Numbered from the stretch's first letter, positions 1 to 64,000 are shown. The stretch is DNA of 64,000 nucleotides from Halarcobacter anaerophilus (GCF_006459125.1 NZ_CP041070.1:1426001-1490000); one strand, 5' to 3'. The notes: a model not told the origin generated them from the sequence alone. A program made the numbers and translations.

Positions 1-1
1 A

Positions 2-1510
2 ACTACAGCTGCTTCTTCTAAAACAGAAGAGACAAAAGCAGCACCCGTAAAACCTACTCCTACTTCAAAAGAGGTAAGCGGTGCAGGTGAAGTTAAAGGT
101 CATGTTTTAGTTATTGGAGCAGGACCTGGCGGTTATTCTGCTGCTTTTAGATGTGCTGATTTAGGTATGGATACAGTCTTAGTTGAAAGACACGATACTT
201 TAGGCGGTGTTTGTTTAAATGTTGGATGTATTCCATCAAAAGCTCTCTTACACGTTGCAAAAGTTATTGAAGAGGCTGAACATATCAGTCATGCAGGTAT
301 TAAATTTACTAAACCTGAGATTGATTTACCCGGAGTTGCAGCATATAAAAGCGGTGTTGTAAAAAGACTTACAGATGGACTTTCGGCAATGGCTAAAATG
401 AGAAATATAAAAGTTATCCAAGGTACGGCAAGTTTTATTGATGAAAACTCTGTTATCGTTAATCATACAAAAGATGACGGAAAAACAGTAGTTAAATTTG
501 ATAATTGTATTATTGCAGCAGGATCTCAGAGTTCTAAAATGTCATTTATCCCGCATGAAGATCCTAGAATTTGGGATTCTACAAATGCCTTAGAAGTAAA
601 AGAAGTTCCTAAGAAAATGCTTATTATGGGCGGCGGTATTATCGGACTTGAAATGGGTACGGTTTATCAAAAATTAGGTTCTGAGGTTGATGTAGTTATA
701 AGAGGACCTCAAGTTATGACTGGAACGGATAAAGATATCGTTAAAGTATATACAAAAGCAAATGAACAGAGATTTAACTTTATGTTTAAAACTCAAACTC
801 AGGCTATTATCCCTAAAGAAGAAGGTATTTATGTAGAGTTTAAAGGTGATAATGCCCCTGAACCAAAAACTTATGATGCAGTTTTAGTTGCTATGGGAAG
901 AAGTGCAAACGGACTCAAAATAGGTCTTGAAAATACAAAAGTGGAAGTTGATGAAAAAGGTTTAATCAAAGTTGATAAACAAATGAGAACAACAGTTCCT
1001 CATATCTTTGCAATCGGAGATATAGTAGGACAGCCGATGCTTGCACATAAAGCAGTACATGAAGGTCATGTAGCAGCCGAAGTTATAGCAGGGCATAAAG
1101 TATTTTTTGAGCCAAAACAAATCCCTGGAATAGCTTATACTTTCCCTGAGATTGCAACAGCTGGAATGAGTGAAATTCAAGCAAAAGAAGCAGGAATCAA
1201 CTATGAAGTAGCATCATTTCCATGGACAGCTTCAGGACGTGCTATCGCCTCAGATGTATCAGGTGCAGGTATGACAAAACTTATCTTTGATAAAGATACA
1301 GATCAACTAATAGGTGGAGCAATCGTAGGAGATAATGCAGGAGAACTACTAGGAGAAATCTCACTAGCTCTTGAAATGGATTGTGATGCGGAAGATATAG
1401 GATTAACAATCCACGCTCACCCTACATTACATGAGTCTGTAGGAATGTGTGCGGAGATATTCCATGGGAGTATAACTGATTTGCCTAATGGGAAGGCTGT
1501 GAAGAAATAG
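2..1510 (+). CDS. lpdA: Dihydrolipoyl dehydrogenase, 5' partial, with linker from an N-terminal lipoyl domain
   Basis: E3 flavoprotein of 2-oxoacid dehydrogenase complexes, which reoxidises dihydrolipoamide with NAD+. The reading frame is open from base 2, so the gene starts left of the window. The first ~35 visible codons are an Ala/Pro/Thr/Lys-rich linker of the kind that follows a lipoyl domain, then the FAD-binding GAGPGG. The redox pair is in GGVCLNVGCIPSK (codons at about 206-244). A second Rossmann motif, GGGIIGLEMG, binds NAD, and HAHPTLHESVG near the C-terminus carries the catalytic His and Glu. The ATG at 167 is internal, not the start, because the FAD motif lies upstream of it. An N-terminal lipoyl domain is inferred from the linker only. 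Confidence 0.95.
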   Translation, partial: TTAASSKTEETKAAPVKPTPTSKEVSGAGEVKGHVLVIGAGPGGYSAAFRCADLGMDTVLVERHDTLGGVCLNVGCIPSKALLHVAKVIEEAEHISHAGIKFTKPEIDLPGVAAYKSGVVKRLTDGLSAMAKMRNIKVIQGTASFIDENSVIVNHTKDDGKTVVKFDNCIIAAGSQSSKMSFIPHEDPRIWDSTNALEVKEVPKKMLIMGGGIIGLEMGTVYQKLGSEVDVVIRGPQVMTGTDKDIVKVYTKANEQRFNFMFKTQTQAIIPKEEGIYVEFKGDNAPEPKTYDAVLVAMGRSANGLKIGLENTKVEVDEKGLIKVDKQMRTTVPHIFAIGDIVGQPMLAHKAVHEGHVAAEVIAGHKVFFEPKQIPGIAYTFPEIATAGMSEIQAKEAGINYEVASFPWTASGRAIASDVSGAGMTKLIFDKDTDQLIGGAIVGDNAGELLGEISLALEMDCDAEDIGLTIHAHPTLHESVGMCAEIFHGSITDLPNGKAVKK

Positions 1511-1563
1511 TTTTTAAAACTATTTTGAAATAAGTGAACCCATTTTCTCTTTTAGAAGATGGG
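1505..1563 (+). terminator. Two hairpins after lpdA
   Basis: A short AT stem (1505-1512 with 1518-1525) overlaps the lpdA stop codon and is followed by TTTTG. A second stem (1539-1548 with 1554-1563, one G.T wobble, 5-nt loop) follows. Neither is followed by a strong T tract, so termination is plausible but unproven. The second stem abuts the attC-like element. Confidence 0.4.
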
Positions 1564-1628
1564 TAACGTTTAAAATGAGCCAATAAATTGCCGCAGAGTA
1601 ATTTATTGGCTCCACTGATTTGTTAGCT
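1561..1628 (-). repeat. attC-like recombination site (integron cassette element)
   Basis: Read on the minus strand, the element opens with AGCTAAC (1628-1622, R''-like) and closes with GTTACCC (1567-1561, R'-like). Between them is a perfect 13-bp inverted repeat (1577-1589 with 1600-1612, 10-nt loop). The two flanking arms have the spacing of attC boxes. The arm next to the R'' side has one extra base (TGGAGCC against TGAGCC), the asymmetry that sets attC orientation. The stop codon of the upstream small gene lies inside the R'' box, as is usual for cassettes. A plain terminator hairpin is the alternative. No integrase gene is in the window. Confidence 0.55.
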
Positions 1629-1760
1629 ATCTTTTTCAGATTTTGGTGGTTTTACTTTTGGCATTTTCGGAGGGTTTGTGGCTGGTTTTAGACCTCTTTC
1701 CTCTACTAATGGTTGTGGACGTTGACTTCCACTCGACGGTTTTTTTTGATCACTTGACAT
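1623..1760 (-). CDS. 45-residue proline/lysine-rich protein, second gene of cassette-like pair
   Basis: Small ORF with a strong Shine-Dalgarno site (AGAAGGAGACAAAG before the ATG at 1760). It starts 11 bp inside the 3' end of the upstream two-TM gene, so the two are probably translationally coupled. The product is hydrophilic and disordered in appearance, with a C-terminal half made of Pro/Lys repeats (NPPKMPKVKPPK). It has no signal peptide or membrane segment. Its TAA stop lies inside the attC-like R'' box. I do not recognise a family. It could be an accessory peptide, or an antitoxin-like or effector-binding partner of the two-TM protein. Confidence 0.65.
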   Translation of the reverse strand: MSSDQKKPSSGSQRPQPLVEERGLKPATNPPKMPKVKPPKSEKDS

Positions 1761-2262
1761 CTTTGTCTCCTTCTGTAAGATAAAAATTGCTGAAATATTC
1801 ATTAGCAGATTTTTCTGCCTTCTTATGCATTGAACTATTTGTAGGTATTGTAGTAAAAATATTCTTTTTTAATGATTTTTGTTTTGCAGCTCTAATCTCA
1901 AATCTAGCTTTATGAATTTCTGATGCAGTTAATTTTCCACCTGCAATGGCATGCCATTTAAATTCAGCTTGTATCATCAATTCTTCTAATTCATGCAAAA
2001 GAGAAGTATAAGCTTTAATTCTATTTTTATAAGGAAGATATGACTTTATCGCAGATACCACTTGAGATGATGCAATTATTCCTGCCCATAGCCATGATAA
2101 ATGAGTCCAAATTACCCAAGCTCCTATACTTGAACTTGAAGCAATTGCTAATAAAATCTTTAAGCCTCGATCAATGTTTTCAGATTTCTCTAACTGTAGC
2201 TCAATAAAATTAATATGTGTTTTTAATTGGTAAATTTCTTTCCAATATTGCTCTTGTACCAT
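1750..2262 (-). CDS. Two-TM protein with flanking helices (SLATT-like architecture), function unknown
   Basis: 170 residues. An amphipathic N-terminal helix (about 5-33) is followed by two hydrophobic segments (about 35-52 and 56-73) joined by a short Trp-rich turn. A charged helical tail of ~95 residues follows, probably cytoplasmic. This helix, 2TM, helix layout and length recall SLATT-domain effectors, which in other bacteria sit beside nucleotide-signal systems. That resemblance is architectural only; I do not see a diagnostic motif. The ribosome site is AAAGGGAAAA before the ATG. It forms an overlapping pair with the 45-residue gene and lies in a cassette-like unit, pointing to acquired accessory function, for example phage defence. 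Function unproven. Confidence 0.7.
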   Translation of the reverse strand: MVQEQYWKEIYQLKTHINFIELQLEKSENIDRGLKILLAIASSSSIGAWVIWTHLSWLWAGIIASSQVVSAIKSYLPYKNRIKAYTSLLHELEELMIQAEFKWHAIAGGKLTASEIHKARFEIRAAKQKSLKKNIFTTIPTNSSMHKKAEKSANEYFSNFYLTEGDKDVK

Positions 2263-2607
2263 TTAGAGTTTTCCCTTTATTGTTAGATAAGTAATTATTA
2301 ATGATACATTATATATAAATAATATATAAAAACATCTAATATCATTACATTTATAATGTTAAGATATTAAATTAATTAAAGCTTTAAATAGGCTAGTCTT
2401 AATAATATATAAAATAAAATATCCAAATATGAAATATATTATGTTGTGTTATGTTATTGGAAAAATTGATTTTTTAGATATTTAGGTTTTAAATAAATTT
2501 TTATTGTATGTTTTTATTCCCATCGACTTTCTTTTATGAATAAGACATACCATAATTATTAAAATCAAATCACTAATAACCTTTTTGGGTTAAAAATCTA
2601 TTATATA
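2263..2607. other. AT-rich intergenic stretch without a gene
   Basis: About 345 bases, very AT-rich, between the two-TM gene and the methyltransferase, both on the minus strand. It should hold the promoter of the cassette-like pair. I see no ORF with a ribosome site, no tRNA-like fold and no strong hairpin. An isolated GTTAGAT at 2282-2288 resembles an attC R box, but no partner arm follows. Confidence 0.6.
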
Positions 2608-3228
2608 TTATGGTTTTTTCCCTATCAGTAGAAAAATTGGATATTGATATTGACCATATGGCTTTTCTGCAATGCTTACTGTTTTAATTGATAAATCTAT
2701 AAATCCTGCGTTTTCTGCATATTTTAAGAATATATTTTTATCAAAACCAAAATGATACACACCAGTATCTTCTGTATGGAAACTTCCATCTTCTGTTTCT
2801 AAATCAGCTAGAGCTAATATTCCACCATTTTTTAAACTTTCATAAAATTCATTGAATAATAGCTCAATATCTTTTACATGATGAATTGTCATTGAAGAAA
2901 TAATTCCATCAAGAGATTCTAAAAGATGTTTTTCTTTTGTAATGTTGTCAGAAAGAATATCTATTTCACAAGAAAACTTATTATTATCAATTTTCTCTTT
3001 TAATTTTTGATTCATTGCATTTGATATATCATTTGCTATAATTTTATTAACATGATTAGAAATATACTCTGTTAATAATCCTGTACCTGAACCAAAATCA
3101 AGAATAGTATCACTTTTCTTTAGAAGTCTTTTTTCTAAAATACTTTCAGCAATATTTTTTACATTGTCAACTCGTTTATTGTCTGTCTCATATATTTTTG
3201 ATTTTTCATTAAAATAATCATCTTTCAT
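2608..3228 (-). CDS. Class I SAM-dependent methyltransferase, last gene of the PLP/radical SAM operon
   Basis: 206 residues with a Rossmann methyltransferase core. Motif I is ILDFGSGTGLL (about 43-53), followed by an acidic residue in the NDIS segment and a motif IV-like stretch ending in the SSMTIHHV region. It resembles methyltransferase_11/25-type small-molecule enzymes rather than RNA or DNA methylases. It begins 15 bp after the exporter ends, on the same strand, with AGGAG just upstream of the ATG. Its substrate is probably the product of the upstream PLP and radical SAM enzymes; this is inferred from linkage. Confidence 0.8.
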   Translation of the reverse strand: MKDDYFNEKSKIYETDNKRVDNVKNIAESILEKRLLKKSDTILDFGSGTGLLTEYISNHVNKIIANDISNAMNQKLKEKIDNNKFSCEIDILSDNITKEKHLLESLDGIISSMTIHHVKDIELLFNEFYESLKNGGILALADLETEDGSFHTEDTGVYHFGFDKNIFLKYAENAGFIDLSIKTVSIAEKPYGQYQYPIFLLIGKKP

Positions 3229-3242
3229 TTATTCTCCTGTTG

Positions 3243-3863
3243 TTAAAATAAAAGTAATGCAATTCCCATTAATACAAATAACACCCCTGAAATTCTATAA
3301 AAAAGTTTTAAAGCTTCCTCTTTTAGAAACCATTTTCTTGCAGTTTTTGATAAAAAACCATATGTCATTAAAGAACATAAGGAGATAGTCATAAAACTAA
3401 ATGTCATTATAAAAAATTGAGTTTCTATATCCTTATGTTTATCAAGGAATAATGGAAAAATAGCACTAAAAAAAAGTATAGGCTTAGGATTTGTTATAGC
3501 AATAAGAAAGCCCTTTTTAAATACATTAAATTTGTTATAATAGTTATTTAACGTATCATTTTCTAAAATAAATTTAGTTTTTTTATTTAAAATTTGTTTT
3601 ATTCCTAAATAAATCAAATAAAATGCTCCTATAATTTTCATTACAATTAAGAAATTGCCAGATATGAGTAGAATGGAACTAATTCCTATCATCGCTATAG
3701 CTGATAAAATAAATAATCCTAATATATTAGCAAGAGAAGATAAAAAGACTGCTCTTAGATCATAATATAGCCCATTGTTGATTGCTAATAAAATAGCAGC
3801 ACCTGGACTAATAATGGTAAAAAAAGATATAGATAAATAGGCTAAATATAAATTTGTATTCAT
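3243..3863 (-). CDS. LysE/RhtB-family amino-acid exporter
   Basis: 206 residues, with five to six hydrophobic segments and the family N-terminal signature around SPGAAILLAINNGL (about 18-31). LysE/RhtB proteins export amino acids and amino-acid-like compounds across the inner membrane. I chose the ATG at 3863, which has AAGGAAAATA before it and gives the usual MNTNLYLAY start. An upstream in-frame ATG at 3932 would overlap the radical SAM gene and add a charged, non-family extension. An exporter inside a biosynthetic operon suggests that the product, or a toxic intermediate, is an amino acid derivative that leaves the cell. Confidence 0.85.
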   Translation of the reverse strand: MNTNLYLAYLSISFFTIISPGAAILLAINNGLYYDLRAVFLSSLANILGLFILSAIAMIGISSILLISGNFLIVMKIIGAFYLIYLGIKQILNKKTKFILENDTLNNYYNKFNVFKKGFLIAITNPKPILFFSAIFPLFLDKHKDIETQFFIMTFSFMTISLCSLMTYGFLSKTARKWFLKEEALKLFYRISGVLFVLMGIALLLF

Positions 3864-3873
3864 TATTTTCCTT

Positions 3874-5049
3874 TTAATATATTTTATTTGAAATTGCTTG
3901 TTCAAGTTCTTTAGAAAAACAGCCATTAACAAAAGTTTTGTTAACTCTTTTTTCTTGAAGTTTGTTTATTGCAAGTTTATCAAAATCTATTTTATAATTA
4001 TATTTATTGTTCTCTTCACATCTATAGAGATAGCCCAGTTTAGGTTCAAATGTGTTTACACAGCCAACGACAGTACCTATTATATCACCATTTTTTGTCT
4101 CTATTATTTCCTCATTTGGAATTATCGCAAAAAGTTGTAATCCAGCTTTACAATGCTCTATATTGGGTGGATAATTCATTACTTCAACATTATGGGTACC
4201 AAAGTCTTGACTTATTCCTAATTGAAATTTCAAATCAATATTCTTATGAATATGAGAAAAATCATCATATATTCTTTCAATTTCTTTTTTCTCAAGTACA
4301 AGGTTAGGATAATTATTCCCGTGATCATAGAAATTATTAAACCTTAAACTGTCAATTCCAATTTTATTAAAAAACTCAATATATCTCATTAAACTATCTT
4401 TCGAGTTGTTGTGTTTTCCAATAGTTATACCAATTGCAATCCTAAATTTACTAGTATTCTTTTTATTGTAATATTTAATTCTATTTATTACTCTTATAGC
4501 ATCGCTACCATAAAAGACACCTTTTATTGGGTATTTCTTTTGAATATTTAAATTCTTATCTAAAACTCCGTGAAAAGTTATAGCTATTGTTCCGTAATTA
4601 TATTCACTTGCAATATCCAATAAACTTTCATAATTATCAGAAAGTAGTGGTCTCCCACTTGTCCAAGCTTCACCTTTTTCCATCGTTTTTGTATTTTCTA
4701 AATTTTCATTTTCTTTAAAACTTCTATTTCTAGACTTTCCAAATATTTTCATAAATTGTCCATGATATGAGAAACTATCTGTATATCTAGGGTATACATT
4801 ATAATTCTGTTTCTTCAGAGATTTATATATTTCTAACCCAAAATCTTTTGTAAATGTTTTGTTATTTACAACATCATAATTTACAAACCAACAGTGTTGG
4901 CAATTTTGTCCACAAGTATCTGCTCCCACGGTAGTATCCAAATCTAAATAAATATCTATTTCGTGAGGATTTATCTCTGAAAAACTAGTATTTAATGGGA
5001 GGTCTCCATGATAATCATAAGATAGAGGCTGATTCATTTTTGTTGTCAT
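3874..5049 (-). CDS. Radical SAM enzyme with C-terminal cysteine cluster, substrate unknown
   Basis: 391 residues. The [4Fe-4S]-SAM motif is CGQNCQHC (Cys46, Cys50, Cys53; CX3CX2C). Four further cysteines lie in the C-terminal third (Cys300 in HCKAG, Cys330, Cys344, Cys377), suggesting a SPASM/twitch-like auxiliary cluster. The start at 5049 has AAGGATAAAA upstream; an in-frame ATG at 5073 would overlap the PLP gene and lacks a ribosome site. I cannot place it in a named radical SAM subfamily. No obvious precursor-peptide gene lies nearby, so a free amino acid or small-molecule substrate is more likely than a RiPP. Confidence 0.85.
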   Translation of the reverse strand: MTTKMNQPLSYDYHGDLPLNTSFSEINPHEIDIYLDLDTTVGADTCGQNCQHCWFVNYDVVNNKTFTKDFGLEIYKSLKKQNYNVYPRYTDSFSYHGQFMKIFGKSRNRSFKENENLENTKTMEKGEAWTSGRPLLSDNYESLLDIASEYNYGTIAITFHGVLDKNLNIQKKYPIKGVFYGSDAIRVINRIKYYNKKNTSKFRIAIGITIGKHNNSKDSLMRYIEFFNKIGIDSLRFNNFYDHGNNYPNLVLEKKEIERIYDDFSHIHKNIDLKFQLGISQDFGTHNVEVMNYPPNIEHCKAGLQLFAIIPNEEIIETKNGDIIGTVVGCVNTFEPKLGYLYRCEENNKYNYKIDFDKLAINKLQEKRVNKTFVNGCFSKELEQAISNKIY

Positions 5050-5059
5050 TTTTATCCTT

Positions 5060-6199
5060 TTATTTAAATTCAATTGCTATTTGTTTTAAAACTTTTATTA
5101 ATTTTTTACGAGGGAGAGCTATATTCATTCTAAAGAAGCCATTCCCCTCTTTAGAGGAAAAATCGTTGCCGTTTAATAGCCTAACTTTGCAGTTATTAAT
5201 TAATTTTTCTTCGATAATAGTATTGTTGAGAGAGATTTCTCTAAAATCTAACCAAATTAAATATGTCGATTCTGGAATTTTAAATGTAATTTTCGAATTG
5301 TATTTTTTCAATAACTTGTCAGTTATTACTATATTTTTATATAAATATGATTTTAGATCTTGTAGCCATTTCTTTTCTTTATATGCTTCAATAAGCATAA
5401 AATCATTAATTGCATTTACTTTATTGTATAAATTTAAGGTTAATTGTTTATTTACTTTTGATAAAAGAATTTCATTAGTACTAATAATATAAGATAAAAC
5501 AAAACCTACCAAATTGAAAGATTTACTTGGAGAATTGAATGTTAGACATATATTGGAAATTTCAGAAGAAATACTTGCTATAGGGATATGTTTATTTTGT
5601 GAATATACTAAGTCAGAATGAATTTCATCTGAAAATATAAGAATGTTATTTTGTAAACAAAATTTACCTAATTTCTCCAATTCTTCATATGTCCATACTT
5701 TTCCAATTGGATTATGAGGAGAAGAGAATAACAATGCCTTTGTTTTTTTTGTAAGAGAATTTTTTAATTTTTTAAAATCAATATGATATTCTCCTTTATC
5801 TTCTTCTAAAGAATATTCCAAAACATTCCTCTGATTCCTTTCTATTAGATAATAAAATGCATGATATTCAGGAGATAATATTAATATATCATCATTTATT
5901 TCAGTTAATATTTGGATTGTAGAATTTAATGATGATAAAACAGATTGAGAAAATAAAATATATTCTCTCTGAATCTTCCAATTGTGATTTTGTTTCATCC
6001 ATTCCTGAATTGAACTATAAAAATTACAATCTACATATGAATAACCCAATGTTGATTTTTTAAGTCTTTTTATCATTTTGTTAGTTAAACTACTAGAAGT
6101 TAAAAAGTCCATATCTGCAACACAGAGTGGAGTTATACCTTTAGAATTTCTATATTTGGTAGAATTAGTTTTTTCTCTATTAAATGATTGTTTTAACAT
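5060..6199 (-). CDS. MalY/PatB-type PLP enzyme (C-S lyase or aminotransferase)
   Basis: 379 residues, fold-type I class I/II aminotransferase family, MalY/PatB branch. The branch signature PLCVADMDF is at 24-32, SSPHNPIG at 159-166, the PLP-phosphate/ring Asp in FSDEIHSDL (about Asp191) and the Schiff-base Lys226 in NSPSKSFNLVG. MalY/PatB proteins are cystathionine beta-lyase-like and break beta C-S bonds; some relatives are aminotransferases. It is the first gene of a four-gene operon and diverges from the orphan regulator at 6361. Here it may prepare or release a cysteine-derived building block for the radical SAM step. Confidence 0.9.
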   Translation of the reverse strand: MLKQSFNREKTNSTKYRNSKGITPLCVADMDFLTSSSLTNKMIKRLKKSTLGYSYVDCNFYSSIQEWMKQNHNWKIQREYILFSQSVLSSLNSTIQILTEINDDILILSPEYHAFYYLIERNQRNVLEYSLEEDKGEYHIDFKKLKNSLTKKTKALLFSSPHNPIGKVWTYEELEKLGKFCLQNNILIFSDEIHSDLVYSQNKHIPIASISSEISNICLTFNSPSKSFNLVGFVLSYIISTNEILLSKVNKQLTLNLYNKVNAINDFMLIEAYKEKKWLQDLKSYLYKNIVITDKLLKKYNSKITFKIPESTYLIWLDFREISLNNTIIEEKLINNCKVRLLNGNDFSSKEGNGFFRMNIALPRKKLIKVLKQIAIEFK

Positions 6200-6360
6200 T
6201 TTTTGTACCTAAAATAAAATATTTAATAATATTATATATTTTTTGTTACAATAATGTTTCATTTTTACTATATTTTAAAAAAAATATTCATATACTTTCT
6301 TTTTAAATTATATATAATTGTTTTAATTATATATTTAATCATTATATTTGTGAGTAAATT
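6200..6360. promoter_or_regulatory. Divergent promoter region between the PLP operon and the orphan regulator
   Basis: 161 bases of extremely AT-rich DNA serve both divergent units. A 10-base direct repeat, AATTATATAT, occurs at 6306-6315 and 6325-6334 (19 bases apart). The base composition makes chance repeats common, so no operator can be called firmly. The arrangement suits control of the operon by the divergent response regulator. Confidence 0.4.
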
Positions 6361-7023
6361 ATGAAAATACTAATAGTAGAAGATGAAATATTAATTGCTT
6401 TAGAAATTAAAAAATATGTCGAAAAATTAGGATACTTAGTAACTTCTCTAGCAAAAAATTATGATGAATGTTTATCTTCCTTCAAAAATGATTTTCCTGA
6501 TATCATAATTATGGATATTATTCTAAAAAATTCGATTTCAGGAATTGAAATAGCAAAGATTATAAAGAAAATTAAAAATATTCCAATTATATTTTTATCT
6601 GCATATAGTGATGATATTATGCTAAAAAAAGCTTCGATTATATTCCCCGAAGCCTATTTAATTAAACCTTTTAATAGAAATGACTTAAAATCTGCACTTT
6701 TTATTGCAAAAGAAAAATCAGATAATAATCATGATAAGAATAATTATGTTGATTTAAGAGAGGGATATTTTTATGATAAAGTTTTAAATCAAGTTTATTA
6801 TAATGGTTTGAAAATGAAACTTTCAAAAAATGAATTACTTCTTTTGAAGATATTGATTAATGCAAAAGGAGAAATTGTTTCTTTTGAAACAATTGAAAAT
6901 ATAATATGGAGTGATAAAAGTGTTTCAGATAGTGCAGTTAGAACCTTACTTCATAGACTAAGAAATAGATTTAATCATAAAATTATAGAAACTATTCACA
7001 CTTTTGGATGCAAATTAATATAA
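6361..7023 (+). CDS. Orphan OmpR-family response regulator, divergent to the PLP/radical SAM operon
   Basis: 220 residues: a receiver domain (about 1-115) with the acidic pair in VEDE, phosphoacceptor Asp52 in IIIMDII and the conserved Lys102 in LIKPFN, then a winged-helix DNA-binding domain (about 128-220) with SDSAVRTLLHRLRNRF as the recognition region. No histidine kinase is adjacent. Its divergent position 161 bp from the operon makes it the likely local regulator. The two receivers of similar make at 15517 and 45278 have nearby kinases; this one does not. Confidence 0.9.
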   Translation: MKILIVEDEILIALEIKKYVEKLGYLVTSLAKNYDECLSSFKNDFPDIIIMDIILKNSISGIEIAKIIKKIKNIPIIFLSAYSDDIMLKKASIIFPEAYLIKPFNRNDLKSALFIAKEKSDNNHDKNNYVDLREGYFYDKVLNQVYYNGLKMKLSKNELLLLKILINAKGEIVSFETIENIIWSDKSVSDSAVRTLLHRLRNRFNHKIIETIHTFGCKLI

Positions 7024-7358
7024 ATAGAGACAATCTATTAATAGTTTAAAATATAATTTATTATGCTCAAACAGTTACAAAACTTTTCTGAAACAATAAA
7101 TAAACATTCTACTTAAGAAATGTGGGGACAGGGTATAAGGACATTTGATTTTTTTAGTACCATTTTATTGGAATTAGTGTCGTAGTAAATTTGCATCTCT
7201 TTACAGTATAAACTTTGTTGAAGCTGGAAGCTTTGCCTTCAACAACATGTCTGGTTGCTTTTTGTCATACTTTTTTCAATAAAAAAGTATGAAAGTACAT
7301 TTATAAAAACCAATTTTTCAGATAGATTTTTCTTTTTTGTTTTGATATACTTTGGATT
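7024..7358. other. Gene-free stretch with two palindromic elements
   Basis: 335 bases between the regulator and the CHAD gene. No ORF with a ribosome site is visible. It holds a 9-bp inverted repeat, TTGTTGAAG/CTTCAACAA (7215-7223 with 7237-7245), and an 11-bp inverted repeat, CATACTTTTTT/AAAAAAGTATG (7266-7276 with 7281-7291). A run TGTGGGGACAGGG at 7121-7133 is much richer in G than its surroundings and may be left from an old insertion. This marks the right edge of the accessory region. Confidence 0.5.
7266..7291. repeat. 11-bp palindrome, terminator-like or mobile palindromic element
   Basis: Perfect inverted repeat CATACTTTTTT/AAAAAAGTATG with a 4-base loop. It ends 67 bases before the CHAD gene. 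It could be a bidirectional terminator or a dispersed palindromic repeat; copy number in the genome would decide. Confidence 0.5.
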
Positions 7359-8108
7359 ATGAAAACAAAAGTTTTAGCTGATTATATAATTAAAGAATTA
7401 AACAAAGCCATAAATACCTTGCCTAAAATAGATAAAAATTCTGATATAGAAGTGTTGCATGAATTTAGAGTTTCTATTAGAAAAAGCAGGTCTTTGATAA
7501 AGCTTTTTTTCAAAAAAGAAAAAACTATAGAACAAGAGTTAAAAGAGATAGTAACGCAAACAAACACTCAAAGAGAGTTGGATATCTTCTTGATTTCTTT
7601 GGAAAATAAAAAGAAAAGTCAAAATCTTTACTCAAAAATAAAACTTCAAAGAGATAAAGCTTATGATAAAATTTGCAGTGAAGAATTTAGAAATAAATCT
7701 AAAAACAAACTTTTAAATATTATTCAAAAAATCTTGAATTTTGAATATTTTTATACAAATAAAAGTTTAATAAAAACAGCTCACAAACAATATAAAGAAA
7801 GCCAAAAAAGATTTAAAAGCATTGATTCGAGTTTTTCTTCCAAACAACTTCATAAAATCAGGATTGCTTTTAAACAATCCCATTATGCTTTGCAGTTTAT
7901 TCAGGATTCTAAACTAAAAAATGAAAATAAAAAAATAAGAAGATGTAAAAAAATACAAAATTATTTTGGGAAAATACAGGATTTAACCAATCAATTAGAT
8001 TCTTTAAAAGCTATTTATGAAAATGAAGCTAAAAATAAAAAATATTTGAAAAATATAAAAAAAAGGGAAGAAAAATTGACAAAAGCAAAAAAGAAACTTT
8101 TAAAATAA
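7359..8108 (+). CDS. CHAD domain protein
   Basis: 249 residues, almost entirely helical and very basic. Two halves carry the CHAD signature of conserved His and Arg/Lys: LHEFRVSIRKSRSL near the N-terminus (about 28-41) and LHKIRIAFKQSHYALQF in the second half. CHAD proteins bind inorganic polyphosphate through these basic helices. There is no CYTH triphosphatase partner domain, so this is a stand-alone CHAD. It converges with the thioesterase gene, 7 bp apart. Confidence 0.85.
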   Translation: MKTKVLADYIIKELNKAINTLPKIDKNSDIEVLHEFRVSIRKSRSLIKLFFKKEKTIEQELKEIVTQTNTQRELDIFLISLENKKKSQNLYSKIKLQRDKAYDKICSEEFRNKSKNKLLNIIQKILNFEYFYTNKSLIKTAHKQYKESQKRFKSIDSSFSSKQLHKIRIAFKQSHYALQFIQDSKLKNENKKIRRCKKIQNYFGKIQDLTNQLDSLKAIYENEAKNKKYLKNIKKREEKLTKAKKKLLK

Positions 8109-8115
8109 AAGGTGT

Positions 8116-8871
8116 CTAACATTTTTTTATTTTCTTCCAAACTGTTTTACCCGTTGCACAGACTTTATTGCTTCCTTTTATTTGAATAGTATGTATAAAA
8201 GAGTTTTCATCTACATCTTGTTTTGTTAGAGACAAAATTAAATCCCCGTAATGAGCCTCTGAAATAAAACGTCCATCAATAAAATACAAGTAATAATTAT
8301 CTACTATCTCATCAGGTATAGATTCCATAAGCCATTGTAGATATCTAAGATTGTTAACATGTTTATTTGTATCTGTATCATACATATTGACTTTAAACTC
8401 TTTTTTGTATTCAACAGAATTAAGAGGTTCAATTTTATTCGTTATATCATGTTCAAGAGATACTGTTTCACAAGATGACCATTTTTTTAAGAAGTCTGGA
8501 TCTATCTTTTTAGGTCTTCTTTTTTTTATATCATAATATACCCACAATCCTCTGGCTCTGCCTATTATATTATAGTTTTCATCATAAATGATATTTTCTC
8601 TAAATCCTCTGATAGCATGATATTTTGATATCCATGTTCTTATAATTATTTTTTCTTTATAAAGAGGATAACGTTCCATTTGCATTGCTCCTGAAAGTAG
8701 TACCCATCCAAGATTTTCGGACATTAAAGAAAAAAGGTCATGCCCGGCATAATAACAATGCTCAGCAGCAGTCTCTTGAAGTAGAGTTAATATAGAAATA
8801 GTTGAAGCTATACCTAATTTATTCATTTCAAAAAATCTTAATTCAAATTCTTTATCAAAATAGTTTTCCAT
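8116..8871 (-). CDS. Acyl-ACP thioesterase family protein
   Basis: 251 residues with two hotdog folds, as in plant FatA and bacterial acyl-ACP thioesterases. The N-terminal hotdog includes LLQETAAEHCYYAG and the segment WVLLSGAMQMERYP; the C-terminal one carries MYDTDTNKHVNNLRYLQW, where the Asp/Asn and His are typical catalytic residues. It would release free fatty acids from acyl-ACP in the cytoplasm. AGGAG lies just upstream of the ATG at 8871. It is single and not linked to other fatty acid genes here. Confidence 0.85.
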   Translation of the reverse strand: MENYFDKEFELRFFEMNKLGIASTISILTLLQETAAEHCYYAGHDLFSLMSENLGWVLLSGAMQMERYPLYKEKIIIRTWISKYHAIRGFRENIIYDENYNIIGRARGLWVYYDIKKRRPKKIDPDFLKKWSSCETVSLEHDITNKIEPLNSVEYKKEFKVNMYDTDTNKHVNNLRYLQWLMESIPDEIVDNYYLYFIDGRFISEAHYGDLILSLTKQDVDENSFIHTIQIKGSNKVCATGKTVWKKIKKC

Positions 8872-9030
8872 AATAACTCCTTTAATAGGTGAATATATAT
8901 TATTTAGACATAATTGTCAAATATAAAATAAAAAGGCTTTTGAAAAGTAACAATAAACTATTTTATAACCCACATTATCATATAATCCCATATTTAAAAA
9001 ACAAATTAATTTATAAAAATAAAGAGCATT

Positions 9031-10860
9031 ATGATACAACTAAAGAACCTTTCAAAACATTTTGGAGAAAAAACACTATTTACAAATCTAAACTTTATAT
9101 TAGGGCAGGGACAAAGAGTAGGGCTGGTAGGAAGGAACGGTACCGGGAAATCTACGCTTTTTAAACTTATATTAGGTGAAGAATCAGTAGATGACGGGGA
9201 GATTTTGATTCCTAAAGGGTATAAGATTGGAGCATTAAAACAGCATTTGGTATTTACTGAAAAAACATTAAGAGATGAGACGGCATTGGCTTTAAGTGAA
9301 GATGATAAATACTCTATTTATAAAGTCGAAAAAATCCTTTTTGGTCTTGGCTTTAGTCAAGAGGATTTGGAAAAAGATCCTTTATCTTTTTCAGGCGGTT
9401 ATCAAATTCGTATAAATCTAGCTAAACTTTTAATAACAGAGCCAAATCTTTTACTTCTTGATGAACCGACAAACTATTTGGATATTTTGTCTTTAAGATG
9501 GCTGAAAAGCTTTTTAAAAAGCTTTGACGGAGAAGTAATACTTATTACCCATGATAGAGATTTTATGGATAATGTCTGTACTCACACTATGGGAATCGTA
9601 AGAAAAAGTTTATCTATATTAGAAGGAAATACTCATAAGTTTTATGCACAGCTTGAAGCAAATGATGAACATTATGAAAAACAAAAAGAGGCGCAAGATA
9701 AAAAAAGAAAAGAGTTAGAGGATTTTATTGCTAAAAACAAAGCCAGAGCCTCAACTGCTGCGCAAGCTCAATCAAAAGTAAAACTTCTTGAAAAAATGGA
9801 TGAGATGAGCTCTCAAGTTGATGAATCAAACTTAGATTTTGATTTTAACTATAAAGATACTCCTGCAAAAGTTTTATTAGATGTAAAAGATTTGTCTTTT
9901 GGATATACAAAAGATAATATTCTTTTTAAAGATATCTCTTTTTCTCTTAAAAAAGGTGAAACTTTGGGGATTATAGGTAAAAATGGTAAAGGGAAATCAA
10001 CTTTATTAAATACAATAGCAAAAGAGTTGACTGCTTTAAGTGGAACTATAGATTATCAGGTAAGTACAACTTTCGGGCATTTTGGGCAAACAAATATAGC
10101 TCATTTAAATCCAAATAATACAATTATGGATGAAATCTATGTTGCAAATTCAAAACTGCCTGAATCTACTGTTCGAGGAATCTGCGGTTCAATGATGTTT
10201 AGCGGTGATGATGTTAAGAAAAAGATATCATTGCTCTCAGGTGGAGAAAAGAGCAGGGTGATGTTAGGGCAGATATTGGCAAAAGACGTAAATCTTCTCT
10301 TTTTGGATGAACCTACAAACCATCTTGATATGCAATCTATTGATTCTTTAACAAAAGCTATTAAAAATTTTAAAGGCTCTTCTATCATAGTAACCCACAG
10401 CGAAAAACTTCTAAGAGAAGTTTGCGATAGACTAATTGTATTTTCTAAAAACGGTGCCTCATATTTTGACGGAACTTATGATGAATTTTTAGAAAAAATC
10501 GGTTGGGATGAAGAAGAGACAGAAGAAAAAGTAAAAAAAACTCCTAAAGTAAATAAAAAAGAGAATAAGAAGTTAAGAGCTTCAATAATTCAAGAAAAAA
10601 ATAAACAAACTTCTCCTTTGAAAAAAACAGTTGAAAAACTGGAAACCTCAATTATTGAGATAGAAGATCTATTAGAAGCAGAGCAGTCGGAACTTATCCA
10701 AGCTTCAAATCAAGGCGACAACAGTAAGATTATAGAGTTATCTCAAAAAATTTCAAAATATGAAAAAGAGATTGAGCAGAAGTTTGAACTATTGGAAGAA
10801 AACCAGTTAAAATTAGATGAAATTATTGCTCAATATGATAAAAAACTAGAAGAGTTATAA
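9031..10860 (+). CDS. ABC-F family ATPase (YheS/Uup-like)
   Basis: 609 residues: two ATP-binding cassettes without membrane segments. Walker A motifs are GRNGTGKST (about 35-43) and GKNGKGKST in the second half; signature motifs are SFSGGYQIR and LLSGGEKSR; Walker B motifs end in DEPTN. A charged interdomain linker (about 205-245) and a coiled-coil C-terminal tail (about 510-609) match the ABC-F group, which acts on ribosomes in translation or resistance. The specific subtype cannot be fixed by eye. Confidence 0.9.
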   Translation: MIQLKNLSKHFGEKTLFTNLNFILGQGQRVGLVGRNGTGKSTLFKLILGEESVDDGEILIPKGYKIGALKQHLVFTEKTLRDETALALSEDDKYSIYKVEKILFGLGFSQEDLEKDPLSFSGGYQIRINLAKLLITEPNLLLLDEPTNYLDILSLRWLKSFLKSFDGEVILITHDRDFMDNVCTHTMGIVRKSLSILEGNTHKFYAQLEANDEHYEKQKEAQDKKRKELEDFIAKNKARASTAAQAQSKVKLLEKMDEMSSQVDESNLDFDFNYKDTPAKVLLDVKDLSFGYTKDNILFKDISFSLKKGETLGIIGKNGKGKSTLLNTIAKELTALSGTIDYQVSTTFGHFGQTNIAHLNPNNTIMDEIYVANSKLPESTVRGICGSMMFSGDDVKKKISLLSGGEKSRVMLGQILAKDVNLLFLDEPTNHLDMQSIDSLTKAIKNFKGSSIIVTHSEKLLREVCDRLIVFSKNGASYFDGTYDEFLEKIGWDEEETEEKVKKTPKVNKKENKKLRASIIQEKNKQTSPLKKTVEKLETSIIEIEDLLEAEQSELIQASNQGDNSKIIELSQKISKYEKEIEQKFELLEENQLKLDEIIAQYDKKLEEL

Positions 10861-10867
10861 CAGGGTA

Positions 10868-10885
10868 GGTAGATTTTTATCTACC
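10868..10885. terminator. Bidirectional terminator between ABC-F gene and glucosaminidase gene
   Basis: Perfect 7-bp stem GGTAGAT/ATCTACC with a TTTT loop between two convergent genes; it overlaps the stop codon of the minus-strand gene. Modest T richness on either side. Confidence 0.55.
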
Positions 10886-11654
10886 ACACTTTGTTAAAAT
10901 CTTTGTTTTTATAAATATCTTTTGATAGTTTTACTAAACCTGTTTTATTTAATACGGCAGTTACTTTTTTTGGCCAGCTTTTTCTATAGTTAAAAGAGTT
11001 TTTCTTTCCTCCTATGCTATTTATAAACTCTACATTTAACTCTTTTGAAAAAAGAATCTCTTTCCCGTGTTGTTTTACTCTTTTGTTTATTAAGGCTCTT
11101 GCTTCTTTAAATACTTTAAACTTATTATTTAGACTTATCCATTTTGAACAAAAGTCTTCTATGTTTTTAAGATTTGCCTCTTTTCTTCTTTTTTTATAGA
11201 AATCGAAATAATCCAAATCTTTTGTAGTACCTGAAATATTCTGCGGTCTGTAATCTTTTTTCAAACTTTTGGGTCTTTGTTTCCAAACAAGGTCACTTTT
11301 TTTGTACTTTTTTATCTCTTCTTTATTATATAAAACTTTGTAAGGATTTTTTATATTTGGAAGATAAACCGAAGGAAGTGCTTTTTCATCTTTATTTGCT
11401 CCCAGACTTAGAATATTTCCGGTTATTAAAGCAACATATCCTCTTCCGTATCCTGACTCAACACTTGCTATTGCAAGTATGGCTGCAGGAGGAAGGTTAT
11501 ACTTTAAAGCTATATCCACGGTCTCTTTAATCAAAGGTTTGTAAAAGTTTTCTACATGATTATATTTACGATAAGAGAAATTCTTGTCATAAGCAAACAA
11601 GAAATTCAGAAGTGTTAATAAAATAAAAAAAATTCTCATGGTGTATTTTAACAT
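10881..11654 (-). CDS. Exported Bax-like glucosaminidase
   Basis: 257 residues. A hydrophobic signal segment (about 6-21) precedes a mannosyl-glycoprotein endo-beta-N-acetylglucosaminidase domain of the Bax type. The putative catalytic Glu66 is in AIASVESGYGRG, followed by the YVALITGNILSLGA region and a basic C-terminal half. It likely trims peptidoglycan in the periplasm. An alternative start at 11639 would give the signal peptide directly; neither start has a clear ribosome site. It is transcribed toward the ABC-F gene. Confidence 0.8.
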   Translation of the reverse strand: MLKYTMRIFFILLTLLNFLFAYDKNFSYRKYNHVENFYKPLIKETVDIALKYNLPPAAILAIASVESGYGRGYVALITGNILSLGANKDEKALPSVYLPNIKNPYKVLYNKEEIKKYKKSDLVWKQRPKSLKKDYRPQNISGTTKDLDYFDFYKKRRKEANLKNIEDFCSKWISLNNKFKVFKEARALINKRVKQHGKEILFSKELNVEFINSIGGKKNSFNYRKSWPKKVTAVLNKTGLVKLSKDIYKNKDFNKVW

Positions 11655-11675
11655 ATTTTTACAAAGAAGTTAAGT

Positions 11676-12644
11676 TTAAACTATAACTCTGTTTTTCCCG
11701 TTATCTTTAGCTATATAAAGATTTGAATCTGCTTTTTCCAATAGTTTTGAAACACTGTCTCCTTTTTCATATGAGGCAATGCCGAAACTTGCGGTTAGTT
11801 TATGTACTTTGTTGAATTTATACTCTTCTAGGGATATTCTGATTTTTTCTGCTAGATTGAAACTTTGTTGCAGATTTTTATTATTGCAGATAATAATAAA
11901 CTCTTCTCCTCCCCATCTTCCGAATATTTCATTTGTTATATGTTTTTTTATTATATGAGAAAAAGTAATTAATACTTCATCTCCTGTTATATGACCGAAG
12001 TTATCGTTAATCTGTTTAAAATCATCTATATCTATAAAAATAACAGATAACTCTTTTTGTGAAAAGCTTTCAAGATTTTGAAAACTTTCAAAAAGTTTAT
12101 TGTCAATATATCTTCTGTTGTAAATTGAGGTCAATTTATCGGTAATTGCCATTTTATTTAAGATTGTATTATTATCTTTTATCTCTTTAAATTTTTTCTC
12201 CATCTCCATAAATTTTTTTTGTTTTTTTATTTTTCTAATAACTGAGCATAAAGAGTCCAATAAAACAGTATGGTCAATAGGTTTTTGAACAAATTTATAT
12301 ATTCCTATATCTATAAGTTCAATAAGTTTTTCAGATTCTGTGTGTGCAGACATTATAAGAATAAGTTGATTTGGATTTTTTTCTATCATTTTTTTAGATA
12401 ATTCTATGCCGCTTAATCTTGGCATACTAATATCGGTAATCACCAAATCGTAAAAACTATCTGTTTTGATTTTAAAATTTTCATACATTTCAAAAGCGTG
12501 GATGCCGTCTTCACTTTCATCGATACTATAAAAAAAATTTTTAAGCAGTTTTTTTAGTTGAAGTCTGACTTCTTGATTATCTTCGACAAAAAGAACTTTT
12601 AAATCTTTTCCAAACTCCATCATCTCTTTTATATCATGTGACAT
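11676..12644 (-). CDS. Response regulator with GGDEF output (diguanylate cyclase)
   Basis: 322 residues: an N-terminal receiver (about 15-135) with phosphoacceptor Asp71 in VITDISMPR and Lys in KFVQKPID, a short coiled linker, then a GGDEF domain with an intact GRWGGEEFI active site and the metal-binding FIDIDDFKQIND segment. It should make c-di-GMP when phosphorylated. The start overlaps the end of the upstream sensor kinase gene by 11 bp, so kinase and regulator are a coupled pair. Confidence 0.92.
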   Translation of the reverse strand: MSHDIKEMMEFGKDLKVLFVEDNQEVRLQLKKLLKNFFYSIDESEDGIHAFEMYENFKIKTDSFYDLVITDISMPRLSGIELSKKMIEKNPNQLILIMSAHTESEKLIELIDIGIYKFVQKPIDHTVLLDSLCSVIRKIKKQKKFMEMEKKFKEIKDNNTILNKMAITDKLTSIYNRRYIDNKLFESFQNLESFSQKELSVIFIDIDDFKQINDNFGHITGDEVLITFSHIIKKHITNEIFGRWGGEEFIIICNNKNLQQSFNLAEKIRISLEEYKFNKVHKLTASFGIASYEKGDSVSKLLEKADSNLYIAKDNGKNRVIV

Positions 12645-15486
12645 CAGAGTTCTCCTCTTCTTTTAAGATAGGCAACTCAATTGAAAAAATTGCGCCTTCG
12701 TCACCGTTTTTTACTTTTAGATTTCCTTCGCAGTGTTCATTTATAATTATTTTACTCATATAAAGACCAAGCCCGGTTCCGTCCCTTTTATTTTTGGTAG
12801 AGAAATAGGGATCAAAAATTTTATCAAGTATTGCTTCTTTTATTCCTCCTCCGTTATCGGAAATATTTATTATTATAAAATTACCGTTTTCCTGTTTTGT
12901 ACTTATAGATATTTTTCTATTTGATACTCTTCTTTCCGTTAGAGCATCTTCTGCATTTTTAAGTATATTTAAAATAACTTGTTGAAGTTCTCCCGGATAA
13001 GTAAAGAGTTTGCATTTTGAATCAATATTCTTAATAACTATTATTGATCTTGCATCCAATGATGTTTTTATCATAGAAAGAGATTTTTCTATAATATCTT
13101 TTAATTCAAATACAATTTTTTCTTTATCAGATTTAAAAAAGTTTCTAAAATCATCAATCGTAGAAGAGAGATATTGAGAATAGTCCGTTATTAGTTTTAA
13201 CTCTTTATCAAAATACTCTTTATCTACTTTTTCATCTATAATCATTTTTAAAATAAGATTATTTGTAGTAGCTGAAATAGCTGAGAGAGGCTGTCTCCAT
13301 TGATGGGCAATCATAGAGATCATTTCACCCATTTGTGCCAGTCTGCTTTGTTGTATTAATTGTTGAGTATTGATTTCATTTTTCTTAATCTCTTTTTTAA
13401 TTCTTTTTTCAAGATTAATATTCAAATCTTCAAGCTCTTGTTCTAAAAGTTTTCTTTTTGTAATATCCCTGATTACGGCATGGATTACTTTTTTGTTTTC
13501 AATCTCTATTGCAGTAAAAACTATCTCTACCCAGATATTTTCCATATCTTTATTTGTAAGTATCCATTCAAAATTTGTTACGCCTTTTTTAAGAGTTCTT
13601 TTTAAGTAATCTTTTGCCTCTTGGGCAGATAACTCTCCTGAGGGTTGATTTCTAGGAGAAATATCAGTTATTGTTTTATTTAAAAGTTCCTCTTTTTTAT
13701 ATTTTAAAATTTTTAACATAGCTTCATTGCAGCTGTAAAATTTCCCTTCGGAGATAAGTATTACTCCGTCTGCTGCTTTATTATACAAGGTTTCAAATAG
13801 AAGCTTTTGTTTTGCAAGTTCTATGGTCTTTTTTTCTATCTCTTCATTTGCAAGGGTAAGTTCTTTGTTTAGTTTATTTAATAAATAGTGTCTATATGCA
13901 AAAATTGAAGATAAAAGTATTAAAATAATTGCTATTTCCCAAAAATATGTAAAATCGAAAATTGTTTCAAAAGAGATTGTAGTCCATTTGTTAAGAATCT
14001 CTCTGTATTGACTTTTAGGAATCATACTAAGAGATTTATTTAAAATATGAAGCAGTTTTTCATTGTTTTTGTTTATTGCCATATTTATACTGTAAGACAT
14101 GCCCGTATATCTTGAAATATACAAATTTTTCATTGAATATTTGGATATATAATATGAAGCAATAGGTAGAGCTTCCAAGGCAAAATAAGCTTCACCTAAA
14201 CTGACTGCTTCCAAAGACTTTCTGTGTGATTTTGTTTTTAGAATTTTTATACCGGGATTTATTGCTTTTAAAAGAGGAATAAAATCGGAATTTTCTTCAA
14301 TAGCTATTTTTTTGTTTAAAATATCTTTTAGACTGGATACTACAGGTTTGTTTTTTTGAGTGATTATTGCTAATTTGTAATTTAAAAATATTTTTGTAGT
14401 ATTGGCAAAATCAATTACCTCATTTCCGTTTGCAACTGTAGATATAAAATCGCATCTTCCTCTTTTTAAAAAAAGTTTTGCTTCATCCCAAGAGTTAGTT
14501 TCAACAAAATCAAATCTCATATCAGTAAAGTCCGAAATCTGATTTAAAATATCAATCACGATTCCTTTATATAAACCGTTTTCTTTAAACTCAATAGGTC
14601 TTATATCTTTTCTTGTACATACTCTGAAAACTTTTCTTTTTGAGATATAATTGATTTCATCTTTGGTTAAAAAGTTTTTTATGGTTATTGGTTCATGCTC
14701 TTTTGTTCCAAACCATTTTTTCTTTAAATCCAGCATTTCAGAGTCACTTACGCTTCTTTGTGCTTTTTTTATAATCTCTTTTAAAAGTGAATTTTTTTTG
14801 TTTACTCCGATTCTAATAAGACTTACCATTCTGTTATCATCAACATAGTTTGTAGGAATAATATTTGAAATCTCATTTTTTGAAATTATATAATCAAAGA
14901 CATTTTTTTTGCCTATTATGGCATCTCCTTCACCTTTGGATAGTTTTGTAATAGCTTCAAGTATATTATCTGCTAATATCTGTTTTATATTGGGATAATA
15001 TTTTTTTATGGATTCTTGGACAAAAGAGCTTTTTATTAAAATTAGTGTTTTATTATTAAGATCTTCAAGTGAGTCTACTGTTTCATCGCCTTTTCTTACA
15101 TAAATAGTATTTGCTTCGGTGTGGTATATTAAAGAAAAGTCTATCTCTTTTGCCCGTTGTTTAGTTTTTACTATATTTATAATTGCATCAAGCTTATCTT
15201 CTTCTAACATTTTTATAAATTGTTCCCATGTGGGACCTGTTATATATTTAATCTTTATACCAAGTTTTTTTGCCAAAAGATTCATATACTCAACGGAAAA
15301 ACCTTTTGCAATGCCGTTTTGGTTGTAATTAAAAGGGGGATAGTTTAAACTGTTGTTGATCTTTAAGACAGGATGAGCTTTTAAATAGGCTTTCTCTTCT
15401 TGCGTTAAATTTATATTTATATTATCTTTTGCAGTTAGATGTAGTGTTATTATAGATAAGAAGAAGAGAATTTTTAATATTTTCAT
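12634..15486 (-). CDS. Sensor histidine kinase with two periplasmic SBP_bac_3 domains and a PAS domain
   Basis: 950 residues. A signal peptide (1-19) is followed by two tandem type-3 solute-binding-like domains (about 25-260 and 270-500), a transmembrane helix (about 510-530), a PAS domain (about 560-680), coiled coil, HisKA with MIAHQWRQPLSAI and a HATPase_c domain with NILKNAED, DNGGGI and GTGLGLYMSK. The layout is BvgS/EvgS-like in its sensory half but lacks the C-terminal relay domains. Ligands of such domains are amino acids or nicotinate-like compounds. The downstream receiver-GGDEF overlaps it and is the probable partner, with the OmpR-type gene upstream a second one. Confidence 0.93.
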   Translation of the reverse strand: MKILKILFFLSIITLHLTAKDNININLTQEEKAYLKAHPVLKINNSLNYPPFNYNQNGIAKGFSVEYMNLLAKKLGIKIKYITGPTWEQFIKMLEEDKLDAIINIVKTKQRAKEIDFSLIYHTEANTIYVRKGDETVDSLEDLNNKTLILIKSSFVQESIKKYYPNIKQILADNILEAITKLSKGEGDAIIGKKNVFDYIISKNEISNIIPTNYVDDNRMVSLIRIGVNKKNSLLKEIIKKAQRSVSDSEMLDLKKKWFGTKEHEPITIKNFLTKDEINYISKRKVFRVCTRKDIRPIEFKENGLYKGIVIDILNQISDFTDMRFDFVETNSWDEAKLFLKRGRCDFISTVANGNEVIDFANTTKIFLNYKLAIITQKNKPVVSSLKDILNKKIAIEENSDFIPLLKAINPGIKILKTKSHRKSLEAVSLGEAYFALEALPIASYYISKYSMKNLYISRYTGMSYSINMAINKNNEKLLHILNKSLSMIPKSQYREILNKWTTISFETIFDFTYFWEIAIILILLSSIFAYRHYLLNKLNKELTLANEEIEKKTIELAKQKLLFETLYNKAADGVILISEGKFYSCNEAMLKILKYKKEELLNKTITDISPRNQPSGELSAQEAKDYLKRTLKKGVTNFEWILTNKDMENIWVEIVFTAIEIENKKVIHAVIRDITKRKLLEQELEDLNINLEKRIKKEIKKNEINTQQLIQQSRLAQMGEMISMIAHQWRQPLSAISATTNNLILKMIIDEKVDKEYFDKELKLITDYSQYLSSTIDDFRNFFKSDKEKIVFELKDIIEKSLSMIKTSLDARSIIVIKNIDSKCKLFTYPGELQQVILNILKNAEDALTERRVSNRKISISTKQENGNFIIINISDNGGGIKEAILDKIFDPYFSTKNKRDGTGLGLYMSKIIINEHCEGNLKVKNGDEGAIFSIELPILKEEENSDVT

Positions 15487-15516
15487 AAATTAATCTTTTG
15501 TGGTGTAATTTTAAAT

Positions 15517-16251
15517 TTAATTTTTTTTATATTTTAATTTGTATCCATGTCCGTAGATAGATTCAAATAGATCAAAATCAAGTTTAGTTTTTAGTCTCGA
15601 CATAAGATTTCTCACTCTTTTAGTATTTGAAGTTATATCTCCGAATATATATATTTCAATATCATCATAACTTTTTAAAGCAGTTTTAGTATTTGAAAAG
15701 AGTCTAAAAAGTTTTAATTCCGATTTTGTAAGTTTTACTATCTCTTCATTTTTATAAAGAGTATTTTTTTCACTATTCCAAATAAAACCGTGTTCTAAAA
15801 CTAAAATATGTTCGTTTAAATAACTTAAATCCTCTTTTTCTATTAGTTTTTCCAAGGAGTTTGAAATTTGTTCGATATTATATGGTTTTAGTATATATCC
15901 TACAATACCCGCATCAATAGTTTTTAAAAAATAGTCTGTTCTACTGTGGGCAGAAAAGATTAGAATAGGTATTTTTTTATCAAATTCCCGTATTTTATTT
16001 ATCATCGAAATACCGTCAATTTCAGGCATCTCTATATCTGTGATAATTAAATCAAAAGAAGTTGATTCATATTTGTTTCTCTCTTTAAAAAGAGTCAGTC
16101 CTTCATTTCCGTTTGTTCCTACTTCAATATCTTCAAAAAAAAGATTTAGCATTTTAAGAGTTTGGTTTCTTACATCGACATTATCTTCAAGATACAATAC
16201 GCTTAATTTCTTTGTAATATTAATAATACTTTTTAATCTATTTTGATCCAT
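15517..16251 (-). CDS. OmpR-family response regulator of the sensor kinase locus
   Basis: 244 residues: a receiver (about 15-130) with phosphoacceptor Asp72 in LIITDIEMPE and Lys in GYILKPYN, then a winged-helix domain (about 145-244) with the recognition segment ITSNTKRVRNLMSRLKTKL. It is the first gene of a three-gene minus-strand locus, 30 bp before the double-SBP kinase. One kinase with two receivers suggests a split output: gene expression here and c-di-GMP through the third gene. Confidence 0.9.
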   Translation of the reverse strand: MDQNRLKSIINITKKLSVLYLEDNVDVRNQTLKMLNLFFEDIEVGTNGNEGLTLFKERNKYESTSFDLIITDIEMPEIDGISMINKIREFDKKIPILIFSAHSRTDYFLKTIDAGIVGYILKPYNIEQISNSLEKLIEKEDLSYLNEHILVLEHGFIWNSEKNTLYKNEEIVKLTKSELKLFRLFSNTKTALKSYDDIEIYIFGDITSNTKRVRNLMSRLKTKLDFDLFESIYGHGYKLKYKKN

Positions 16252-16343
16252 TAGAGTTTGACCTTCTTATAGCTGGAAAATGAGTCTTGTAGTAAAGTTA
16301 AAACTAATATGTAATGTTATTAAAAAAAAGTTTTAAAGTAAGT

Positions 16344-16371
16344 TAACCAAGGTCAATAATGACCTAAGTTA
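16344..16371. promoter_or_regulatory. Imperfect 12-bp inverted repeat upstream of the response regulator
   Basis: TAACCAAGGTCA (16344-16355) and TGACCTAAGTTA (16360-16371) form an inverted repeat with two mismatches and a 4-base loop. It sits between the end of ccsBA and the start of the regulator, both on the minus strand. It may be the ccsBA terminator (a T-rich run follows some 14 bases later on the minus strand) or an operator. Confidence 0.4.
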
Positions 16372-16394
16372 TTATTTTGCTACTTGAAGTAACA

Positions 16395-19199
16395 CTATTT
16401 TTGGGTAAAATCTCTGTTTTTATATGCAAGAGCAATAGTAAGAAATACTAAAGCTGTAACATAATATACCCACATAGGAATCGGAACAGGATCTCCTGTT
16501 GCATATGAATGCATTCCCGAAAGATAAAAGTTTACACCGAAGTAAGTCATTAAGATAGTACTAAATGCCAACAGCGATGCCACAGAAAAAGCAAACGGGT
16601 TGTTTAGTGCTTTGATAAATCTAGTATGTACAACTATTGCATAAACTACGATTGATACATAAGCCCAAGTCTCTTTTGGATCCCATCCCCAATATCGACC
16701 CCAAGATTCATTTGCCCAAACACCTCCTAAGAAGTTTCCTATGGTAATTGCGCTAAGACCTATAATTAATGCAATTTCGTTGATTGCCGTGATATATTTG
16801 ATATTTTCATCCATATGAGGTCTGTTTTTTCTAAATATAAACATAATTAAAGACATAAAACCTAAAATTGCACCAAGTCCAAAGAATCCGTATGAAGCCG
16901 TAAGAACCGAAACATGAATTGTAAGCCAATATGATTTTAAAACAGGTACCAGATTTGTGATTTGAGGATCAATACTTGTTAAGTGTGCCGTAAACATAAA
17001 GATACCGGCAACAATAACACCTGCACTTAATGCCAATAGTGATTTTCTAAAGAAAATTACCGCTGCAAATACTGCCGACCAAGAGATATAAAGTAGTGAT
17101 TCATATGTATCCGACCAAGGGGCGTGACCTGAAATAATCCATCTAAATCCCATACCGAAAGTATGAAATGCAAATAAAATAGATAATAAAATAAAGAAAA
17201 TGAAAGTTGCTTTTTTAGGTTTGATTTTTGGATTAAATACTATTATAAATGCCGCAATAAGCATAATCAAACCTAAAATAATATACGCAACCGTTAATTT
17301 AGGAAATAAAGATAATTTATTAAATAAAATTTCATTATCGATTTGAGATTGAGGAGGCATTACTTCTGAACCTACTTTTGTTTGGTATTTGATTATCATA
17401 TCAATAAATTTATCCGATAATTCCCAATTCTCATTGATAACCGAATTTATAAAACCTCTAACCAAAGCTTCTATTGCTACTTGATTATCCCCTTTAAAAC
17501 TGTTTATTGCTTCTAAAGGATTATACCATCTGTTATTATCATCCGCATTTTGTTGAGGAAAGATTCTAAAAAGATTTCCGTTATAAACTAAATAAGAGAT
17601 ATTTAATTTTTCATCAAGTTTGATAATTTCTCTTTCAAAAGTTCCTCTTTCATTTGGATTAGTCATTGAAGCTCTTTGTGCCTCTTGAGCCAATTTATAT
17701 CTTCCTTCTTTATCGAATACTTCGGCAAATGCCAAATATTTTCTTGATGGGTCAATACCTAAAACTTTTTTTAATTTCGGAGTTTTTATTTTTATAATTC
17801 TAACATTTCTCCAAATTTCAGGACGGGTAAGCATACCTAAAACAATTTGATCCGAGTTCATTCCAAACATTGAACTTTTACCGCTAAGTTTGTTTACGAT
17901 TTCATGATCTAAAGTGTTTAAAGGTTTCATTCTTCCGCCGTGGCTTTGAACTACGATTTTTGAAAAATTTTCGGCAGTCTGTTTTGAAGTTTTTTGGAAG
18001 TTTTCCAAATATGCAGTCATATCGTGTTTTGCTTTTTCTAAATCCAACCCGTGAGTATTTGTAGTATCTGCTGCTTGTAAATTGTTTGGAGTACAGGCAA
18101 ATAACATAGCTGCAACAAAAGCAACCGCTGCATTTCTTGTACTTACATATTTAGTAACTTTCCAGAATCTTGATTTTTTATCAAAAAGATTCCAAATAAG
18201 ACCTAACGTTAATAAAAAATATCCTAAATAAGTAGGCCATTTCCCAGGGTCGTTATTTACTGACAATATGGTTCCTTTTTCATCTTGGTCATATGAACTT
18301 TGGAAAAATAAAAAGTTTCCTTCATGTAAAGTTCTATTCATAAAAATTCTATAATCATAACTTTTCCCGTCTTCTTCTATAACCGTAACTTCTGAAGCAT
18401 ATGAAGACGGTGCCATACTTCCGGGATATCTATCAAGCTGGAAATCTCTTAATTTCATAGAAAATGGAAGAGTTAATCTTTTTGAACCGTACTCCAAAGT
18501 TACAACTGTATCTCCGAAATCTTCGATTTTAGGAATACCGTTTTGTCCTCTTTTCCCTGGCAATCTTACAGTTTTTGTTTCTCCGTTTAGTGTTAAATCA
18601 AGAGTTAAAATTCCCATTTCAGCACTACCTTTTTTACTAACTAGGTAATCTGCATATTTTACGTTAAGTGTTTTATCTGAAAATTTTATATTATGATCAA
18701 ATCTGTTATGTATCTCTCCTAAAACTTCAACAATACCTCTTGAAGCCTCTTCTTGCATACCTTTTCTTAAAGAAGAAGCTGCAAATTCCATAGGATACTC
18801 TTTATAAAAAGTACCATCTTTTTGTTGTATCTTAATTTGTAAATACGGTTCCAAAGATATCATTGTATTTACGGTATCGCCTTCTCTAATATGAATAATT
18901 CCTTCATATCCTATATATCTAGTAGCCCCGGCTCCTAATAATATAACGACAAAAGAGAGGTGGAAAATAAATCTTGGGGGGTGTTTCCACATTTTAAATC
19001 TAATAATTATTCCAATTAGATTGATTGTTGTTAAAACTAAAGCTGTTTCGTACCAGATATTGTTATAAACCAGTACTCTTGCAGTAGACGTTCCATAATC
19101 ATTCTCAATAAAAGTAGCAACCCCTGCACCTATGGCTAATATTGCCAATAGAGTAAGTGTTGTTTTAAAGGAGAATAAGAATTGCGAAAATTTCTTCAA
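16395..19199 (-). CDS. ccsBA: Fused cytochrome c assembly protein CcsBA (system II)
   Basis: 934 residues, multi-spanning. The N-terminal CcsB/ResB part has three hydrophobic segments (about 8-30, 47-65, 73-92), a large periplasmic region and another segment near 325. The C-terminal CcsA part carries six or more segments and the WWD haem-handling motif in GRYWGWDPKETW. It moves haem across the inner membrane and attaches it to apocytochromes c. Fusion of CcsB and CcsA is characteristic of Campylobacterota. It diverges from cmoB with 160 bp between. A c-type cytochrome substrate is encoded at 43784. Confidence 0.95.
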   Translation of the reverse strand: MKKFSQFLFSFKTTLTLLAILAIGAGVATFIENDYGTSTARVLVYNNIWYETALVLTTINLIGIIIRFKMWKHPPRFIFHLSFVVILLGAGATRYIGYEGIIHIREGDTVNTMISLEPYLQIKIQQKDGTFYKEYPMEFAASSLRKGMQEEASRGIVEVLGEIHNRFDHNIKFSDKTLNVKYADYLVSKKGSAEMGILTLDLTLNGETKTVRLPGKRGQNGIPKIEDFGDTVVTLEYGSKRLTLPFSMKLRDFQLDRYPGSMAPSSYASEVTVIEEDGKSYDYRIFMNRTLHEGNFLFFQSSYDQDEKGTILSVNNDPGKWPTYLGYFLLTLGLIWNLFDKKSRFWKVTKYVSTRNAAVAFVAAMLFACTPNNLQAADTTNTHGLDLEKAKHDMTAYLENFQKTSKQTAENFSKIVVQSHGGRMKPLNTLDHEIVNKLSGKSSMFGMNSDQIVLGMLTRPEIWRNVRIIKIKTPKLKKVLGIDPSRKYLAFAEVFDKEGRYKLAQEAQRASMTNPNERGTFEREIIKLDEKLNISYLVYNGNLFRIFPQQNADDNNRWYNPLEAINSFKGDNQVAIEALVRGFINSVINENWELSDKFIDMIIKYQTKVGSEVMPPQSQIDNEILFNKLSLFPKLTVAYIILGLIMLIAAFIIVFNPKIKPKKATFIFFILLSILFAFHTFGMGFRWIISGHAPWSDTYESLLYISWSAVFAAVIFFRKSLLALSAGVIVAGIFMFTAHLTSIDPQITNLVPVLKSYWLTIHVSVLTASYGFFGLGAILGFMSLIMFIFRKNRPHMDENIKYITAINEIALIIGLSAITIGNFLGGVWANESWGRYWGWDPKETWAYVSIVVYAIVVHTRFIKALNNPFAFSVASLLAFSTILMTYFGVNFYLSGMHSYATGDPVPIPMWVYYVTALVFLTIALAYKNRDFTQK

Positions 19200-19361
19200 T
19201 ATAAATCCTTTTTATACTATAATAATAAATTATACATTTGTAACATGAAATTTACGTGTAGTCATATAAATTTCAAAAAAATCTCGAGATTATAACAAAA
19301 AAGAGTTTCTTTACTCCTTGATTGTAATCATCTATTTAATAAATTAAGAATATAATTGCGT

Positions 19362-20276
19362 ATGGATTTAGAAAAATTAAAACAGAAAAAAAATGAGTGT
19401 AGAAGTTGGAAAAACGTGTTACCTTGGTACAACCAGCTTTTAAAAGTTTTTAAAATCGAAAAAGAGAATTTGGAAGTCTCTTACGGTGATTGGTTCAGTA
19501 TAGGAAAAAGAGAAGACTTAAGTGAAGAAGAGTTTGCTTTAGTAGAAGAGACGGCAAAAAAACTTATACCTTGGAGAAAAGGTCCTTTTAAAATTTTCGG
19601 ACTTGAAATTGACAGTGAATGGCAAAGTAATATAAAATATAATTTAATCAGACCGTATTTTAATCTAAAAGATAAAGTAGTTGCGGATATTGGGTGTAAT
19701 AACGGTTATTATATGTTTAGAATGTTAGAAGACAAACCTAAAAGATTAGTAGGATTTGATCCTTCTGCTTTGACTTTACACCAATTTGAATTTGTAAATC
19801 ATTTTGTAAAATCTGATATTATTTACGAAATGTTAGGAGTTGAACATTTAGAGTATTACAATCATAAGTTTGACTTTATCTTTATGTTAGGAGTTCTATA
19901 TCATAGAGCAGATCCTGTCGGAACATTAAAATCCCTGGCAAAAGGATTAAACAGCAAAGGTGAAATTATAATAGATACTTTTATGATAGATGGAGAGCAG
20001 GAAATTTGTCTGACTCCAAACAAAAGATACTCTAAAATTCCTAATATCTATTTTATTCCCACAATTCCTGCACTTAAAAATTGGTTAAGCAGAGCAGGCT
20101 TTGAAGACATTGAAGTAATTGCCACGACTACAACAACAAGTGAGGAGCAAAGAAAAACAGCTTGGTCTTTTGAACAAAGTTTGGAAGATTTTTTAGACCC
20201 TAATGATAAAAATAAAACTGTAGAGGGCTATCCTGCGCCTAAAAGAGTATATATGAAAGCAAAGAAAATACAATAA
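19362..20276 (+). CDS. cmoB: tRNA U34 carboxymethyltransferase CmoB
   Basis: About 304 residues. CmoB uses carboxy-SAM to make 5-carboxymethoxyuridine at the tRNA wobble position. The SAM-binding core has ADIGCNNGYYMFRML and FMLGVLYHRADP, with the family motifs PWRKGPF near residue 70 and a C-terminal DPNDKNKTVEGYPAPKR. The length fits the family. The ATG at 19362 is used here; an in-frame TTG at 19356 adds two residues and is closer to a weak AAGAA ribosome site. CmoA is not in the window. Confidence 0.95.
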   Translation: MDLEKLKQKKNECRSWKNVLPWYNQLLKVFKIEKENLEVSYGDWFSIGKREDLSEEEFALVEETAKKLIPWRKGPFKIFGLEIDSEWQSNIKYNLIRPYFNLKDKVVADIGCNNGYYMFRMLEDKPKRLVGFDPSALTLHQFEFVNHFVKSDIIYEMLGVEHLEYYNHKFDFIFMLGVLYHRADPVGTLKSLAKGLNSKGEIIIDTFMIDGEQEICLTPNKRYSKIPNIYFIPTIPALKNWLSRAGFEDIEVIATTTTTSEEQRKTAWSFEQSLEDFLDPNDKNKTVEGYPAPKRVYMKAKKIQ

Positions 20277-20277
20277 C

Positions 20278-21252
20278 TTAAAAAAGTTCTATTGTATCTT
20301 CAACCTTTAAATCTTTATAGTTAAAAAGTTGGCTTCTTCCTCTGTTTTTTGCTTCATAAAGGGCAATATCCGCATTTTTTATCGTTTTGTCGATTGAATC
20401 GTTTTTGTCATGGGTATCAAAAACGTCAATCCCCACACAAACGGTTTTTTTCAAGGTTTGTCCGTCTTCACTTACTATTACTTCAACTTTACTGAAATCA
20501 TCTATTATATTTTGGGCAATTTTTCTAATCTCTTCTTCACTGTTTGAACTTAACATGGAAATTAGAAACTCATCTCCGCTTAATCTTGCAACCATATCAA
20601 ACTCGGATATATTTGTATGAATGATTTTTGCAAGTTCAATTAAGACTTGATCTGCAATATCATGGTCAAACTCGTCAATTACTGCTTTAAAATGGTCGAT
20701 TCCTATCATTAGAAAATATACGCTGTTATACTCTTTTTTTGACAAGTTCATTTGTTTGTTTAGGTTTTCTATTAAATAGTGTCTGTTATAAACTTTTGTT
20801 ACAGAGTCTAAAGATAGAGTTTCAATAAAATTTTTCTTTATTATACCGTTTTGAAGTATCGGTGAAATTTGAAAAAGGGCTGCTTCAATTATATTATATT
20901 GTTTTGAAATCTCTTCATGTTGTTCTTTTGAATTTGCACAAAAAGAGACTATAGCATTAAGAGCTGTATGCGTATTTATAATAAAAAAGAAAGACATATC
21001 ATCATCTAAATAGAATTCATCTCCTTCTACAAATATATTCTCCCTATTATTTCTTTCTATATCAAAAAGTGCAAAAGTTACATTGTCAATATTAAAGTTT
21101 GTATGCAGCCAAACATATATATCTTCTGCCATCTGTTTTATATTAGAAGAGTATTGAAGTTGATCGTAAAGCTGGTAAATTTTTTCTAAAGCTTTATAGG
21201 CTTCTTCATCATGTGAAGATTTTTTAACCAGTTCTAAAATGCTATTTTTCAT
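20278..21252 (-). CDS. GGDEF protein with SGDEF active site
   Basis: 324 residues. The N-terminal ~150 residues look like a GAF-type sensory fold without a membrane segment, followed by a GGDEF domain. The active-site loop reads SGDEF, a variant known to be active in some diguanylate cyclases. The nucleotide/metal region GIDHFKAVIDEFDHD is kept. The last residues, DTIELF, are identical to those of the next gene, and the GGDEF domains are close, so these are tandem paralogues. It converges with cmoB, 1 bp apart. Confidence 0.88.
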   Translation of the reverse strand: MKNSILELVKKSSHDEEAYKALEKIYQLYDQLQYSSNIKQMAEDIYVWLHTNFNIDNVTFALFDIERNNRENIFVEGDEFYLDDDMSFFFIINTHTALNAIVSFCANSKEQHEEISKQYNIIEAALFQISPILQNGIIKKNFIETLSLDSVTKVYNRHYLIENLNKQMNLSKKEYNSVYFLMIGIDHFKAVIDEFDHDIADQVLIELAKIIHTNISEFDMVARLSGDEFLISMLSSNSEEEIRKIAQNIIDDFSKVEVIVSEDGQTLKKTVCVGIDVFDTHDKNDSIDKTIKNADIALYEAKNRGRSQLFNYKDLKVEDTIELF

Positions 21253-21260
21253 ATTCCACC

Positions 21261-22157
21261 TTAAAATAATTCAATTGTATCGTCACCTTTTTTAAATTTA
21301 AAAAGTTGACTTCTACCTCTATTTTTTGCTTCATATAAAGCAATATCCGATGATCTGAAAATCTCTTCAACTCTCTCTGCATCATCAGGATATATTGAAA
21401 TTCCCATACATATCGTTTTCATAAGTGTTTGGTTATTATCTTCATCTACTATAACTTTAACATCTTTAAAGTTTTCTATAATCTTATTTGCTATCATTAT
21501 AGCATTATTTTCATTTGTTATATTATGCAAGACTATTAAAAACTCGTCTGATTCTATTCTAGCAACAATATCTGATTTTCTTACTGAACTTTCCAGACTT
21601 TTTGCCAACTCTTTTAAAACTCTATCTCCTATTTCATAATTAAATTCATCAATTACGGCTTTAAAATGATCAATACCGACCTTTAAAAATGCCACTTTTT
21701 TCTGTTCTCTTTTTGATAGAGGCAACATTGTTCGTAAATACTCATTTACATATTGTCTGTTATAAAGTCCTGTTAAACTATCTTTTAAATTTGATTCATG
21801 AAGTCTAAACTCTAAATATCTGTTATATATAGTTTGGGATACTATTTTAAAAATTATTTTTATAAAATCAAAACATTCGTTTATATTTTCTGTTTCATTT
21901 TCAAAATAATGAATAAAAACACTCAAGCTGTCTTGTTTATTTAAATAGATTTCAAAACTTCTTTTTTTCAAACCCTTTACTTCTTCAAATTTTCTAAAAA
22001 GTATTTTATCTCTAAGTTTTATCTCTACTTTATTGACACACAGATTATCTTCTAAATATGAAGAGAGGTGTTCAAAGATATCTTCTATCTTCTTAACAGT
22101 TATAAGGTAATCATTTAATGCAATTATTGCTTCAAAATTATATTTATTGATATTCAT
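21261..22157 (-). CDS. GGDEF protein with degenerate ESDEF site, paralogue of the preceding gene
   Basis: 298 residues. The N-terminal sensory part (~130 residues) resembles that of its neighbour only loosely. The GGDEF domain is clearly paralogous (GIDHFKAVIDEFNYEIGD, C-terminal DTIELF), but the signature is ESDEF. Loss of both glycines usually removes or weakens cyclase activity, so a binding, effector or regulatory role is likely. It is 8 bp from the next GGDEF gene and 8 bp from the MBL gene, suggesting one transcript. Confidence 0.85.
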   Translation of the reverse strand: MNINKYNFEAIIALNDYLITVKKIEDIFEHLSSYLEDNLCVNKVEIKLRDKILFRKFEEVKGLKKRSFEIYLNKQDSLSVFIHYFENETENINECFDFIKIIFKIVSQTIYNRYLEFRLHESNLKDSLTGLYNRQYVNEYLRTMLPLSKREQKKVAFLKVGIDHFKAVIDEFNYEIGDRVLKELAKSLESSVRKSDIVARIESDEFLIVLHNITNENNAIMIANKIIENFKDVKVIVDEDNNQTLMKTICMGISIYPDDAERVEEIFRSSDIALYEAKNRGRSQLFKFKKGDDTIELF

Positions 22158-22165
22158 ATTTACTC

Positions 22166-22759
22166 TTATAAATAGTTCTTCCAGTTTTCCAAAGAGATTC
22201 TTTCTTGATTTAAAGAAGTTGCAGGACCGTGACCTGGATATATTCTTATATTTCTATCCCATTGTAAAACTTTGTCTATACTTCTTTTCATATCATTTGG
22301 ATTTGAAAAAGGGAAATCCGTTCTTCCTATAGAACCGTTAAAAATAAAATCACCGGAAAATAAGTTGCCGTCTAATTCTATAGCAGAACATCCGGGAGTA
22401 TGTCCCGGGAAAAAATGAAATTTTACTTTTATCCCGTCAAAATCAAGTTCTTCATCATGCTCTACTAGATAATCTGCACTTGAAGGAGGCATCCCAAAAC
22501 CGTAGGGATCTTTTTCCAGCATAAAGTTATCGTCTTTGGGAGTATAAATTTTTATATTAAAAAGTTCACTAAGCTCTTTATTTGACCAAACATGATCAAA
22601 ATGTCCGTGAGTATTTAAAATTGCAATAGGATTCTTTACATTATTCTTAACCCAAGTTGTTGCGTTTACTCCCGGATCTATAATAAACTCTTTATCATTT
22701 ACTGTAACAATATAACAATTTGTTTGATATTCACCCATCGGTTGCATTTTTATACTCAT
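22166..22759 (-). CDS. MBL-fold metallo-hydrolase (glyoxalase II-like)
   Basis: 197 residues. The metal-binding HGHFDH motif is in NTHGHFDHVW, followed by conserved His/Asp in PGHTPGC and SGDFIF, and a terminal GHGP. The length and motifs fit small GloB-like hydrolases of thioesters such as S-lactoylglutathione-type adducts. It lacks the C-terminal substrate domain of true GloB, so the substrate is open. It is first in a three-gene minus-strand run with the two GGDEF paralogues; AGGAG lies close to the ATG. Confidence 0.88.
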   Translation of the reverse strand: MSIKMQPMGEYQTNCYIVTVNDKEFIIDPGVNATTWVKNNVKNPIAILNTHGHFDHVWSNKELSELFNIKIYTPKDDNFMLEKDPYGFGMPPSSADYLVEHDEELDFDGIKVKFHFFPGHTPGCSAIELDGNLFSGDFIFNGSIGRTDFPFSNPNDMKRSIDKVLQWDRNIRIYPGHGPATSLNQERISLENWKNYL

Positions 22760-22831
22760 TTTTCTCCTATAATTACTTTTAATTATTAATTAGTTAATAT
22801 AGTATATATAATTAGAGCTGTAAGGTAGTTT

Positions 22832-23650
22832 ATGAAATATTATAAATTGTTAGAAAATATCATTTTAGAAGAAAAATCGGGGGATAAAATCTCCAAATTC
22901 AGAAAGTTTTACAAAGAATTTTTAAAAAATAACTTAGATTTTGAAAAAAATTATTTTCCTTATAAAATGAGTGAACCTTCATACTTTAAAATATTGAAAA
23001 TTGTTCCTCCTCAAAAAGTAATTAAAAGAAAATACGTAAATACAAAAGAGGGTAAAATAAATCTCCTTCACACAATAGCTCATATAGAGTATTCAGCTAT
23101 TGATTTAGCTTTGGATGCCGCTTTAAGATTTGCTAATATGCCAAAAGAGTTTTATATAGATTGGTTGGAAGTTGCCGATGATGAGATTAGACACTTTGAA
23201 ATGATAGAAAAACTTCTTCTTGAATTAGGCTCTTATTACGGAGAACTTGAGGTTCATACTAATCTTTTTGAAGCTATGAAAAAAACACCCGATTTAGTTT
23301 CAAGAATGGCAGTTGTTCCAAGATATTTAGAGGCAAACGGTTTAGAACAAAATCCAAAAATCATGGAAAAACTTATCTCCAATCCCGATGAATTTAATAA
23401 AAAGATATTAAAAGCATTAAATGTAATTCTAGAAGAGGAGATATTTCACGTATATAAAGGAGATAAATGGTTTAAATATGCTTGTAATTTGGAAAATTTA
23501 AATCCTGAAGAGACATATTTACAAATGCTTGAAAAGGTTTTCCCTGGAAGCAGCAGACGAAAATATGATCTAAATTTTGAAGCAAGGAAAAAAGCGGGAT
23601 TTTCTTGTGAAGAGTTAAAATATCTCTCTAAAAAAGATAATTGCAACTAA
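22832..23650 (+). CDS. DUF455 family ferritin-like protein
   Basis: 272 residues, mostly helical. Conserved acidic and His residues in HIEYSAIDLALDAA, EVADDEIRHFEMIEKLL and LEEEIFHVYKGDKWF look like the two-metal site of a ferritin-like four-helix bundle, related to MiaE-type hydroxylases. Function of DUF455 is not known. It has its own start 73 bp from the divergent MBL gene and ends just before the phn operators. Confidence 0.85.
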   Translation: MKYYKLLENIILEEKSGDKISKFRKFYKEFLKNNLDFEKNYFPYKMSEPSYFKILKIVPPQKVIKRKYVNTKEGKINLLHTIAHIEYSAIDLALDAALRFANMPKEFYIDWLEVADDEIRHFEMIEKLLLELGSYYGELEVHTNLFEAMKKTPDLVSRMAVVPRYLEANGLEQNPKIMEKLISNPDEFNKKILKALNVILEEEIFHVYKGDKWFKYACNLENLNPEETYLQMLEKVFPGSSRRKYDLNFEARKKAGFSCEELKYLSKKDNCN

Positions 23651-23662
23651 TCTACTTCTTTT

Positions 23663-23674
23663 TTCTCTATACAA
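23663..23674 (-). promoter_or_regulatory. PhnF-type operator O1 (inverted, one mismatch)
   Basis: TTCTCTATACAA matches the reverse of the operator TTGTATAGACAA at 11 of 12 positions. It lies 22 bases upstream of the second copy, two helical turns away. Confidence 0.6.
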
Positions 23675-23684
23675 CTGTTTTTAC

Positions 23685-23696
23685 TTGTATAGACAA
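23685..23696 (+). promoter_or_regulatory. PhnF-type operator O2
   Basis: TTGTATAGACAA, an imperfect palindrome close to the PhnF operator TGGTATAGACCA described in Mycobacterium. It is identical to the copy at 23745 and lies upstream of a TATACT -10 candidate at 23726-23731. Confidence 0.8.
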
Positions 23697-23725
23697 CTTG
23701 TAACTTATATGTAATTGAGCTTTCT

Positions 23726-23731
23726 TATACT
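23726..23731 (+). promoter_or_regulatory. Candidate -10 box of the phn operon
   Basis: TATACT lies between operators O2 and O3. No good -35 box is at 17-bp spacing; T-rich DNA upstream is usual for this phylum. A start about 23738 would place O3 over the first transcribed bases. Confidence 0.45.
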
Positions 23732-23744
23732 TTCGCCATAAATC

Positions 23745-23756
23745 TTGTATAGACAA
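23745..23756 (+). promoter_or_regulatory. PhnF-type operator O3, overlapping the transcription start region
   Basis: Second exact copy of TTGTATAGACAA, extended to CTTGTATAGACAAG (23744-23757), symmetric except at the centre. Its position just after the -10 candidate and before the phnF start suits repression. Confidence 0.8.
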
Positions 23757-23774
23757 GAAAACAAAGGCGAAATT

Positions 23775-24500
23775 TTGTCAAAGAGTGTTTCAAAACCCTT
23801 ATATGTAGAACTTTATGAACAGATCTTAAAAAATATAAAAGATAAAAAATACAGCTGTTGCGATAAGCTGCCTTCTGAAAATATTTTTGCAAAAGAGTTT
23901 GGGGTAAACAGGCACACTGTAAGACAAGCTTTGTCTTTATTAAAAGATGAAGGGGTGATTTATACCCTAAAGGGAAAAGGTAACTTTATCTCTAATATTC
24001 AAGTTCCTTACTCTATTTCAGAAAAAAGCTCTTTTTCCCAAAAAATTTTAGATTTGGGATATGAACCTAAAACAAAACTAATAAGTGCAGATATTATAGA
24101 ACCTACAGATGATATTGCAAAAAATTTAGGTTTAAGTAAAAAATTAAAAGTAATAGAATTAAAACTTTTACGTTTTGCCAATGATTTACCTATTGCAGTT
24201 AGTTATTCATATTTTGATGCTTTTATTTATAGGGAAATAATAAATAATCTTGATATTAAACCTCTGTCTTTATATAGAGTCTTAAATAGATGTTATCCAA
24301 ATATGGAAATAACAAAAATCTCTACAATTTTTGAAGCTAAGAATCCAAGTGCTGAAATAAGCGAACTTTTAATGATGCCTTCAAATACACCTGTAATTGC
24401 TGCAACAACAATTTCCAAAAATCAAAAAGGTGAATTTGTGGAGTATGGAACCTCTTATTCAAGAGCAGATGCCGTAAAAATAAAAGTAGATTTAATTTAA
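23775..24500 (+). CDS. phnF: GntR-family regulator PhnF with UTRA domain
   Basis: 241 residues from a TTG start: a GntR winged helix (about 5-75; PSENIFAKEFGVNRHTVRQAL) and a UTRA ligand domain (about 85-235). PhnF represses phosphonate or phosphate uptake genes. I place the start at 23775, where AAGGCGAAA precedes the TTG; the in-frame TTG at 23745 lies inside operator O3. As first gene of the operon it would autoregulate through the three operators. The GntR motifs and linkage make the assignment firm; the ligand is not known. Confidence 0.9.
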   Translation: MSKSVSKPLYVELYEQILKNIKDKKYSCCDKLPSENIFAKEFGVNRHTVRQALSLLKDEGVIYTLKGKGNFISNIQVPYSISEKSSFSQKILDLGYEPKTKLISADIIEPTDDIAKNLGLSKKLKVIELKLLRFANDLPIAVSYSYFDAFIYREIINNLDIKPLSLYRVLNRCYPNMEITKISTIFEAKNPSAEISELLMMPSNTPVIAATTISKNQKGEFVEYGTSYSRADAVKIKVDLI

Positions 24501-24515
24501 TTAGGAGAAAAACCC

Positions 24516-25250
24516 GTGATAAAGATGAAAAACCTTACTTTGGGGTATAAAAAAGAGAAAATCTTAAATGATGTAAATATTAGAGTAAAAAAAGGTGAAT
24601 TTATAGGAATAATCGGACCAAGCGGAGCAGGAAAATCAACTCTTCTTATGTCTATAACAGGAGGCATAAAAGTATTTAACGGAAAGTTTGAAGTTTTAGA
24701 TATTGATTTGGAGAATATAAAGAAGAAAAACCTAATTAAATTAAGAGAGCAGATTGGTGTTGTTTTTCAAGGTTACAATCTAGTAGATAGACTTAGCGTA
24801 CTTGATAATGTAGTAAGCGGAATGTTAAAAGATATCCCTTTGACTAGGGCTATTTTAAAACTTTATAAGAATAAGGAGTTGGAAAAAGCAAAAGAGTATA
24901 TGGATATTGTTGATATTACAAAACATTCATTAAAACGGTGTGATGAACTTTCGGGAGGTCAAAGACAGCGTGTTGCAATCGCGCGTGCTTTAGCCGCTGA
25001 ACCAAAGATTATATTAGCAGATGAACCTGTCTCTGCACTTGATCCAAAAAGTGCAAAAAAAGTTATGGAAGTTTTAAAAAGAGTTAACGAGGTGTATGGA
25101 GTAACGGTTATTACAAATCTTCATCATTTGGAGTATGCCAAAGAGTACTGTAACAGAATCGTAGGTGTAAACGGTGGAAGAGTAGTCTTTGACGACAACA
25201 GCGAAAAACTAACGGATAAGTTAGTAGAAAAAATCTATGCCGTAAATTAA
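24516..25250 (+). CDS. phnC: Phosphonate ABC transporter ATPase PhnC
   Basis: 244 residues, one ABC cassette: Walker A GPSGAGKST (about 33-41), Q-loop FQGYNL, signature LSGGQRQR and Walker B ILADEPVSALDP. It powers uptake with PhnD and PhnE. The GTG start at 24516 has AGGAG eight bases upstream. It is 15 bp after phnF. A small hairpin (TATGCC/GGCATA, 25236-25258) at its end precedes phnD. Confidence 0.93.
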   Translation: MIKMKNLTLGYKKEKILNDVNIRVKKGEFIGIIGPSGAGKSTLLMSITGGIKVFNGKFEVLDIDLENIKKKNLIKLREQIGVVFQGYNLVDRLSVLDNVVSGMLKDIPLTRAILKLYKNKELEKAKEYMDIVDITKHSLKRCDELSGGQRQRVAIARALAAEPKIILADEPVSALDPKSAKKVMEVLKRVNEVYGVTVITNLHHLEYAKEYCNRIVGVNGGRVVFDDNSEKLTDKLVEKIYAVN

Positions 25251-25284
25251 TAGGCATAAAAAATATCATAAAAGAGGAATAAAA

Positions 25285-26151
25285 ATGAGTTTAATTAAAA
25301 AACTTACAGCGAGTGCTTTGGTTTTAGGTTTAAGTGTTTCATCTATGTTTGCACAGGAAAAATGGCCTGATAAAATTACCTTTGGTGTAATCCCTGTTGC
25401 AGGTTCAACTTCTATGAAAGAGAATTTCGGACCGCTTGCTGATTATTTGGCAAAAACTTTAGGTATAAAAGTTGAGCTTAAATTAGCAGGGGATTATACG
25501 GGAATTATTACAGGTATGCAGCATAAACATATCGATGTTGCTTATTTTGGACCAAAATCTTATGTGGAAGCGGCAAAAAGAGCCAATGCCGAAGCTTTGG
25601 TAGTTGAAGTAGACGGTGAATCTGGGCTTCCTGGGTATAATGGAACTATTATTACAAAAAAAGGAAGCAATCTTAAATCTTTGGCTGATATAAAAGGTAA
25701 AACTTGGGCATTTACCTCTTCTCAATCTACTTCGGGAACTTTAGTTCCAACTGTTATGTTTTCTAAAAAAGGTATCGACCCTAAAAAATATTTTTCAAAA
25801 GTTATCTATTCAGGAGGACATGAAGCCTCTATTTTAGCTGTTAAAGCAGGAAAAGTTGATGCAGCTTCAACTAATAATTTGGACTTTAACAGAGGTGTAG
25901 GAAAACAGTGGAGTAGAGATGATTTTAATATTATCTGGACTTCTGATTTAATTCCAGGCGCTCCGATGGCTGCAAGAAAAGATCTTCCTACATCTTTAAA
26001 AATGGCATTAAAAGGTGCTTTTGTTTCTTATAACGATAAAGAAGGACTAAAAAGACTTAAAAACAGAGGTTTTATAAAAGGTGATGACTCTGTTTATAAT
26101 CCTGTAAGAGATCTTATTAAACTAAAAAATGAGCTAAAAAACAAAAAATAA
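25285..26151 (+). CDS. phnD: Phosphonate-binding periplasmic protein PhnD
   Basis: 288 residues. The signal peptide has a cut near SMFAQ/EK (about residue 23). The mature protein is a phosphonate/phosphite/phosphate-binding family protein with the family segment GSTSMKENFGPLADYL, DVAYFGPKSYVEA and the serine/threonine-rich TSSQSTSGT loop that holds the phosphonate group. AGAGGAAT lies before the ATG. It delivers ligand to PhnE/PhnC. Specificity (methyl- or aminoethylphosphonate) cannot be read here. Confidence 0.93.
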   Translation: MSLIKKLTASALVLGLSVSSMFAQEKWPDKITFGVIPVAGSTSMKENFGPLADYLAKTLGIKVELKLAGDYTGIITGMQHKHIDVAYFGPKSYVEAAKRANAEALVVEVDGESGLPGYNGTIITKKGSNLKSLADIKGKTWAFTSSQSTSGTLVPTVMFSKKGIDPKKYFSKVIYSGGHEASILAVKAGKVDAASTNNLDFNRGVGKQWSRDDFNIIWTSDLIPGAPMAARKDLPTSLKMALKGAFVSYNDKEGLKRLKNRGFIKGDDSVYNPVRDLIKLKNELKNKK

Positions 26152-26162
26152 AAGAATTAAAA

Positions 26163-26179
26163 GCAGGCTTTAAGCCTGC
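26163..26179 (+). terminator. Intra-operon hairpin after phnD
   Basis: GCAGGCT/AGCCTGC, a 7-bp GC-rich stem with a 3-base loop, 12 bases after the phnD stop. No T tract follows, so it probably protects the 3' end of the phnD message or attenuates read-through rather than ending the operon. Confidence 0.6.
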
Positions 26180-26198
26180 AAAATTTCAAGGATAGATA

Positions 26199-27056
26199 AT
26201 GAATGTTCAAGAGTTAAAAGAGAAATCAAACCCTTTTTCTTTTACAAAGTCAATAATAATTATTATTTTACTATTGATTTTTTTTAAGAGCTGGCAAGAT
26301 ACGGAGATGAGTATTAGCTCACTTATTAGTGGATGGGACTATATGGTTGATTATCTATCGGGTAATCCAAATATCTCAAACAGTGGATTCTTCCCTCCAA
26401 ATTTAAATAGTGAGGATTTAAAAACTTATGTATTTTCAATGCTTGAAACAATAGAAATGGCGATTATTGCTTTGGTTTTATCTGTGATTGTAGCAGTTCC
26501 ATTATCATACATGAGTTCAAGAAATATTTTGGATATCTTAATTCCGGGGAAAACACCTCTTCATTTGCTTATGAAAAGAGTGATATATGGAAGTGCTACA
26601 TTAATAGCAAATATTTGTAGATCTATTAATGAAATTATCTGGGCACTTATTTTCGTAAGTGCAGTCGGTCTTGGACCAATGGCAGGTATATTAGCATTAG
26701 CTGTTCATACGGCAGGAGTTTTATCCAAACTTCTAAGTGAAGGAAATGAATCTATTGATCCAGGTCCCGTTGAAGCTTTGGCAACAACAGGTGCCGGGTT
26801 TATTAAAGTTTTGGTTTACGCAGTTATTCCTCAAACTCTGCCTCATTTTGTATCAATGGCTCTTTATAGATTTGAATCAGATGTTAGAAGCGCATCAATT
26901 TTAGGATTTGTAGGTGCGGGAGGAATAGGCTTTTATCTTTTTGACAAAATGAGAGCTTTTGAAAACGGTGACGTATGTTCAATTATTATAGTAATTGTTA
27001 TTACGGTTTGGTCCTTAGATAAGTTAAGTGCAATTATAAGAAAAAGGTTTATATAA
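26199..27056 (+). CDS. phnE: Phosphonate ABC transporter permease PhnE
   Basis: 285 residues with about six membrane segments and the permease coupling motif around EALATTGAGFIKVLVYAVIP, plus the terminal SASILGFVGAGGIG typical of PhnE. One permease gene is enough for a homodimer. AAGGATAGATA precedes the ATG. The gene ends 2 bp before phnG. Confidence 0.93.
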   Translation: MNVQELKEKSNPFSFTKSIIIIILLLIFFKSWQDTEMSISSLISGWDYMVDYLSGNPNISNSGFFPPNLNSEDLKTYVFSMLETIEMAIIALVLSVIVAVPLSYMSSRNILDILIPGKTPLHLLMKRVIYGSATLIANICRSINEIIWALIFVSAVGLGPMAGILALAVHTAGVLSKLLSEGNESIDPGPVEALATTGAGFIKVLVYAVIPQTLPHFVSMALYRFESDVRSASILGFVGAGGIGFYLFDKMRAFENGDVCSIIIVIVITVWSLDKLSAIIRKRFI

Positions 27057-27058
27057 AA

Positions 27059-27472
27059 ATGAAAAGAGAAAATATTAATGATTTAGCACAGATTACTGAG
27101 TTAAAAGAGTTAAAAAAGATTTATAACAAAATAGATAAAAAATATAAAATTAAGATTTTGTCTAAACCAACTGAACAAACTCTGCTTGTTCCTGTAAAAG
27201 ATCCTATTTCAGATTCAGAGTTTTATGCGGGAGAAGTTTTAGTTACATCAACTATTGTTGAAGTTGATAAAACAAAAGGGTGGTCTATGGTTATAGATTC
27301 CAATGAAGAGCTCTCTTTGTATACAGCTGTTTTAGATGCCTCTTTTGAAGCAAATATTTTTAAAGAGGAAATTAAAACTTTATTGGAAACGGCAAGAAGT
27401 AAAGAGAATAAAAAGAGTCGAAAACTAAATCAAAGAGTTAACTCAACAAGAGTCTCTTTTGATTTGATGTAA
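27059..27472 (+). CDS. phnG: C-P lyase subunit PhnG
   Basis: 137 residues, close to family length. PhnG is part of the PhnGHIJ core that joins ATP and phosphonate to give ribose-1-methylphosphonate triphosphate with loss of adenine. Recognisable segments are the N-terminal LKKIYNK helix and FYAGEVLVTSTIVEVD (about 60-75). It is directly followed by phnH after 10 bp. Confidence 0.9.
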   Translation: MKRENINDLAQITELKELKKIYNKIDKKYKIKILSKPTEQTLLVPVKDPISDSEFYAGEVLVTSTIVEVDKTKGWSMVIDSNEELSLYTAVLDASFEANIFKEEIKTLLETARSKENKKSRKLNQRVNSTRVSFDLM

Positions 27473-27482
27473 AGGTATTTTC

Positions 27483-28019
27483 ATGGATACAATTGATTTA
27501 GAAAGATTAAACAGAGAAAATTTTAGAGTTATGATGAATGTATTATCAAAACCGGGAACTATTGAAAAAATCACTCCTGTTTTTGATTCATCTTTTTTAG
27601 CCCTTGCAAATACTCTTTTATATGCAGAAGTAAGCCACTTTTATAGAGGTATTGAAGAGTTTGAATTAATTAAAGCAATAACAAACTCAAAAGAGGATGA
27701 TGAAAATAGTGCAGATTATGTTTTTTGTGATGAAATTAATAGAGAACTTTTTTCAAAAGGTAAAATAGGTACATCAAAAGATCCGGAATTCTCTTCAACT
27801 TATATATTTAAATGCAAAAATTTCAATAAAACACAAGTAAGACTAAGAGGTCCTGGAATAGATGAGATAAAAGAGACGACTCTTCCTGTAAATAAAGATT
27901 TTATCGAACTATTTAATGAAAAAAATGCAACTTTTCCTTTAGGCAATGAAATCTTTTTTATAGATGAAGATTCAAGACTTATTGCTTTGTCTAGAACCAC
28001 AAAAGTGGAGGTTGTCTAA
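27483..28019 (+). CDS. phnH: C-P lyase subunit PhnH
   Basis: 178 residues. PhnH is a PLP-transferase-like fold without cofactor that completes the PhnGHIJ complex. Family segments: NRENFRVMMNVLSKPGT at the N-terminus, DYVFCDE near the middle, and RLRGPGIDE followed by PLGNEIFFIDED. Its stop and the phnI start share a TAATG. Confidence 0.9.
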   Translation: MDTIDLERLNRENFRVMMNVLSKPGTIEKITPVFDSSFLALANTLLYAEVSHFYRGIEEFELIKAITNSKEDDENSADYVFCDEINRELFSKGKIGTSKDPEFSSTYIFKCKNFNKTQVRLRGPGIDEIKETTLPVNKDFIELFNEKNATFPLGNEIFFIDEDSRLIALSRTTKVEVV

Positions 28020-29083
28020 TGGCTTATTATGCAATAAAAGGGGGAGAAGAAGCTATAAAAAACTCCCTTGATTTTTATAAAAAACTTACTAAAAAAGCAC
28101 AAAAAATTAAAGATGAAGATTTAATTGAAGCATTTACTTTTTCTATTGATAAAGTAATAAGCGAAGGCTCCTTATATTCAAAAAAACTAGCAAGCAAAGC
28201 TATAAAAAGAAGTGCTGGAGATTTGTTAAATGCCTCATTTTTTTTAAGAGCCCATAGAAGTTCTTGCCAAAGAGTAGGACCTTGTAAAACTCTGGATGTA
28301 AATGAGATGAGGCTTCATAGAAGAATCTCTTCTGCATTTAAAGATATTGAAGGAGGGCAGCTTTTAGGTGCTTCAAATGATTATGAGATTAAGTTATTGG
28401 TTGAATTAAAAAAAGAAGAGATAAATATTGAAGATTTTGGAACTTCATCAAATATAATAAAATCAGCTCTTACTCCTTTAAGGGAAGATAATTTAATAAA
28501 AAAACTTCCAAAAGAGAAAACAACTTGGGATATTACCAGAAGTTTCCCGACTGCACCATATCCAAGAAGTGCACTTTTACAAGTTATGAGTAGAGGTGAA
28601 AGCGGAACTCTTCTTGGTTTTTCATACACATCTATGAGAGGATATGGAGATGTTCATCCAACAATTGGAGACTTAAGAGTAGGGGAACTTGATATTAAAT
28701 TTACGCACCCTTTTTTAAAAAAAGAGGTAAAAGTAGGTTCCATTGAGGCAACTGCTGTTGAAAGTGTCGGTACTTTTAACAGTGATGAAAATGGAGAGAC
28801 TAAATTAACAACGGGATTTGGTTTCTGTTTTGGGAAAAATGAGACAAAAGCTATATCAATGTCTATTATTGATTTGACTTTGTATAACAACTCTTATAGT
28901 GTTGGAACTGAACAGATTGTTGCAGCAGACTTTGAGATGATAATGCATCATGTGGACGGAATAGAGTCTTTTGGATTTTGCAATCACTATAAACTTCCTC
29001 ATTATGTTACCTTTCAAACAGATTATCAAATATTTAAATCAGCTAAAAAATATGCGAAAGAAAAAGAGGAAAAGTTAAAATGA
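28019..29083 (+). CDS. phnI: C-P lyase subunit PhnI (nucleosidase component)
   Basis: 354 residues. PhnI carries the nucleosidase activity that removes adenine. Clear family segments are RVGPCKTLDVNEMRLHRR (about 88-105), SFPTAPYPRSALLQVMSRGE and the C-terminal EMIMHHVDGIESFGFCNHYKLPHYVTF. It overlaps phnJ by 4 bp (ATGA). Confidence 0.95.
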   Translation: MAYYAIKGGEEAIKNSLDFYKKLTKKAQKIKDEDLIEAFTFSIDKVISEGSLYSKKLASKAIKRSAGDLLNASFFLRAHRSSCQRVGPCKTLDVNEMRLHRRISSAFKDIEGGQLLGASNDYEIKLLVELKKEEINIEDFGTSSNIIKSALTPLREDNLIKKLPKEKTTWDITRSFPTAPYPRSALLQVMSRGESGTLLGFSYTSMRGYGDVHPTIGDLRVGELDIKFTHPFLKKEVKVGSIEATAVESVGTFNSDENGETKLTTGFGFCFGKNETKAISMSIIDLTLYNNSYSVGTEQIVAADFEMIMHHVDGIESFGFCNHYKLPHYVTFQTDYQIFKSAKKYAKEKEEKLK

Positions 29084-29907
29084 GATATGCATTTTTAGAT
29101 GAAGAGGCAAAAAAAGAGATTAGAAGAGCTATTTTAAAAGCTATTGCAATCCCCGGATATATTGTCTCTTTTGCAAGCAGAGAGATGCCAGTTGCAAGAG
29201 GTTGGGGAACAGGAGGACTTCAAGTAACCCTTTCTCTTATAAATGAAAAAGATATTTTAAAAGTAATCGACCAAGGTTGTGACGGAAGCGTAAATGCAGT
29301 AAATATTAGAAATTTTATAAACTCCGTTACAAATGTAGAAACAACTACAAGCACAAAAGAAGCAACAATAATACAGACAAGACACAGGGTTCCTGAACTT
29401 GAATTAAATGAAAACCAAACTTTGGTTTTTCAAGTTCCAATGCCCGATATTCTTGAAACGGTTGAACCAAATACGGCAAAAGCAAAAATTATGCATGCAA
29501 ATGCAGATTACTCAAAATTATGGGTTTTATTATATGAAGATACCTCTTTATACGGTGATTCAAGAATCTCTAACAGATACCCTGTAATTGTAAATAAAAG
29601 ATATGCTATGGACCCAAGTCCAATACCCAAATATGATACTTTGAAACTGAATAATTGTAAAGCTTTACAACTATTTGGAGCAGGAAGAGAGAAAAAAATA
29701 TATGCAATTCCTCCATATACAAAAGTTAAACCTTTGAAATTTGAAGATAGAGAGTTTAATATTGAAAATTTTGAAGGCAAAGTTTGTGAAAAATGCGGAA
29801 GCAGTAACAGTTTTATTGATGAAGTTTATGATGATGAAGGAAAAGTTCACTACTACTGCAATGATACGGATTTTTGTGATTGTAATTTAAAAGAAGGAGA
29901 AGAGTGA
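29080..29907 (+). CDS. phnJ: C-P lyase radical SAM subunit PhnJ
   Basis: 275 residues. PhnJ cleaves the C-P bond of ribose-1-alkylphosphonate 5-phosphate, giving the alkane (methane from methylphosphonate) and the cyclic phosphate. It lacks a CX3CX2C motif. The cluster and thiyl cysteines are at the C-terminus: CEKC, then CNDTDFC, spaced CX2CX20CX5C. RGWGTGGLQVTLSL near residue 42 and the QTRHRVPE segment are also typical. It overlaps both neighbours by 4 bp. All expected cysteines are present, so activity is likely. Confidence 0.95.
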   Translation: MRYAFLDEEAKKEIRRAILKAIAIPGYIVSFASREMPVARGWGTGGLQVTLSLINEKDILKVIDQGCDGSVNAVNIRNFINSVTNVETTTSTKEATIIQTRHRVPELELNENQTLVFQVPMPDILETVEPNTAKAKIMHANADYSKLWVLLYEDTSLYGDSRISNRYPVIVNKRYAMDPSPIPKYDTLKLNNCKALQLFGAGREKKIYAIPPYTKVKPLKFEDREFNIENFEGKVCEKCGSSNSFIDEVYDDEGKVHYYCNDTDFCDCNLKEGEE

Positions 29908-30743
29908 TGGTTCTTGATTTAAAAAATGTATCAAAAATATTCGGTAACTCTTGTCCTAATTGTTTAACAAACACAGGAGCTAATTTTAACAGCTCTATTT
30001 GCCCCTCTTGTAAAAGCGTAGTTGGAGTAAACAGTGTAAATTTAAACTTAAAAAAAGGGGAAGTTTTAGGAATAGTAGGAGAAAGCGGTAGCGGAAAATC
30101 GACTCTTTTGCAGCTTATTTACCAAGATCAAAAAGCTACAAGCGGAGAGATATTTGTAAAAGATTTTATTGGTAAAAACGGAGATAGAAAAAATATCTTA
30201 GATGCAAATCTAAATGAATTATCATTTTTGCGAAACTCTTTAATGTCAATGATTTATCAAAATCCTAGATTAGGACTTAATTATAACTTTTCAGCTGGTG
30301 GAAACATTGCCCAAAAAGTTATTATGAGTGGAAATAAAAAATATGATGAGATTAGACAAAAAGCTCTGTATTTTTTAGAAAAAACAGAGATTCCTATAAG
30401 TAGAATTGATGATTATCCAGAATATTTTTCAGGTGGGCAACAGCAAAGAATTCAGATATCAAAAGCTTTGTCCTCAAGTCCAAAAATACTTCTTCTTGAT
30501 GAACCTACAACAGGTTTAGACCTGTCTGTACAGGCAAAAATTCTTGATTTAATCAAAGAGTTGCAGCATGAAATAGGTTTTGCTATGGTTGTTGTTTCCC
30601 ATGATTTGGGAGTAATCAAACATTTAACAGATATTACAGTTGTAATGAAAAACGGACAAATAGTTGAACAAGGATTAACTGACCAGATTTTGGAAGATCC
30701 ACAGCATCCTTATACACAACTTCTTGTCTCATCAATACTTTAA
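29904..30743 (+). CDS. phnK: C-P lyase ABC protein PhnK, with Cys4 insertion
   Basis: 279 residues, ABC ATPase that docks on the C-P lyase core and is needed for turnover. Walker A GESGSGKST, signature FSGGQQQR, Walker B ILLLDEPTTGLDLS. Compared with the E. coli protein there is an insertion before Walker A holding CPNC and CPSC (about residues 15-39), a likely zinc ribbon seen in many non-enteric PhnK proteins. The C-terminal QHPYTQLLVSSIL is typical. Confidence 0.92.
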   Translation: MMVLDLKNVSKIFGNSCPNCLTNTGANFNSSICPSCKSVVGVNSVNLNLKKGEVLGIVGESGSGKSTLLQLIYQDQKATSGEIFVKDFIGKNGDRKNILDANLNELSFLRNSLMSMIYQNPRLGLNYNFSAGGNIAQKVIMSGNKKYDEIRQKALYFLEKTEIPISRIDDYPEYFSGGQQQRIQISKALSSSPKILLLDEPTTGLDLSVQAKILDLIKELQHEIGFAMVVVSHDLGVIKHLTDITVVMKNGQIVEQGLTDQILEDPQHPYTQLLVSSIL

Positions 30744-30755
30744 AGGTTGTTTTAA

Positions 30756-31445
30756 ATGCTTAGATTAGAAGTAAAAAATTTAAATAAAAACTTTACTATC
30801 CATACTCAAGGGGGTATGAAAGTAAAAGGTTTTGAAAATATCAATTTTAGTGTAAAAAACGGAGAGTTTTTATCTCTGTTTGGACCAAGCGGTGCAGGGA
30901 AATCTTCTATTTTAAAAACACTTTTTAGAACCTACAATACAACCAAAGGAGAGATTCTTTTTCATAGAGACAATAAAGAGATAGTCGATATTTCAAAAGC
31001 AAGCGAAAGTGAAATTTTAGAGCTTAGACATGCAGAAATAGGTTATGTATCACAGTTTTTACAAGTTTTGCCAAGAGTTAGTGCCGTAGATGTTGTTGCC
31101 CAACAGCTTATTTTTAAAGGGGAAGAGCAAACATCTTCAAGACAAAAAGCAAAAGAGATGCTTGCTTATCTCTCTATAAAAGAGGAGCTTTTTGACCTCT
31201 CTCCTTTAACTTTTTCAGGGGGAGAACAGCAAAGGGTAAATATAGCAAAAGGGATTATTGCTCCAAAATCATTACTTCTGCTTGATGAACCGACTGCTTC
31301 ATTGGATAAAAACAACACTATGAAAGTTGTAGAGAAACTAAAAGAGCTAAAAAAACAAGGGGTTGCAATGATTGGAATATTCCATGACCTTGAAGCTATG
31401 GAGATGATAAGCGACAATATTTATAAATTAAAGAGAGTAAATTAA
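30756..31445 (+). CDS. phnL: C-P lyase ABC protein PhnL
   Basis: 229 residues, single ABC cassette without membrane partner: Walker A GPSGAGKSS, signature FSGGEQQRVN, Walker B LLLLDEPTASLD. The family segments GYVSQFLQVLPRVSAVDVVA and the N-terminal FTIHTQGG are clear. PhnL associates with PhnK and the core complex. Its stop shares TAATG with phnM. Confidence 0.93.
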   Translation: MLRLEVKNLNKNFTIHTQGGMKVKGFENINFSVKNGEFLSLFGPSGAGKSSILKTLFRTYNTTKGEILFHRDNKEIVDISKASESEILELRHAEIGYVSQFLQVLPRVSAVDVVAQQLIFKGEEQTSSRQKAKEMLAYLSIKEELFDLSPLTFSGGEQQRVNIAKGIIAPKSLLLLDEPTASLDKNNTMKVVEKLKELKKQGVAMIGIFHDLEAMEMISDNIYKLKRVN

Positions 31446-32584
31446 TGGAAACGATTTTAAGAAGTAAAAACGTACTTATAAACGAAAATTTTATTCCTGC
31501 TGATGTAGTTATTACAGGAAGAGTTATTGATAGAATTGATGAATACGGTAAAAACAGTATTGCCGTTGATTTAGGTGATAAAAAGATTGTTCCGGGTATT
31601 GTTGATTTACATTCAGATGCAATTGAAAAAGAGATAGAACCAAGACCAAATGCAACTTTCCCTCTACAATTAGCTGTAGCAGAACTTGATAAAAAACTCT
31701 CAATGGCAGGTGTTACGACAATGTTTCATGCAATAGGCTTTGAAGAGAATCCTAAAAAAAGGAGATCAGTAGATTTTGCAATAAAACAGATTGAAGAGAT
31801 ATATGATGCAAATTTAAATCATCTGGGAGTAGATAATTTTATCCATGCTAGATTTGAATTAAGTTCAAGTGAGGCAGTAAATCCATTAAAAGAGGTTATT
31901 TCAAAAGGTATGGTAAAACTTCTGTCTCTAATGGATCACTCACCTGGACAAGGACAATTTAAATCTTTGGACTCATTTAAGAACTATTACGGAAAATATT
32001 ACGGCTTGGATGAAGAGGATATAAAAGCGGTTATTGATAAAAAGATGAATAAAAATGAAGAGAAAATCAAAGAGCTAATAGAGTTTGCAAAAGAGCATAA
32101 GCTTACTATGTTAAGCCATGATGATGATTGTGTAGAGAAGCTTGATACGCTTTTAAACTTAGGAGTTAAAATCTCAGAATTCCCTTTAAGTTTGGAGGTC
32201 GCAAAATATGCCGTCAATAAAGGCGTAGCAACTGGAATGGGTGCGCCAAATATTGTAAGAGGAGGTAGTCAAAGCGGAAATATAGCAGCAATTGATTTAG
32301 TTAAAGAAGGAGTTTGTAAATATCTTTGTTCAGATTATCACCCAACTTCTATGCTTCAAGCTGTTTATAGAATGCAAGAAGATACTTCTTTGGATTTGGC
32401 AAAAGGTTTTTCAATGATTACTTCAACTCCCGCAAAATATGCAAATTTACACGATAGAGGAAAGCTTAAAGCAGGAAAAATTGCTGATATTATAGTCATA
32501 GATGATTCTTTTATTCCAAAAGTTATTTTAACGCTAAAAGAGGGTGAATCAATTTATAACGGTATTAGAGGGTTTAAACTTTAA
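31445..32584 (+). CDS. phnM: PhnM, alpha-D-ribose 1-methylphosphonate 5-triphosphate diphosphatase
   Basis: 379 residues, amidohydrolase fold. It removes pyrophosphate from the triphosphate made by PhnGHIL. Metal-binding His is in VPGIVDLHSDAIEKEIEPRP, followed by MDHSPGQGQF, LSHDDDC and the C-terminal LCSDYHPTSMLQA. Length fits the family. It is followed closely by a strong ribosome site for a 20-codon leader ORF. Confidence 0.95.
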   Translation: METILRSKNVLINENFIPADVVITGRVIDRIDEYGKNSIAVDLGDKKIVPGIVDLHSDAIEKEIEPRPNATFPLQLAVAELDKKLSMAGVTTMFHAIGFEENPKKRRSVDFAIKQIEEIYDANLNHLGVDNFIHARFELSSSEAVNPLKEVISKGMVKLLSLMDHSPGQGQFKSLDSFKNYYGKYYGLDEEDIKAVIDKKMNKNEEKIKELIEFAKEHKLTMLSHDDDCVEKLDTLLNLGVKISEFPLSLEVAKYAVNKGVATGMGAPNIVRGGSQSGNIAAIDLVKEGVCKYLCSDYHPTSMLQAVYRMQEDTSLDLAKGFSMITSTPAKYANLHDRGKLKAGKIADIIVIDDSFIPKVILTLKEGESIYNGIRGFKL

Positions 32585-32594
32585 GGAGAAAGAA

Positions 32595-32657
32595 ATGGTA
32601 ACAATTTATAGAAGTATTTTACATTTGAAAGTTAGATATAATGACAAAAATAGATAA
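32595..32657 (+). CDS. 20-residue leader-type ORF before the acyltransferase
   Basis: AAGGAG followed after six bases by ATG gives a 20-codon ORF (starts MVTIYRSIL) that ends 17 bp inside the next gene in another frame. The acyltransferase ATG at 32641 has no good ribosome site of its own, so this peptide may serve for translational coupling. It could also be chance. Confidence 0.35.
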   Translation: MVTIYRSILHLKVRYNDKNR

Positions 32658-33279
32658 GTTAAATACAGATTTAGAGATAAAATTAGGAGAAAAGCCTTTT
32701 ATTGATCCAAGTGCAAAAATCTTAAACTCCTCTTTTGGAAAATATACTCAAATAGGAGAGTTTACAAATATCTCAAATACCGTTTTAGATGATTATTCAT
32801 ATATTAGTGAATACTCCCAAGTAGATAATACAGAGATAGGAAAATTTGCAAATATAGCATCAAATGTTAGGATAAATCCCGGTTTTCATCCTTATGAAAT
32901 GCCTTGTCAGCATCATATGTTATATAGAAAAAAGATGTATGGTTTCGGAGAAAACGATGAAGCTTTTTTTAACTATAGAGAGGTTCAAAAAGTGCACATA
33001 GGACATGATGTTTGGATAGGACAGGCAGCTGTTATTATGCCATCAGTTAAGATTGGAAACGGTGCAATTATAGGTTCAAATGCTGTTGTAACAAAAGATG
33101 TTCCACCTTTTGCCATTGTTGCAGGAGTAAGTGCAAAAATCTTGAAATATAGATTTACAAAAGATATAATAAAAAGAATAGAAGAGATAAGTTGGTGGGA
33201 TTGGAGCCATGAAGAGCTTTATAAAAGGCTTGATGATTTAAAAGATATTAGAAAATTTGTTTACAAATACTCAAAATAG
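32641..33279 (+). CDS. Hexapeptide-repeat acyltransferase of phosphonate operons (DapH/GlmU-like)
   Basis: 212 residues with a left-handed beta-helix: many [LIV]-G-x4 repeats (for example IGEFTNIS, IGKFANIA, IGHDVWIG, IGNGAIIG). This family recurs in C-P lyase operons and is related to xenobiotic acetyltransferases; the His/Asn-rich RINPGFHPYEMPCQHH loop may be catalytic. In place of PhnO, which is absent, it might acetylate amino-alkylphosphonates or detoxify them; that is inference. The phnN gene begins 10 bp after its stop. Confidence 0.85.
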   Translation: MTKIDKLNTDLEIKLGEKPFIDPSAKILNSSFGKYTQIGEFTNISNTVLDDYSYISEYSQVDNTEIGKFANIASNVRINPGFHPYEMPCQHHMLYRKKMYGFGENDEAFFNYREVQKVHIGHDVWIGQAAVIMPSVKIGNGAIIGSNAVVTKDVPPFAIVAGVSAKILKYRFTKDIIKRIEEISWWDWSHEELYKRLDDLKDIRKFVYKYSK

Positions 33280-33289
33280 GGAGTCTATT

Positions 33290-33820
33290 ATGGATACTAA
33301 AATAGTTTTAATAATCGGACCAAGCGGAGCAGGGAAAGATACTCTTATAAAAGAGGCAAAAAAAGAGTTTAAAGAAAAAATAAACTTTGTAAAAAGGTAT
33401 ATTACAAGAGAGTCTGACGTAAATGAAAGCAATTATTATATTGATGAATATGCTTTTGAAATCCTAAGACACAACAGTTATTTTGCTTCAAGTTGGAATG
33501 CTCACGGAAATTTTTACGGTATCCCTAAAAGATTTATAAAAAACGGAATCAATTTAATATCAATATCCAGAGGAAGAATAAAAGATTTTGAAAACTTGTA
33601 TGATAAAGTTTATACCATAAATATAACACTTCCAAAAGAGATTTTAAAGCAAAGACTTTTAAAACGAGGAAGAGAAAATAAAGAAGATATAGAAAAAAGA
33701 GTTCAAAGAGAGTATGAAAAAATAGAAGCCAAAAATTTAATTGAATTTGATAATTTGGCTTCTATAGAAGACTCAAAGAAAAACTTTATCTCTTTGCTTA
33801 AAAGAATTGAAAATGAGTAG
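33290..33820 (+). CDS. phnN: Ribose 1,5-bisphosphokinase PhnN
   Basis: 176 residues, guanylate-kinase-like P-loop fold: GPSGAGKDT near the N-terminus, FVKRYITRESD as the substrate loop. It phosphorylates ribose 1,5-bisphosphate to PRPP, the last step of the C-P lyase route. I use the ATG at 33290, which has AGGGAG upstream; an in-frame ATG at 33257 lies inside the previous gene. Confidence 0.9.
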   Translation: MDTKIVLIIGPSGAGKDTLIKEAKKEFKEKINFVKRYITRESDVNESNYYIDEYAFEILRHNSYFASSWNAHGNFYGIPKRFIKNGINLISISRGRIKDFENLYDKVYTINITLPKEILKQRLLKRGRENKEDIEKRVQREYEKIEAKNLIEFDNLASIEDSKKNFISLLKRIENE

Positions 33821-33839
33821 CTTGAAATAGGATAATATT

Positions 33840-34577
33840 TTGAAACTGAAATTTTTAGGCTCAGCTGATAGTGCAGGTATTCCCGTACATAACTGTAACT
33901 GTATAGTTTGTGAAAAATATAGAGAAGAAAAAAGAGTAAATCTTTCAACTTGTGCTTATTTAGAGTTAAATAAAAAAGTTATACTTTTAGATGCAGGAAT
34001 AGATTCCATATCAAATATTTTTGATAAAAAGAGAATTAGTGCAGTTTTTCTAACACATTTTCATGCAGATCACTGTATGGGTTTGCTTAGACTTAGATAC
34101 TCAAAAGATAGAATAAACTGTTATCATCCAAAAGATGAATATGGCTTTTCAGATCTTTTTAAACATAAACATTCAATAGTTTATACTCCTTTGGAAGATT
34201 TTCAAGAAATTATTATTGAAGGCATTAGTTTTACTGCTTTGCCTTTAAAACACTCAAAAAATTGTTACGGTTATTTTATAAAAAGTAAAACTGTACAGCT
34301 TGCATATTTAACGGACTGTTTTGAAATACCTCAAAAAACATTGGAGTTTTTATCTTCAAAAAAATTAGATGCAGTTTTTATCGATGCTTGTTATGATGAG
34401 AGTATAAAAAAAGGAAATCACCTGAATTATCTACAAGCAACAAAGATTTTAGATAAATTTGATGCAAAACAGAAATATTTAATGCATACTTCCCATACAA
34501 CAAAAGAGTATATTGAAAAGAATAAAATTAGTTTAAAATATAGATATATAAAGGGAAATGAGAGTTTTCTATTTTAA
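33840..34577 (+). CDS. phnP: Cyclic phosphate phosphodiesterase PhnP
   Basis: 245 residues from a TTG start with AGGAT upstream. MBL-fold enzyme with THFHADHCMGL metal motif and the PhnP zinc-site segment CNCIVCEKYR near residue 20. It opens 5-phosphoribosyl 1,2-cyclic phosphate to ribose 1,5-bisphosphate, which PhnN uses. Last gene of the operon, followed by a strong palindrome. Confidence 0.92.
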   Translation: MKLKFLGSADSAGIPVHNCNCIVCEKYREEKRVNLSTCAYLELNKKVILLDAGIDSISNIFDKKRISAVFLTHFHADHCMGLLRLRYSKDRINCYHPKDEYGFSDLFKHKHSIVYTPLEDFQEIIIEGISFTALPLKHSKNCYGYFIKSKTVQLAYLTDCFEIPQKTLEFLSSKKLDAVFIDACYDESIKKGNHLNYLQATKILDKFDAKQKYLMHTSHTTKEYIEKNKISLKYRYIKGNESFLF

Positions 34578-34600
34578 AGATACAAATTTGTATCTTTAAA
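34573..34600. terminator. Bidirectional terminator between phnP and trpB
   Basis: Perfect 28-base palindrome, left half TTTAAAGATACAAA, starting at the phnP stop codon and ending just before the convergent trpB stop. AT-rich flanks give T tracts both ways. Confidence 0.75.
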
Positions 34601-34604
34601 TAGT

Positions 34605-35822
34605 TTAAAATTTTGCGTTAGGAATAGGGTAGTTTTCTACTACGAAATCTATATCTTTATCTCCTCTACCGCTTACATTTACTAAAATTGTTTTATCTTT
34701 TGCTAAAGTTTTTGCCAACTTCATTGCAAAAGCAACGGCATGAGCTGATTCAAGAGCAGGAATTATACCTTCAAGTTGAGAGAGTTTATAAAAAGCATCA
34801 ACAGCCTCTTTATCATCACAAAGCCCGACTTTTGTTCTTCCAATATCTTTTAAATAAGCATGTTCAGGACCAACTGATGGATAATCAATTCCTGAACCAA
34901 TAGAATACACAGGAGCAGGTTCTCCCTTTTCATCTTTTAGCATAATAGAATTAAAGCCGTGCATAACTCCCTCTTCTCCGTAAGTCAAGGTTGCAGAATG
35001 TTCACCTATTTTCTCTCCTCTTCCCATTGGTTCAACGCCGTATAGATTAACTTCTTTATCATCTATAAATGCAGAGAAAATTCCCATTGAATTTGAACCG
35101 CCACCTACGCAAGCTACTATATTGTCCGGCAAAGCACCGTTTTCATGTTCTGCAAACTGTTCTTTAGATTCAAATCCTACAATACTTTGAAAATCTCTTA
35201 CCACCATTGGAAAAGGATGAGGACCAACTACTGAACCGATACAATAAATAGAGCTGTCTGCTTGAGAGATATAACTTTCAAAAGCTGAATCTACAGCCTC
35301 TTTTAAGGTTTTTAGTCCTTTTGTTGCGGGTATAACTTTTGCTCCTAAGATCTTCATTCTTACAACATTGGGATGCTCTTTTTTAATATCGACTTCACCC
35401 ATATGAATTTCACATTCTAACCCAAAATAGGCTGCTGCAGTTGCAAGAGCAACGCCGTGTTGTCCTGCTCCTGTTTCAGCTATAACTTTTTTAAACCCCA
35501 TATGTTTTGCCAAAATTACTTCAGCCATGCAGTGGTTTAGTTTATGGGCTCCCGAGTGATTTAGATCTTCTCTTTTTAGATAAATTTTTGCTCCGCCGCA
35601 GTATTCAGTCAGATTTTTTGCAAAAGATACGGGAGTAGGTCTTCCTTGGTAGTTTTTTCTTACATATTTAAGTTCTTCGATAAATTTAGGATCATTTTTC
35701 AAACTCTCATATGTTTGAGCAATTTTTTTGAAAGGCTCTTCTAAAACAGGAGGGATAAAAGAACCTCCAAATCTACCGAAATATCCGTTTTCATCTGGAT
35801 GGTTCTTTAAATAATCAGACAT
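34605..35822 (-). CDS. trpB: Tryptophan synthase beta chain
   Basis: 405 residues, PLP enzyme that joins indole and serine. The PLP lysine is in [16 protein letters not shown] (about 93-108), the phosphate loop in [10 protein letters not shown], and [17 protein letters not shown] is kept. Full length. It stands alone; trpD is found at 48867 and no trpA is in the window, so the trp genes are dispersed. It follows dnaJ on the same strand after 21 bp. Confidence 0.96.
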
Positions 35823-35843
35823 TGATTCTCCCTTTTTATTATA

Positions 35844-36971
35844 TTATTTAAACCAGCTTTTTACTTGTTCGAACATATTTTCAAAGCTTGATTCATGAGG
35901 TTTGCTTTCAACCCCGAAACTCTCTTGAAGTTTTTCTAAAAGCTCTTTTTGTTCATTGTTTATTTTTTTAGGATAGTTGATTTTTATTTGAACAATTAAG
36001 TCACCTTTTCCGTAACCTTGAACGGATTTAACACCTTCTCCTTCAAATTTAAACTGCTCTTTGTCTTTAGTTCCTGCTGGAATTTTAAGCTGCAATTCTC
36101 CTCTAAGACCTGGAATTTTAATAGATGCACCTAAAGCTACTTGAGTGAAGAAAATAGGAACTTCCAAATAGATATCATCACCGTGTCTTATAAAGTGAGA
36201 ATCCTCTTTTACTTTGATTTGAAGATATAAATCTCCTTTTTGCCCGTTTGGTGCTATATTTCCTCTGTTTGAAACTCTGATTCTATTTCCGTCGTTTACA
36301 CCTTCGGGAATATTTACTTCAAATTTATCTTTTTTCTCTTTATATCCTAAACCGTTACAAGTAGTACATTTATCTGTTACTGCTTGACCTGTACCGTTAC
36401 AGTGAGGACAAGTTTGAGCAAAAGTCATAAAGCCTTGTCTCATATGAATTTGTCCTTGTCCTTGACAATGAGGACAAGTACTTAGTTTACCGCCTTTAGC
36501 TCCTGTTCCTTTACAATCGGGACAAGCATCTTTGTATGAGTATTTTATCTCTTTTTTTGTTCCGAATATTGCTTCATTGAATTCAACTTCAACTTCAACA
36601 ATAATATCAAGATTGTAGTTATATGTTTTTCTCTCTCTTCTTGAACTTCCAGAGAAACCACCGAATCCGGAACCACCGAACATCTCTTCAAAAATTGAGC
36701 TTAAATCGTCAAATCCACCTGAGAATCCGCCGCCTTGACCGTGCCCTTCAAGTCCTGCTTTCCCGTATCTGTCGTAAATAGCTCTTTTTTCATCATCACT
36801 TAGTACCTGATAAGCTTCATTTACTGCCTTGAATTTCTCTTCAGCCTCTTTATCACCGGGGTTTTTATCAGGGTGATATTTCATTGCCATTTTTCTATAG
36901 GCTTTTTTTATTGCCCCTTTATCACTATCTTTAGTAACTTCTAATAATTCATAATAATCTATCTCAGTCAA
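35844..36971 (-). CDS. dnaJ: Chaperone DnaJ
   Basis: 375 residues: J domain with the HPD loop ([10 protein letters not shown], about 32-41), Gly/Phe-rich region (about 75-110), four CXXCXGXG zinc repeats ([32 protein letters not shown]) and the C-terminal substrate-binding domains. Type I DnaJ, partner of DnaK. It diverges from recR with 71 bp between. Confidence 0.97.
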
Positions 36972-37042
36972 TTACTAACTCCTAAATCTATATTTTGGGC
37001 GATTTTATCTAAAAATTTATTAAGATTCGATATAATATTTTT

Positions 37043-37615
37043 ATGAAGAGAGGTTTAGAAAAATTTTATGATTTAGTTGATGCCTTTGCTAGTTTACCGA
37101 CTATAGGGAAAAAATCAGCATTAAGACTTGCATATCATATCGTGATGAATGATAATTATTCGGGAATGAAAATTTCACACAGTATTGAAAATGCTTTGAA
37201 CAGTATTCAAAGATGTGTAAAATGCGGTTCTATGAGTGAACATGAAATATGTGAAGTCTGTCTTGATGAAACAAGGCAAAGAGAAAAAATGTGTATTGTT
37301 CAAAGTGCAAAAGATATTTTTATAATTGAAGACTCAAAACAGTTTGACGGGTTATATTTTGTTATTGAGGAGTTAGACCCTGATTCAATAGACAGATTAT
37401 TGGCTTTTGTAAAAGAAAACCAAATAAAAGAGGCACTTTTCGCGATTACCCCGTCTTTGTCAAATGATGCATTTATTTTATATATTGAAGATAAATTAAA
37501 AGACCAAAATATAGTTTTTACAAAAATAGCACAAGGAGTGCCCACAGGTGTTAGTTTAGAAAATGTCGATATTTTATCTTTAGCAAAAGCTATTCAAAGC
37601 AAAGTCGATATTTAA
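37043..37615 (+). CDS. recR: Recombination protein RecR
   Basis: 190 residues: N-terminal helix-hairpin-helix (LPTIGKKSALRLAYH), C4 zinc finger CVKCG...CEVC (about 57-72) and a Toprim domain with the FVIEELDPDS and GVPTGVSLENVD segments. It works with RecO/RecF in loading RecA on gaps. It is 14 bp upstream of a small four-cysteine gene. Confidence 0.95.
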   Translation: MKRGLEKFYDLVDAFASLPTIGKKSALRLAYHIVMNDNYSGMKISHSIENALNSIQRCVKCGSMSEHEICEVCLDETRQREKMCIVQSAKDIFIIEDSKQFDGLYFVIEELDPDSIDRLLAFVKENQIKEALFAITPSLSNDAFILYIEDKLKDQNIVFTKIAQGVPTGVSLENVDILSLAKAIQSKVDI

Positions 37616-37629
37616 AGGAAATTTCTTTT

Positions 37630-37803
37630 ATGGAACAAAGAATTATTTGTCAAAAATGTAAATACTATTTTGTTACTTGGCAGCCTTCAAAACCTCACGG
37701 CTGCAAAGCTTACGGTTTTAAATCGAAGTTGATTCCTTCTCTTGTCGTGAAAAGAAGCAGCGGCAGAGATTGCTCTTTTTTTGAGTTGAAAAACAGTAAA
37801 TGA
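37630..37803 (+). CDS. 57-residue four-cysteine protein
   Basis: Small ORF after recR, ribosome site AAAGGAAATTTC before the ATG at 37630. Cysteines are at 7, 10, 25 and 48: CQKC near the N-terminus and two single ones later, so zinc or iron-sulfur binding is plausible. Its TGA overlaps the ATG of the next gene (ATGA), indicating translational coupling with the kinase. I do not recognise the family. The aromatic/basic make-up (KYYFVTWQPSKPHGCKAYGF) would also suit nucleic-acid binding. Confidence 0.7.
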   Translation: MEQRIICQKCKYYFVTWQPSKPHGCKAYGFKSKLIPSLVVKRSSGRDCSFFELKNSK

Positions 37804-39302
37804 GTAAAGAAAAATTAGAAAGTTCTAAAAAGCACTTTGATAAAAGAGGTGTTAATTTAGAACTTCTAAAAGCTTGGATATCAAATGAAAAAGTTTTAGA
37901 TATCTTAAAAGTTCATAATATAAATTTGAATATATTTATAAAAGAGTATGCTCTAAATATTGTAAAATACCACCTTAATGTTATAAATAATCCAAAAATT
38001 AAAATTGATGATAAAAACTTAAAAAATTGTGTAATTTTTTTAAAGGATAATGATATCTCTTTAGATGAACTTTTTATAATTTTTAATCGTTTAAAAAGCT
38101 CTTTGATTGAGTATATCCCTTCTATAGAAAATTCAGATTTGAATCTTATAAAAGATATAAACTATATTTATGAAGAGAGTTTTCTTAAGATTTTAGAGAT
38201 ATATTCAAAATCTTTATCAAAAATAAAAAAACGACTGGTAAAAAAGAATGATCTTGTAGATAAATATGTAATTATGTCTAAAGTGGACAAAGAGGGGAAT
38301 ATAATTGATGTATCTCAGGCTTTTTGTGATATTTCGGGATATACAAAAGAGGAAATAATAGGAAAAAAATATCTTCTCTTAAAACATCCATCTTTTCCAA
38401 ATGAAAAAATGAATGAACTTTGGGAAACCGTAAACAGCGGAAAAATCTGGCAAGGTGAGATAAAAAACCAAAAAAAAGACGGAACGGTTTATTGGGTTGA
38501 AGCTACTATTTCACCTGTTTTTGATGAAAACAAAGAGATTTTATATTTTGATTCCGTAAGACAAGATATAAGTTCAAAAAAAGAGTTTGAAGAACAGCAG
38601 GCAATTTTAATTGAACAATCAAAATCAGCTGCCATGGGAGAAATGATCTCAATGATAGCACATCAATGGAGACAACCCCTTCAAGCAGTATCCCTTTTAG
38701 TGCAAAAATTACCCTTATCAAAGTTAAAAGATGGATATATAGATGATGAACTTTTAGCTCAGGTTGAAAAAGATATAACTTCTCAATTGGAATATATGAG
38801 CAGTACAATAGACAATTTTAGAGATTTTTTTCTGCCTAATAAACCTAAAGAGAAAATTTTAGTAAATGAGCTTATTTCAAGAAGCATAGATTTTATATCT
38901 TTTATGTTAAAAAACAATTCAATACAGATTGAAGTAAATACAAAAGATGATGTTTTATTGTCTTGTTATGTAAATGAATTAATCCAAGTATTGATTAATA
39001 TAATTAAAAATGCCGTAGATATACTTATTGAAAGAGATATAAAAAATAGAGAGATAAAGATTAATTCATACAAAGAAGACTCTTCTTTAATTATTACTAT
39101 TGAAGATAACGCGGGAGGAATAAAAGAAGAGATAATAGATAAAGTTTTTAATCCCTATTTTTCGACAAAAGATAAAAAAAACGGAACAGGGCTTGGACTT
39201 TATATGAGTAAAACAATTGTCGAAAAACAGAGTCTTGGTTCTTTAAGTGTAGAAAATAGTCAAATAGGTGCAAAATTTAAAATAATTTTACCTATTTCAT
39301 AA
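37800..39302 (+). CDS. Cytoplasmic PAS sensor histidine kinase with Aer-like PAS
   Basis: 500 residues, no membrane segment. The N-terminal ~150 residues form an all-helical domain of RsbR/globin-sensor type appearance. A PAS domain follows (about 155-260) with ISGYTKEEIIGKK, KHPSFPNEKMNELW and WQGEIKNQKKDGTVYWVEA, close to the FAD-binding PAS of Aer. Then HisKA with MIAHQWRQPLQAV and HATPase_c with NIIKNAVD, EDNAGGI and GTGLGLYMSK. It is likely a redox or oxygen sensor. No receiver gene is adjacent; the start overlaps the small four-cysteine gene. Confidence 0.9.
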   Translation: MSKEKLESSKKHFDKRGVNLELLKAWISNEKVLDILKVHNINLNIFIKEYALNIVKYHLNVINNPKIKIDDKNLKNCVIFLKDNDISLDELFIIFNRLKSSLIEYIPSIENSDLNLIKDINYIYEESFLKILEIYSKSLSKIKKRLVKKNDLVDKYVIMSKVDKEGNIIDVSQAFCDISGYTKEEIIGKKYLLLKHPSFPNEKMNELWETVNSGKIWQGEIKNQKKDGTVYWVEATISPVFDENKEILYFDSVRQDISSKKEFEEQQAILIEQSKSAAMGEMISMIAHQWRQPLQAVSLLVQKLPLSKLKDGYIDDELLAQVEKDITSQLEYMSSTIDNFRDFFLPNKPKEKILVNELISRSIDFISFMLKNNSIQIEVNTKDDVLLSCYVNELIQVLINIIKNAVDILIERDIKNREIKINSYKEDSSLIITIEDNAGGIKEEIIDKVFNPYFSTKDKKNGTGLGLYMSKTIVEKQSLGSLSVENSQIGAKFKIILPIS

Positions 39303-39358
39303 ATAAAGTCATTTTTTAGTAAAATAAAGCCTTACTTGGTTAATTTAGGAGTTGCAGT

Positions 39359-40276
39359 TTGTTATATAAAGAGTTAAAAGATAGTATAAAAGCACTAGGA
39401 TTTCCTTCAATTGAAGATTTCGTGCATTATATAGGAGTTACCCCTTCGGATATTTTGGAGTGGGAAGAAAAAGATGATGTCCCTTATATTGTTTCATTAA
39501 TTATTCATCTATTAAAAGGGGATAAAGATTTACCTAATAATAAAACTTTAGATAATCTGGTTGAAGAGTGTCTGCCTTTGGCACAGCTTTTAGAAGAAGC
39601 ATCTTCTTTCCCTCATAAACTAGAAGAGATGTTTTTACTTCAAAAAGAGTTAAATGATTCTACAAACGGAAAGAATTGGGAACTTGGAATCAATAAATAC
39701 GGTAAAGAGATTAATTGGCTTAGATGTATCCATATGGAAGTTGCAGAGCTTATTGATTCTACACCGTGGAAACACTGGAAGAATATAAATGCTGAATCTG
39801 ATATGAATAATATTCATGTAGAATTAGTAGATATTTGGCACTTTTTAATGTCATACATCTTGCAAGAAACAAATGTTCCTAAAGCTGTATCTTTGGTAAA
39901 TACCCATTGTATTTATGAAGCATTGGAAGAGATTGATCCAAAAGCAATGGTTAAAGAAGCAGAAAAGTTATCTTATATTTCATTAGCAATAGAAACAGGA
40001 AATATGCCGACATTTAGCGGTGTTGAAAGATTTATTGATCAGTTTTTCAGATGTTGTAAAATTTCAGGTCTTTCATTTACTTGGCTTCAAAAACTTTATA
40101 TCGGTAAAAATTGTTTAAATAAATTTAGACAAGACCACGGTTATAAAGAGGGAACTTATATTAAAGTTTGGAACAATGATGAAGACAATGTAGTTATGGT
40201 TTCTATTTTAGATAAGATGGAAAATGTAAGTTTTGATGAATTATATTCAAAACTTGAAGAGAGTTATCCCGCATAA
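39359..40276 (+). CDS. dut: Dimeric all-alpha dUTPase with N-terminal HTH-like domain
   Basis: 305 residues from a TTG start with TAGGAG upstream. Residues about 90-305 are the all-alpha dUTPase/dUDPase of Campylobacter type, with metal motifs HMEVAELIDS and HVELVDIWHF (ExxE and ExxD) and KHWK between. It hydrolyses dUTP to dUMP, keeping uracil out of DNA. The first ~60 residues are extra relative to the Campylobacter enzyme (about 230 residues) and resemble a Cro/CI helix-turn-helix: IEDFVHYIGVTPSDILEWEE. Whether it binds DNA is open. Confidence 0.88.
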   Translation: MLYKELKDSIKALGFPSIEDFVHYIGVTPSDILEWEEKDDVPYIVSLIIHLLKGDKDLPNNKTLDNLVEECLPLAQLLEEASSFPHKLEEMFLLQKELNDSTNGKNWELGINKYGKEINWLRCIHMEVAELIDSTPWKHWKNINAESDMNNIHVELVDIWHFLMSYILQETNVPKAVSLVNTHCIYEALEEIDPKAMVKEAEKLSYISLAIETGNMPTFSGVERFIDQFFRCCKISGLSFTWLQKLYIGKNCLNKFRQDHGYKEGTYIKVWNNDEDNVVMVSILDKMENVSFDELYSKLEESYPA

Positions 40277-40283
40277 ATTTTAG

Positions 40284-40305
40284 TACAACCTCCAAAGAGG
40301 TTGTA
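40284..40305. terminator. Bidirectional terminator after dut
   Basis: Perfect 9-bp stem TACAACCTC/GAGGTTGTA with a CAAA loop between two convergent genes, followed by TCTTC on the plus strand and TAAAATTT on the minus strand. Confidence 0.75.
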
Positions 40306-40308
40306 TCT

Positions 40309-41472
40309 TCACATATCAAATTTTGATTTTAAGATAAAGAATACTTTTGCTGTTTTAAATTGTACGAAAATAAACGGCAACATCAAAATAAAGTATGCTA
40401 TTGAGTATTTTGCTACGATACCGTTTGCAACCAAACCTAAGTTTATAAAAAACATACCCATTACGAAAAATGCATCACCTGGGCAAATTAATGCAAAAGA
40501 TACAGATGATTTAAAATCTTTTGAATAGATATATTTATCAAAATAACCGTTGTCTTTCATTACTTTATATCCTAAAATACCGAATATTATCTCTAAAGAC
40601 AAGATTACGGATGTAAGAGTAAACAAAGAAGCACTGTTAAGAGGATGATTAAAGTGATGGTCTAAACCAAAAGATACTCTAACTGTCATAATACCAAGAA
40701 TTGTTAATATAGGAAGAACAATCCACAATGAAGGAGAAGCCTCTAAAGAGATGCCTTGTTCAAACATATTTTTAAATCCCATTGTTATTTTAATAATTAC
40801 AAGCAGAACTGAAAAAGAGGCAAAAAATAGTGCTCCAAAGATACCGATTGCATTTATAGTTAAATTGTGACTCATAGCTCCGGGAGCTGCAAAACCGACT
40901 GCAACCATAGATAAAGAGAAGATTGAAATCATTTGAGACAGATTATTGTTTTTTGTAAAATCAAAATCTCCTGTTGTCAATATTCTTGAAAAATATCTAA
41001 AACTTATTTTTAGTGCATAATAACCTGCTACGGCAAAACCGATAAGAGCAAAAGGAAACATATACTCAACTATAGACCAAAGATTTGGTACAAAAACTGC
41101 ACCTAAAATAAAGCAGACATTAATTGTCATTGCATATGTTAATGGAATTGTCATTAATGTAATTTCGGCATTTGAGTTTACAAGTTCCTTATAAGCCTCG
41201 CTTTTTTTATATACATTAAACTGTTTTGTATTCCAAATCAGCAATTTAAAATGGAAAAAAGCAAATGCAATAATAAAGACTATAGCAAATGCAATAACAA
41301 AAGATAGCCATGTTCCTTTCATAAGTTCAGGAAATACATGGTTAAATGTCGGCATTGGTGTATCTTTATGGGGAACCAAAAACATAAGATACATAAAAAA
41401 TGAGACAGAAAGCCCACCTGCACCCAATGATGACAGAAAACACATCGGGTTGAATTTTTCTCTTAATTGCAT
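40309..41472 (-). CDS. Ten-TM membrane protein, possibly TDT/SLAC1-like or TsoY family
   Basis: 387 residues with about ten hydrophobic segments and few charged loops. The N-terminal NPMCFLSSLGAGGLSVSFF and the later LICPGDAFFVMGMFF are distinctive. The fold reminds me of the tellurite-resistance/dicarboxylate (SLAC1-like) group, and I weakly associate the CPGDAFF segment with the TsoY family of membrane proteins, in which some members have selenocysteine; both ideas need a profile search. Here the position is a normal TGT cysteine codon. A separate transcript between dut and a GGDEF gene. Confidence 0.6.
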   Translation of the reverse strand: MQLREKFNPMCFLSSLGAGGLSVSFFMYLMFLVPHKDTPMPTFNHVFPELMKGTWLSFVIAFAIVFIIAFAFFHFKLLIWNTKQFNVYKKSEAYKELVNSNAEITLMTIPLTYAMTINVCFILGAVFVPNLWSIVEYMFPFALIGFAVAGYYALKISFRYFSRILTTGDFDFTKNNNLSQMISIFSLSMVAVGFAAPGAMSHNLTINAIGIFGALFFASFSVLLVIIKITMGFKNMFEQGISLEASPSLWIVLPILTILGIMTVRVSFGLDHHFNHPLNSASLFTLTSVILSLEIIFGILGYKVMKDNGYFDKYIYSKDFKSSVSFALICPGDAFFVMGMFFINLGLVANGIVAKYSIAYFILMLPFIFVQFKTAKVFFILKSKFDM

Positions 41473-41622
41473 AATTATCCTTTATACTTTTTAAATAAGT
41501 CGAAATAATACATAAAGAAATATTAAATACCGATAAGTTTTTAATATAAGTTTTAATTATACTAAAAAATAAAAATATTCAATATTTATTTCCCTTATAG
41601 TAATTTATTGATATGATTTCAT

Positions 41623-42462
41623 ATGTACAAAATTTCAGTCGGAAAAGAACTTTTTAAAGATATATTATACAAAAAAATTACGGTTTTGGAAAAAGAGACC
41701 TCTTTATATTGGAAAAAAGAGTTACTTCAACCAATTATAGAAAAAGATAGAATTAAATATACAATCAAACAATTAGATAAAATATCTATAACAAACGGTT
41801 TAGGAGAAGATAAACCTCAATTGATTATTGAGTGTAAAAAGGTTGATTACTCTTTTAAAAACGATATTTTTGAGTTTTATTTGGGAAGAATTTATGAACA
41901 GAAAAATACGGATATACAAGAGGATTATAAAGATACGTTAATAGAACAATTAATGAGAGAAAAAGCTTTGTTAGAAGATAAAATGCAAAGAGATCATTTA
42001 ACTGATGTTTTCAACAGAAGAAAAATGGAAGCTGATTTAAATATTTTCGTAAATCGAAATAATGCAAATATCTTATGTGCAGTTTTTATTGATGTAGACA
42101 GATTTAAAGGTATAAATGATAACTTCGGTCATGATACGGGAGATAAAGTTTTGGTTTATTTAGCAGATAAATTAAAAAAACATGCAACTCTTCTAAACGG
42201 TGAAGTTTATCGTTTCGGAGGGGAAGAGTTTGTTATTTTGTGTTTTATTGAAAAAAATAGAGTTTTAGAAAAAATCAATGCTTTAAGAGAGGATATAAAG
42301 TCTCAAAGAGTTTATCATCCTAAAAAAGATATATCAATTACGATAAGTGTAGGAGTTGCTTTTTTTGCAGAATCAAAATCAAAAGAGGATTTGATTAAAA
42401 AAGCAGATATCGGCGTTTATAAAGCCAAAGCAAAGGGAAGGGATACCGTTGAATTCGGATAA
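41623..42462 (+). CDS. Diguanylate cyclase (GGDEF) of a cyclase/phosphodiesterase pair
   Basis: 279 residues. An N-terminal ~120-residue domain with no membrane segment is followed by a coiled linker and a GGDEF domain with DHLTDVFNRR, FIDVDRFKGINDNFGHD and an intact RFGGEEFV site, so cyclase activity is likely. The next gene, an HD-GYP phosphodiesterase, starts inside its last codons, so synthesis and breakdown of c-di-GMP are co-expressed. Confidence 0.9.
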   Translation: MYKISVGKELFKDILYKKITVLEKETSLYWKKELLQPIIEKDRIKYTIKQLDKISITNGLGEDKPQLIIECKKVDYSFKNDIFEFYLGRIYEQKNTDIQEDYKDTLIEQLMREKALLEDKMQRDHLTDVFNRRKMEADLNIFVNRNNANILCAVFIDVDRFKGINDNFGHDTGDKVLVYLADKLKKHATLLNGEVYRFGGEEFVILCFIEKNRVLEKINALREDIKSQRVYHPKKDISITISVGVAFFAESKSKEDLIKKADIGVYKAKAKGRDTVEFG

Positions 42463-43750
42463 AAAAATTTTTGAAATTAGCCCAAATAATATAGTTAAAT
42501 CATTTATTCTAAGGCTATTTTTTTCAATTGTCTTTTTAAGTGCATTAATCTCTTTTTTTATCTATTTTTATCAACAATCTACTTTTTATAATACTATTGC
42601 AGACAATATTGAATTTTATGTAAATAAAGAGTTAAGAGAAAATAAAATCAATGATAAAATTTTTGATAAACAAGTAGTAAAAGAGGATATCTCAACTTTT
42701 ATACAAACTCTTAATTTCGTTTATATCAATATTTACAACAAAAAAAGAGAGTTGGTTTTTAATCTTATTTCTAAAGAGAAAAAAGATAAATATAAGATTA
42801 TACAAAATAATCCTTCTTTATTTAAAAGTTACAGCAAATATATCGGCAAAGAGATGGGATATAATTTTATAAAAGTTGATGATAAAAACTATTTTATTCA
42901 AATATACTATCCCGTATATAAAGATAATATGCTTTTAGGTTTTATAGAAGGAGTATCCCTTGTAAACCTAAATATGGTAAAACATTTTGAAACTATAAAA
43001 AATACTACTATATTAATAGTTATTTTGGCAATTTTGCTTTTTGCTTTGATTATTTTTCCTTTAATATATATTGCATATAAACAGTTAAGTAAAAACAGAG
43101 TTGAACTTTTAAAGAGTAACCTTCAGATATTAAATGCTCTAGGAAATGCCGTTGCACTAAGAGATAGCGATACAAACGAACACAATTACAGAGTTACTAT
43201 TTATTCCGTTAATTTAGCCCAAAAATTAGCTTTGGATAAAAACGAGATAAAAAAACTTATAAAAGGTGCATTTTTACATGATGTAGGAAAAATAGGGATA
43301 AGTGACAATATTTTATTAAAAAAGAATAAACTAAGTCTTGAAGAGTTTGAAATAATGAAAGGGCATGTTTTAAAAGGTATAGAAATCATCAAAAATAATG
43401 CTTGGCTGGAAGACAGTAAAGATGTAATACTTTATCACCATGAAAGATATAACGGAAGCGGCTATCCAAGAGGGGCGAAAAAAGAAGAGATTCCTATGGT
43501 TGCAAGAGTCTTTTCTATTATTGATGTTTTTGATGCTTTAACTTCAAAAAGACCGTATAAAGAAGCTTTTTCTTATAATGATAGTATTGAAATATTAAAA
43601 AAATACTCAGGAACATATTTTGAACCTGAGATATTAAAAGAGTTTTTAGAAATTTCTTCTGATTTATATAATGAAGTTAATATACAATCAAGTGAAGAAT
43701 TAAAAAAAGAGTTAAGTAAAATTATTAAAAAATATTTTTTTAATAGTTAG
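42449..43750 (+). CDS. Membrane HD-GYP phosphodiesterase
   Basis: 433 residues from a TTG start preceded by AGGGAAGGG. Two membrane segments (about 17-37 and 185-208) enclose a periplasmic sensor. The cytoplasmic HD-GYP domain has HDVGKIG and HHERYNGSGYPRG, with DVFDALTSKRPYKEA; HD and GYP residues are all kept, so it should hydrolyse c-di-GMP. It overlaps the GGDEF gene by 14 bp. Confidence 0.92.
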   Translation: MNSDKKIFEISPNNIVKSFILRLFFSIVFLSALISFFIYFYQQSTFYNTIADNIEFYVNKELRENKINDKIFDKQVVKEDISTFIQTLNFVYINIYNKKRELVFNLISKEKKDKYKIIQNNPSLFKSYSKYIGKEMGYNFIKVDDKNYFIQIYYPVYKDNMLLGFIEGVSLVNLNMVKHFETIKNTTILIVILAILLFALIIFPLIYIAYKQLSKNRVELLKSNLQILNALGNAVALRDSDTNEHNYRVTIYSVNLAQKLALDKNEIKKLIKGAFLHDVGKIGISDNILLKKNKLSLEEFEIMKGHVLKGIEIIKNNAWLEDSKDVILYHHERYNGSGYPRGAKKEEIPMVARVFSIIDVFDALTSKRPYKEAFSYNDSIEILKKYSGTYFEPEILKEFLEISSDLYNEVNIQSSEELKKELSKIIKKYFFNS

Positions 43751-43753
43751 GAG

Positions 43754-43787
43754 GTAAAAAGAGTAGGGTGAACCTATCTCTTTTTAC
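43754..43787. terminator. Bidirectional terminator between HD-GYP gene and cytochrome c gene
   Basis: Stem GTAAAAAGAGTAGG (43754-43767) with CCTATCTCTTTTTAC (43773-43787), one bulged base. The minus arm ends within the cytochrome stop codon. The TCTCTTTTT run gives a T tract for the plus strand. Confidence 0.7.
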
Positions 43788-44071
43788 TTAATAATAAAGT
43801 CAGCTATTTCTTTAATATCAGCTTCAGATAGTCCTGTTGCTTGGGGGGTCATTACCGCTTTCATTGCTCCACCGTAAGATCCGTCTTGATAACCTTTCAT
43901 AGCTGCTATAAAATCAGCTTTAGACATATCTTTTATAATTTTAGATTTCCCTAATGCAACTTTTTCACCGTTTGTACCGTGACATTGTACACATTTTGTA
44001 TAAAGTGCCGTTGCACTTGAAACTGACACTGTACATGCTACTAAAGTTATTGCCGTCAACATTTTTTTCAT
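43784..44071 (-). CDS. Small periplasmic class I cytochrome c (c553-like)
   Basis: 95 residues: a signal peptide (about 1-19, ending near SSA) and one haem-binding CVQCH (27-31). The distal ligand Met is likely the one in AVMTPQATGLS (about 69). It carries electrons in the periplasm, probably to a terminal oxidase or peroxidase, and would be matured by CcsBA (16395). AAGGAAGAATG lies at the start. Confidence 0.92.
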   Translation of the reverse strand: MKKMLTAITLVACTVSVSSATALYTKCVQCHGTNGEKVALGKSKIIKDMSKADFIAAMKGYQDGSYGGAMKAVMTPQATGLSEADIKEIADFIIK

Positions 44072-44175
44072 TCTTCTTCCTTTTTATAAAGTTAAATTAT
44101 TTTAATATAAAAATTCTAATATATTCATTTAAATTTTAGTTAAACTACTAAAAAAGTGAATAATGATAATAAAAA

Positions 44176-45213
44176 TTATTTAAATATTTTTATTTTAAAG
44201 CAGGCACCTCTGTTTTCGTTTCTTACGCTTATTTGACCTGAACAATGTTTTTCTAAGATGATTTTGCACATATAAAGTCCAAGCCCTGTTCCGTTTTTTT
44301 TATCTTTTGTCGAGAAATAGGGATTAAAAATTTTATTAATTATCTCTTCTTTTATTCCTCCTGCATTGTCACAGATTTCAATGCTTTGATATAATTGCGT
44401 ATCTTTGTAGTTGATTGTGACAATAAACTCTTCTTCTTGTTTTTGTTCTTTAAAAGCATCTTTTGAATTATTAAAAATATTTAATATTACTTGCAAAAGT
44501 TCATTCTTAAAAGTATATATTTTAGGTAATTTAACCCTATTATTTTTGATTTTTATATTATTATTTTCAAATGCTTTTTCTATCATTTCCAAACTGTTTT
44601 CAACAACTTCATCTAAGCTTACTAACTCTTTCTCTTTTTTTGATTTAAAGAAGTTTCTAAAATCATCTATTGTAGTAGACATATATTGAAGATATTTGTC
44701 TATATCAGAGAGTTTTTTACTGAAAACTTCTTTTTCATATCTCTCCAAATTAATTCTAAACTTCAAATTTGAAGTTGCTGCTGCAATAGAAGCCAAAGGT
44801 TGTCTCCATTGATGGGCAATCATTGAAATCATCTCTCCCATGGCAGCCATTCTTGACTGCTCTAATAAAAGCATCTCTTTTTTCTTTAGTTCCGTTAGAT
44901 TTTGAATAAAAACTAACTTATACCTATTTTCTTTTATTTTTAAATCTTTTATTTTAATAATTGCAGGAATAATTTGAGCATCTTTAGATACTAAAGATAT
45001 CTCTTCATAAGTTTCACTGTTATACTCTAAATATTTTTTTTTGGTATTTGGAATTAAAATACCTGTTGCAAGTTTTCCTATTACATCCTCTTTTTTATCA
45101 TAATTAAGAATATTTAACATTGCAATATTTATTTCTTCAATAAACCCGTCTTTTACAATCAAAATGCCCTCTATTGTGCTGTTTAAGAGTTCTTGAAAAA
45201 AAATCTTTTCCAT
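44176..45213 (-). CDS. Cytoplasmic PAS histidine kinase, divergent partner of the regulator at 45278
   Basis: 345 residues, no membrane segment. A PAS domain (about 1-105) is followed by HisKA with MIAHQWRQPLASI and HATPase_c with NIFNNSKD, CDNAGGI and GTGLGLYMCK. The start is 64 bp from the start of the OmpR-type regulator on the other strand, so they likely form one two-component system sharing a promoter region with two 11-bp-spaced ATACTAT-like sites. Confidence 0.9.
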   Translation of the reverse strand: MEKIFFQELLNSTIEGILIVKDGFIEEINIAMLNILNYDKKEDVIGKLATGILIPNTKKKYLEYNSETYEEISLVSKDAQIIPAIIKIKDLKIKENRYKLVFIQNLTELKKKEMLLLEQSRMAAMGEMISMIAHQWRQPLASIAAATSNLKFRINLERYEKEVFSKKLSDIDKYLQYMSTTIDDFRNFFKSKKEKELVSLDEVVENSLEMIEKAFENNNIKIKNNRVKLPKIYTFKNELLQVILNIFNNSKDAFKEQKQEEEFIVTINYKDTQLYQSIEICDNAGGIKEEIINKIFNPYFSTKDKKNGTGLGLYMCKIILEKHCSGQISVRNENRGACFKIKIFK

Positions 45214-45230
45214 CTTTTGCCTATTTTTAA

Positions 45231-45249
45231 TATAATATTTTTATAGTAT
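45231..45249 (-). promoter_or_regulatory. Candidate regulator sites between kinase and regulator genes
   Basis: On the minus strand ATACTATA (from 45249) and ATATTATA (from 45238) are 11 bases apart and resemble the ATACTATT array at 46037-46080. Chance similarity is possible in such AT-rich DNA. Confidence 0.35.
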
Positions 45250-45277
45250 AATTGATTAATTCTTTTTTGGAGATAAA

Positions 45278-46024
45278 ATGATAGATTATATATTGTTAGA
45301 AGAGTATGCAAAAGATATAAAAGTTTTATTTGTAGAAGATGATGAAAATATTATAAAAGAGACTTCTGAATTATTAAATCTGATTTTTTCTTATGTCGAT
45401 ATAGCAAGAGACGGAAAAGAGGGATTGGAAAAATATCTATCATTTAGAAGAGAAAATGAAAAATTTTATGATTTGGTAATAACTGATATTAAAATGCCGA
45501 ATATGGATGGAATAGAGTTAGCTAAATTTATATATAAAGAGAACAAAAATCAACTTTTGATTGTTTTATCAGCTCACAGTGAAACAAAATATCTTTTAGA
45601 ACTTGTAAATATAGGAATTTCTCATTTTATTACAAAACCTTTAAAATATGAAGAGTTTGTTCATGTTTTATATACAAAATTAAAAGAGTATTATAAAAAA
45701 AATCATAAAAATTTAAAAGAAATATCTGAAATAGTTAAAATTAATGAGGAGCTTACTTGGAATAAAAAAGAAAAAGAGCTGTATAGAAAAGATCAGCAAA
45801 TAAAACTCACAAAAAAAGAGGTTCTTTTACTAGAAATACTTTTAAAATATTCCGAAAAAACACATACAGTTGAAGAAATTTTAAATTTTATTTGGGCAAA
45901 TGAGATAAACAGTTCACCTGATATTTCAAATCTAAAAAATATTATTTCTAGGATGAGAAAAAAAGTTCCTGACTTAGAAATTGAGAATATATATGGGTTT
46001 GGTTATAGAATAAACTTAAAATAA
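45278..46024 (+). CDS. OmpR-family response regulator
   Basis: 248 residues: a receiver (about 12-130) with the acidic pair in FVEDDEN, phosphoacceptor Asp in LVITDIKMPNMDG and Lys in HFITKPLK, then a winged helix (about 150-248) with SSPDISNLKNIISRMRKKV as recognition region. TTGGAG precedes the ATG. Its kinase is the divergent gene. The array of 11-bp repeats just downstream is a natural candidate target. Confidence 0.92.
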   Translation: MIDYILLEEYAKDIKVLFVEDDENIIKETSELLNLIFSYVDIARDGKEGLEKYLSFRRENEKFYDLVITDIKMPNMDGIELAKFIYKENKNQLLIVLSAHSETKYLLELVNIGISHFITKPLKYEEFVHVLYTKLKEYYKKNHKNLKEISEIVKINEELTWNKKEKELYRKDQQIKLTKKEVLLLEILLKYSEKTHTVEEILNFIWANEINSSPDISNLKNIISRMRKKVPDLEIENIYGFGYRINLK

Positions 46025-46036
46025 AATATTATTTTA

Positions 46037-46080
46037 ATACTATTGTGATATCATTCTAATACTATTTTGATACTATTGCG
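46037..46080 (+). promoter_or_regulatory. Four tandem 11-bp repeats (ATACTATT units), response-regulator binding array
   Basis: ATACTATT occurs at 46037, 46059 and 46070, and ATATCATT (6 of 8 matches) at 46048, so four units repeat every 11 bases. OmpR/PhoB-family dimers bind pairs of 11-bp direct repeats. A TATACT -10 candidate follows at 46084-46089, so the last unit covers the -35 position, the layout of activator-dependent promoters. Confidence 0.7.
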
Positions 46081-46110
46081 TAATATACTTCTATTAATAA
46101 GGAGTCTATT

Positions 46111-46479
46111 ATGAAATTTAAAAATTTTACTATCCTTTATGTAGAAGATGAAAAAATAATACGTTCAAATGTTGAGAAATGTTTAAAATTTTTATTTAAT
46201 GTACTTGTTGCAGAAGACGGAGAAGAGGGTCTTAAACTTTTTAATAGTAATAAAGTGGATCTTATTATAACAGATATTTATATGCCTGAAAAAGACGGAA
46301 TATCAATGATAAGTGAGATAAAAGAGTCGAATCCTCAAATTCCATGTATTATTACATCTGCACATGAACCTAAAATACCTAAAGAGGCTTCATTTTTAGA
46401 GTCATGTAGATATATTAGTAAACCTTTTGATATAAAAGAGTTATTAAATGATAGTCTCAAAGCATTAGACATAGTCTGA
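46111..46479 (+). CDS. Stand-alone receiver protein (CheY-like)
   Basis: 122 residues, a single receiver domain with YVEDEKI, phosphoacceptor Asp in LIITDIYMPEKDG, the conserved Ser/Thr and Lys in ISKPFDI. No output domain. AAGGAG lies seven bases before the ATG. Preceded by the 11-bp repeat array and followed 13 bp later by a small lipoprotein gene, so these two are probably one transcript under control of the regulator at 45278. It may act in a phosphorelay or as a phosphate sink. Confidence 0.9.
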   Translation: MKFKNFTILYVEDEKIIRSNVEKCLKFLFNVLVAEDGEEGLKLFNSNKVDLIITDIYMPEKDGISMISEIKESNPQIPCIITSAHEPKIPKEASFLESCRYISKPFDIKELLNDSLKALDIV

Positions 46480-46492
46480 AAGGATTTTAATT

Positions 46493-46669
46493 ATGATTAA
46501 GAACATCACTTTTTTTGTTCTTTTTTCTTTATTGTTCTCTGGCTGTTTTGATAAAAATGTAACAGAAGAAGAGTGTTTAAGTAAAGGAATGATACTTAAA
46601 AAAGAGAAAGTTTTAAATTATAGAACAGGTAAATATGAAGAGAGATATTTTTGTGCTAAAAAAAGATAG
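46493..46669 (+). CDS. 58-residue lipoprotein
   Basis: Small ORF with AAAGGAT before the ATG. The N-terminus is a lipoprotein signal peptide with lipobox LFSGC (Cys18). The mature part of ~40 residues is charged, with two further cysteines (28 and 54) that could form a disulfide. I do not recognise a family. It lies 13 bp after the receiver gene and likely shares its promoter, so it may be an envelope output of that two-component system. Confidence 0.75.
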   Translation: MIKNITFFVLFSLLFSGCFDKNVTEEECLSKGMILKKEKVLNYRTGKYEERYFCAKKR

Positions 46670-46701
46670 TTTAAGCACAAAGTAATACTACTTTATGCTT
46701 T

Positions 46702-47202
46702 TTAACAATATTGATTTTTATACTCTACATAGTGTTGGGCATGAATTATAAGTTTATCAACATCCTCTTTTGTTAACTCTTTTACTACTTTTGCAGGACT
46801 TCCCATAATCAAACTTCTAGGTGGAAATTTTTTACCTGAAGTCACTAAAGAATTAGCTCCTACGATACTGCCTTCTGAGATTACTGCATCATCAAGTATA
46901 GTAGCACTCATACCTATTAGACAGTTATCTTCAATAGTACAACCGTGAAGCATTACTTTATGCCCTATGGTTACATTATCGCCTATAATTGTTTGGGTAT
47001 GAACATCCGTGTGGATCATAGATAAATCTTGGATATTACTTTTTTTACCTACTCTTATTTTATTGATATCGGCTCTTAAAACACAGCCAAACCAGACAGA
47101 AGAGTCTTCTCCTATTTCTATATTTCCTATTAAGTCTGCACTTGGGGCTGCCCAGGCATTTTTGTCAAGTTTGGGATAAAATTCTTTAAATTTCAAAATC
47201 AT
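46702..47202 (-). CDS. Gamma-carbonic-anhydrase-like hexapeptide protein
   Basis: 166 residues, left-handed beta-helix with hexapeptide repeats (IGNIEIGEDSSVWFG, IGDNVTIGHKVMLHG, IGMSATILDDAVI). Three likely zinc His are in MIHTDVH and GHKVMLHG. It belongs to the YrdA/CaiE/PaaY-like gamma-CA group; carbonic anhydrase activity is not certain. The ATG at 47202 has AAGGAG upstream; an in-frame ATG at 47247 lacks one and adds an atypical extension. Confidence 0.85.
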   Translation of the reverse strand: MILKFKEFYPKLDKNAWAAPSADLIGNIEIGEDSSVWFGCVLRADINKIRVGKKSNIQDLSMIHTDVHTQTIIGDNVTIGHKVMLHGCTIEDNCLIGMSATILDDAVISEGSIVGANSLVTSGKKFPPRSLIMGSPAKVVKELTKEDVDKLIIHAQHYVEYKNQYC

Positions 47203-47269
47203 AATAACTCCTTTTAAAAGAGTTATTGTAACTTTAAATGGTAGCATAAACGTAACATTAAAAGAAGGA

Positions 47270-47291
47270 GGGCTTAAATAAGATTAAGCCC
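47270..47291 (-). terminator. Rho-independent terminator of argG
   Basis: Stem GGGCTTAA/TTAAGCCC with a 6-base loop, followed on the minus strand by TCCTTCTTTT. It is 17 bases after the argG stop. Confidence 0.75.
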
Positions 47292-47307
47292 TTGGTTAAG
47301 TAAAAGA

Positions 47308-48543
47308 TTATTTTCTATTTTTCCCTGCAATTATAAATCTAAGAGCATTTAGTCTAATAAAACCTTCTGCATCTTTTTGATTATATACTTCGTCTTCTTC
47401 AAATGTAGAGTAAGCATCGTTATATAACGATTTAGAAGATTCTCTTCCTACAACAGTTACATTACCTTTGTATAATTTAAGTCTTACTGTTCCTTCTACA
47501 TTCTCTTGAGTTTTATCAATAGCTGCTTGAAGCATCTCTCTTTCAGGTGAGAACCAATATCCTTGGTAGATAAGTTTTGCATACTTTGGCATAATCTCAT
47601 CTTTTAAATGAGCAGCTTCTCTATCTAAACAAATAGATTCAATTGCTCTGTGAGCTTTTAGCATAATTGTTCCACCCGGAGTTTCATAACAACCTCTTGC
47701 TTTCATCCCCACATATCTGTTTTCAACAATATCAACTCTTCCTATTCCGTGTTTGTTTCCGTAATCATTAAGTTTTTTAAGAAGTGTTGCAGGAGATAAC
47801 TCTTCATCGTTTATTGAAACAGGGTCTCCGTTTTTATAACCGATTGTAATATATTCTGCTTTATCAGGAGCTTCTTCAGGAGAGTTTGTCCATAACCACA
47901 TTGACTCTTCAGGTTCATTATTCGGATCTTCTAAATGTAACCCTTCATATGAAATATGTAAAAGATTTGCATCCATAGAGTAAGGACTTACTTTTGGATT
48001 ACCGTTTTCATCCATATGTTTTTTAGAGATTTCAATTCCGTTTTTCTTAGCATATGCCAAAAGTTTTTCTCTTGAATTTAAATCCCACTCTCTCCATGGA
48101 GCAATAACCGTAATATCAGGATTTAATCCCAAATATCCAAGTTCAAATCTAACTTGGTCGTTTCCTTTTCCTGTTGCTCCGTGAGCTACTGCATCAGCTC
48201 CTGTTTGTTTTGCAATTTCAACTTGTTTTTTTGCAATAAGAGGTCTTGCAATAGAAGTACCTAAAAGATATTCACCTTCATAAATTGCATTTGCTCTAAA
48301 CATAGGGAATACATAATCTTTTACAAACTCTTCTTTTATATCTAAAATAAAAATATTTTCCGGTTTTATTCCGCAGTTAAGTGCTTTTTTTCTTGCCGGT
48401 TCAACTTCTTCGCCTTGACCTAAATCAGCAGTGAAAGTAACAACTTCTGCATTATATTCATCTTGAAGCCATTTTAAAATAATTGAAGTATCAAGCCCAC
48501 CACTGTATGCTAATACAACTTTTTTTACATCTTTTTTATTCAT
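47308..48543 (-). CDS. argG: Argininosuccinate synthase
   Basis: 411 residues. Joins citrulline and aspartate with ATP in arginine synthesis. The N-terminal ATP pyrophosphatase loop is [10 protein letters not shown] (about 13-22), and [16 protein letters not shown] is the second family motif. Full length. argF, the preceding enzyme of the pathway, lies at the right edge of the window but not in the same operon. Confidence 0.97.
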
Positions 48544-48610
48544 AATTCAAATTCCTATGATAAGCGATTTTAGGCAAATATTTTATCAAAAGTTAGCTAT
48601 AATCTTGATT

Positions 48611-48856
48611 ATGAGATGTGATAAATTTTTAAATGCGGTAAATATAACAAAAAGAAGGGCAGTTGCTGAAGATATGCTTGAGCATAAAGTAGTTTTTATA
48701 AACGGTGTTGCAGCTAAAAAATCAAAAGAGGTAAAAGTAGGAGATATAATTGAAATAAGATACCTTGAAAAGATAGATAGATTTAAAGTATTGCAGATTC
48801 CTGTTACTAAGTCTACGCCAAAATCAAAAATGGCAGAATATGTTGAGATTATATAA
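48611..48856 (+). CDS. S4-domain RNA-binding protein (HslR/YbcJ-like)
   Basis: 81 residues with an S4 RNA-binding domain: MRCDKFLNAVNITKRRAVAEDM and VFINGVAAKKSKEVKVGDIIEI. It likely binds structured RNA, perhaps rRNA as does HslR. The ATG at 48611 gives the usual S4 start; the in-frame ATG at 48557 adds a hydrophobic, non-family extension. It is followed by trpD after 10 bp. Confidence 0.85.
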   Translation: MRCDKFLNAVNITKRRAVAEDMLEHKVVFINGVAAKKSKEVKVGDIIEIRYLEKIDRFKVLQIPVTKSTPKSKMAEYVEII

Positions 48857-48866
48857 GGATAAATAG

Positions 48867-49850
48867 ATGTTTAATAAAGCAAAAATGAAATTTGACGATA
48901 TATTTGAAAATAAACTTCCTGAAGAAGAAGTTAGAGAATATTTAATCGAATTATATGAAAGAGGAGAAACAGCAGCTGAAATAGCAGCAGCGGCAAGTGC
49001 TATGAGAGATCATATGATTCCTCTTCCTTTAAATTATGAACTTAAATCTCAAGCAATCGACGTAGTAGGAACAGGTGGAGATAAAAGTTACAGTTTTAAT
49101 ATTTCAAGTACTTCTTCAATTCTTTTGGCTGCGTGCGGTTCTTATGTTGCAAAACACGGAAATAGAAGTATCACTAGTAAAAGCGGAAGTGCAGATATGC
49201 TTGAAGCTTTAGGAATAAACTTATCTTTATCTATTCCTTCTCAAGTTAAGATGCTGGAAGATACAGGTTTCTGTTTTATGTTTGCGGCTAATCATCATCC
49301 TGCTATGAAATATATAATGCCTATTAGAAAATCAATTCCCCACAGAACGATTTTTAATATTTTAGGACCTTTGTCAAATCCGGCTTCCGTATCAAAACAG
49401 TTAATAGGAGTTTTTGATAAAGCTTATATAAACAGATTGGCAACGGCATTAGAAATGCTGGAATCAAAAAAAGCGATTGTTGTTTCGGCAAATGACGGAA
49501 TGGATGAAATCTCTATTTCAGATATCTCTTATGCAACATTATTAAATAACGGAAAAATCGAAGATTTTATAATAGATCCCCAAGAATACGGTTTTAAATT
49601 AGCTTCTAAAGCTGATATTGTAGGCGGGGACGGTAAAGAAAATGCAAAAATAACAAAAGCTATTTTGTTTGATGAATTAGACGGACCCAAGCTTGATGTT
49701 ATTTTATTAAATACAGCGGCTGCTTTGATTGTTGATGATAAAGCAAGAGATATGAAAGAGGGAATTGAAATAGCAAGAGAAGCTATAAAAAGTAAAAAAG
49801 CAAAACAAAAAGTAGAAGAGTTAATAAAAGTCTCTTCTTTGTTAAAATAG
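48867..49850 (+). CDS. trpD: Anthranilate phosphoribosyltransferase
   Basis: 327 residues. Transfers phosphoribose from PRPP to anthranilate in tryptophan synthesis. Family motifs: DVVGTGGDKSYSFNIST (PRPP loop, GTGGD), KHGNRSITSKSGSADMLEALG and RTIFNILGPLSNPA. Separate from trpB (34605). It belongs to a plus-strand run S4 gene, trpD, tsaE, lptB with gaps or overlaps of about 10 bp. Confidence 0.95.
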   Translation: MFNKAKMKFDDIFENKLPEEEVREYLIELYERGETAAEIAAAASAMRDHMIPLPLNYELKSQAIDVVGTGGDKSYSFNISSTSSILLAACGSYVAKHGNRSITSKSGSADMLEALGINLSLSIPSQVKMLEDTGFCFMFAANHHPAMKYIMPIRKSIPHRTIFNILGPLSNPASVSKQLIGVFDKAYINRLATALEMLESKKAIVVSANDGMDEISISDISYATLLNNGKIEDFIIDPQEYGFKLASKADIVGGDGKENAKITKAILFDELDGPKLDVILLNTAAALIVDDKARDMKEGIEIAREAIKSKKAKQKVEELIKVSSLLK

Positions 49851-49858
49851 GACACTAA

Positions 49859-50275
49859 TTGAAATTTTTATTAAAATTAGATGAAATAGACAGCCTTGTA
49901 GAAGAGTTAAAAACTATATTGAAAAAATATAAAAACAATTGTATCGTAATTTTAAGAGGTGATTTAGCGAGCGGAAAAACAACCTTTGTAAAAAAATTCG
50001 TAAACTCTTTGGGAATAGATGAATTAGTTACTTCTCCTACTTTTTCCGTGCAATCTATTTATTCTAATACTATATTTCATTATGATATTTACAATAAAAG
50101 TTTAAAAGAGTTTATCTCGCTTGGTTTATTAGAAGAGTTTGACAAAGATGGTATACACTTTGTAGAGTGGGGTGATGAAAAGATGGAAGAGCTGTTAAAA
50201 TCATATGGTTTTAACGTAATAGTTCTAAAAATAGAAAAAAAAGATGATAAAAGGCTATACTTATTAAATGAATAA
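49859..50275 (+). CDS. tsaE: tRNA t6A synthesis ATPase TsaE
   Basis: 138 residues from a TTG start. P-loop [16 protein letters not shown] (about 35-50), then [10 protein letters not shown] and HYDIYN, the usual TsaE series. It works with TsaB/TsaD in making threonylcarbamoyladenosine in tRNA. It overlaps lptB by 8 bp. Confidence 0.92.
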
Positions 50276-50990
50276 ATTAACAGTAGAAAATATAACAAAA
50301 AGTATTAAAAAGACTCAAATATTACATGGAATCTCTTTAGAGATAAGTTCAGGAGAAATTGTAGGATTATTAGGTCCAAACGGAGCAGGTAAAACTACAA
50401 CCTTTTATACGGTTTGCGGATTAGTTATTCCAAGCAGCGGTAATATCTTTTTTGATGATGAAAATATTACAACTCTTCCTTTACATAAAAGAGCTTTAAA
50501 AGGAATTGGATATTTACCTCAAGAATCTTCTATCTTTAAAGATTTATCCGTAGAAGAAAACTTGATGTTAGCTGCACAAATTGTTACAAAAGATAAAACA
50601 GATCAGCATAAAAGAGTTGAAGAACTTCTTGAAATATTTAATATTGAACCTATTAGAAAAAGAAAAGGTATCTCTTTATCAGGTGGAGAGAGAAGAAGAA
50701 CGGAAATAGCAAGAGCTTTGGTATCTAGACCGAAATTTTTACTTCTTGATGAACCTTTTGCCGGAGTTGATCCTATTGCCGTTAAAGATATTCAGGAAAT
50801 TATACATGAATTAACAAAAATCGGAATAGGTGTTTTAATTACCGATCATAATGTAAGGGAGACTTTGGAAATCTGTGACAGAGCTTATGTTATGAAAAAC
50901 GGGGCTCTTTTGGCTTCTGGAAATGCAGATGAAATAAAAAGTGACGGAAGTGTAAGAGAACACTATTTAGGAGAAAGCTTTAATTTTTAG
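50268..50990 (+). CDS. lptB: LPS export ABC ATPase LptB
   Basis: 240 residues. Drives extraction of LPS from the inner membrane with LptFG. Walker [10 protein letters not shown] (about 36-44), the typical [21 protein letters not shown], signature LSGGERRR, Walker [13 protein letters not shown] and [17 protein letters not shown] are all characteristic of LptB. Converges with and overlaps by 11 bp the response regulator gene on the other strand. Confidence 0.95.
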
Positions 50991-52290
50991 TAATAACTAA
51001 ATCTTCTCTTCTTCTTTTAGCTTGTTCTAAAGACTCTTCTACTCTTTTTAAAATTGAAATATCATCATCGTCTTTTTCCAATCTTGATATTCCAAAATTT
51101 GTTACTATTTTCATATTTTGAAATTTATACTCTTTTATGGCAGCTCTTATTTTTTCACAAACTCTTTTAGCCCCTTGGAAATTTGTCTGAGGAAGCAGAA
51201 CTAAAAACTCCTCAAAAGCCCATCTTACAACTATATCATGCTCTCTTACATTATCCATTACTATTTGTGCGATACTTCTTAAAACTTCATCGCTTTGTTT
51301 TCCGTATTCTTCTTGTAAATCAATAAATTTATCAATATTGAATATTATAATAGTGAGTTCATTTTCATATCTTTTATCTCTTTTAATCTCTTTAGAGAAG
51401 ATATCATTAAATTTCTCTCTGTTGAAAAGTCCGGTTGTCTGGTCGTGAGAAGCTTGATATTCAAGAAGATTTGCTTTCTCTTTTAATGAGGTAATATCCG
51501 TAAATGAGACGACAAAATGCTCTTTTTTATGTTCATAATCATCTATATTTACTATAAAGATCTTATCTTCACCTTTTGCATTTTCCATTTTTACGACTCT
51601 ATCGGCTTCTGTGAGTTTTTGAATATCCAAAAGCCAATGATTGTTAGATTGTAATATCGCTTTATTAAAAAATCTTTTATCAACTTTAAACTGATCGATA
51701 ATAGATTTTTTCTTTTCTAAAAATTCTACATAAGACTTTACACCGAAAAATTCTAAAAATTTGTTATTTACTTCAATTATTTCCGTAAGGCTGGTTAAAA
51801 AAACTATATTATCTTGTGCGTCAAGAAGAAGTTTGGTTTGTTTTGATATCTCATCAACTCTGTTCTCTAAATTTTTTGTTATCGTATCTAATCTTTTCTT
51901 TAAAAAAATCGGTTCAACAGCCTTTATCATACTATCTATTAAATGGTATAGATCAATAGGTTTCATGGCATATGAACTTACATTTACGTCAATTGCTTCT
52001 TTTAAAAAATCAGGGTCGCTATGGGCTGTTGTTATAACGATAGGAATCTCTTTATTAGTTTTTCTTATCTCTTTGCACATTTCCAATCCGCCCATTTTGG
52101 GCATATTTATATCCGTTAAAATAAGATTTATATCTTGGTTGTCATAATATTTTTCCAAGCCGTCTTTCCCGTTTTTTGCGGGTATTACTTGATTTACTAT
52201 ATTATTTATGGTTTTTGTCGTAAATTCTCGAACCTCTTCTTCATCTTCCACATATAAAACATTAATATCTTTTAAAATTTCTTTATTCAT
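50980..52290 (-). CDS. Receiver-PAS-GGDEF protein with degenerate active site
   Basis: 436 residues: a receiver (about 8-125) with phosphoacceptor Asp in [13 protein letters not shown] and Lys in YAMKPIDL, a coiled coil, a PAS-like domain (about 150-270) and a GGDEF domain. [12 protein letters not shown] and [14 protein letters not shown] are recognisable, but the signature loop reads WAFEEF in place of GGEEF, so cyclase activity is probably lost. It may bind nucleotide or partners under control of phosphorylation. Independent transcript, after kdsB. Confidence 0.88.
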
Positions 52291-52344
52291 TTCTTTTCAA
52301 CAAACCTTTTAAAATGGATAATTTTTTATTATATCATAAAAGTT

Positions 52345-53070
52345 TTATTTTACAAAAATTTTTAAAGCATTTTTTAAATCTTCTTCCGTGTCTATACCGA
52401 AAGATTTAGATTCGACTTCTACCATTGCAATTTTATGACCGTTTTCAATAGCTCTTAGTTGTTCTAGTTTTTCAATTTTTTCAAGTTTTGAACTCTTTAA
52501 TTTACAAAACTCATTTAATGTTTTTTTCGTAAACCCATATATTCCTAGATGACCGTAATATGATGAATTTTCATAATGATCTCTGTGATATGGGACTTTT
52601 GCTCTTGAAAAATATATTGCGTTTGAAAATTTATCTAATACAACTTTTACAAGATTGGGATCATCTGCCAAATCTGAACTGATTTTTTTATAGCAGCTTA
52701 CGATCATGATATCTTCTTTATTCTCTTTTGCCTCTTTTACTCTGTTTATTGCCGCTTTTATGACCTCTTGTTCAATAAAAGGTTCATCTGCCTGAACATT
52801 TACGATTACTTCATCCTCTTTTAAATTTAAAAGAGTTGAAGCCTCATTTATTCTGTCTGTTCCGCTTTGATGTTCACTTGAGGTCATAACTGCTTTAAAG
52901 CCGTACTCTTTTGCTAATTCAACTACTTTTTTTGAATCTGTAGCAATTATAACATCATCTAAAGATTCAACTTGTTTAGCTGTTCTTATTACCATAGGTA
53001 AACCTAAAATATCGGCTAATATTTTATTTTCAAATCTGCTAGAATTTAGTCTTGCAGGTATAATTATCAT
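52345..53070 (-). CDS. kdsB: 3-deoxy-manno-octulosonate cytidylyltransferase
   Basis: 241 residues. Activates KDO as CMP-KDO for lipid A/LPS core synthesis. N-terminal IIIPARLNSSRFENKIL, IATDSKKV, QADEPFI and FSRAKVPYHRD match the family. The ATG at 53070 has GAAGGAAATT upstream; an in-frame ATG at 53145 lies within the preceding kinase gene. Together with lptB nearby this fits LPS synthesis and export. Confidence 0.94.
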   Translation of the reverse strand: MIIIPARLNSSRFENKILADILGLPMVIRTAKQVESLDDVIIATDSKKVVELAKEYGFKAVMTSSEHQSGTDRINEASTLLNLKEDEVIVNVQADEPFIEQEVIKAAINRVKEAKENKEDIMIVSCYKKISSDLADDPNLVKVVLDKFSNAIYFSRAKVPYHRDHYENSSYYGHLGIYGFTKKTLNEFCKLKSSKLEKIEKLEQLRAIENGHKIAMVEVESKSFGIDTEEDLKNALKIFVK

Positions 53071-53071
53071 T

Positions 53072-54571
53072 TTAATTTCCTTCTTTTTTGGGTATTGAGA
53101 TTTTAATAGTTGCCCCTTTTGAGTTATTAAACGCAGTAATAACACCTTGAAGCTGTATATTTATTATAAGTTTACTTGTATAAAGACCTAAGCCAACACC
53201 ATGTTTTTTCTCTTTTGTGGAAAAATAGGGTTCAAATATCTTATGCAAAATATTTTCATCTATACCTCTTGCATTATCTTTTATCTCAAAAATGATTTTA
53301 TCTTCATTATGATATTGAATAATTGAAATAGAACCTTTTTCTATCTCTTCTTTTTCTAATTGTTCTTTTGCATTTTCAATAACATTGACTAAAACCAGGA
53401 TAATCTCATTTTTAAGAGTATAAAAGCTGAAATCTTTGTCATATTCGATTTTTACGGTTATAAAATTGTTTTTATCTTTTAAAGCGATATTAACGGCATT
53501 GTCGATTATCTCTTTTGGATTTACCAACTCTTCTTTTGCCTCTTTTCTTAGAAAATGTTGAAAATCCTCTATGGTTTTTGAAAGGTTGCTTGCTTCATCT
53601 TTTATTTTTTCCAAAGAAGATATAGCCTCTTTTGGATCTAACTCTTCATTTAAAGTATAATCGATTTCTAATTTTTGTGCTTGTAAAGAGATTAGGTTTA
53701 AAGGTTGTCTCCATTCATGGGATAGTCTTTTTAATGTCTCCGTCATAATAGAGAGTTTTGATTGCTGAACCAAAAGATTGTTTTTCTCTAACAACTCTTC
53801 TTGGGCTTTTTTTATCTGTGCTTGAAGAATTGAAGATTCATCGTTTAAATTTATTTCGTTTGTTATATCAAATATTAAAGAGGTATATCCGATAACATCT
53901 CCATATTTGTTATACATAGGCTTTATTTTAAAACTTACCCAAAAAGGAGTTTTATCTCTTTTTACTGTTTTAAGTCTACTGCTGTACTCTTGCAGATTTT
54001 CCAAAGTATTATCAATATTTTTAAAAACAATATTATTTGTATCTTTATGAACTAAAGTCTTAAAAGAGCTTCCGATAATTTCCTCTTTTTTATATAAAAA
54101 GAGTTTCAAAAAAGCACTGCTTACTTTGGTAATATACCCATGCAGATCCATATGCATAGTTGCAACATAATCATCTAAAATCTCATCATCCGAAAATTGT
54201 GTCGTAATATCTTTTATATTTATTACAAAAAGAGGTTTGTCCAGCATTGTTGAAATTGTTGTTTTTAAGTAGACTTTTTCTTTATCTTTTCTTATACAAA
54301 TAACGTCTATTTCCGCTTTGTATTTTCTTTTTGAATCTTCAATCTTTAAAAGGTTTAAAAAAGGAGTTTTATATTCATCTTTCATAAAAGAGGTGAAGTT
54401 TTTATTAAGCAGTTCCTCTTTTAAAAAACCTAATATAGGCATAAAGGCACTGTTTACATAAATTAGTTTTGTAGATTTGTCAATAATTCCTATACCATCC
54501 CAAGAATTATTTATAATCTCTTGTAACTCTTGATTACTTTTTTTTAATTTTTCAATATCTTCTAAAGACAA
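53072..54571 (-). CDS. Cytoplasmic multi-PAS histidine kinase
   Basis: 499 residues, no clear membrane segment. Two PAS domains (about 10-125 and 130-250), coiled coil, then HisKA with RLSHEWRQPLNLISLQ, so Ser-His-Glu in place of the Ala-His-Gln seen in the other kinases here, and HATPase_c with NVIENAKEQ, DNARGI and GVGLGLYTSK. The phosphoacceptor His is kept. It ends 1 bp before the kdsB start. No receiver gene is directly adjacent; the degenerate receiver-GGDEF after kdsB could be its partner. Confidence 0.9.
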   Translation of the reverse strand: MSLEDIEKLKKSNQELQEIINNSWDGIGIIDKSTKLIYVNSAFMPILGFLKEELLNKNFTSFMKDEYKTPFLNLLKIEDSKRKYKAEIDVICIRKDKEKVYLKTTISTMLDKPLFVINIKDITTQFSDDEILDDYVATMHMDLHGYITKVSSAFLKLFLYKKEEIIGSSFKTLVHKDTNNIVFKNIDNTLENLQEYSSRLKTVKRDKTPFWVSFKIKPMYNKYGDVIGYTSLIFDITNEINLNDESSILQAQIKKAQEELLEKNNLLVQQSKLSIMTETLKRLSHEWRQPLNLISLQAQKLEIDYTLNEELDPKEAISSLEKIKDEASNLSKTIEDFQHFLRKEAKEELVNPKEIIDNAVNIALKDKNNFITVKIEYDKDFSFYTLKNEIILVLVNVIENAKEQLEKEEIEKGSISIIQYHNEDKIIFEIKDNARGIDENILHKIFEPYFSTKEKKHGVGLGLYTSKLIINIQLQGVITAFNNSKGATIKISIPKKEGN

Positions 54572-54643
54572 TACGAAACCTTGTTTTTAAGTCATATTAT
54601 TATATTATAAAATCTTTAAAGAAGAATATGAAAGAAGATAATA

Positions 54644-57328
54644 ATGAAGAAAACTATTACAATAATTGATACATTTGGATTTTTATTTAGAAGTTATTTC
54701 GCTCTTCCCCCGCTAAAATCAAAAGATGGATTTCCTACAGGATTATTAACAGGTTTTATGAATTTTGTTTCAAATATAGGTAAAGATTTTCAAACAGATT
54801 ATTTGGTTTTTGCATTAGATGCAAAAGGTGATACCTTTAGAAATGAAATATATGACAAATATAAAGCACATAGACCCGATGTTCCAGAAGATTTACTAAA
54901 ACAACTTCCTGTTGCCATTGAATGGATAGAAAAAATGGGATTTGAAACAGCAATGAAAACCGGATTTGAAGCAGATGATATAGTAGCTTCCATAGCAAAT
55001 GATGCAAAACAAAAAGGTTTGGAAGTTAGAATCGTTTCTCATGATAAAGATTTATATCAGTTAATAGATGATGACAGAGTCTATCTTTTCGATCCTATTA
55101 AAAAAGACGTGATAAATGAAGATAAATGTTTTCATAAATACGGTGTAAGACCTTCCCAGTTTATAGATTATCAATCTTTATTAGGAGATAGCGCCGATAA
55201 TGTTCCCGGAGTAAAAGGAGTCGGAGCAAAAACTGCACAGGCTTTGATTCAAGAGTACGGCTCTTTGGATAATATTTACGAGAATTTGGAAAATATAGAA
55301 AAAACAAGATGGAAAAACCTTCTAACAGAAGGCAAAGAGATGGCTTATATCTCAAAACAGTTAGTTACTTTAAAAACAGATTGTCATTTTATAGATGAGA
55401 TAGAAAACTATGAACTGCCAAATGAAAATCCTATACTGAAAATTGCAGATACTCTTTTAGAATTTGATTTAAAAAGAATTGTAGATAGAGTAAATAAAGA
55501 CGGTTTGACTTATAAAACAAAACTTCCTAAAGATGAAGAAAAAAACGAAGAGTTTGAATATATTCTTTTAAACGATAAAAATAGATTAAATGAGGTTATA
55601 GACTCAATTGCGGAAGATAAAATAGTGGCTTTTGATACGGAAACTACCGATATTGATACTAAAAATGCTTCTTTAGTCGGTTTCTCTTTTGCTTTTGAAG
55701 AAAATAAAGCTTATTATGTTCCTGTAAATCATCAATATTTGGGAGTACCTGAACAAATAGATAAAACAACTGCAAGAGAGGCAATTTCTAAATTAAATAA
55801 TAAAAAATTAGTTTTGCAAAATTTTAAATATGATTATGTAATAGTAAAAAATGAGTTGGATTTAAAATTAAAATTATATGCAGATACAATGATTTTAGCT
55901 TGGCTTTTTAACAGTAATGAAAAAGTAGGGTTAGATGCTTTGGCTTTAAGATATTTTAACCATAAAATGATAGCTTTTAAAGAGGTTGTAAAAAGAGGAG
56001 AGAACTTCTCAAATGTTGAAATAGAACAAGCTTGTAATTATGCAGCCGAAGATGCTCTTTTTACATATAAAATCTATTTTAGACTTTTAAAAGCATTTAA
56101 AGAGATTCAAGCAGAACATTTGGTTAAAATAGCTCATGAGTATGAATTTGATTTTATTTACGTTCTTGAAAATATGGAAAGCAACGGAATTAAAATAGAT
56201 ATTGAAAAGTTAAAAGAGCTAAAACAAAAAAGCAATCTTTATATTCAAGAATTAACATCTAAAATATATGAAAAAGCAGCTTGCGAATTTAATATAAATT
56301 CTCCTAAACAATTAGGAAATATTCTTTTTGAACAGCTAAAACTTCCCCCTTCAAAAAAGACAAAAAGCGGATACAGTACAAATGAGGTTGTTCTTCAAAA
56401 ACTAAAAGATGAACATGAGATTATTCCTCTGCTTTTGGACTACAGAGAGTCTTTCAAACTTCAATCAACATATATAGAACCTCTTCTTGAATTAGGTTTG
56501 AAAAATGAAGAGAATAGAATCTATACTTCATTTTTACAAACAGGAACTGCAACAGGAAGATTAAGTTCAAAAAATCCGAATTTACAAAATATTCCAGTAA
56601 GAAGTAAAGCTGGAGCGGAGATAAGAAGTGCATTTATACCAAAAGAGGGGTATAAATTAGTGGGAATTGATTATTCTCAAATAGAGCTTAGACTTCTAGC
56701 TCACTATAGTCAAGATGAGGCTTTGGTTGAAGCTTTTAAAGAGGGTAAAGATATACATAGACAAACAGCCGTTAAAATTTTCGGAGAAGAGTTGGCTGAT
56801 TCTAAAAGATCAATTGCAAAATCTATTAATTTCGGACTTCTTTACGGAATGGGAAGCAGAAAACTTGGTGATACTTTGGGAATACCCGCAAAAGAGGCAA
56901 AACAGTATATTGATGCCTATTTTGAAAACTTCGTAAGTGTAAAAGAGTATTTGAAATCAATTGAAAACAAAGCTTTGGAAAACGGTTTTGTTGAAACTTT
57001 ATTAGGAAGAAGAAGAGTCTTTGATTTTGATTCTGCAAATGCAATGATGAAAGCAGCCTTTTTAAGAGAATCCGTAAATACACTTTTTCAAGGAAGTGCA
57101 GCAGATTTAATAAAACTTGCAATGCTTGAAATTTATAAAAGATTCAAAAACAGCAGTGAAGTTAAGATGTTATTGCAAATCCACGATGAACTTATTTTTG
57201 AAGTAAAAGAAGAAAAAGCAGATAAAATAACAGAAGAGATAGCAGAAGTAATGGAAAATATTTATAAGCTGAAAGTTCCTTTAAAGGTCTCTAAAAGTAT
57301 AGGAATGTCATGGCAAGAGCTAAAATAA
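54644..57328 (+). CDS. polA: DNA polymerase I
   Basis: 894 residues with all three domains. N-terminal 5' nuclease (ALDAKGDTFRNEIYDKYK, GFEADDIVAS, GDSADNVPGVKGVG), a 3'-5' exonuclease that keeps its metal residues (VAFDTETTDID; NFKYDY; NYAAEDALFTY), and the polymerase with GIDYSQIELRLLAHYS, KSINFGLLYGMG and QIHDELIFEV. The exonuclease Asp/Glu residues, lost in some bacteria, are present. Involved in repair and Okazaki processing. Confidence 0.97.
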   Translation: MKKTITIIDTFGFLFRSYFALPPLKSKDGFPTGLLTGFMNFVSNIGKDFQTDYLVFALDAKGDTFRNEIYDKYKAHRPDVPEDLLKQLPVAIEWIEKMGFETAMKTGFEADDIVASIANDAKQKGLEVRIVSHDKDLYQLIDDDRVYLFDPIKKDVINEDKCFHKYGVRPSQFIDYQSLLGDSADNVPGVKGVGAKTAQALIQEYGSLDNIYENLENIEKTRWKNLLTEGKEMAYISKQLVTLKTDCHFIDEIENYELPNENPILKIADTLLEFDLKRIVDRVNKDGLTYKTKLPKDEEKNEEFEYILLNDKNRLNEVIDSIAEDKIVAFDTETTDIDTKNASLVGFSFAFEENKAYYVPVNHQYLGVPEQIDKTTAREAISKLNNKKLVLQNFKYDYVIVKNELDLKLKLYADTMILAWLFNSNEKVGLDALALRYFNHKMIAFKEVVKRGENFSNVEIEQACNYAAEDALFTYKIYFRLLKAFKEIQAEHLVKIAHEYEFDFIYVLENMESNGIKIDIEKLKELKQKSNLYIQELTSKIYEKAACEFNINSPKQLGNILFEQLKLPPSKKTKSGYSTNEVVLQKLKDEHEIIPLLLDYRESFKLQSTYIEPLLELGLKNEENRIYTSFLQTGTATGRLSSKNPNLQNIPVRSKAGAEIRSAFIPKEGYKLVGIDYSQIELRLLAHYSQDEALVEAFKEGKDIHRQTAVKIFGEELADSKRSIAKSINFGLLYGMGSRKLGDTLGIPAKEAKQYIDAYFENFVSVKEYLKSIENKALENGFVETLLGRRRVFDFDSANAMMKAAFLRESVNTLFQGSAADLIKLAMLEIYKRFKNSSEVKMLLQIHDELIFEVKEEKADKITEEIAEVMENIYKLKVPLKVSKSIGMSWQELK

Positions 57329-57430
57329 AAGGGAATATGTACTTTTTTTTTATTTTTTAATAATTTTCTTTTGACTTTTGGATACATTTTTGTTAAAATA
57401 AATTTTAAAATATTTACAAAAGAGTGAAAT

Positions 57431-58132
57431 ATGATTAAAACGTTAAAAAATATCAGAAAACTATACAATGCGAAATTACTTTTCGTAACAAATGACAACA
57501 ACTTGCATAATACGATACAAAATGAGTTTGACGAGTATTTCAAAGAGTTAACTTTAGTTAGCAGTTCTAAAGAAGCAGTTGAGAAAATTGATGAAAATAG
57601 TTTTGATATGATAATTATTGATACAGACGTAGAGGCTAAAAATTTTGAAGAAGCATGTAGCGAAATTACGACTGCTGCTCCTTCTCTTCCTAAAATAATT
57701 ATTTCAGACAGTGATAAAAACGATGATATAGTTACAGCAATAAACAACAGTGCATATACCTTTATAACAAAACCTTTAAAATCTATTGATATAAAACTTG
57801 CCGTAATAATGTGTTTAAACCAAACAAAAAGAGGTGACAAAATCGAGTTTCAACACGGCATATATTTTGATGAATATCGAGATCAGTTTTTCAGACCGGG
57901 CGGAATCTTAATTGACTTTACCAGATTAGAAAAAGGTTTTATGAAACTGCTTATTTCTAAAAAAGGTGAAATCATAGATTATGATACAATTAAAAATGTT
58001 GTTTGGAAAGGTAAAAATATGTCTATTTATACAATGAGAAATATTGTAAATAAAATTAGGCAAAAAACTTACTATGAAATCATAAAAAATCATTCAAACA
58101 AAGGTTATATAATAGACGAAATCCAAAAATAA
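57431..58132 (+). CDS. Atypical OmpR-like response regulator
   Basis: 233 residues: a receiver-like domain (about 10-135) and a winged-helix-like C-terminus (about 150-233; IYTMRNIVNKIRQKTYYE). The site of the acidic pair reads LLFVTNDNN, so the usual Glu-Asp pair is altered; an Asp (IIIDTD) and a Lys (FITKPLK) remain. Mg-dependent phosphorylation may be weak or absent. No kinase is adjacent. It leads a run of four closely spaced genes ending with the PAS receiver at 58605. Confidence 0.85.
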   Translation: MIKTLKNIRKLYNAKLLFVTNDNNLHNTIQNEFDEYFKELTLVSSSKEAVEKIDENSFDMIIIDTDVEAKNFEEACSEITTAAPSLPKIIISDSDKNDDIVTAINNSAYTFITKPLKSIDIKLAVIMCLNQTKRGDKIEFQHGIYFDEYRDQFFRPGGILIDFTRLEKGFMKLLISKKGEIIDYDTIKNVVWKGKNMSIYTMRNIVNKIRQKTYYEIIKNHSNKGYIIDEIQK

Positions 58133-58169
58133 CCATTTGCTTCTTGATAATTTTAATAAAGAAGAATTT

Positions 58170-58367
58170 ATGGAAGAAAAAATTGTATCTAAAGAGGAGC
58201 TGATTCAACTTTTTGAAGAGGGCAAAATGATTGATTCAGGCAAGGGTTGGATGATGGGAGACATAGAAGTTGAAATAATCGCTCTTCATGAAGTTGATCC
58301 TAAGTTTCTACAAGATGTAACAAACGCTAAATTTTATAAATTAATACCAAAAAAGGGGAATCGATAA
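58170..58367 (+). CDS. 65-residue acidic protein, function unknown
   Basis: Small protein with no signal peptide or cysteine, mixed charge and a C-terminal basic end. The ATG at 58170 has AAAGAAGAA before it; a TTG at 58137 would add 11 residues. Its stop overlaps the next ATG by one base (TAATG). It holds GWMMGDIEVEI in the middle. I do not recognise a family. Tight packing between the atypical regulator and a zinc-ribbon gene suggests joint expression. Confidence 0.65.
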   Translation: MEEKIVSKEELIQLFEEGKMIDSGKGWMMGDIEVEIIALHEVDPKFLQDVTNAKFYKLIPKKGNR

Positions 58368-58627
58368 TGTCACACTGTCCATATTGTGGAAAAAAGATAG
58401 CAATGAGCAAAGCATTTTGCTCAAGAAGTTGTAAAGAGAACTATTTTCAGCTGATTGCAATTCAAGTTCCAAAACCATTTCTAAAAAGAATTTTTGTTTT
58501 TAGTACTCCCGAAGAGAGAGAAAAAGAGATAGAAAACTTTGCAAATAGACATGGCTGGAGAATTGACTTACTGCAAAAAAAGATAGATGAATTAGCAGTA
58601 GAATATGGATTTGTTGAAACAAAATAA
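58367..58627 (+). CDS. Small zinc-ribbon protein
   Basis: 86 residues. An N-terminal CPYCGKKIAMSKAFCSRSC zinc ribbon (Cys at 4, 7, 18, 22) is followed by a charged helical tail that may pack as a coiled coil. AAGGGGAA is the ribosome site. Similar CxxC/CxxxC N-termini occur in DUF2116-like small proteins. It could bind nucleic acid or the neighbouring regulator. The next gene begins 23 bp inside its 3' end. Confidence 0.75.
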   Translation: MSHCPYCGKKIAMSKAFCSRSCKENYFQLIAIQVPKPFLKRIFVFSTPEEREKEIENFANRHGWRIDLLQKKIDELAVEYGFVETK

Positions 58628-59894
58628 TAGCTCTTTTAATAGTAATGTTTTAAATCAAGCTAAAATATTATATGTTGAAGATGATGAATTAATAAGAAAA
58701 GAGACTCTGAATATTTTTGAAAACTTTTTCAAAAAGGTTTATGTTGCACAAGATGGAAAAGAGGGATTAGATTCTTACTATAAAAATAGAGACAAAATTG
58801 ATATTATCTTAACAGATATAAATATGCCCAATATGAACGGTATTGAGCTTATATCAAAAGTAAGAGAAGAGGATTTTGAACTGCCTATTTTGGTAGTCAC
58901 TGCTTTTAACGATGTTTCCTTGTTGATAAAACTTATAAAATTAAACGTATCGGATTATATACTTAAACCGATGCAGATGAACTCGACTTTAAAAGTTATT
59001 GATAAAATAGTAACTAATAGATTTAATCAAAAGCTTGTATTTAAACAAAAAAATGAACTTCAAATATATAAAGATATTTTAGATAAAGAAAACCTTGTCA
59101 GTGAAACTGATTTAAAAGGCATAATAACCTATGCAAATGATATTTTCTGTGAAGTTTCGGGCTATTCAAAAGAAGAACTAATAGGTGCAAATCATAATAT
59201 AGTCAGACATCCGGATGTTTCTCCTAAAGTATATAAAAAACTGTGGGAAACGATTCAAGCAAAAAAAGTTTGGAAAGGGAAAATTAAAAACAGGGCAAAA
59301 GACGGAACTCCTTATTATGTAAAAGCAACGATTTTCCCCATACTTGATGAAAATGAAAATATTGAAAAATATGTTGCCAGTAGATTTCTAATAACAGAAG
59401 ATGAAGAAGAGAGACATAAATTAAAGAAATATATAGTTCATCAAAAATCTCAACAGATAAAATATGAAAAACAATTACAAGAAGATTTTGACGATGCTTT
59501 ACATTATGCAAAAATGCAAAAAGATAAGCAGGTTGCAAATTTTATTCATGAATTAAATGAGCAGATTAAAAGTTTAAGAGGAAAGAACTCAGACAATAAA
59601 GGAAGAATCCTATTTTTAGAAAATCAATTAAAAGATGCTGTAGATAAAAATGAAAATATGGTGAAGAACTATCAGGAAAAAGTAGAAAAACTGCATACAA
59701 CAGCAATAAAAGCAGCAGAAGAGTATCAAAGAATTAAAAAAAGAGATGATATTATCACAGAAAAATTAGAAAAATCTCAAGAAGCCATAAAGACTCTTCA
59801 AGGTTATATTGACGAGTACAGAAAGAAAATAAGTAATTTAGAAGATGTAATTGCTTCTTATGAAAAAGATAAAGCTAAAAAGAGTAATACTTAA
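58605..59894 (+). CDS. Receiver with Aer-like PAS and C-terminal coiled coil
   Basis: 429 residues: a receiver (about 15-135) with YVEDDEL, phosphoacceptor Asp in [13 protein letters not shown] and Lys in YILKPMQ; a PAS domain (about 155-270) with VSGYSKEELIGANHNIVRHP and WKGKIKNRAKDGTPYYVKA, strikingly like the FAD-binding PAS of the aerotaxis receptor Aer; then ~150 residues of coiled coil. No enzymatic output or DNA-binding domain. A redox-sensing adaptor is likely; inference. It starts within the zinc-ribbon gene and converges with lgt. Confidence 0.88.
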   Translation: MDLLKQNNSSFNSNVLNQAKILYVEDDELIRKETLNIFENFFKKVYVAQDGKEGLDSYYKNRDKIDIILTDINMPNMNGIELISKVREEDFELPILVVTAFNDVSLLIKLIKLNVSDYILKPMQMNSTLKVIDKIVTNRFNQKLVFKQKNELQIYKDILDKENLVSETDLKGIITYANDIFCEVSGYSKEELIGANHNIVRHPDVSPKVYKKLWETIQAKKVWKGKIKNRAKDGTPYYVKATIFPILDENENIEKYVASRFLITEDEEERHKLKKYIVHQKSQQIKYEKQLQEDFDDALHYAKMQKDKQVANFIHELNEQIKSLRGKNSDNKGRILFLENQLKDAVDKNENMVKNYQEKVEKLHTTAIKAAEEYQRIKKRDDIITEKLEKSQEAIKTLQGYIDEYRKKISNLEDVIASYEKDKAKKSNT

Positions 59895-60706
59895 ACCCTT
59901 TTTTTCTTTTTCATAATAAAAAGAATAAAAACACAAATAAGGGCAAATAGTGCAGATAAAAGCATTCCTTGTGTTAACCATCCTCCATATATAAATCCTA
60001 GTTGAATATCAGGTTCTCTAAAGAATTCGGCAATAATTCTAGCAATTGAGTATAAAAGTCCGTACATTATTGCCAATTGACCGTCAAATTTTTTTCTTTT
60101 TCTATATATAAAAAGAATTATAAAAATTAAAATTCCTTCTAAAAATCCTTCATAAAGTTGAGAAGGGTGTCTTAATACGTCATTTACATAAATTCCCCAA
60201 GGAACATCTGTAACTCTTCCTACTAACTCTTGATTAAAAAAGTTACCTAATCTTCCGAAAATATAAGCAGCAGAGATTCCTAAAACCGAAATATCCGTTA
60301 AAAACCAGAAAGAGACCTTATGTCTTTTACAAAAGATTAAAGAGGCTATTAAAAAACCGATAAATGCCCCATGATAACTCATTCCTGAGATTCCTGCATA
60401 AACGCCGTCAATAAAAGGATTAAAGATTTGCCAAGGATGGCTTAGATAATAGGCAGTATGAGTATCGTAAAAAAGAATATAACCTAATCTAGCACCTAAA
60501 ATAACACCGATTTCTGCCCACCAAACATAAGAATCAAAAAGTTCGTTTGAAATAGGAAGTTTATCATGTTTTATAAACCATTTTGCTATAAAAATAGCAG
60601 AAAGCAGGGCAAGAGCATACATTATCCCGTACCAATGTACGGCAATTGAACCTAAGTTAAAAGCTACAGGGTTAAAATGTGAGTATATATGCTGCCAAAA
60701 TTCCAA
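59891..60706 (-). CDS. lgt: Prolipoprotein diacylglyceryl transferase
   Basis: 271 residues, about seven membrane segments. Transfers diacylglycerol to the lipobox cysteine of prolipoproteins, such as the one at 46493. The family signature GRLGNFFNQELVGR and the N-terminal HWYGIMYALA, with GMSYHGAFIG, are clear. It overlaps the convergent PAS receiver gene by 4 bp. Confidence 0.95.
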   Translation of the reverse strand: MEFWQHIYSHFNPVAFNLGSIAVHWYGIMYALALLSAIFIAKWFIKHDKLPISNELFDSYVWWAEIGVILGARLGYILFYDTHTAYYLSHPWQIFNPFIDGVYAGISGMSYHGAFIGFLIASLIFCKRHKVSFWFLTDISVLGISAAYIFGRLGNFFNQELVGRVTDVPWGIYVNDVLRHPSQLYEGFLEGILIFIILFIYRKRKKFDGQLAIMYGLLYSIARIIAEFFREPDIQLGFIYGGWLTQGMLLSALFALICVFILFIMKKKKRV

Positions 60707-60716
60707 AATATTTTTC

Positions 60717-62018
60717 CTAATCCTCTAAAGCTTGGGCAATAAGTTCTATTGGATTTTTAAACTCAACATTTACATCTGCTTGATGTAAAGAGTTTGTTAT
60801 TTGCATTCTACAGGCACTACATTCTGCACTTACAATTTGTGCTTGAGTCTCTTTTATCATGGCTGCTTTTGGAGTTCCTGCTGCTTTTGCAAAATGGTAT
60901 TTTTCTGTTTGCATAGTAACTCCACCGAAACCGCAACATCTGTTTGGGTCACTCATCTCTTTTAAAACATAGTTTTGTTTTAAAAGTTCTCTTGGTTCAT
61001 GCCAGACTCCTTGCATTTTTTTTGCATGGCAAGGATCATGATAGGTTATTACTTCATTGAAATGTTTATTTGATTTTGTAAGCAACTCTTTTAATCTTGT
61101 ATTGTTTTCAAGCCATTTTGTCGCCAAAAATACTTTTTTAGCTATTTTAGAGGCTCTTTGTTTCCATTCTGGCTGATCATGTAAATAGTGTTCCCAGTCT
61201 TGGTTAATCATAGCTGAACAAGTAGCTTCAGGGATAACTATTGCATCAACTTCATCTATCCAAGTTTCGAAATACTCTATATTTTTTTTAACAAGATAAT
61301 CAACTGTATCAAAATCTCCCGTAAAATAAGCAGGTGCACCGCAACAAAGCTGTTTTTTGGGAATAAAAATATCTAAATCAAGTTTTTTTAAAATTTTAAC
61401 CAAACTGTCACCTGTATTTGTATAGGTATAATTACTCATACATCCTATAAAAATAGCGACTCTGTTTTTTTTACCTTCTTCAATAATTTTATTTTTAGCC
61501 GGGATATTCTCAGGGTATTTATTTAAAAAACTTTTTGAATCGGCATAAGGTAAAGCTCTGTCTTTTTTTACAATAGGCAAAGAAAATCTAGGAAGCGCAC
61601 TTTGCTTTTTATTATCAAGTTTTAAAGCACAGGTTTGAAACATCCATCCAAGTTTTGATAAAAAGTCCATAGTTTTTCTATGTCTTAAAAGAAAGAAAAA
61701 AAGTTTTTTATACCAAGCAAGTCCGTATTTTTTTCTAATATCGTTTCTTACTTGTTCTATTATCATATCTGTAGGCAGATCATTTGGGCAAACTTCTACG
61801 CAATTTGTACATAAAAAGCATGATTCAAAGATATCTTTTGCTGTTTTATCAAGCTCTAATTCATCTCTTTTATAAGCTCCTAAAAGGTCAATAAATCCTC
61901 TTGGGCTTGTTGTTTCATCTTGGTTTACATTGAAGATTGTACAAACAGGTTTACATTTACCGCACTTTACACAATCATCACTTATTTTAGTATAATCAAA
62001 TTTTTCAATCTCGCTCAT
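60717..62018 (-). CDS. Fe-S oxidoreductase subunit, GlcF/GlpC-like with two CCG domains
   Basis: 433 residues. Two N-terminal [4Fe-4S] motifs (CVKCGKCKPVC and CFLCTNCVEVCP), then two CCG domains (CCGAPAY and CCGFGGV) as in GlcF, GlpC and heterodisulfide reductase HdrB. It passes electrons from a flavin dehydrogenase to quinones or another carrier. The flavoprotein partner is not in the window, so the substrate is open. Its start shares a base with the hemN stop, so the two are probably one transcript. Confidence 0.88.
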   Translation of the reverse strand: MSEIEKFDYTKISDDCVKCGKCKPVCTIFNVNQDETTSPRGFIDLLGAYKRDELELDKTAKDIFESCFLCTNCVEVCPNDLPTDMIIEQVRNDIRKKYGLAWYKKLFFFLLRHRKTMDFLSKLGWMFQTCALKLDNKKQSALPRFSLPIVKKDRALPYADSKSFLNKYPENIPAKNKIIEEGKKNRVAIFIGCMSNYTYTNTGDSLVKILKKLDLDIFIPKKQLCCGAPAYFTGDFDTVDYLVKKNIEYFETWIDEVDAIVIPEATCSAMINQDWEHYLHDQPEWKQRASKIAKKVFLATKWLENNTRLKELLTKSNKHFNEVITYHDPCHAKKMQGVWHEPRELLKQNYVLKEMSDPNRCCGFGGVTMQTEKYHFAKAAGTPKAAMIKETQAQIVSAECSACRMQITNSLHQADVNVEFKNPIELIAQALED

Positions 62019-63385
62019 TATATTGTTTTACTAAACCTTCTTTTATTTTCGGGAACTTTTTTCAAATATGCGTCAAAAGGCATACAAATGTTCCTAATTA
62101 GCATGGCTCCTGTAGGAGATACTTCTATTTTGTCATTTTGTATTGAAACCAAATCAGCCTCTACAAACTCATCTAAAGCTTTTAAGTCCTCTTTAAAGTA
62201 GTCATAAAAATCTATATTAAATCTCTCTTCTACTCTTTTTATATTAAGACTGAAATTACTCATTAATTCCATAATAACATATTGTCTTAACATATCATCA
62301 TCACTTAGTTTATACCCTTTAAAAGTAGGCAGTTTACCTTCATCTAAAGCTTCTTCGTAATGTTTTAAATCTTTATAGTTTTGGGCATAATAATCAACAC
62401 CGTTTCCAATAGAAGTAACACCTATTCCTATTAAATCCGCTCCGCCTTTTGTTGTATAACCTTGGAAATTTCTATGAAGTTCGCCTTTTTGTATAGCTTT
62501 AAATAGTTCATCCTCAGGTTTTGCAAAGTGATCCATTCCTACCATTTTATAACCGTTACTTGTAAAAAAGTCGATTGTATCTTTTAATATCTCAAGTTTT
62601 TCAGTAGGCGGTGCAAAAGTTGATTCATCAAATTTTCTCATTGTTTTCATAAGCCAAGGTACATGGGCATAATTAAATACGGCAAGTCTGTCGGGATTTA
62701 ATTTAATTACTTTTTCTATTGTTTCATGAAAAGTCTTTTTGTTTTGGTGAGGCAGACCGTAAATTAAATCAATATTTATTGAATGAATACCTGCATCTCT
62801 TGCAATATTCATAACATTTTGGGTTGTCTCATAAGGCTGAATTCTGTGGATTGTTTTTTGAACATCTTCATTTAAATCTTGAACACCGAAACTAAGTCTG
62901 TTAAAACCTGCCGCTTTTAATACATCCATATGCTCTTTTGTAAAATATCTAGGATCTACTTCACATGAAATTTCAGCATCGGCACTAAAATTAGGAAAAG
63001 TCTCTTTTATCATTGAAATTACTGTTTCAAGTTGTTTTGGAGAGAAGTATGTAGGTGTTCCTCCTCCAAAGTGCATTTGAGTTACTGTTCTGTTCGTATT
63101 TAGAGCATCTTTTAATAAAGCAAGTTCTTTTTTTAGATATTCGAGATATCTAACTTTTTTATCCTCTTTTGAAGTAAAAATTACATTACAACCACAGAAA
63201 TAACAGGCACTTCTGCAAAAAGGCAAATGAATATATAAGGATAAAGTTCTGTCATCGCTTTGGTTTTTGTAGTATTTTTTTAGATCTTCTTGTGTAAATT
63301 CTTCCGTAAATTCCGGAGCCGTAGGATAAGAAGTATACCTAGGTCCGGGTCTTGAGTATTTCTCAAATTTTTTAAAATCAATCAT
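62018..63385 (-). CDS. hemN: Oxygen-independent coproporphyrinogen III oxidase
   Basis: 455 residues, radical SAM enzyme that decarboxylates coproporphyrinogen III in haem synthesis under low oxygen. The cluster motif is CRSACYFCGCN (CX3CX2CXC, about 56-65). GGGTPTYF, EVDPRYFT and SFGVQDLNEDVQ and the N-terminal RPGPRYTSYPTAPEF mark true HemN rather than HemW. Confidence 0.96.
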   Translation of the reverse strand: MIDFKKFEKYSRPGPRYTSYPTAPEFTEEFTQEDLKKYYKNQSDDRTLSLYIHLPFCRSACYFCGCNVIFTSKEDKKVRYLEYLKKELALLKDALNTNRTVTQMHFGGGTPTYFSPKQLETVISMIKETFPNFSADAEISCEVDPRYFTKEHMDVLKAAGFNRLSFGVQDLNEDVQKTIHRIQPYETTQNVMNIARDAGIHSINIDLIYGLPHQNKKTFHETIEKVIKLNPDRLAVFNYAHVPWLMKTMRKFDESTFAPPTEKLEILKDTIDFFTSNGYKMVGMDHFAKPEDELFKAIQKGELHRNFQGYTTKGGADLIGIGVTSIGNGVDYYAQNYKDLKHYEEALDEGKLPTFKGYKLSDDDMLRQYVIMELMSNFSLNIKRVEERFNIDFYDYFKEDLKALDEFVEADLVSIQNDKIEVSPTGAMLIRNICMPFDAYLKKVPENKRRFSKTI

Positions 63386-63394
63386 CTTTTATTC

Positions 63395-64000
63395 TTATTT
63401 TTTGTTTTGTCTATCTAACCAGACCATTACACCTTTTTGTGCATGAAGTCTGTTTTCTGCCTCTTCAAATATTAAACTCTGTTTTCCTTCAATTACGCTT
63501 TGACTTACTTCATAACCTCTGTAAGCAGGTAAACAGTGTAGGAATATTGCATTTGAGGCACCTAATTTCATCATCTCATCATCTACAATATATCCGTTAA
63601 AATCTTTTACTCTTTTCTCTTTCTCATCTTCTTGTCCCATAGAAACCCAAGTGTCCGTAGTAACTACTGTTGCACCTTTTACAGCCTCTTTAGGATCATT
63701 TGTAATGACTATTTTAGCACCTGACTCTTTTGCAAAGCTTAATGCATCATTTAATATTTTTTCATCAACTTCATAACCTTTAGGTGTTGCAATTCTTAGT
63801 TCAAAACCTAATTTTGAAGCCAGCATCAGCCATGAATGAGCCATATTATTTCCATCACCTACATAAGCTGCAATTAAATTGTTTTCTAATCCTGCTTCTT
63901 GAATAGTTAAATAATCAGCCATAAGCTGAACAGGGTGATATTCATCTGTTAAACCATTTATTACAGGAACTTTTGAATATTTTGCAAACTCTTCAAGTTT
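63395..64000 (-). CDS. argF: Ornithine carbamoyltransferase, 5' partial at window edge
   Basis: Frame stays open to base 64000, so the N-terminus (with the carbamoyl phosphate loop) is outside. The visible ~200 residues contain [40 protein letters not shown] and the ornithine-site HCLPAYRG (about at 63533-63510). It makes citrulline, the substrate of ArgG (47308). An ATG at 63922 is internal. It lies 9 bp upstream of hemN on the same strand. Confidence 0.95.

Follow-up and report, generated by a model that had tools for sequence, protein, structure and literature searches.

Four adjacent genes on the minus strand of Halarcobacter anaerophilus raise the question of what an operon that unites a PLP enzyme, a radical SAM enzyme, an exporter, and a methyltransferase could make. 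They span positions 6199–2608 of the window, by which we mean the whole stretch of 64,000 nucleotides that was analyzed (coordinates 1426001–1490000 within the 3.0 Mb single-contig genome), and a regulator gene diverges from them on the plus strand (Table 1). The four genes form one operon, with gaps of 10, 10, and 14 bp in the order PatB, radical SAM, LysE, methyltransferase, matching the 10–15 bp reported in the initial annotation; the adjoining gene encodes an OmpR-type regulator (Response_reg and Trans_reg_C domains) with no kinase beside it, also as first described. Gene boundaries were taken from ATG starts with A/G-rich ribosome-binding sites close by. Longer TTG starts at 5073 (radical SAM) and 3932 (LysE) are unlikely because they would overlap the preceding gene. 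From the gene layout, the intergenic region is the probable site of both promoters, and the divergent regulator may control the operon; promoter-like matches in this region are no commoner than in shuffled sequence.

Table 1. The operon and its divergent regulator, in window coordinates
Feature	Position	Strand	Details
Gene 1, PatB-type PLP C–S (beta-)lyase, MalY/PatB type	5060..6199	-	379 aa
Gene 2, radical SAM enzyme, C-terminal auxiliary-cluster-like region	3874..5049	-	391 aa, ATG 5049
Gene 3, LysE/RhtB-type amino-acid exporter	3243..3863	-	206 aa, ATG 3863
Gene 4, class I SAM-dependent methyltransferase	2608..3228	-	206 aa
Intergenic region between operon and divergent regulator	6200..6360		From gene layout
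OmpR/PhoB-type response regulator, kinase not adjacent	6361..7023	+	PF00072 + PF00486

The G+C content of the operon genes (24–28%) and of the regulator and the CHAD gene (both 22%), against 37% in lpdA and 29% for the window, agrees with the earlier description of an AT-rich stretch. The CHAD gene is missing from 15/15 other genomes of the genus, so that no empty insertion site is definable by comparison at that gene. There are no tRNA genes in the window and no Rfam matches in positions 1–12000.

The second protein, the key enzyme of the operon, reaches no Pfam or NCBIfam model, and searches of PDB sequences with the protein or its profile returned only noise. The Pfam radical SAM model, PF04055, leaves the window protein unmatched and finds its relatives at best at E = 0.036 (14.7 bits versus a cut-off of 29.5); the missing match reflects sequence divergence and does not by itself speak against membership of the radical SAM superfamily. 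We retain the original radical SAM assignment because of the protein's CX3CX2C motif, its predicted fold, and its conserved relatives. Both the motif cysteines (C46, C50, and C53) and three C-terminal cysteines (C300, C330, and C377) are invariant in 16 full-length sequences, whose alignment contains 124 invariant columns, of about 391 positions, across Campylobacterota, Actinomycetota, Myxococcota, and Gammaproteobacteria. The predicted structure is of moderate confidence (pLDDT 66, pTM 0.65, with the cysteine regions below 50 pLDDT) and supports a radical SAM fold whose C-terminal part is like a twitch/SPASM domain; its top fold matches are DesII, anSME, SuiB, PqqE, ChlB, and MoaA (Z 9–11 over 250–280 residues). 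The three C-terminal cysteines, together with the twitch-like fold matches, may point to a putative auxiliary cluster, in a region that matches no family model and where confidence in the predicted structure is low. Three-cysteine ligation would leave an open iron site on such a cluster, as in MoaA. Read directly, a TSGRPLL segment near position 130 appears to resemble the SAM-binding GGEP motif. The statement that each family in the operon is known thus fails for this protein, which lies outside Pfam and NCBIfam families and has no sequence match among solved structures. We regard it as a member of an undescribed family whose existence is well supported.

This family has a patchy distribution, of the kind expected for horizontally mobile specialized-metabolism genes. 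The gene is single copy in its own genome, which is the only one of 397 Campylobacterota genomes to carry it. Relatives at 46–50% identity are found in Streptomyces, Photorhabdus, a Providencia plasmid (pR33-1, 48.6% identical in a protein search), another Morganellaceae genome, and a myxobacterium, and a truncated relative adjoins transposase genes on an Enterobacter plasmid. A contig scan extended the set by five Streptomyces, by Photorhabdus luminescens DSM 3368, and by Citreicoccus inhibens; it ran on two peptide patterns only, so the relatives counted here are a minimum. Whole-genome searches, each count taking in the genome at the center of that search, recovered the gene in 8/344 genomes of the Streptomyces order, 1/346 of the Photorhabdus order, 2/169 of the Photorhabdus family, and 1/147 of the myxobacterial class. 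No relatives were found in viral contigs, and there were no DNA-level matches to Escherichia coli genomes. In the tree, the window protein is joined with those of Photorhabdus and Providencia (support 94/94) on long branches.

The surroundings of these relatives show which parts of the operon belong together. All clusters with a full-length relative contain a PLP C–S lyase (MetC or MalY/PatB), an MFS exporter, one or two ATP-grasp genes, and usually a sulfurtransferase. In Photorhabdus and Providencia the cluster consists of the radical SAM, ATP-grasp, MFS, and MalY/PatB genes, with no sulfurtransferase; the usual Streptomyces cluster runs ATP-grasp 1, radical SAM, ATP-grasp 2, 3-mercaptopyruvate sulfurtransferase, MFS, and MetC-type lyase. 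One Streptomyces cluster lacks the sulfurtransferase, and neither S. morookaense nor Citreicoccus has ATP-grasp 1 nearby, the Citreicoccus cluster comprising radical SAM, ATP-grasp, sulfurtransferase, MFS, and MetC-type lyase genes. The other Morganellaceae genome has radical SAM, sulfurtransferase, and MFS genes with ATP-grasp 2 and a MetC-like lyase divergent, and the Enterobacter plasmid has the radical SAM fragment, sulfurtransferase, and MFS. Genes flanking the Streptomyces clusters are not common to them. The sulfurtransferases checked have an intact MST-type loop (CGSGVTA). The ATP-grasp ligases resemble BacD, DdaF, and L-amino acid ligases, at scores far under the BacD and DdaF cut-offs, and this likeness points to amino-acid substrates. 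The window operon has neither a sulfurtransferase nor the ATP-grasp amino-acid ligase of its relatives. The exact four-gene set first singled out was not found elsewhere, and the constant core, which the window shares with all the full-length cases examined, is radical SAM enzyme, PLP C–S lyase, and exporter.

The lyases of this core come from different families. The window PatB scores 348.8 bits against TIGR04350 (cut-off 340), has C–S lyases and the cystathionine beta-lyase PatB as its nearest solved relatives, and keeps the residues of the MalY family wherever its active site was checked, the PLP lysine among them, all of which is consistent with a predicted C–S beta-lyase. The same genome carries two further PatB-type genes (38% and 33%), and 15/15 other genomes of the genus carry one (39–43%). 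In the tree the window PatB falls, long-branched, beside the PatB typical of the genus, and a topology uniting it with the cluster PatBs of Photorhabdus and Providencia is moderately rejected (p-AU 0.029). The lyases of the Streptomyces and Citreicoccus clusters are of MetC type (TIGR01324 above cut-off), with proteobacterial MetC as their closest relatives (up to 57%). They retain Y56, R58, Y111, D185, K210, and R372 (E. coli numbering), with R59 of E. coli MetC replaced by F and E235 lost. At these positions, which we take to represent the pocket of the E. coli enzyme and at which some non-cluster homologues vary too, the changes suggest a substrate other than cystathionine. That MetC, MalY/PatB, and genus-like PatB lyases all serve in these clusters indicates that C–S lyase activity, and so one particular reaction, is what the pathway needs, which allows a concrete prediction of the product.

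The rest of the operon appears to be of more local origin. LysE matches PF01810 (E = 2.8e-29, 102.4 bits versus a cut-off of 25.6), falls under the cut-off of the homoserine/threonine efflux subfamily model, and as a predicted exporter would stand in for the MFS protein of the relatives. The methyltransferase matches PF08241 (5.6e-16), so that the families first named for the PLP enzyme, exporter, and methyltransferase are confirmed by TIGR04350, PF01810, and PF08241. Of 377 Campylobacterota genomes, 120 encode methyltransferase homologues (E 1e-15; identity up to 61%), with none in the two other same-genus genomes listed, and the nine contexts examined were unrelated, with no radical SAM, LysE, or PatB gene beside the homologue. 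The methyltransferase was probably recruited locally. No regulator of the window type occurs in the relatives' clusters examined. We consider both genes local additions, as neither belongs to the relatives' clusters and the methyltransferase is widespread in Campylobacterota without the radical SAM gene.

The absence of a precursor-peptide gene, remarked on in the initial annotation, extends beyond the window: no small ORF around the operon convincingly resembles a precursor, and among 12 compared clusters no small ORF was matched in more than three others. On this absence of a common precursor ORF we rejected a RiPP pathway.

Together, these results make it very probable that the operon encodes a compact nonribosomal pathway in which a modified amino acid is made and exported, and that it is one branch of a scattered family of clusters with a radical SAM enzyme, a C–S lyase, and an exporter. 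The pairing of C–S lyase and exporter also supports, as a suggestion, the earlier idea of an exported amino-acid-derived product that perhaps contains sulfur. In the scheme that we infer for substrates, C–S bond formation, S-methylation, regulation, and product, the radical SAM enzyme would activate a C–H bond in a small substrate, a free amino acid or one like it, and link the activated carbon to the thiol of cysteine, possibly bound at the open iron site of a three-cysteine auxiliary [4Fe–4S] cluster. The PatB-type lyase would then beta-eliminate the cysteine backbone to give a thiol, pyruvate, and ammonia; in the window operon the methyltransferase would cap the freed thiol as S-methyl, and LysE would carry the final product out of the cell. 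The relatives would use their ATP-grasp ligases to incorporate the modified amino acid into a short peptide for export through the MFS transporter, with 3-mercaptopyruvate sulfurtransferase assisting in sulfur handling. By analogy with known systems, we place this scheme as a whole, a C–S bond formed by the radical SAM enzyme and a thiol freed by the lyase, a little short of an even chance. Against it, the predicted radical SAM structure is of moderate confidence and its best matches include enzymes of other chemistry, the lyase could serve protection instead of biosynthesis, the methyltransferase comes from a family common in Campylobacterota and may have a substrate other than a thiol, and the role of the relatives' sulfurtransferase is left without explanation, the window having none. 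Somewhat doubtful, too, is the broader proposal that the radical SAM family takes a free amino acid, not a peptide, as its substrate and that, together with lyases recruited from several families, it founds a new class of nonribosomal sulfur amino-acid or small-peptide natural products in Actinomycetota, Myxococcota, Enterobacterales, and one Campylobacterota species.

The main rival gives the lyase a role in self-protection. The radical SAM enzyme would make an antimetabolite amino acid directed against cystathionine beta-lyase or related PLP enzymes of methionine and cysteine metabolism; the cluster lyase would be insensitive to the compound or destroy it, and the exporter would remove it. 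Equal activity from different lyase families is what a replaceable target or detoxifier would give, ligases of the dipeptide type and exporters would suit the delivery of an antimetabolite, and the window PatB is an extra copy beside two others in its genome. A plain copy of the target, however, is expected to retain cystathionine-binding residues, whereas the pockets of the cluster MetC-type enzymes differ from those of housekeeping enzymes and the window PatB lies on a long, divergent branch. The pocket changes in particular weaken the idea of the cluster MetC as a simple duplicate target, subject to the choice of residues and to the similar variation in some non-cluster homologues. We consider self-protection unlikely.

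Sulfur might instead reach the product by another route, with the lyase (and the sulfurtransferase where present) mobilizing sulfane sulfur of cysteine or cystine and the radical SAM enzyme inserting it from an auxiliary cluster that is sacrificed or persulfidated, in the manner of BioB, LipA, or MiaB. The intact MST-type loop agrees with such a route, and the three invariant C-terminal cysteines could hold the auxiliary cluster, but the sulfurtransferase is missing from the window, the Photorhabdus, the Providencia, and one Streptomyces cluster, and this route seems improbable to us. Equally improbable is sulfur-free chemistry, in which the radical SAM enzyme would catalyze epimerization, C–C bond formation, desaturation, or ring closure and the PLP enzyme transamination, decarboxylation, or cyclization. 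PatB-like folds can perform other chemistry, as in GntC of guanitoxin (whose model gives the window PatB 139 bits, cut-off 415), and the radical SAM fold class includes epimerases and decarboxylases; what MetC and MalY/PatB have in common above other reactions, however, is C–S beta-lyase chemistry, and many of the clusters carry sulfurtransferase genes. Chance might have brought four unrelated genes together in this AT-rich accessory region, and the occurrence of the methyltransferase family alone elsewhere and the accessory CHAD neighbor fit that view, but the single strand, the 10–14 bp gaps, and the recurrence of radical SAM enzyme, C–S lyase, and exporter in enterobacteria, Streptomyces, and a myxobacterium leave it very improbable.

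The enzyme classes of the parts and the compact amino-acid-metabolite type of cluster are known; the radical SAM family, conserved across Campylobacterota, Actinomycetota, Myxococcota, and Gammaproteobacteria, lacks a model in the libraries used. No pathway matching the combination was found in the literature searched (most subscription journals lying outside its coverage), in line with the original remark that the combination was not known to that reader as a named one. Clusters as compact and self-contained as these, at four to six genes each, are a tractable target for natural-product discovery, and because they have neither PKS/NRPS genes nor a precursor peptide they are likely missed by core-enzyme rules. 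With this operon, amino-acid-type natural product pathways would reach Campylobacterota as well.

Several characterized systems resemble parts of this pathway. The SPASM/twitch enzymes of RiPP systems (SuiB, PqqE, anSME, and sactisynthases) are the nearest folds of the predicted radical SAM model (Z about 9–11), but the window enzyme has no detected sequence relation to them and only three invariant C-terminal cysteines, and its clusters lack the conserved precursor peptide of those systems. Like bacilysin (BacD) and dapdiamide (DdaF), the relatives pair a nonribosomal amino-acid-modifying enzyme with one or more ATP-grasp L-amino acid ligases and an MFS exporter; in contrast, the window has no ATP-grasp gene, the warhead chemistry differs, and the relatives' ligases are remote from both models. 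The cluster lyases retain the active-site residues of PatB/MalY and MetC C–S lyases, from which they differ in the long branch of the window PatB and the altered distal pocket of the MetC-type enzymes. In ergothioneine biosynthesis, net sulfur transfer by C–S bond formation followed by a PLP lyase is established: EgtB forms the bond oxidatively and the C–S lyase EgtE keeps the sulfur on the product (PMC4493562). EgtB, however, is a non-heme iron enzyme rather than a radical SAM enzyme, and C–S bond formation is a proposal here. In lincomycin biosynthesis, PLP-dependent beta-elimination of an S-cysteinyl intermediate by LmbF gives a thiol that is presumably S-methylated by LmbG (PMC5518657, PMC11794154), although there the substrate is a sugar, the cysteine is mycothiol-derived, and that segment has no radical SAM step. 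The window operon may follow the EgtB/EgtE and LmbF/LmbG logic of cysteine-to-product sulfur transfer, with the PLP C–S lyase present and the radical SAM enzyme as the proposed C–S-forming partner.

The accessory stretch may extend past the operon toward the CHAD-domain gene, because this gene has no copy in any of the 15 other genomes of the genus (0/15). Between it and the orphan regulator, the intergenic sequence forming two hairpins (for example, GTTGAAGGCAAAGCTTCCAGCTTCAAC) occurs once in the window, has zero matches in Rfam, and does not fold better overall than shuffled sequence. Further along the window, a large sensor kinase has a response regulator on each side, one of these regulators being OmpR-like (read by eye), and this group lies at least 5 kb from the operon's orphan regulator.

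Features around the operon, in window coordinates
Feature	Position	Strand	Basis
SLATT-like protein, 170 aa, adjoining lpdA	1750-2262	-	weak NCBIfam match
Two hairpins, intergenic between orphan regulator and CHAD gene	7110-7310		
CHAD-domain gene, beside operon	7359-8108	+	
Sensor kinase with response regulator on either side	11676-16251	-	read by eye
Sensor kinase of this group (large; carries periplasmic binding domains)	12634-15486	-	read by eye

A relative of the operon's radical SAM gene occurs on an Enterobacter plasmid (L003, 6707-8411), where the gene is truncated and adjoined by transposase genes, whereas the neighboring sulfurtransferase and MFS genes are still open. In a Morganellaceae genome (L075, 7856-18377), genes resembling type VI secretion components were read by eye at 16266-18377, a few kb from the radical SAM cluster. 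Members of the methyltransferase family, roughly 200 aa long, are common across Campylobacterota and sit in varied contexts (loci L064-L072), including a single case of three tandem copies (genome G246).

Finally, the protein adjoining lpdA scores 23.3 bits against SLATT_1, below the NCBIfam cut-off of 41, a match that weakly suggests a likeness to SLATT-domain membrane proteins, a class tied to bacterial conflict systems.
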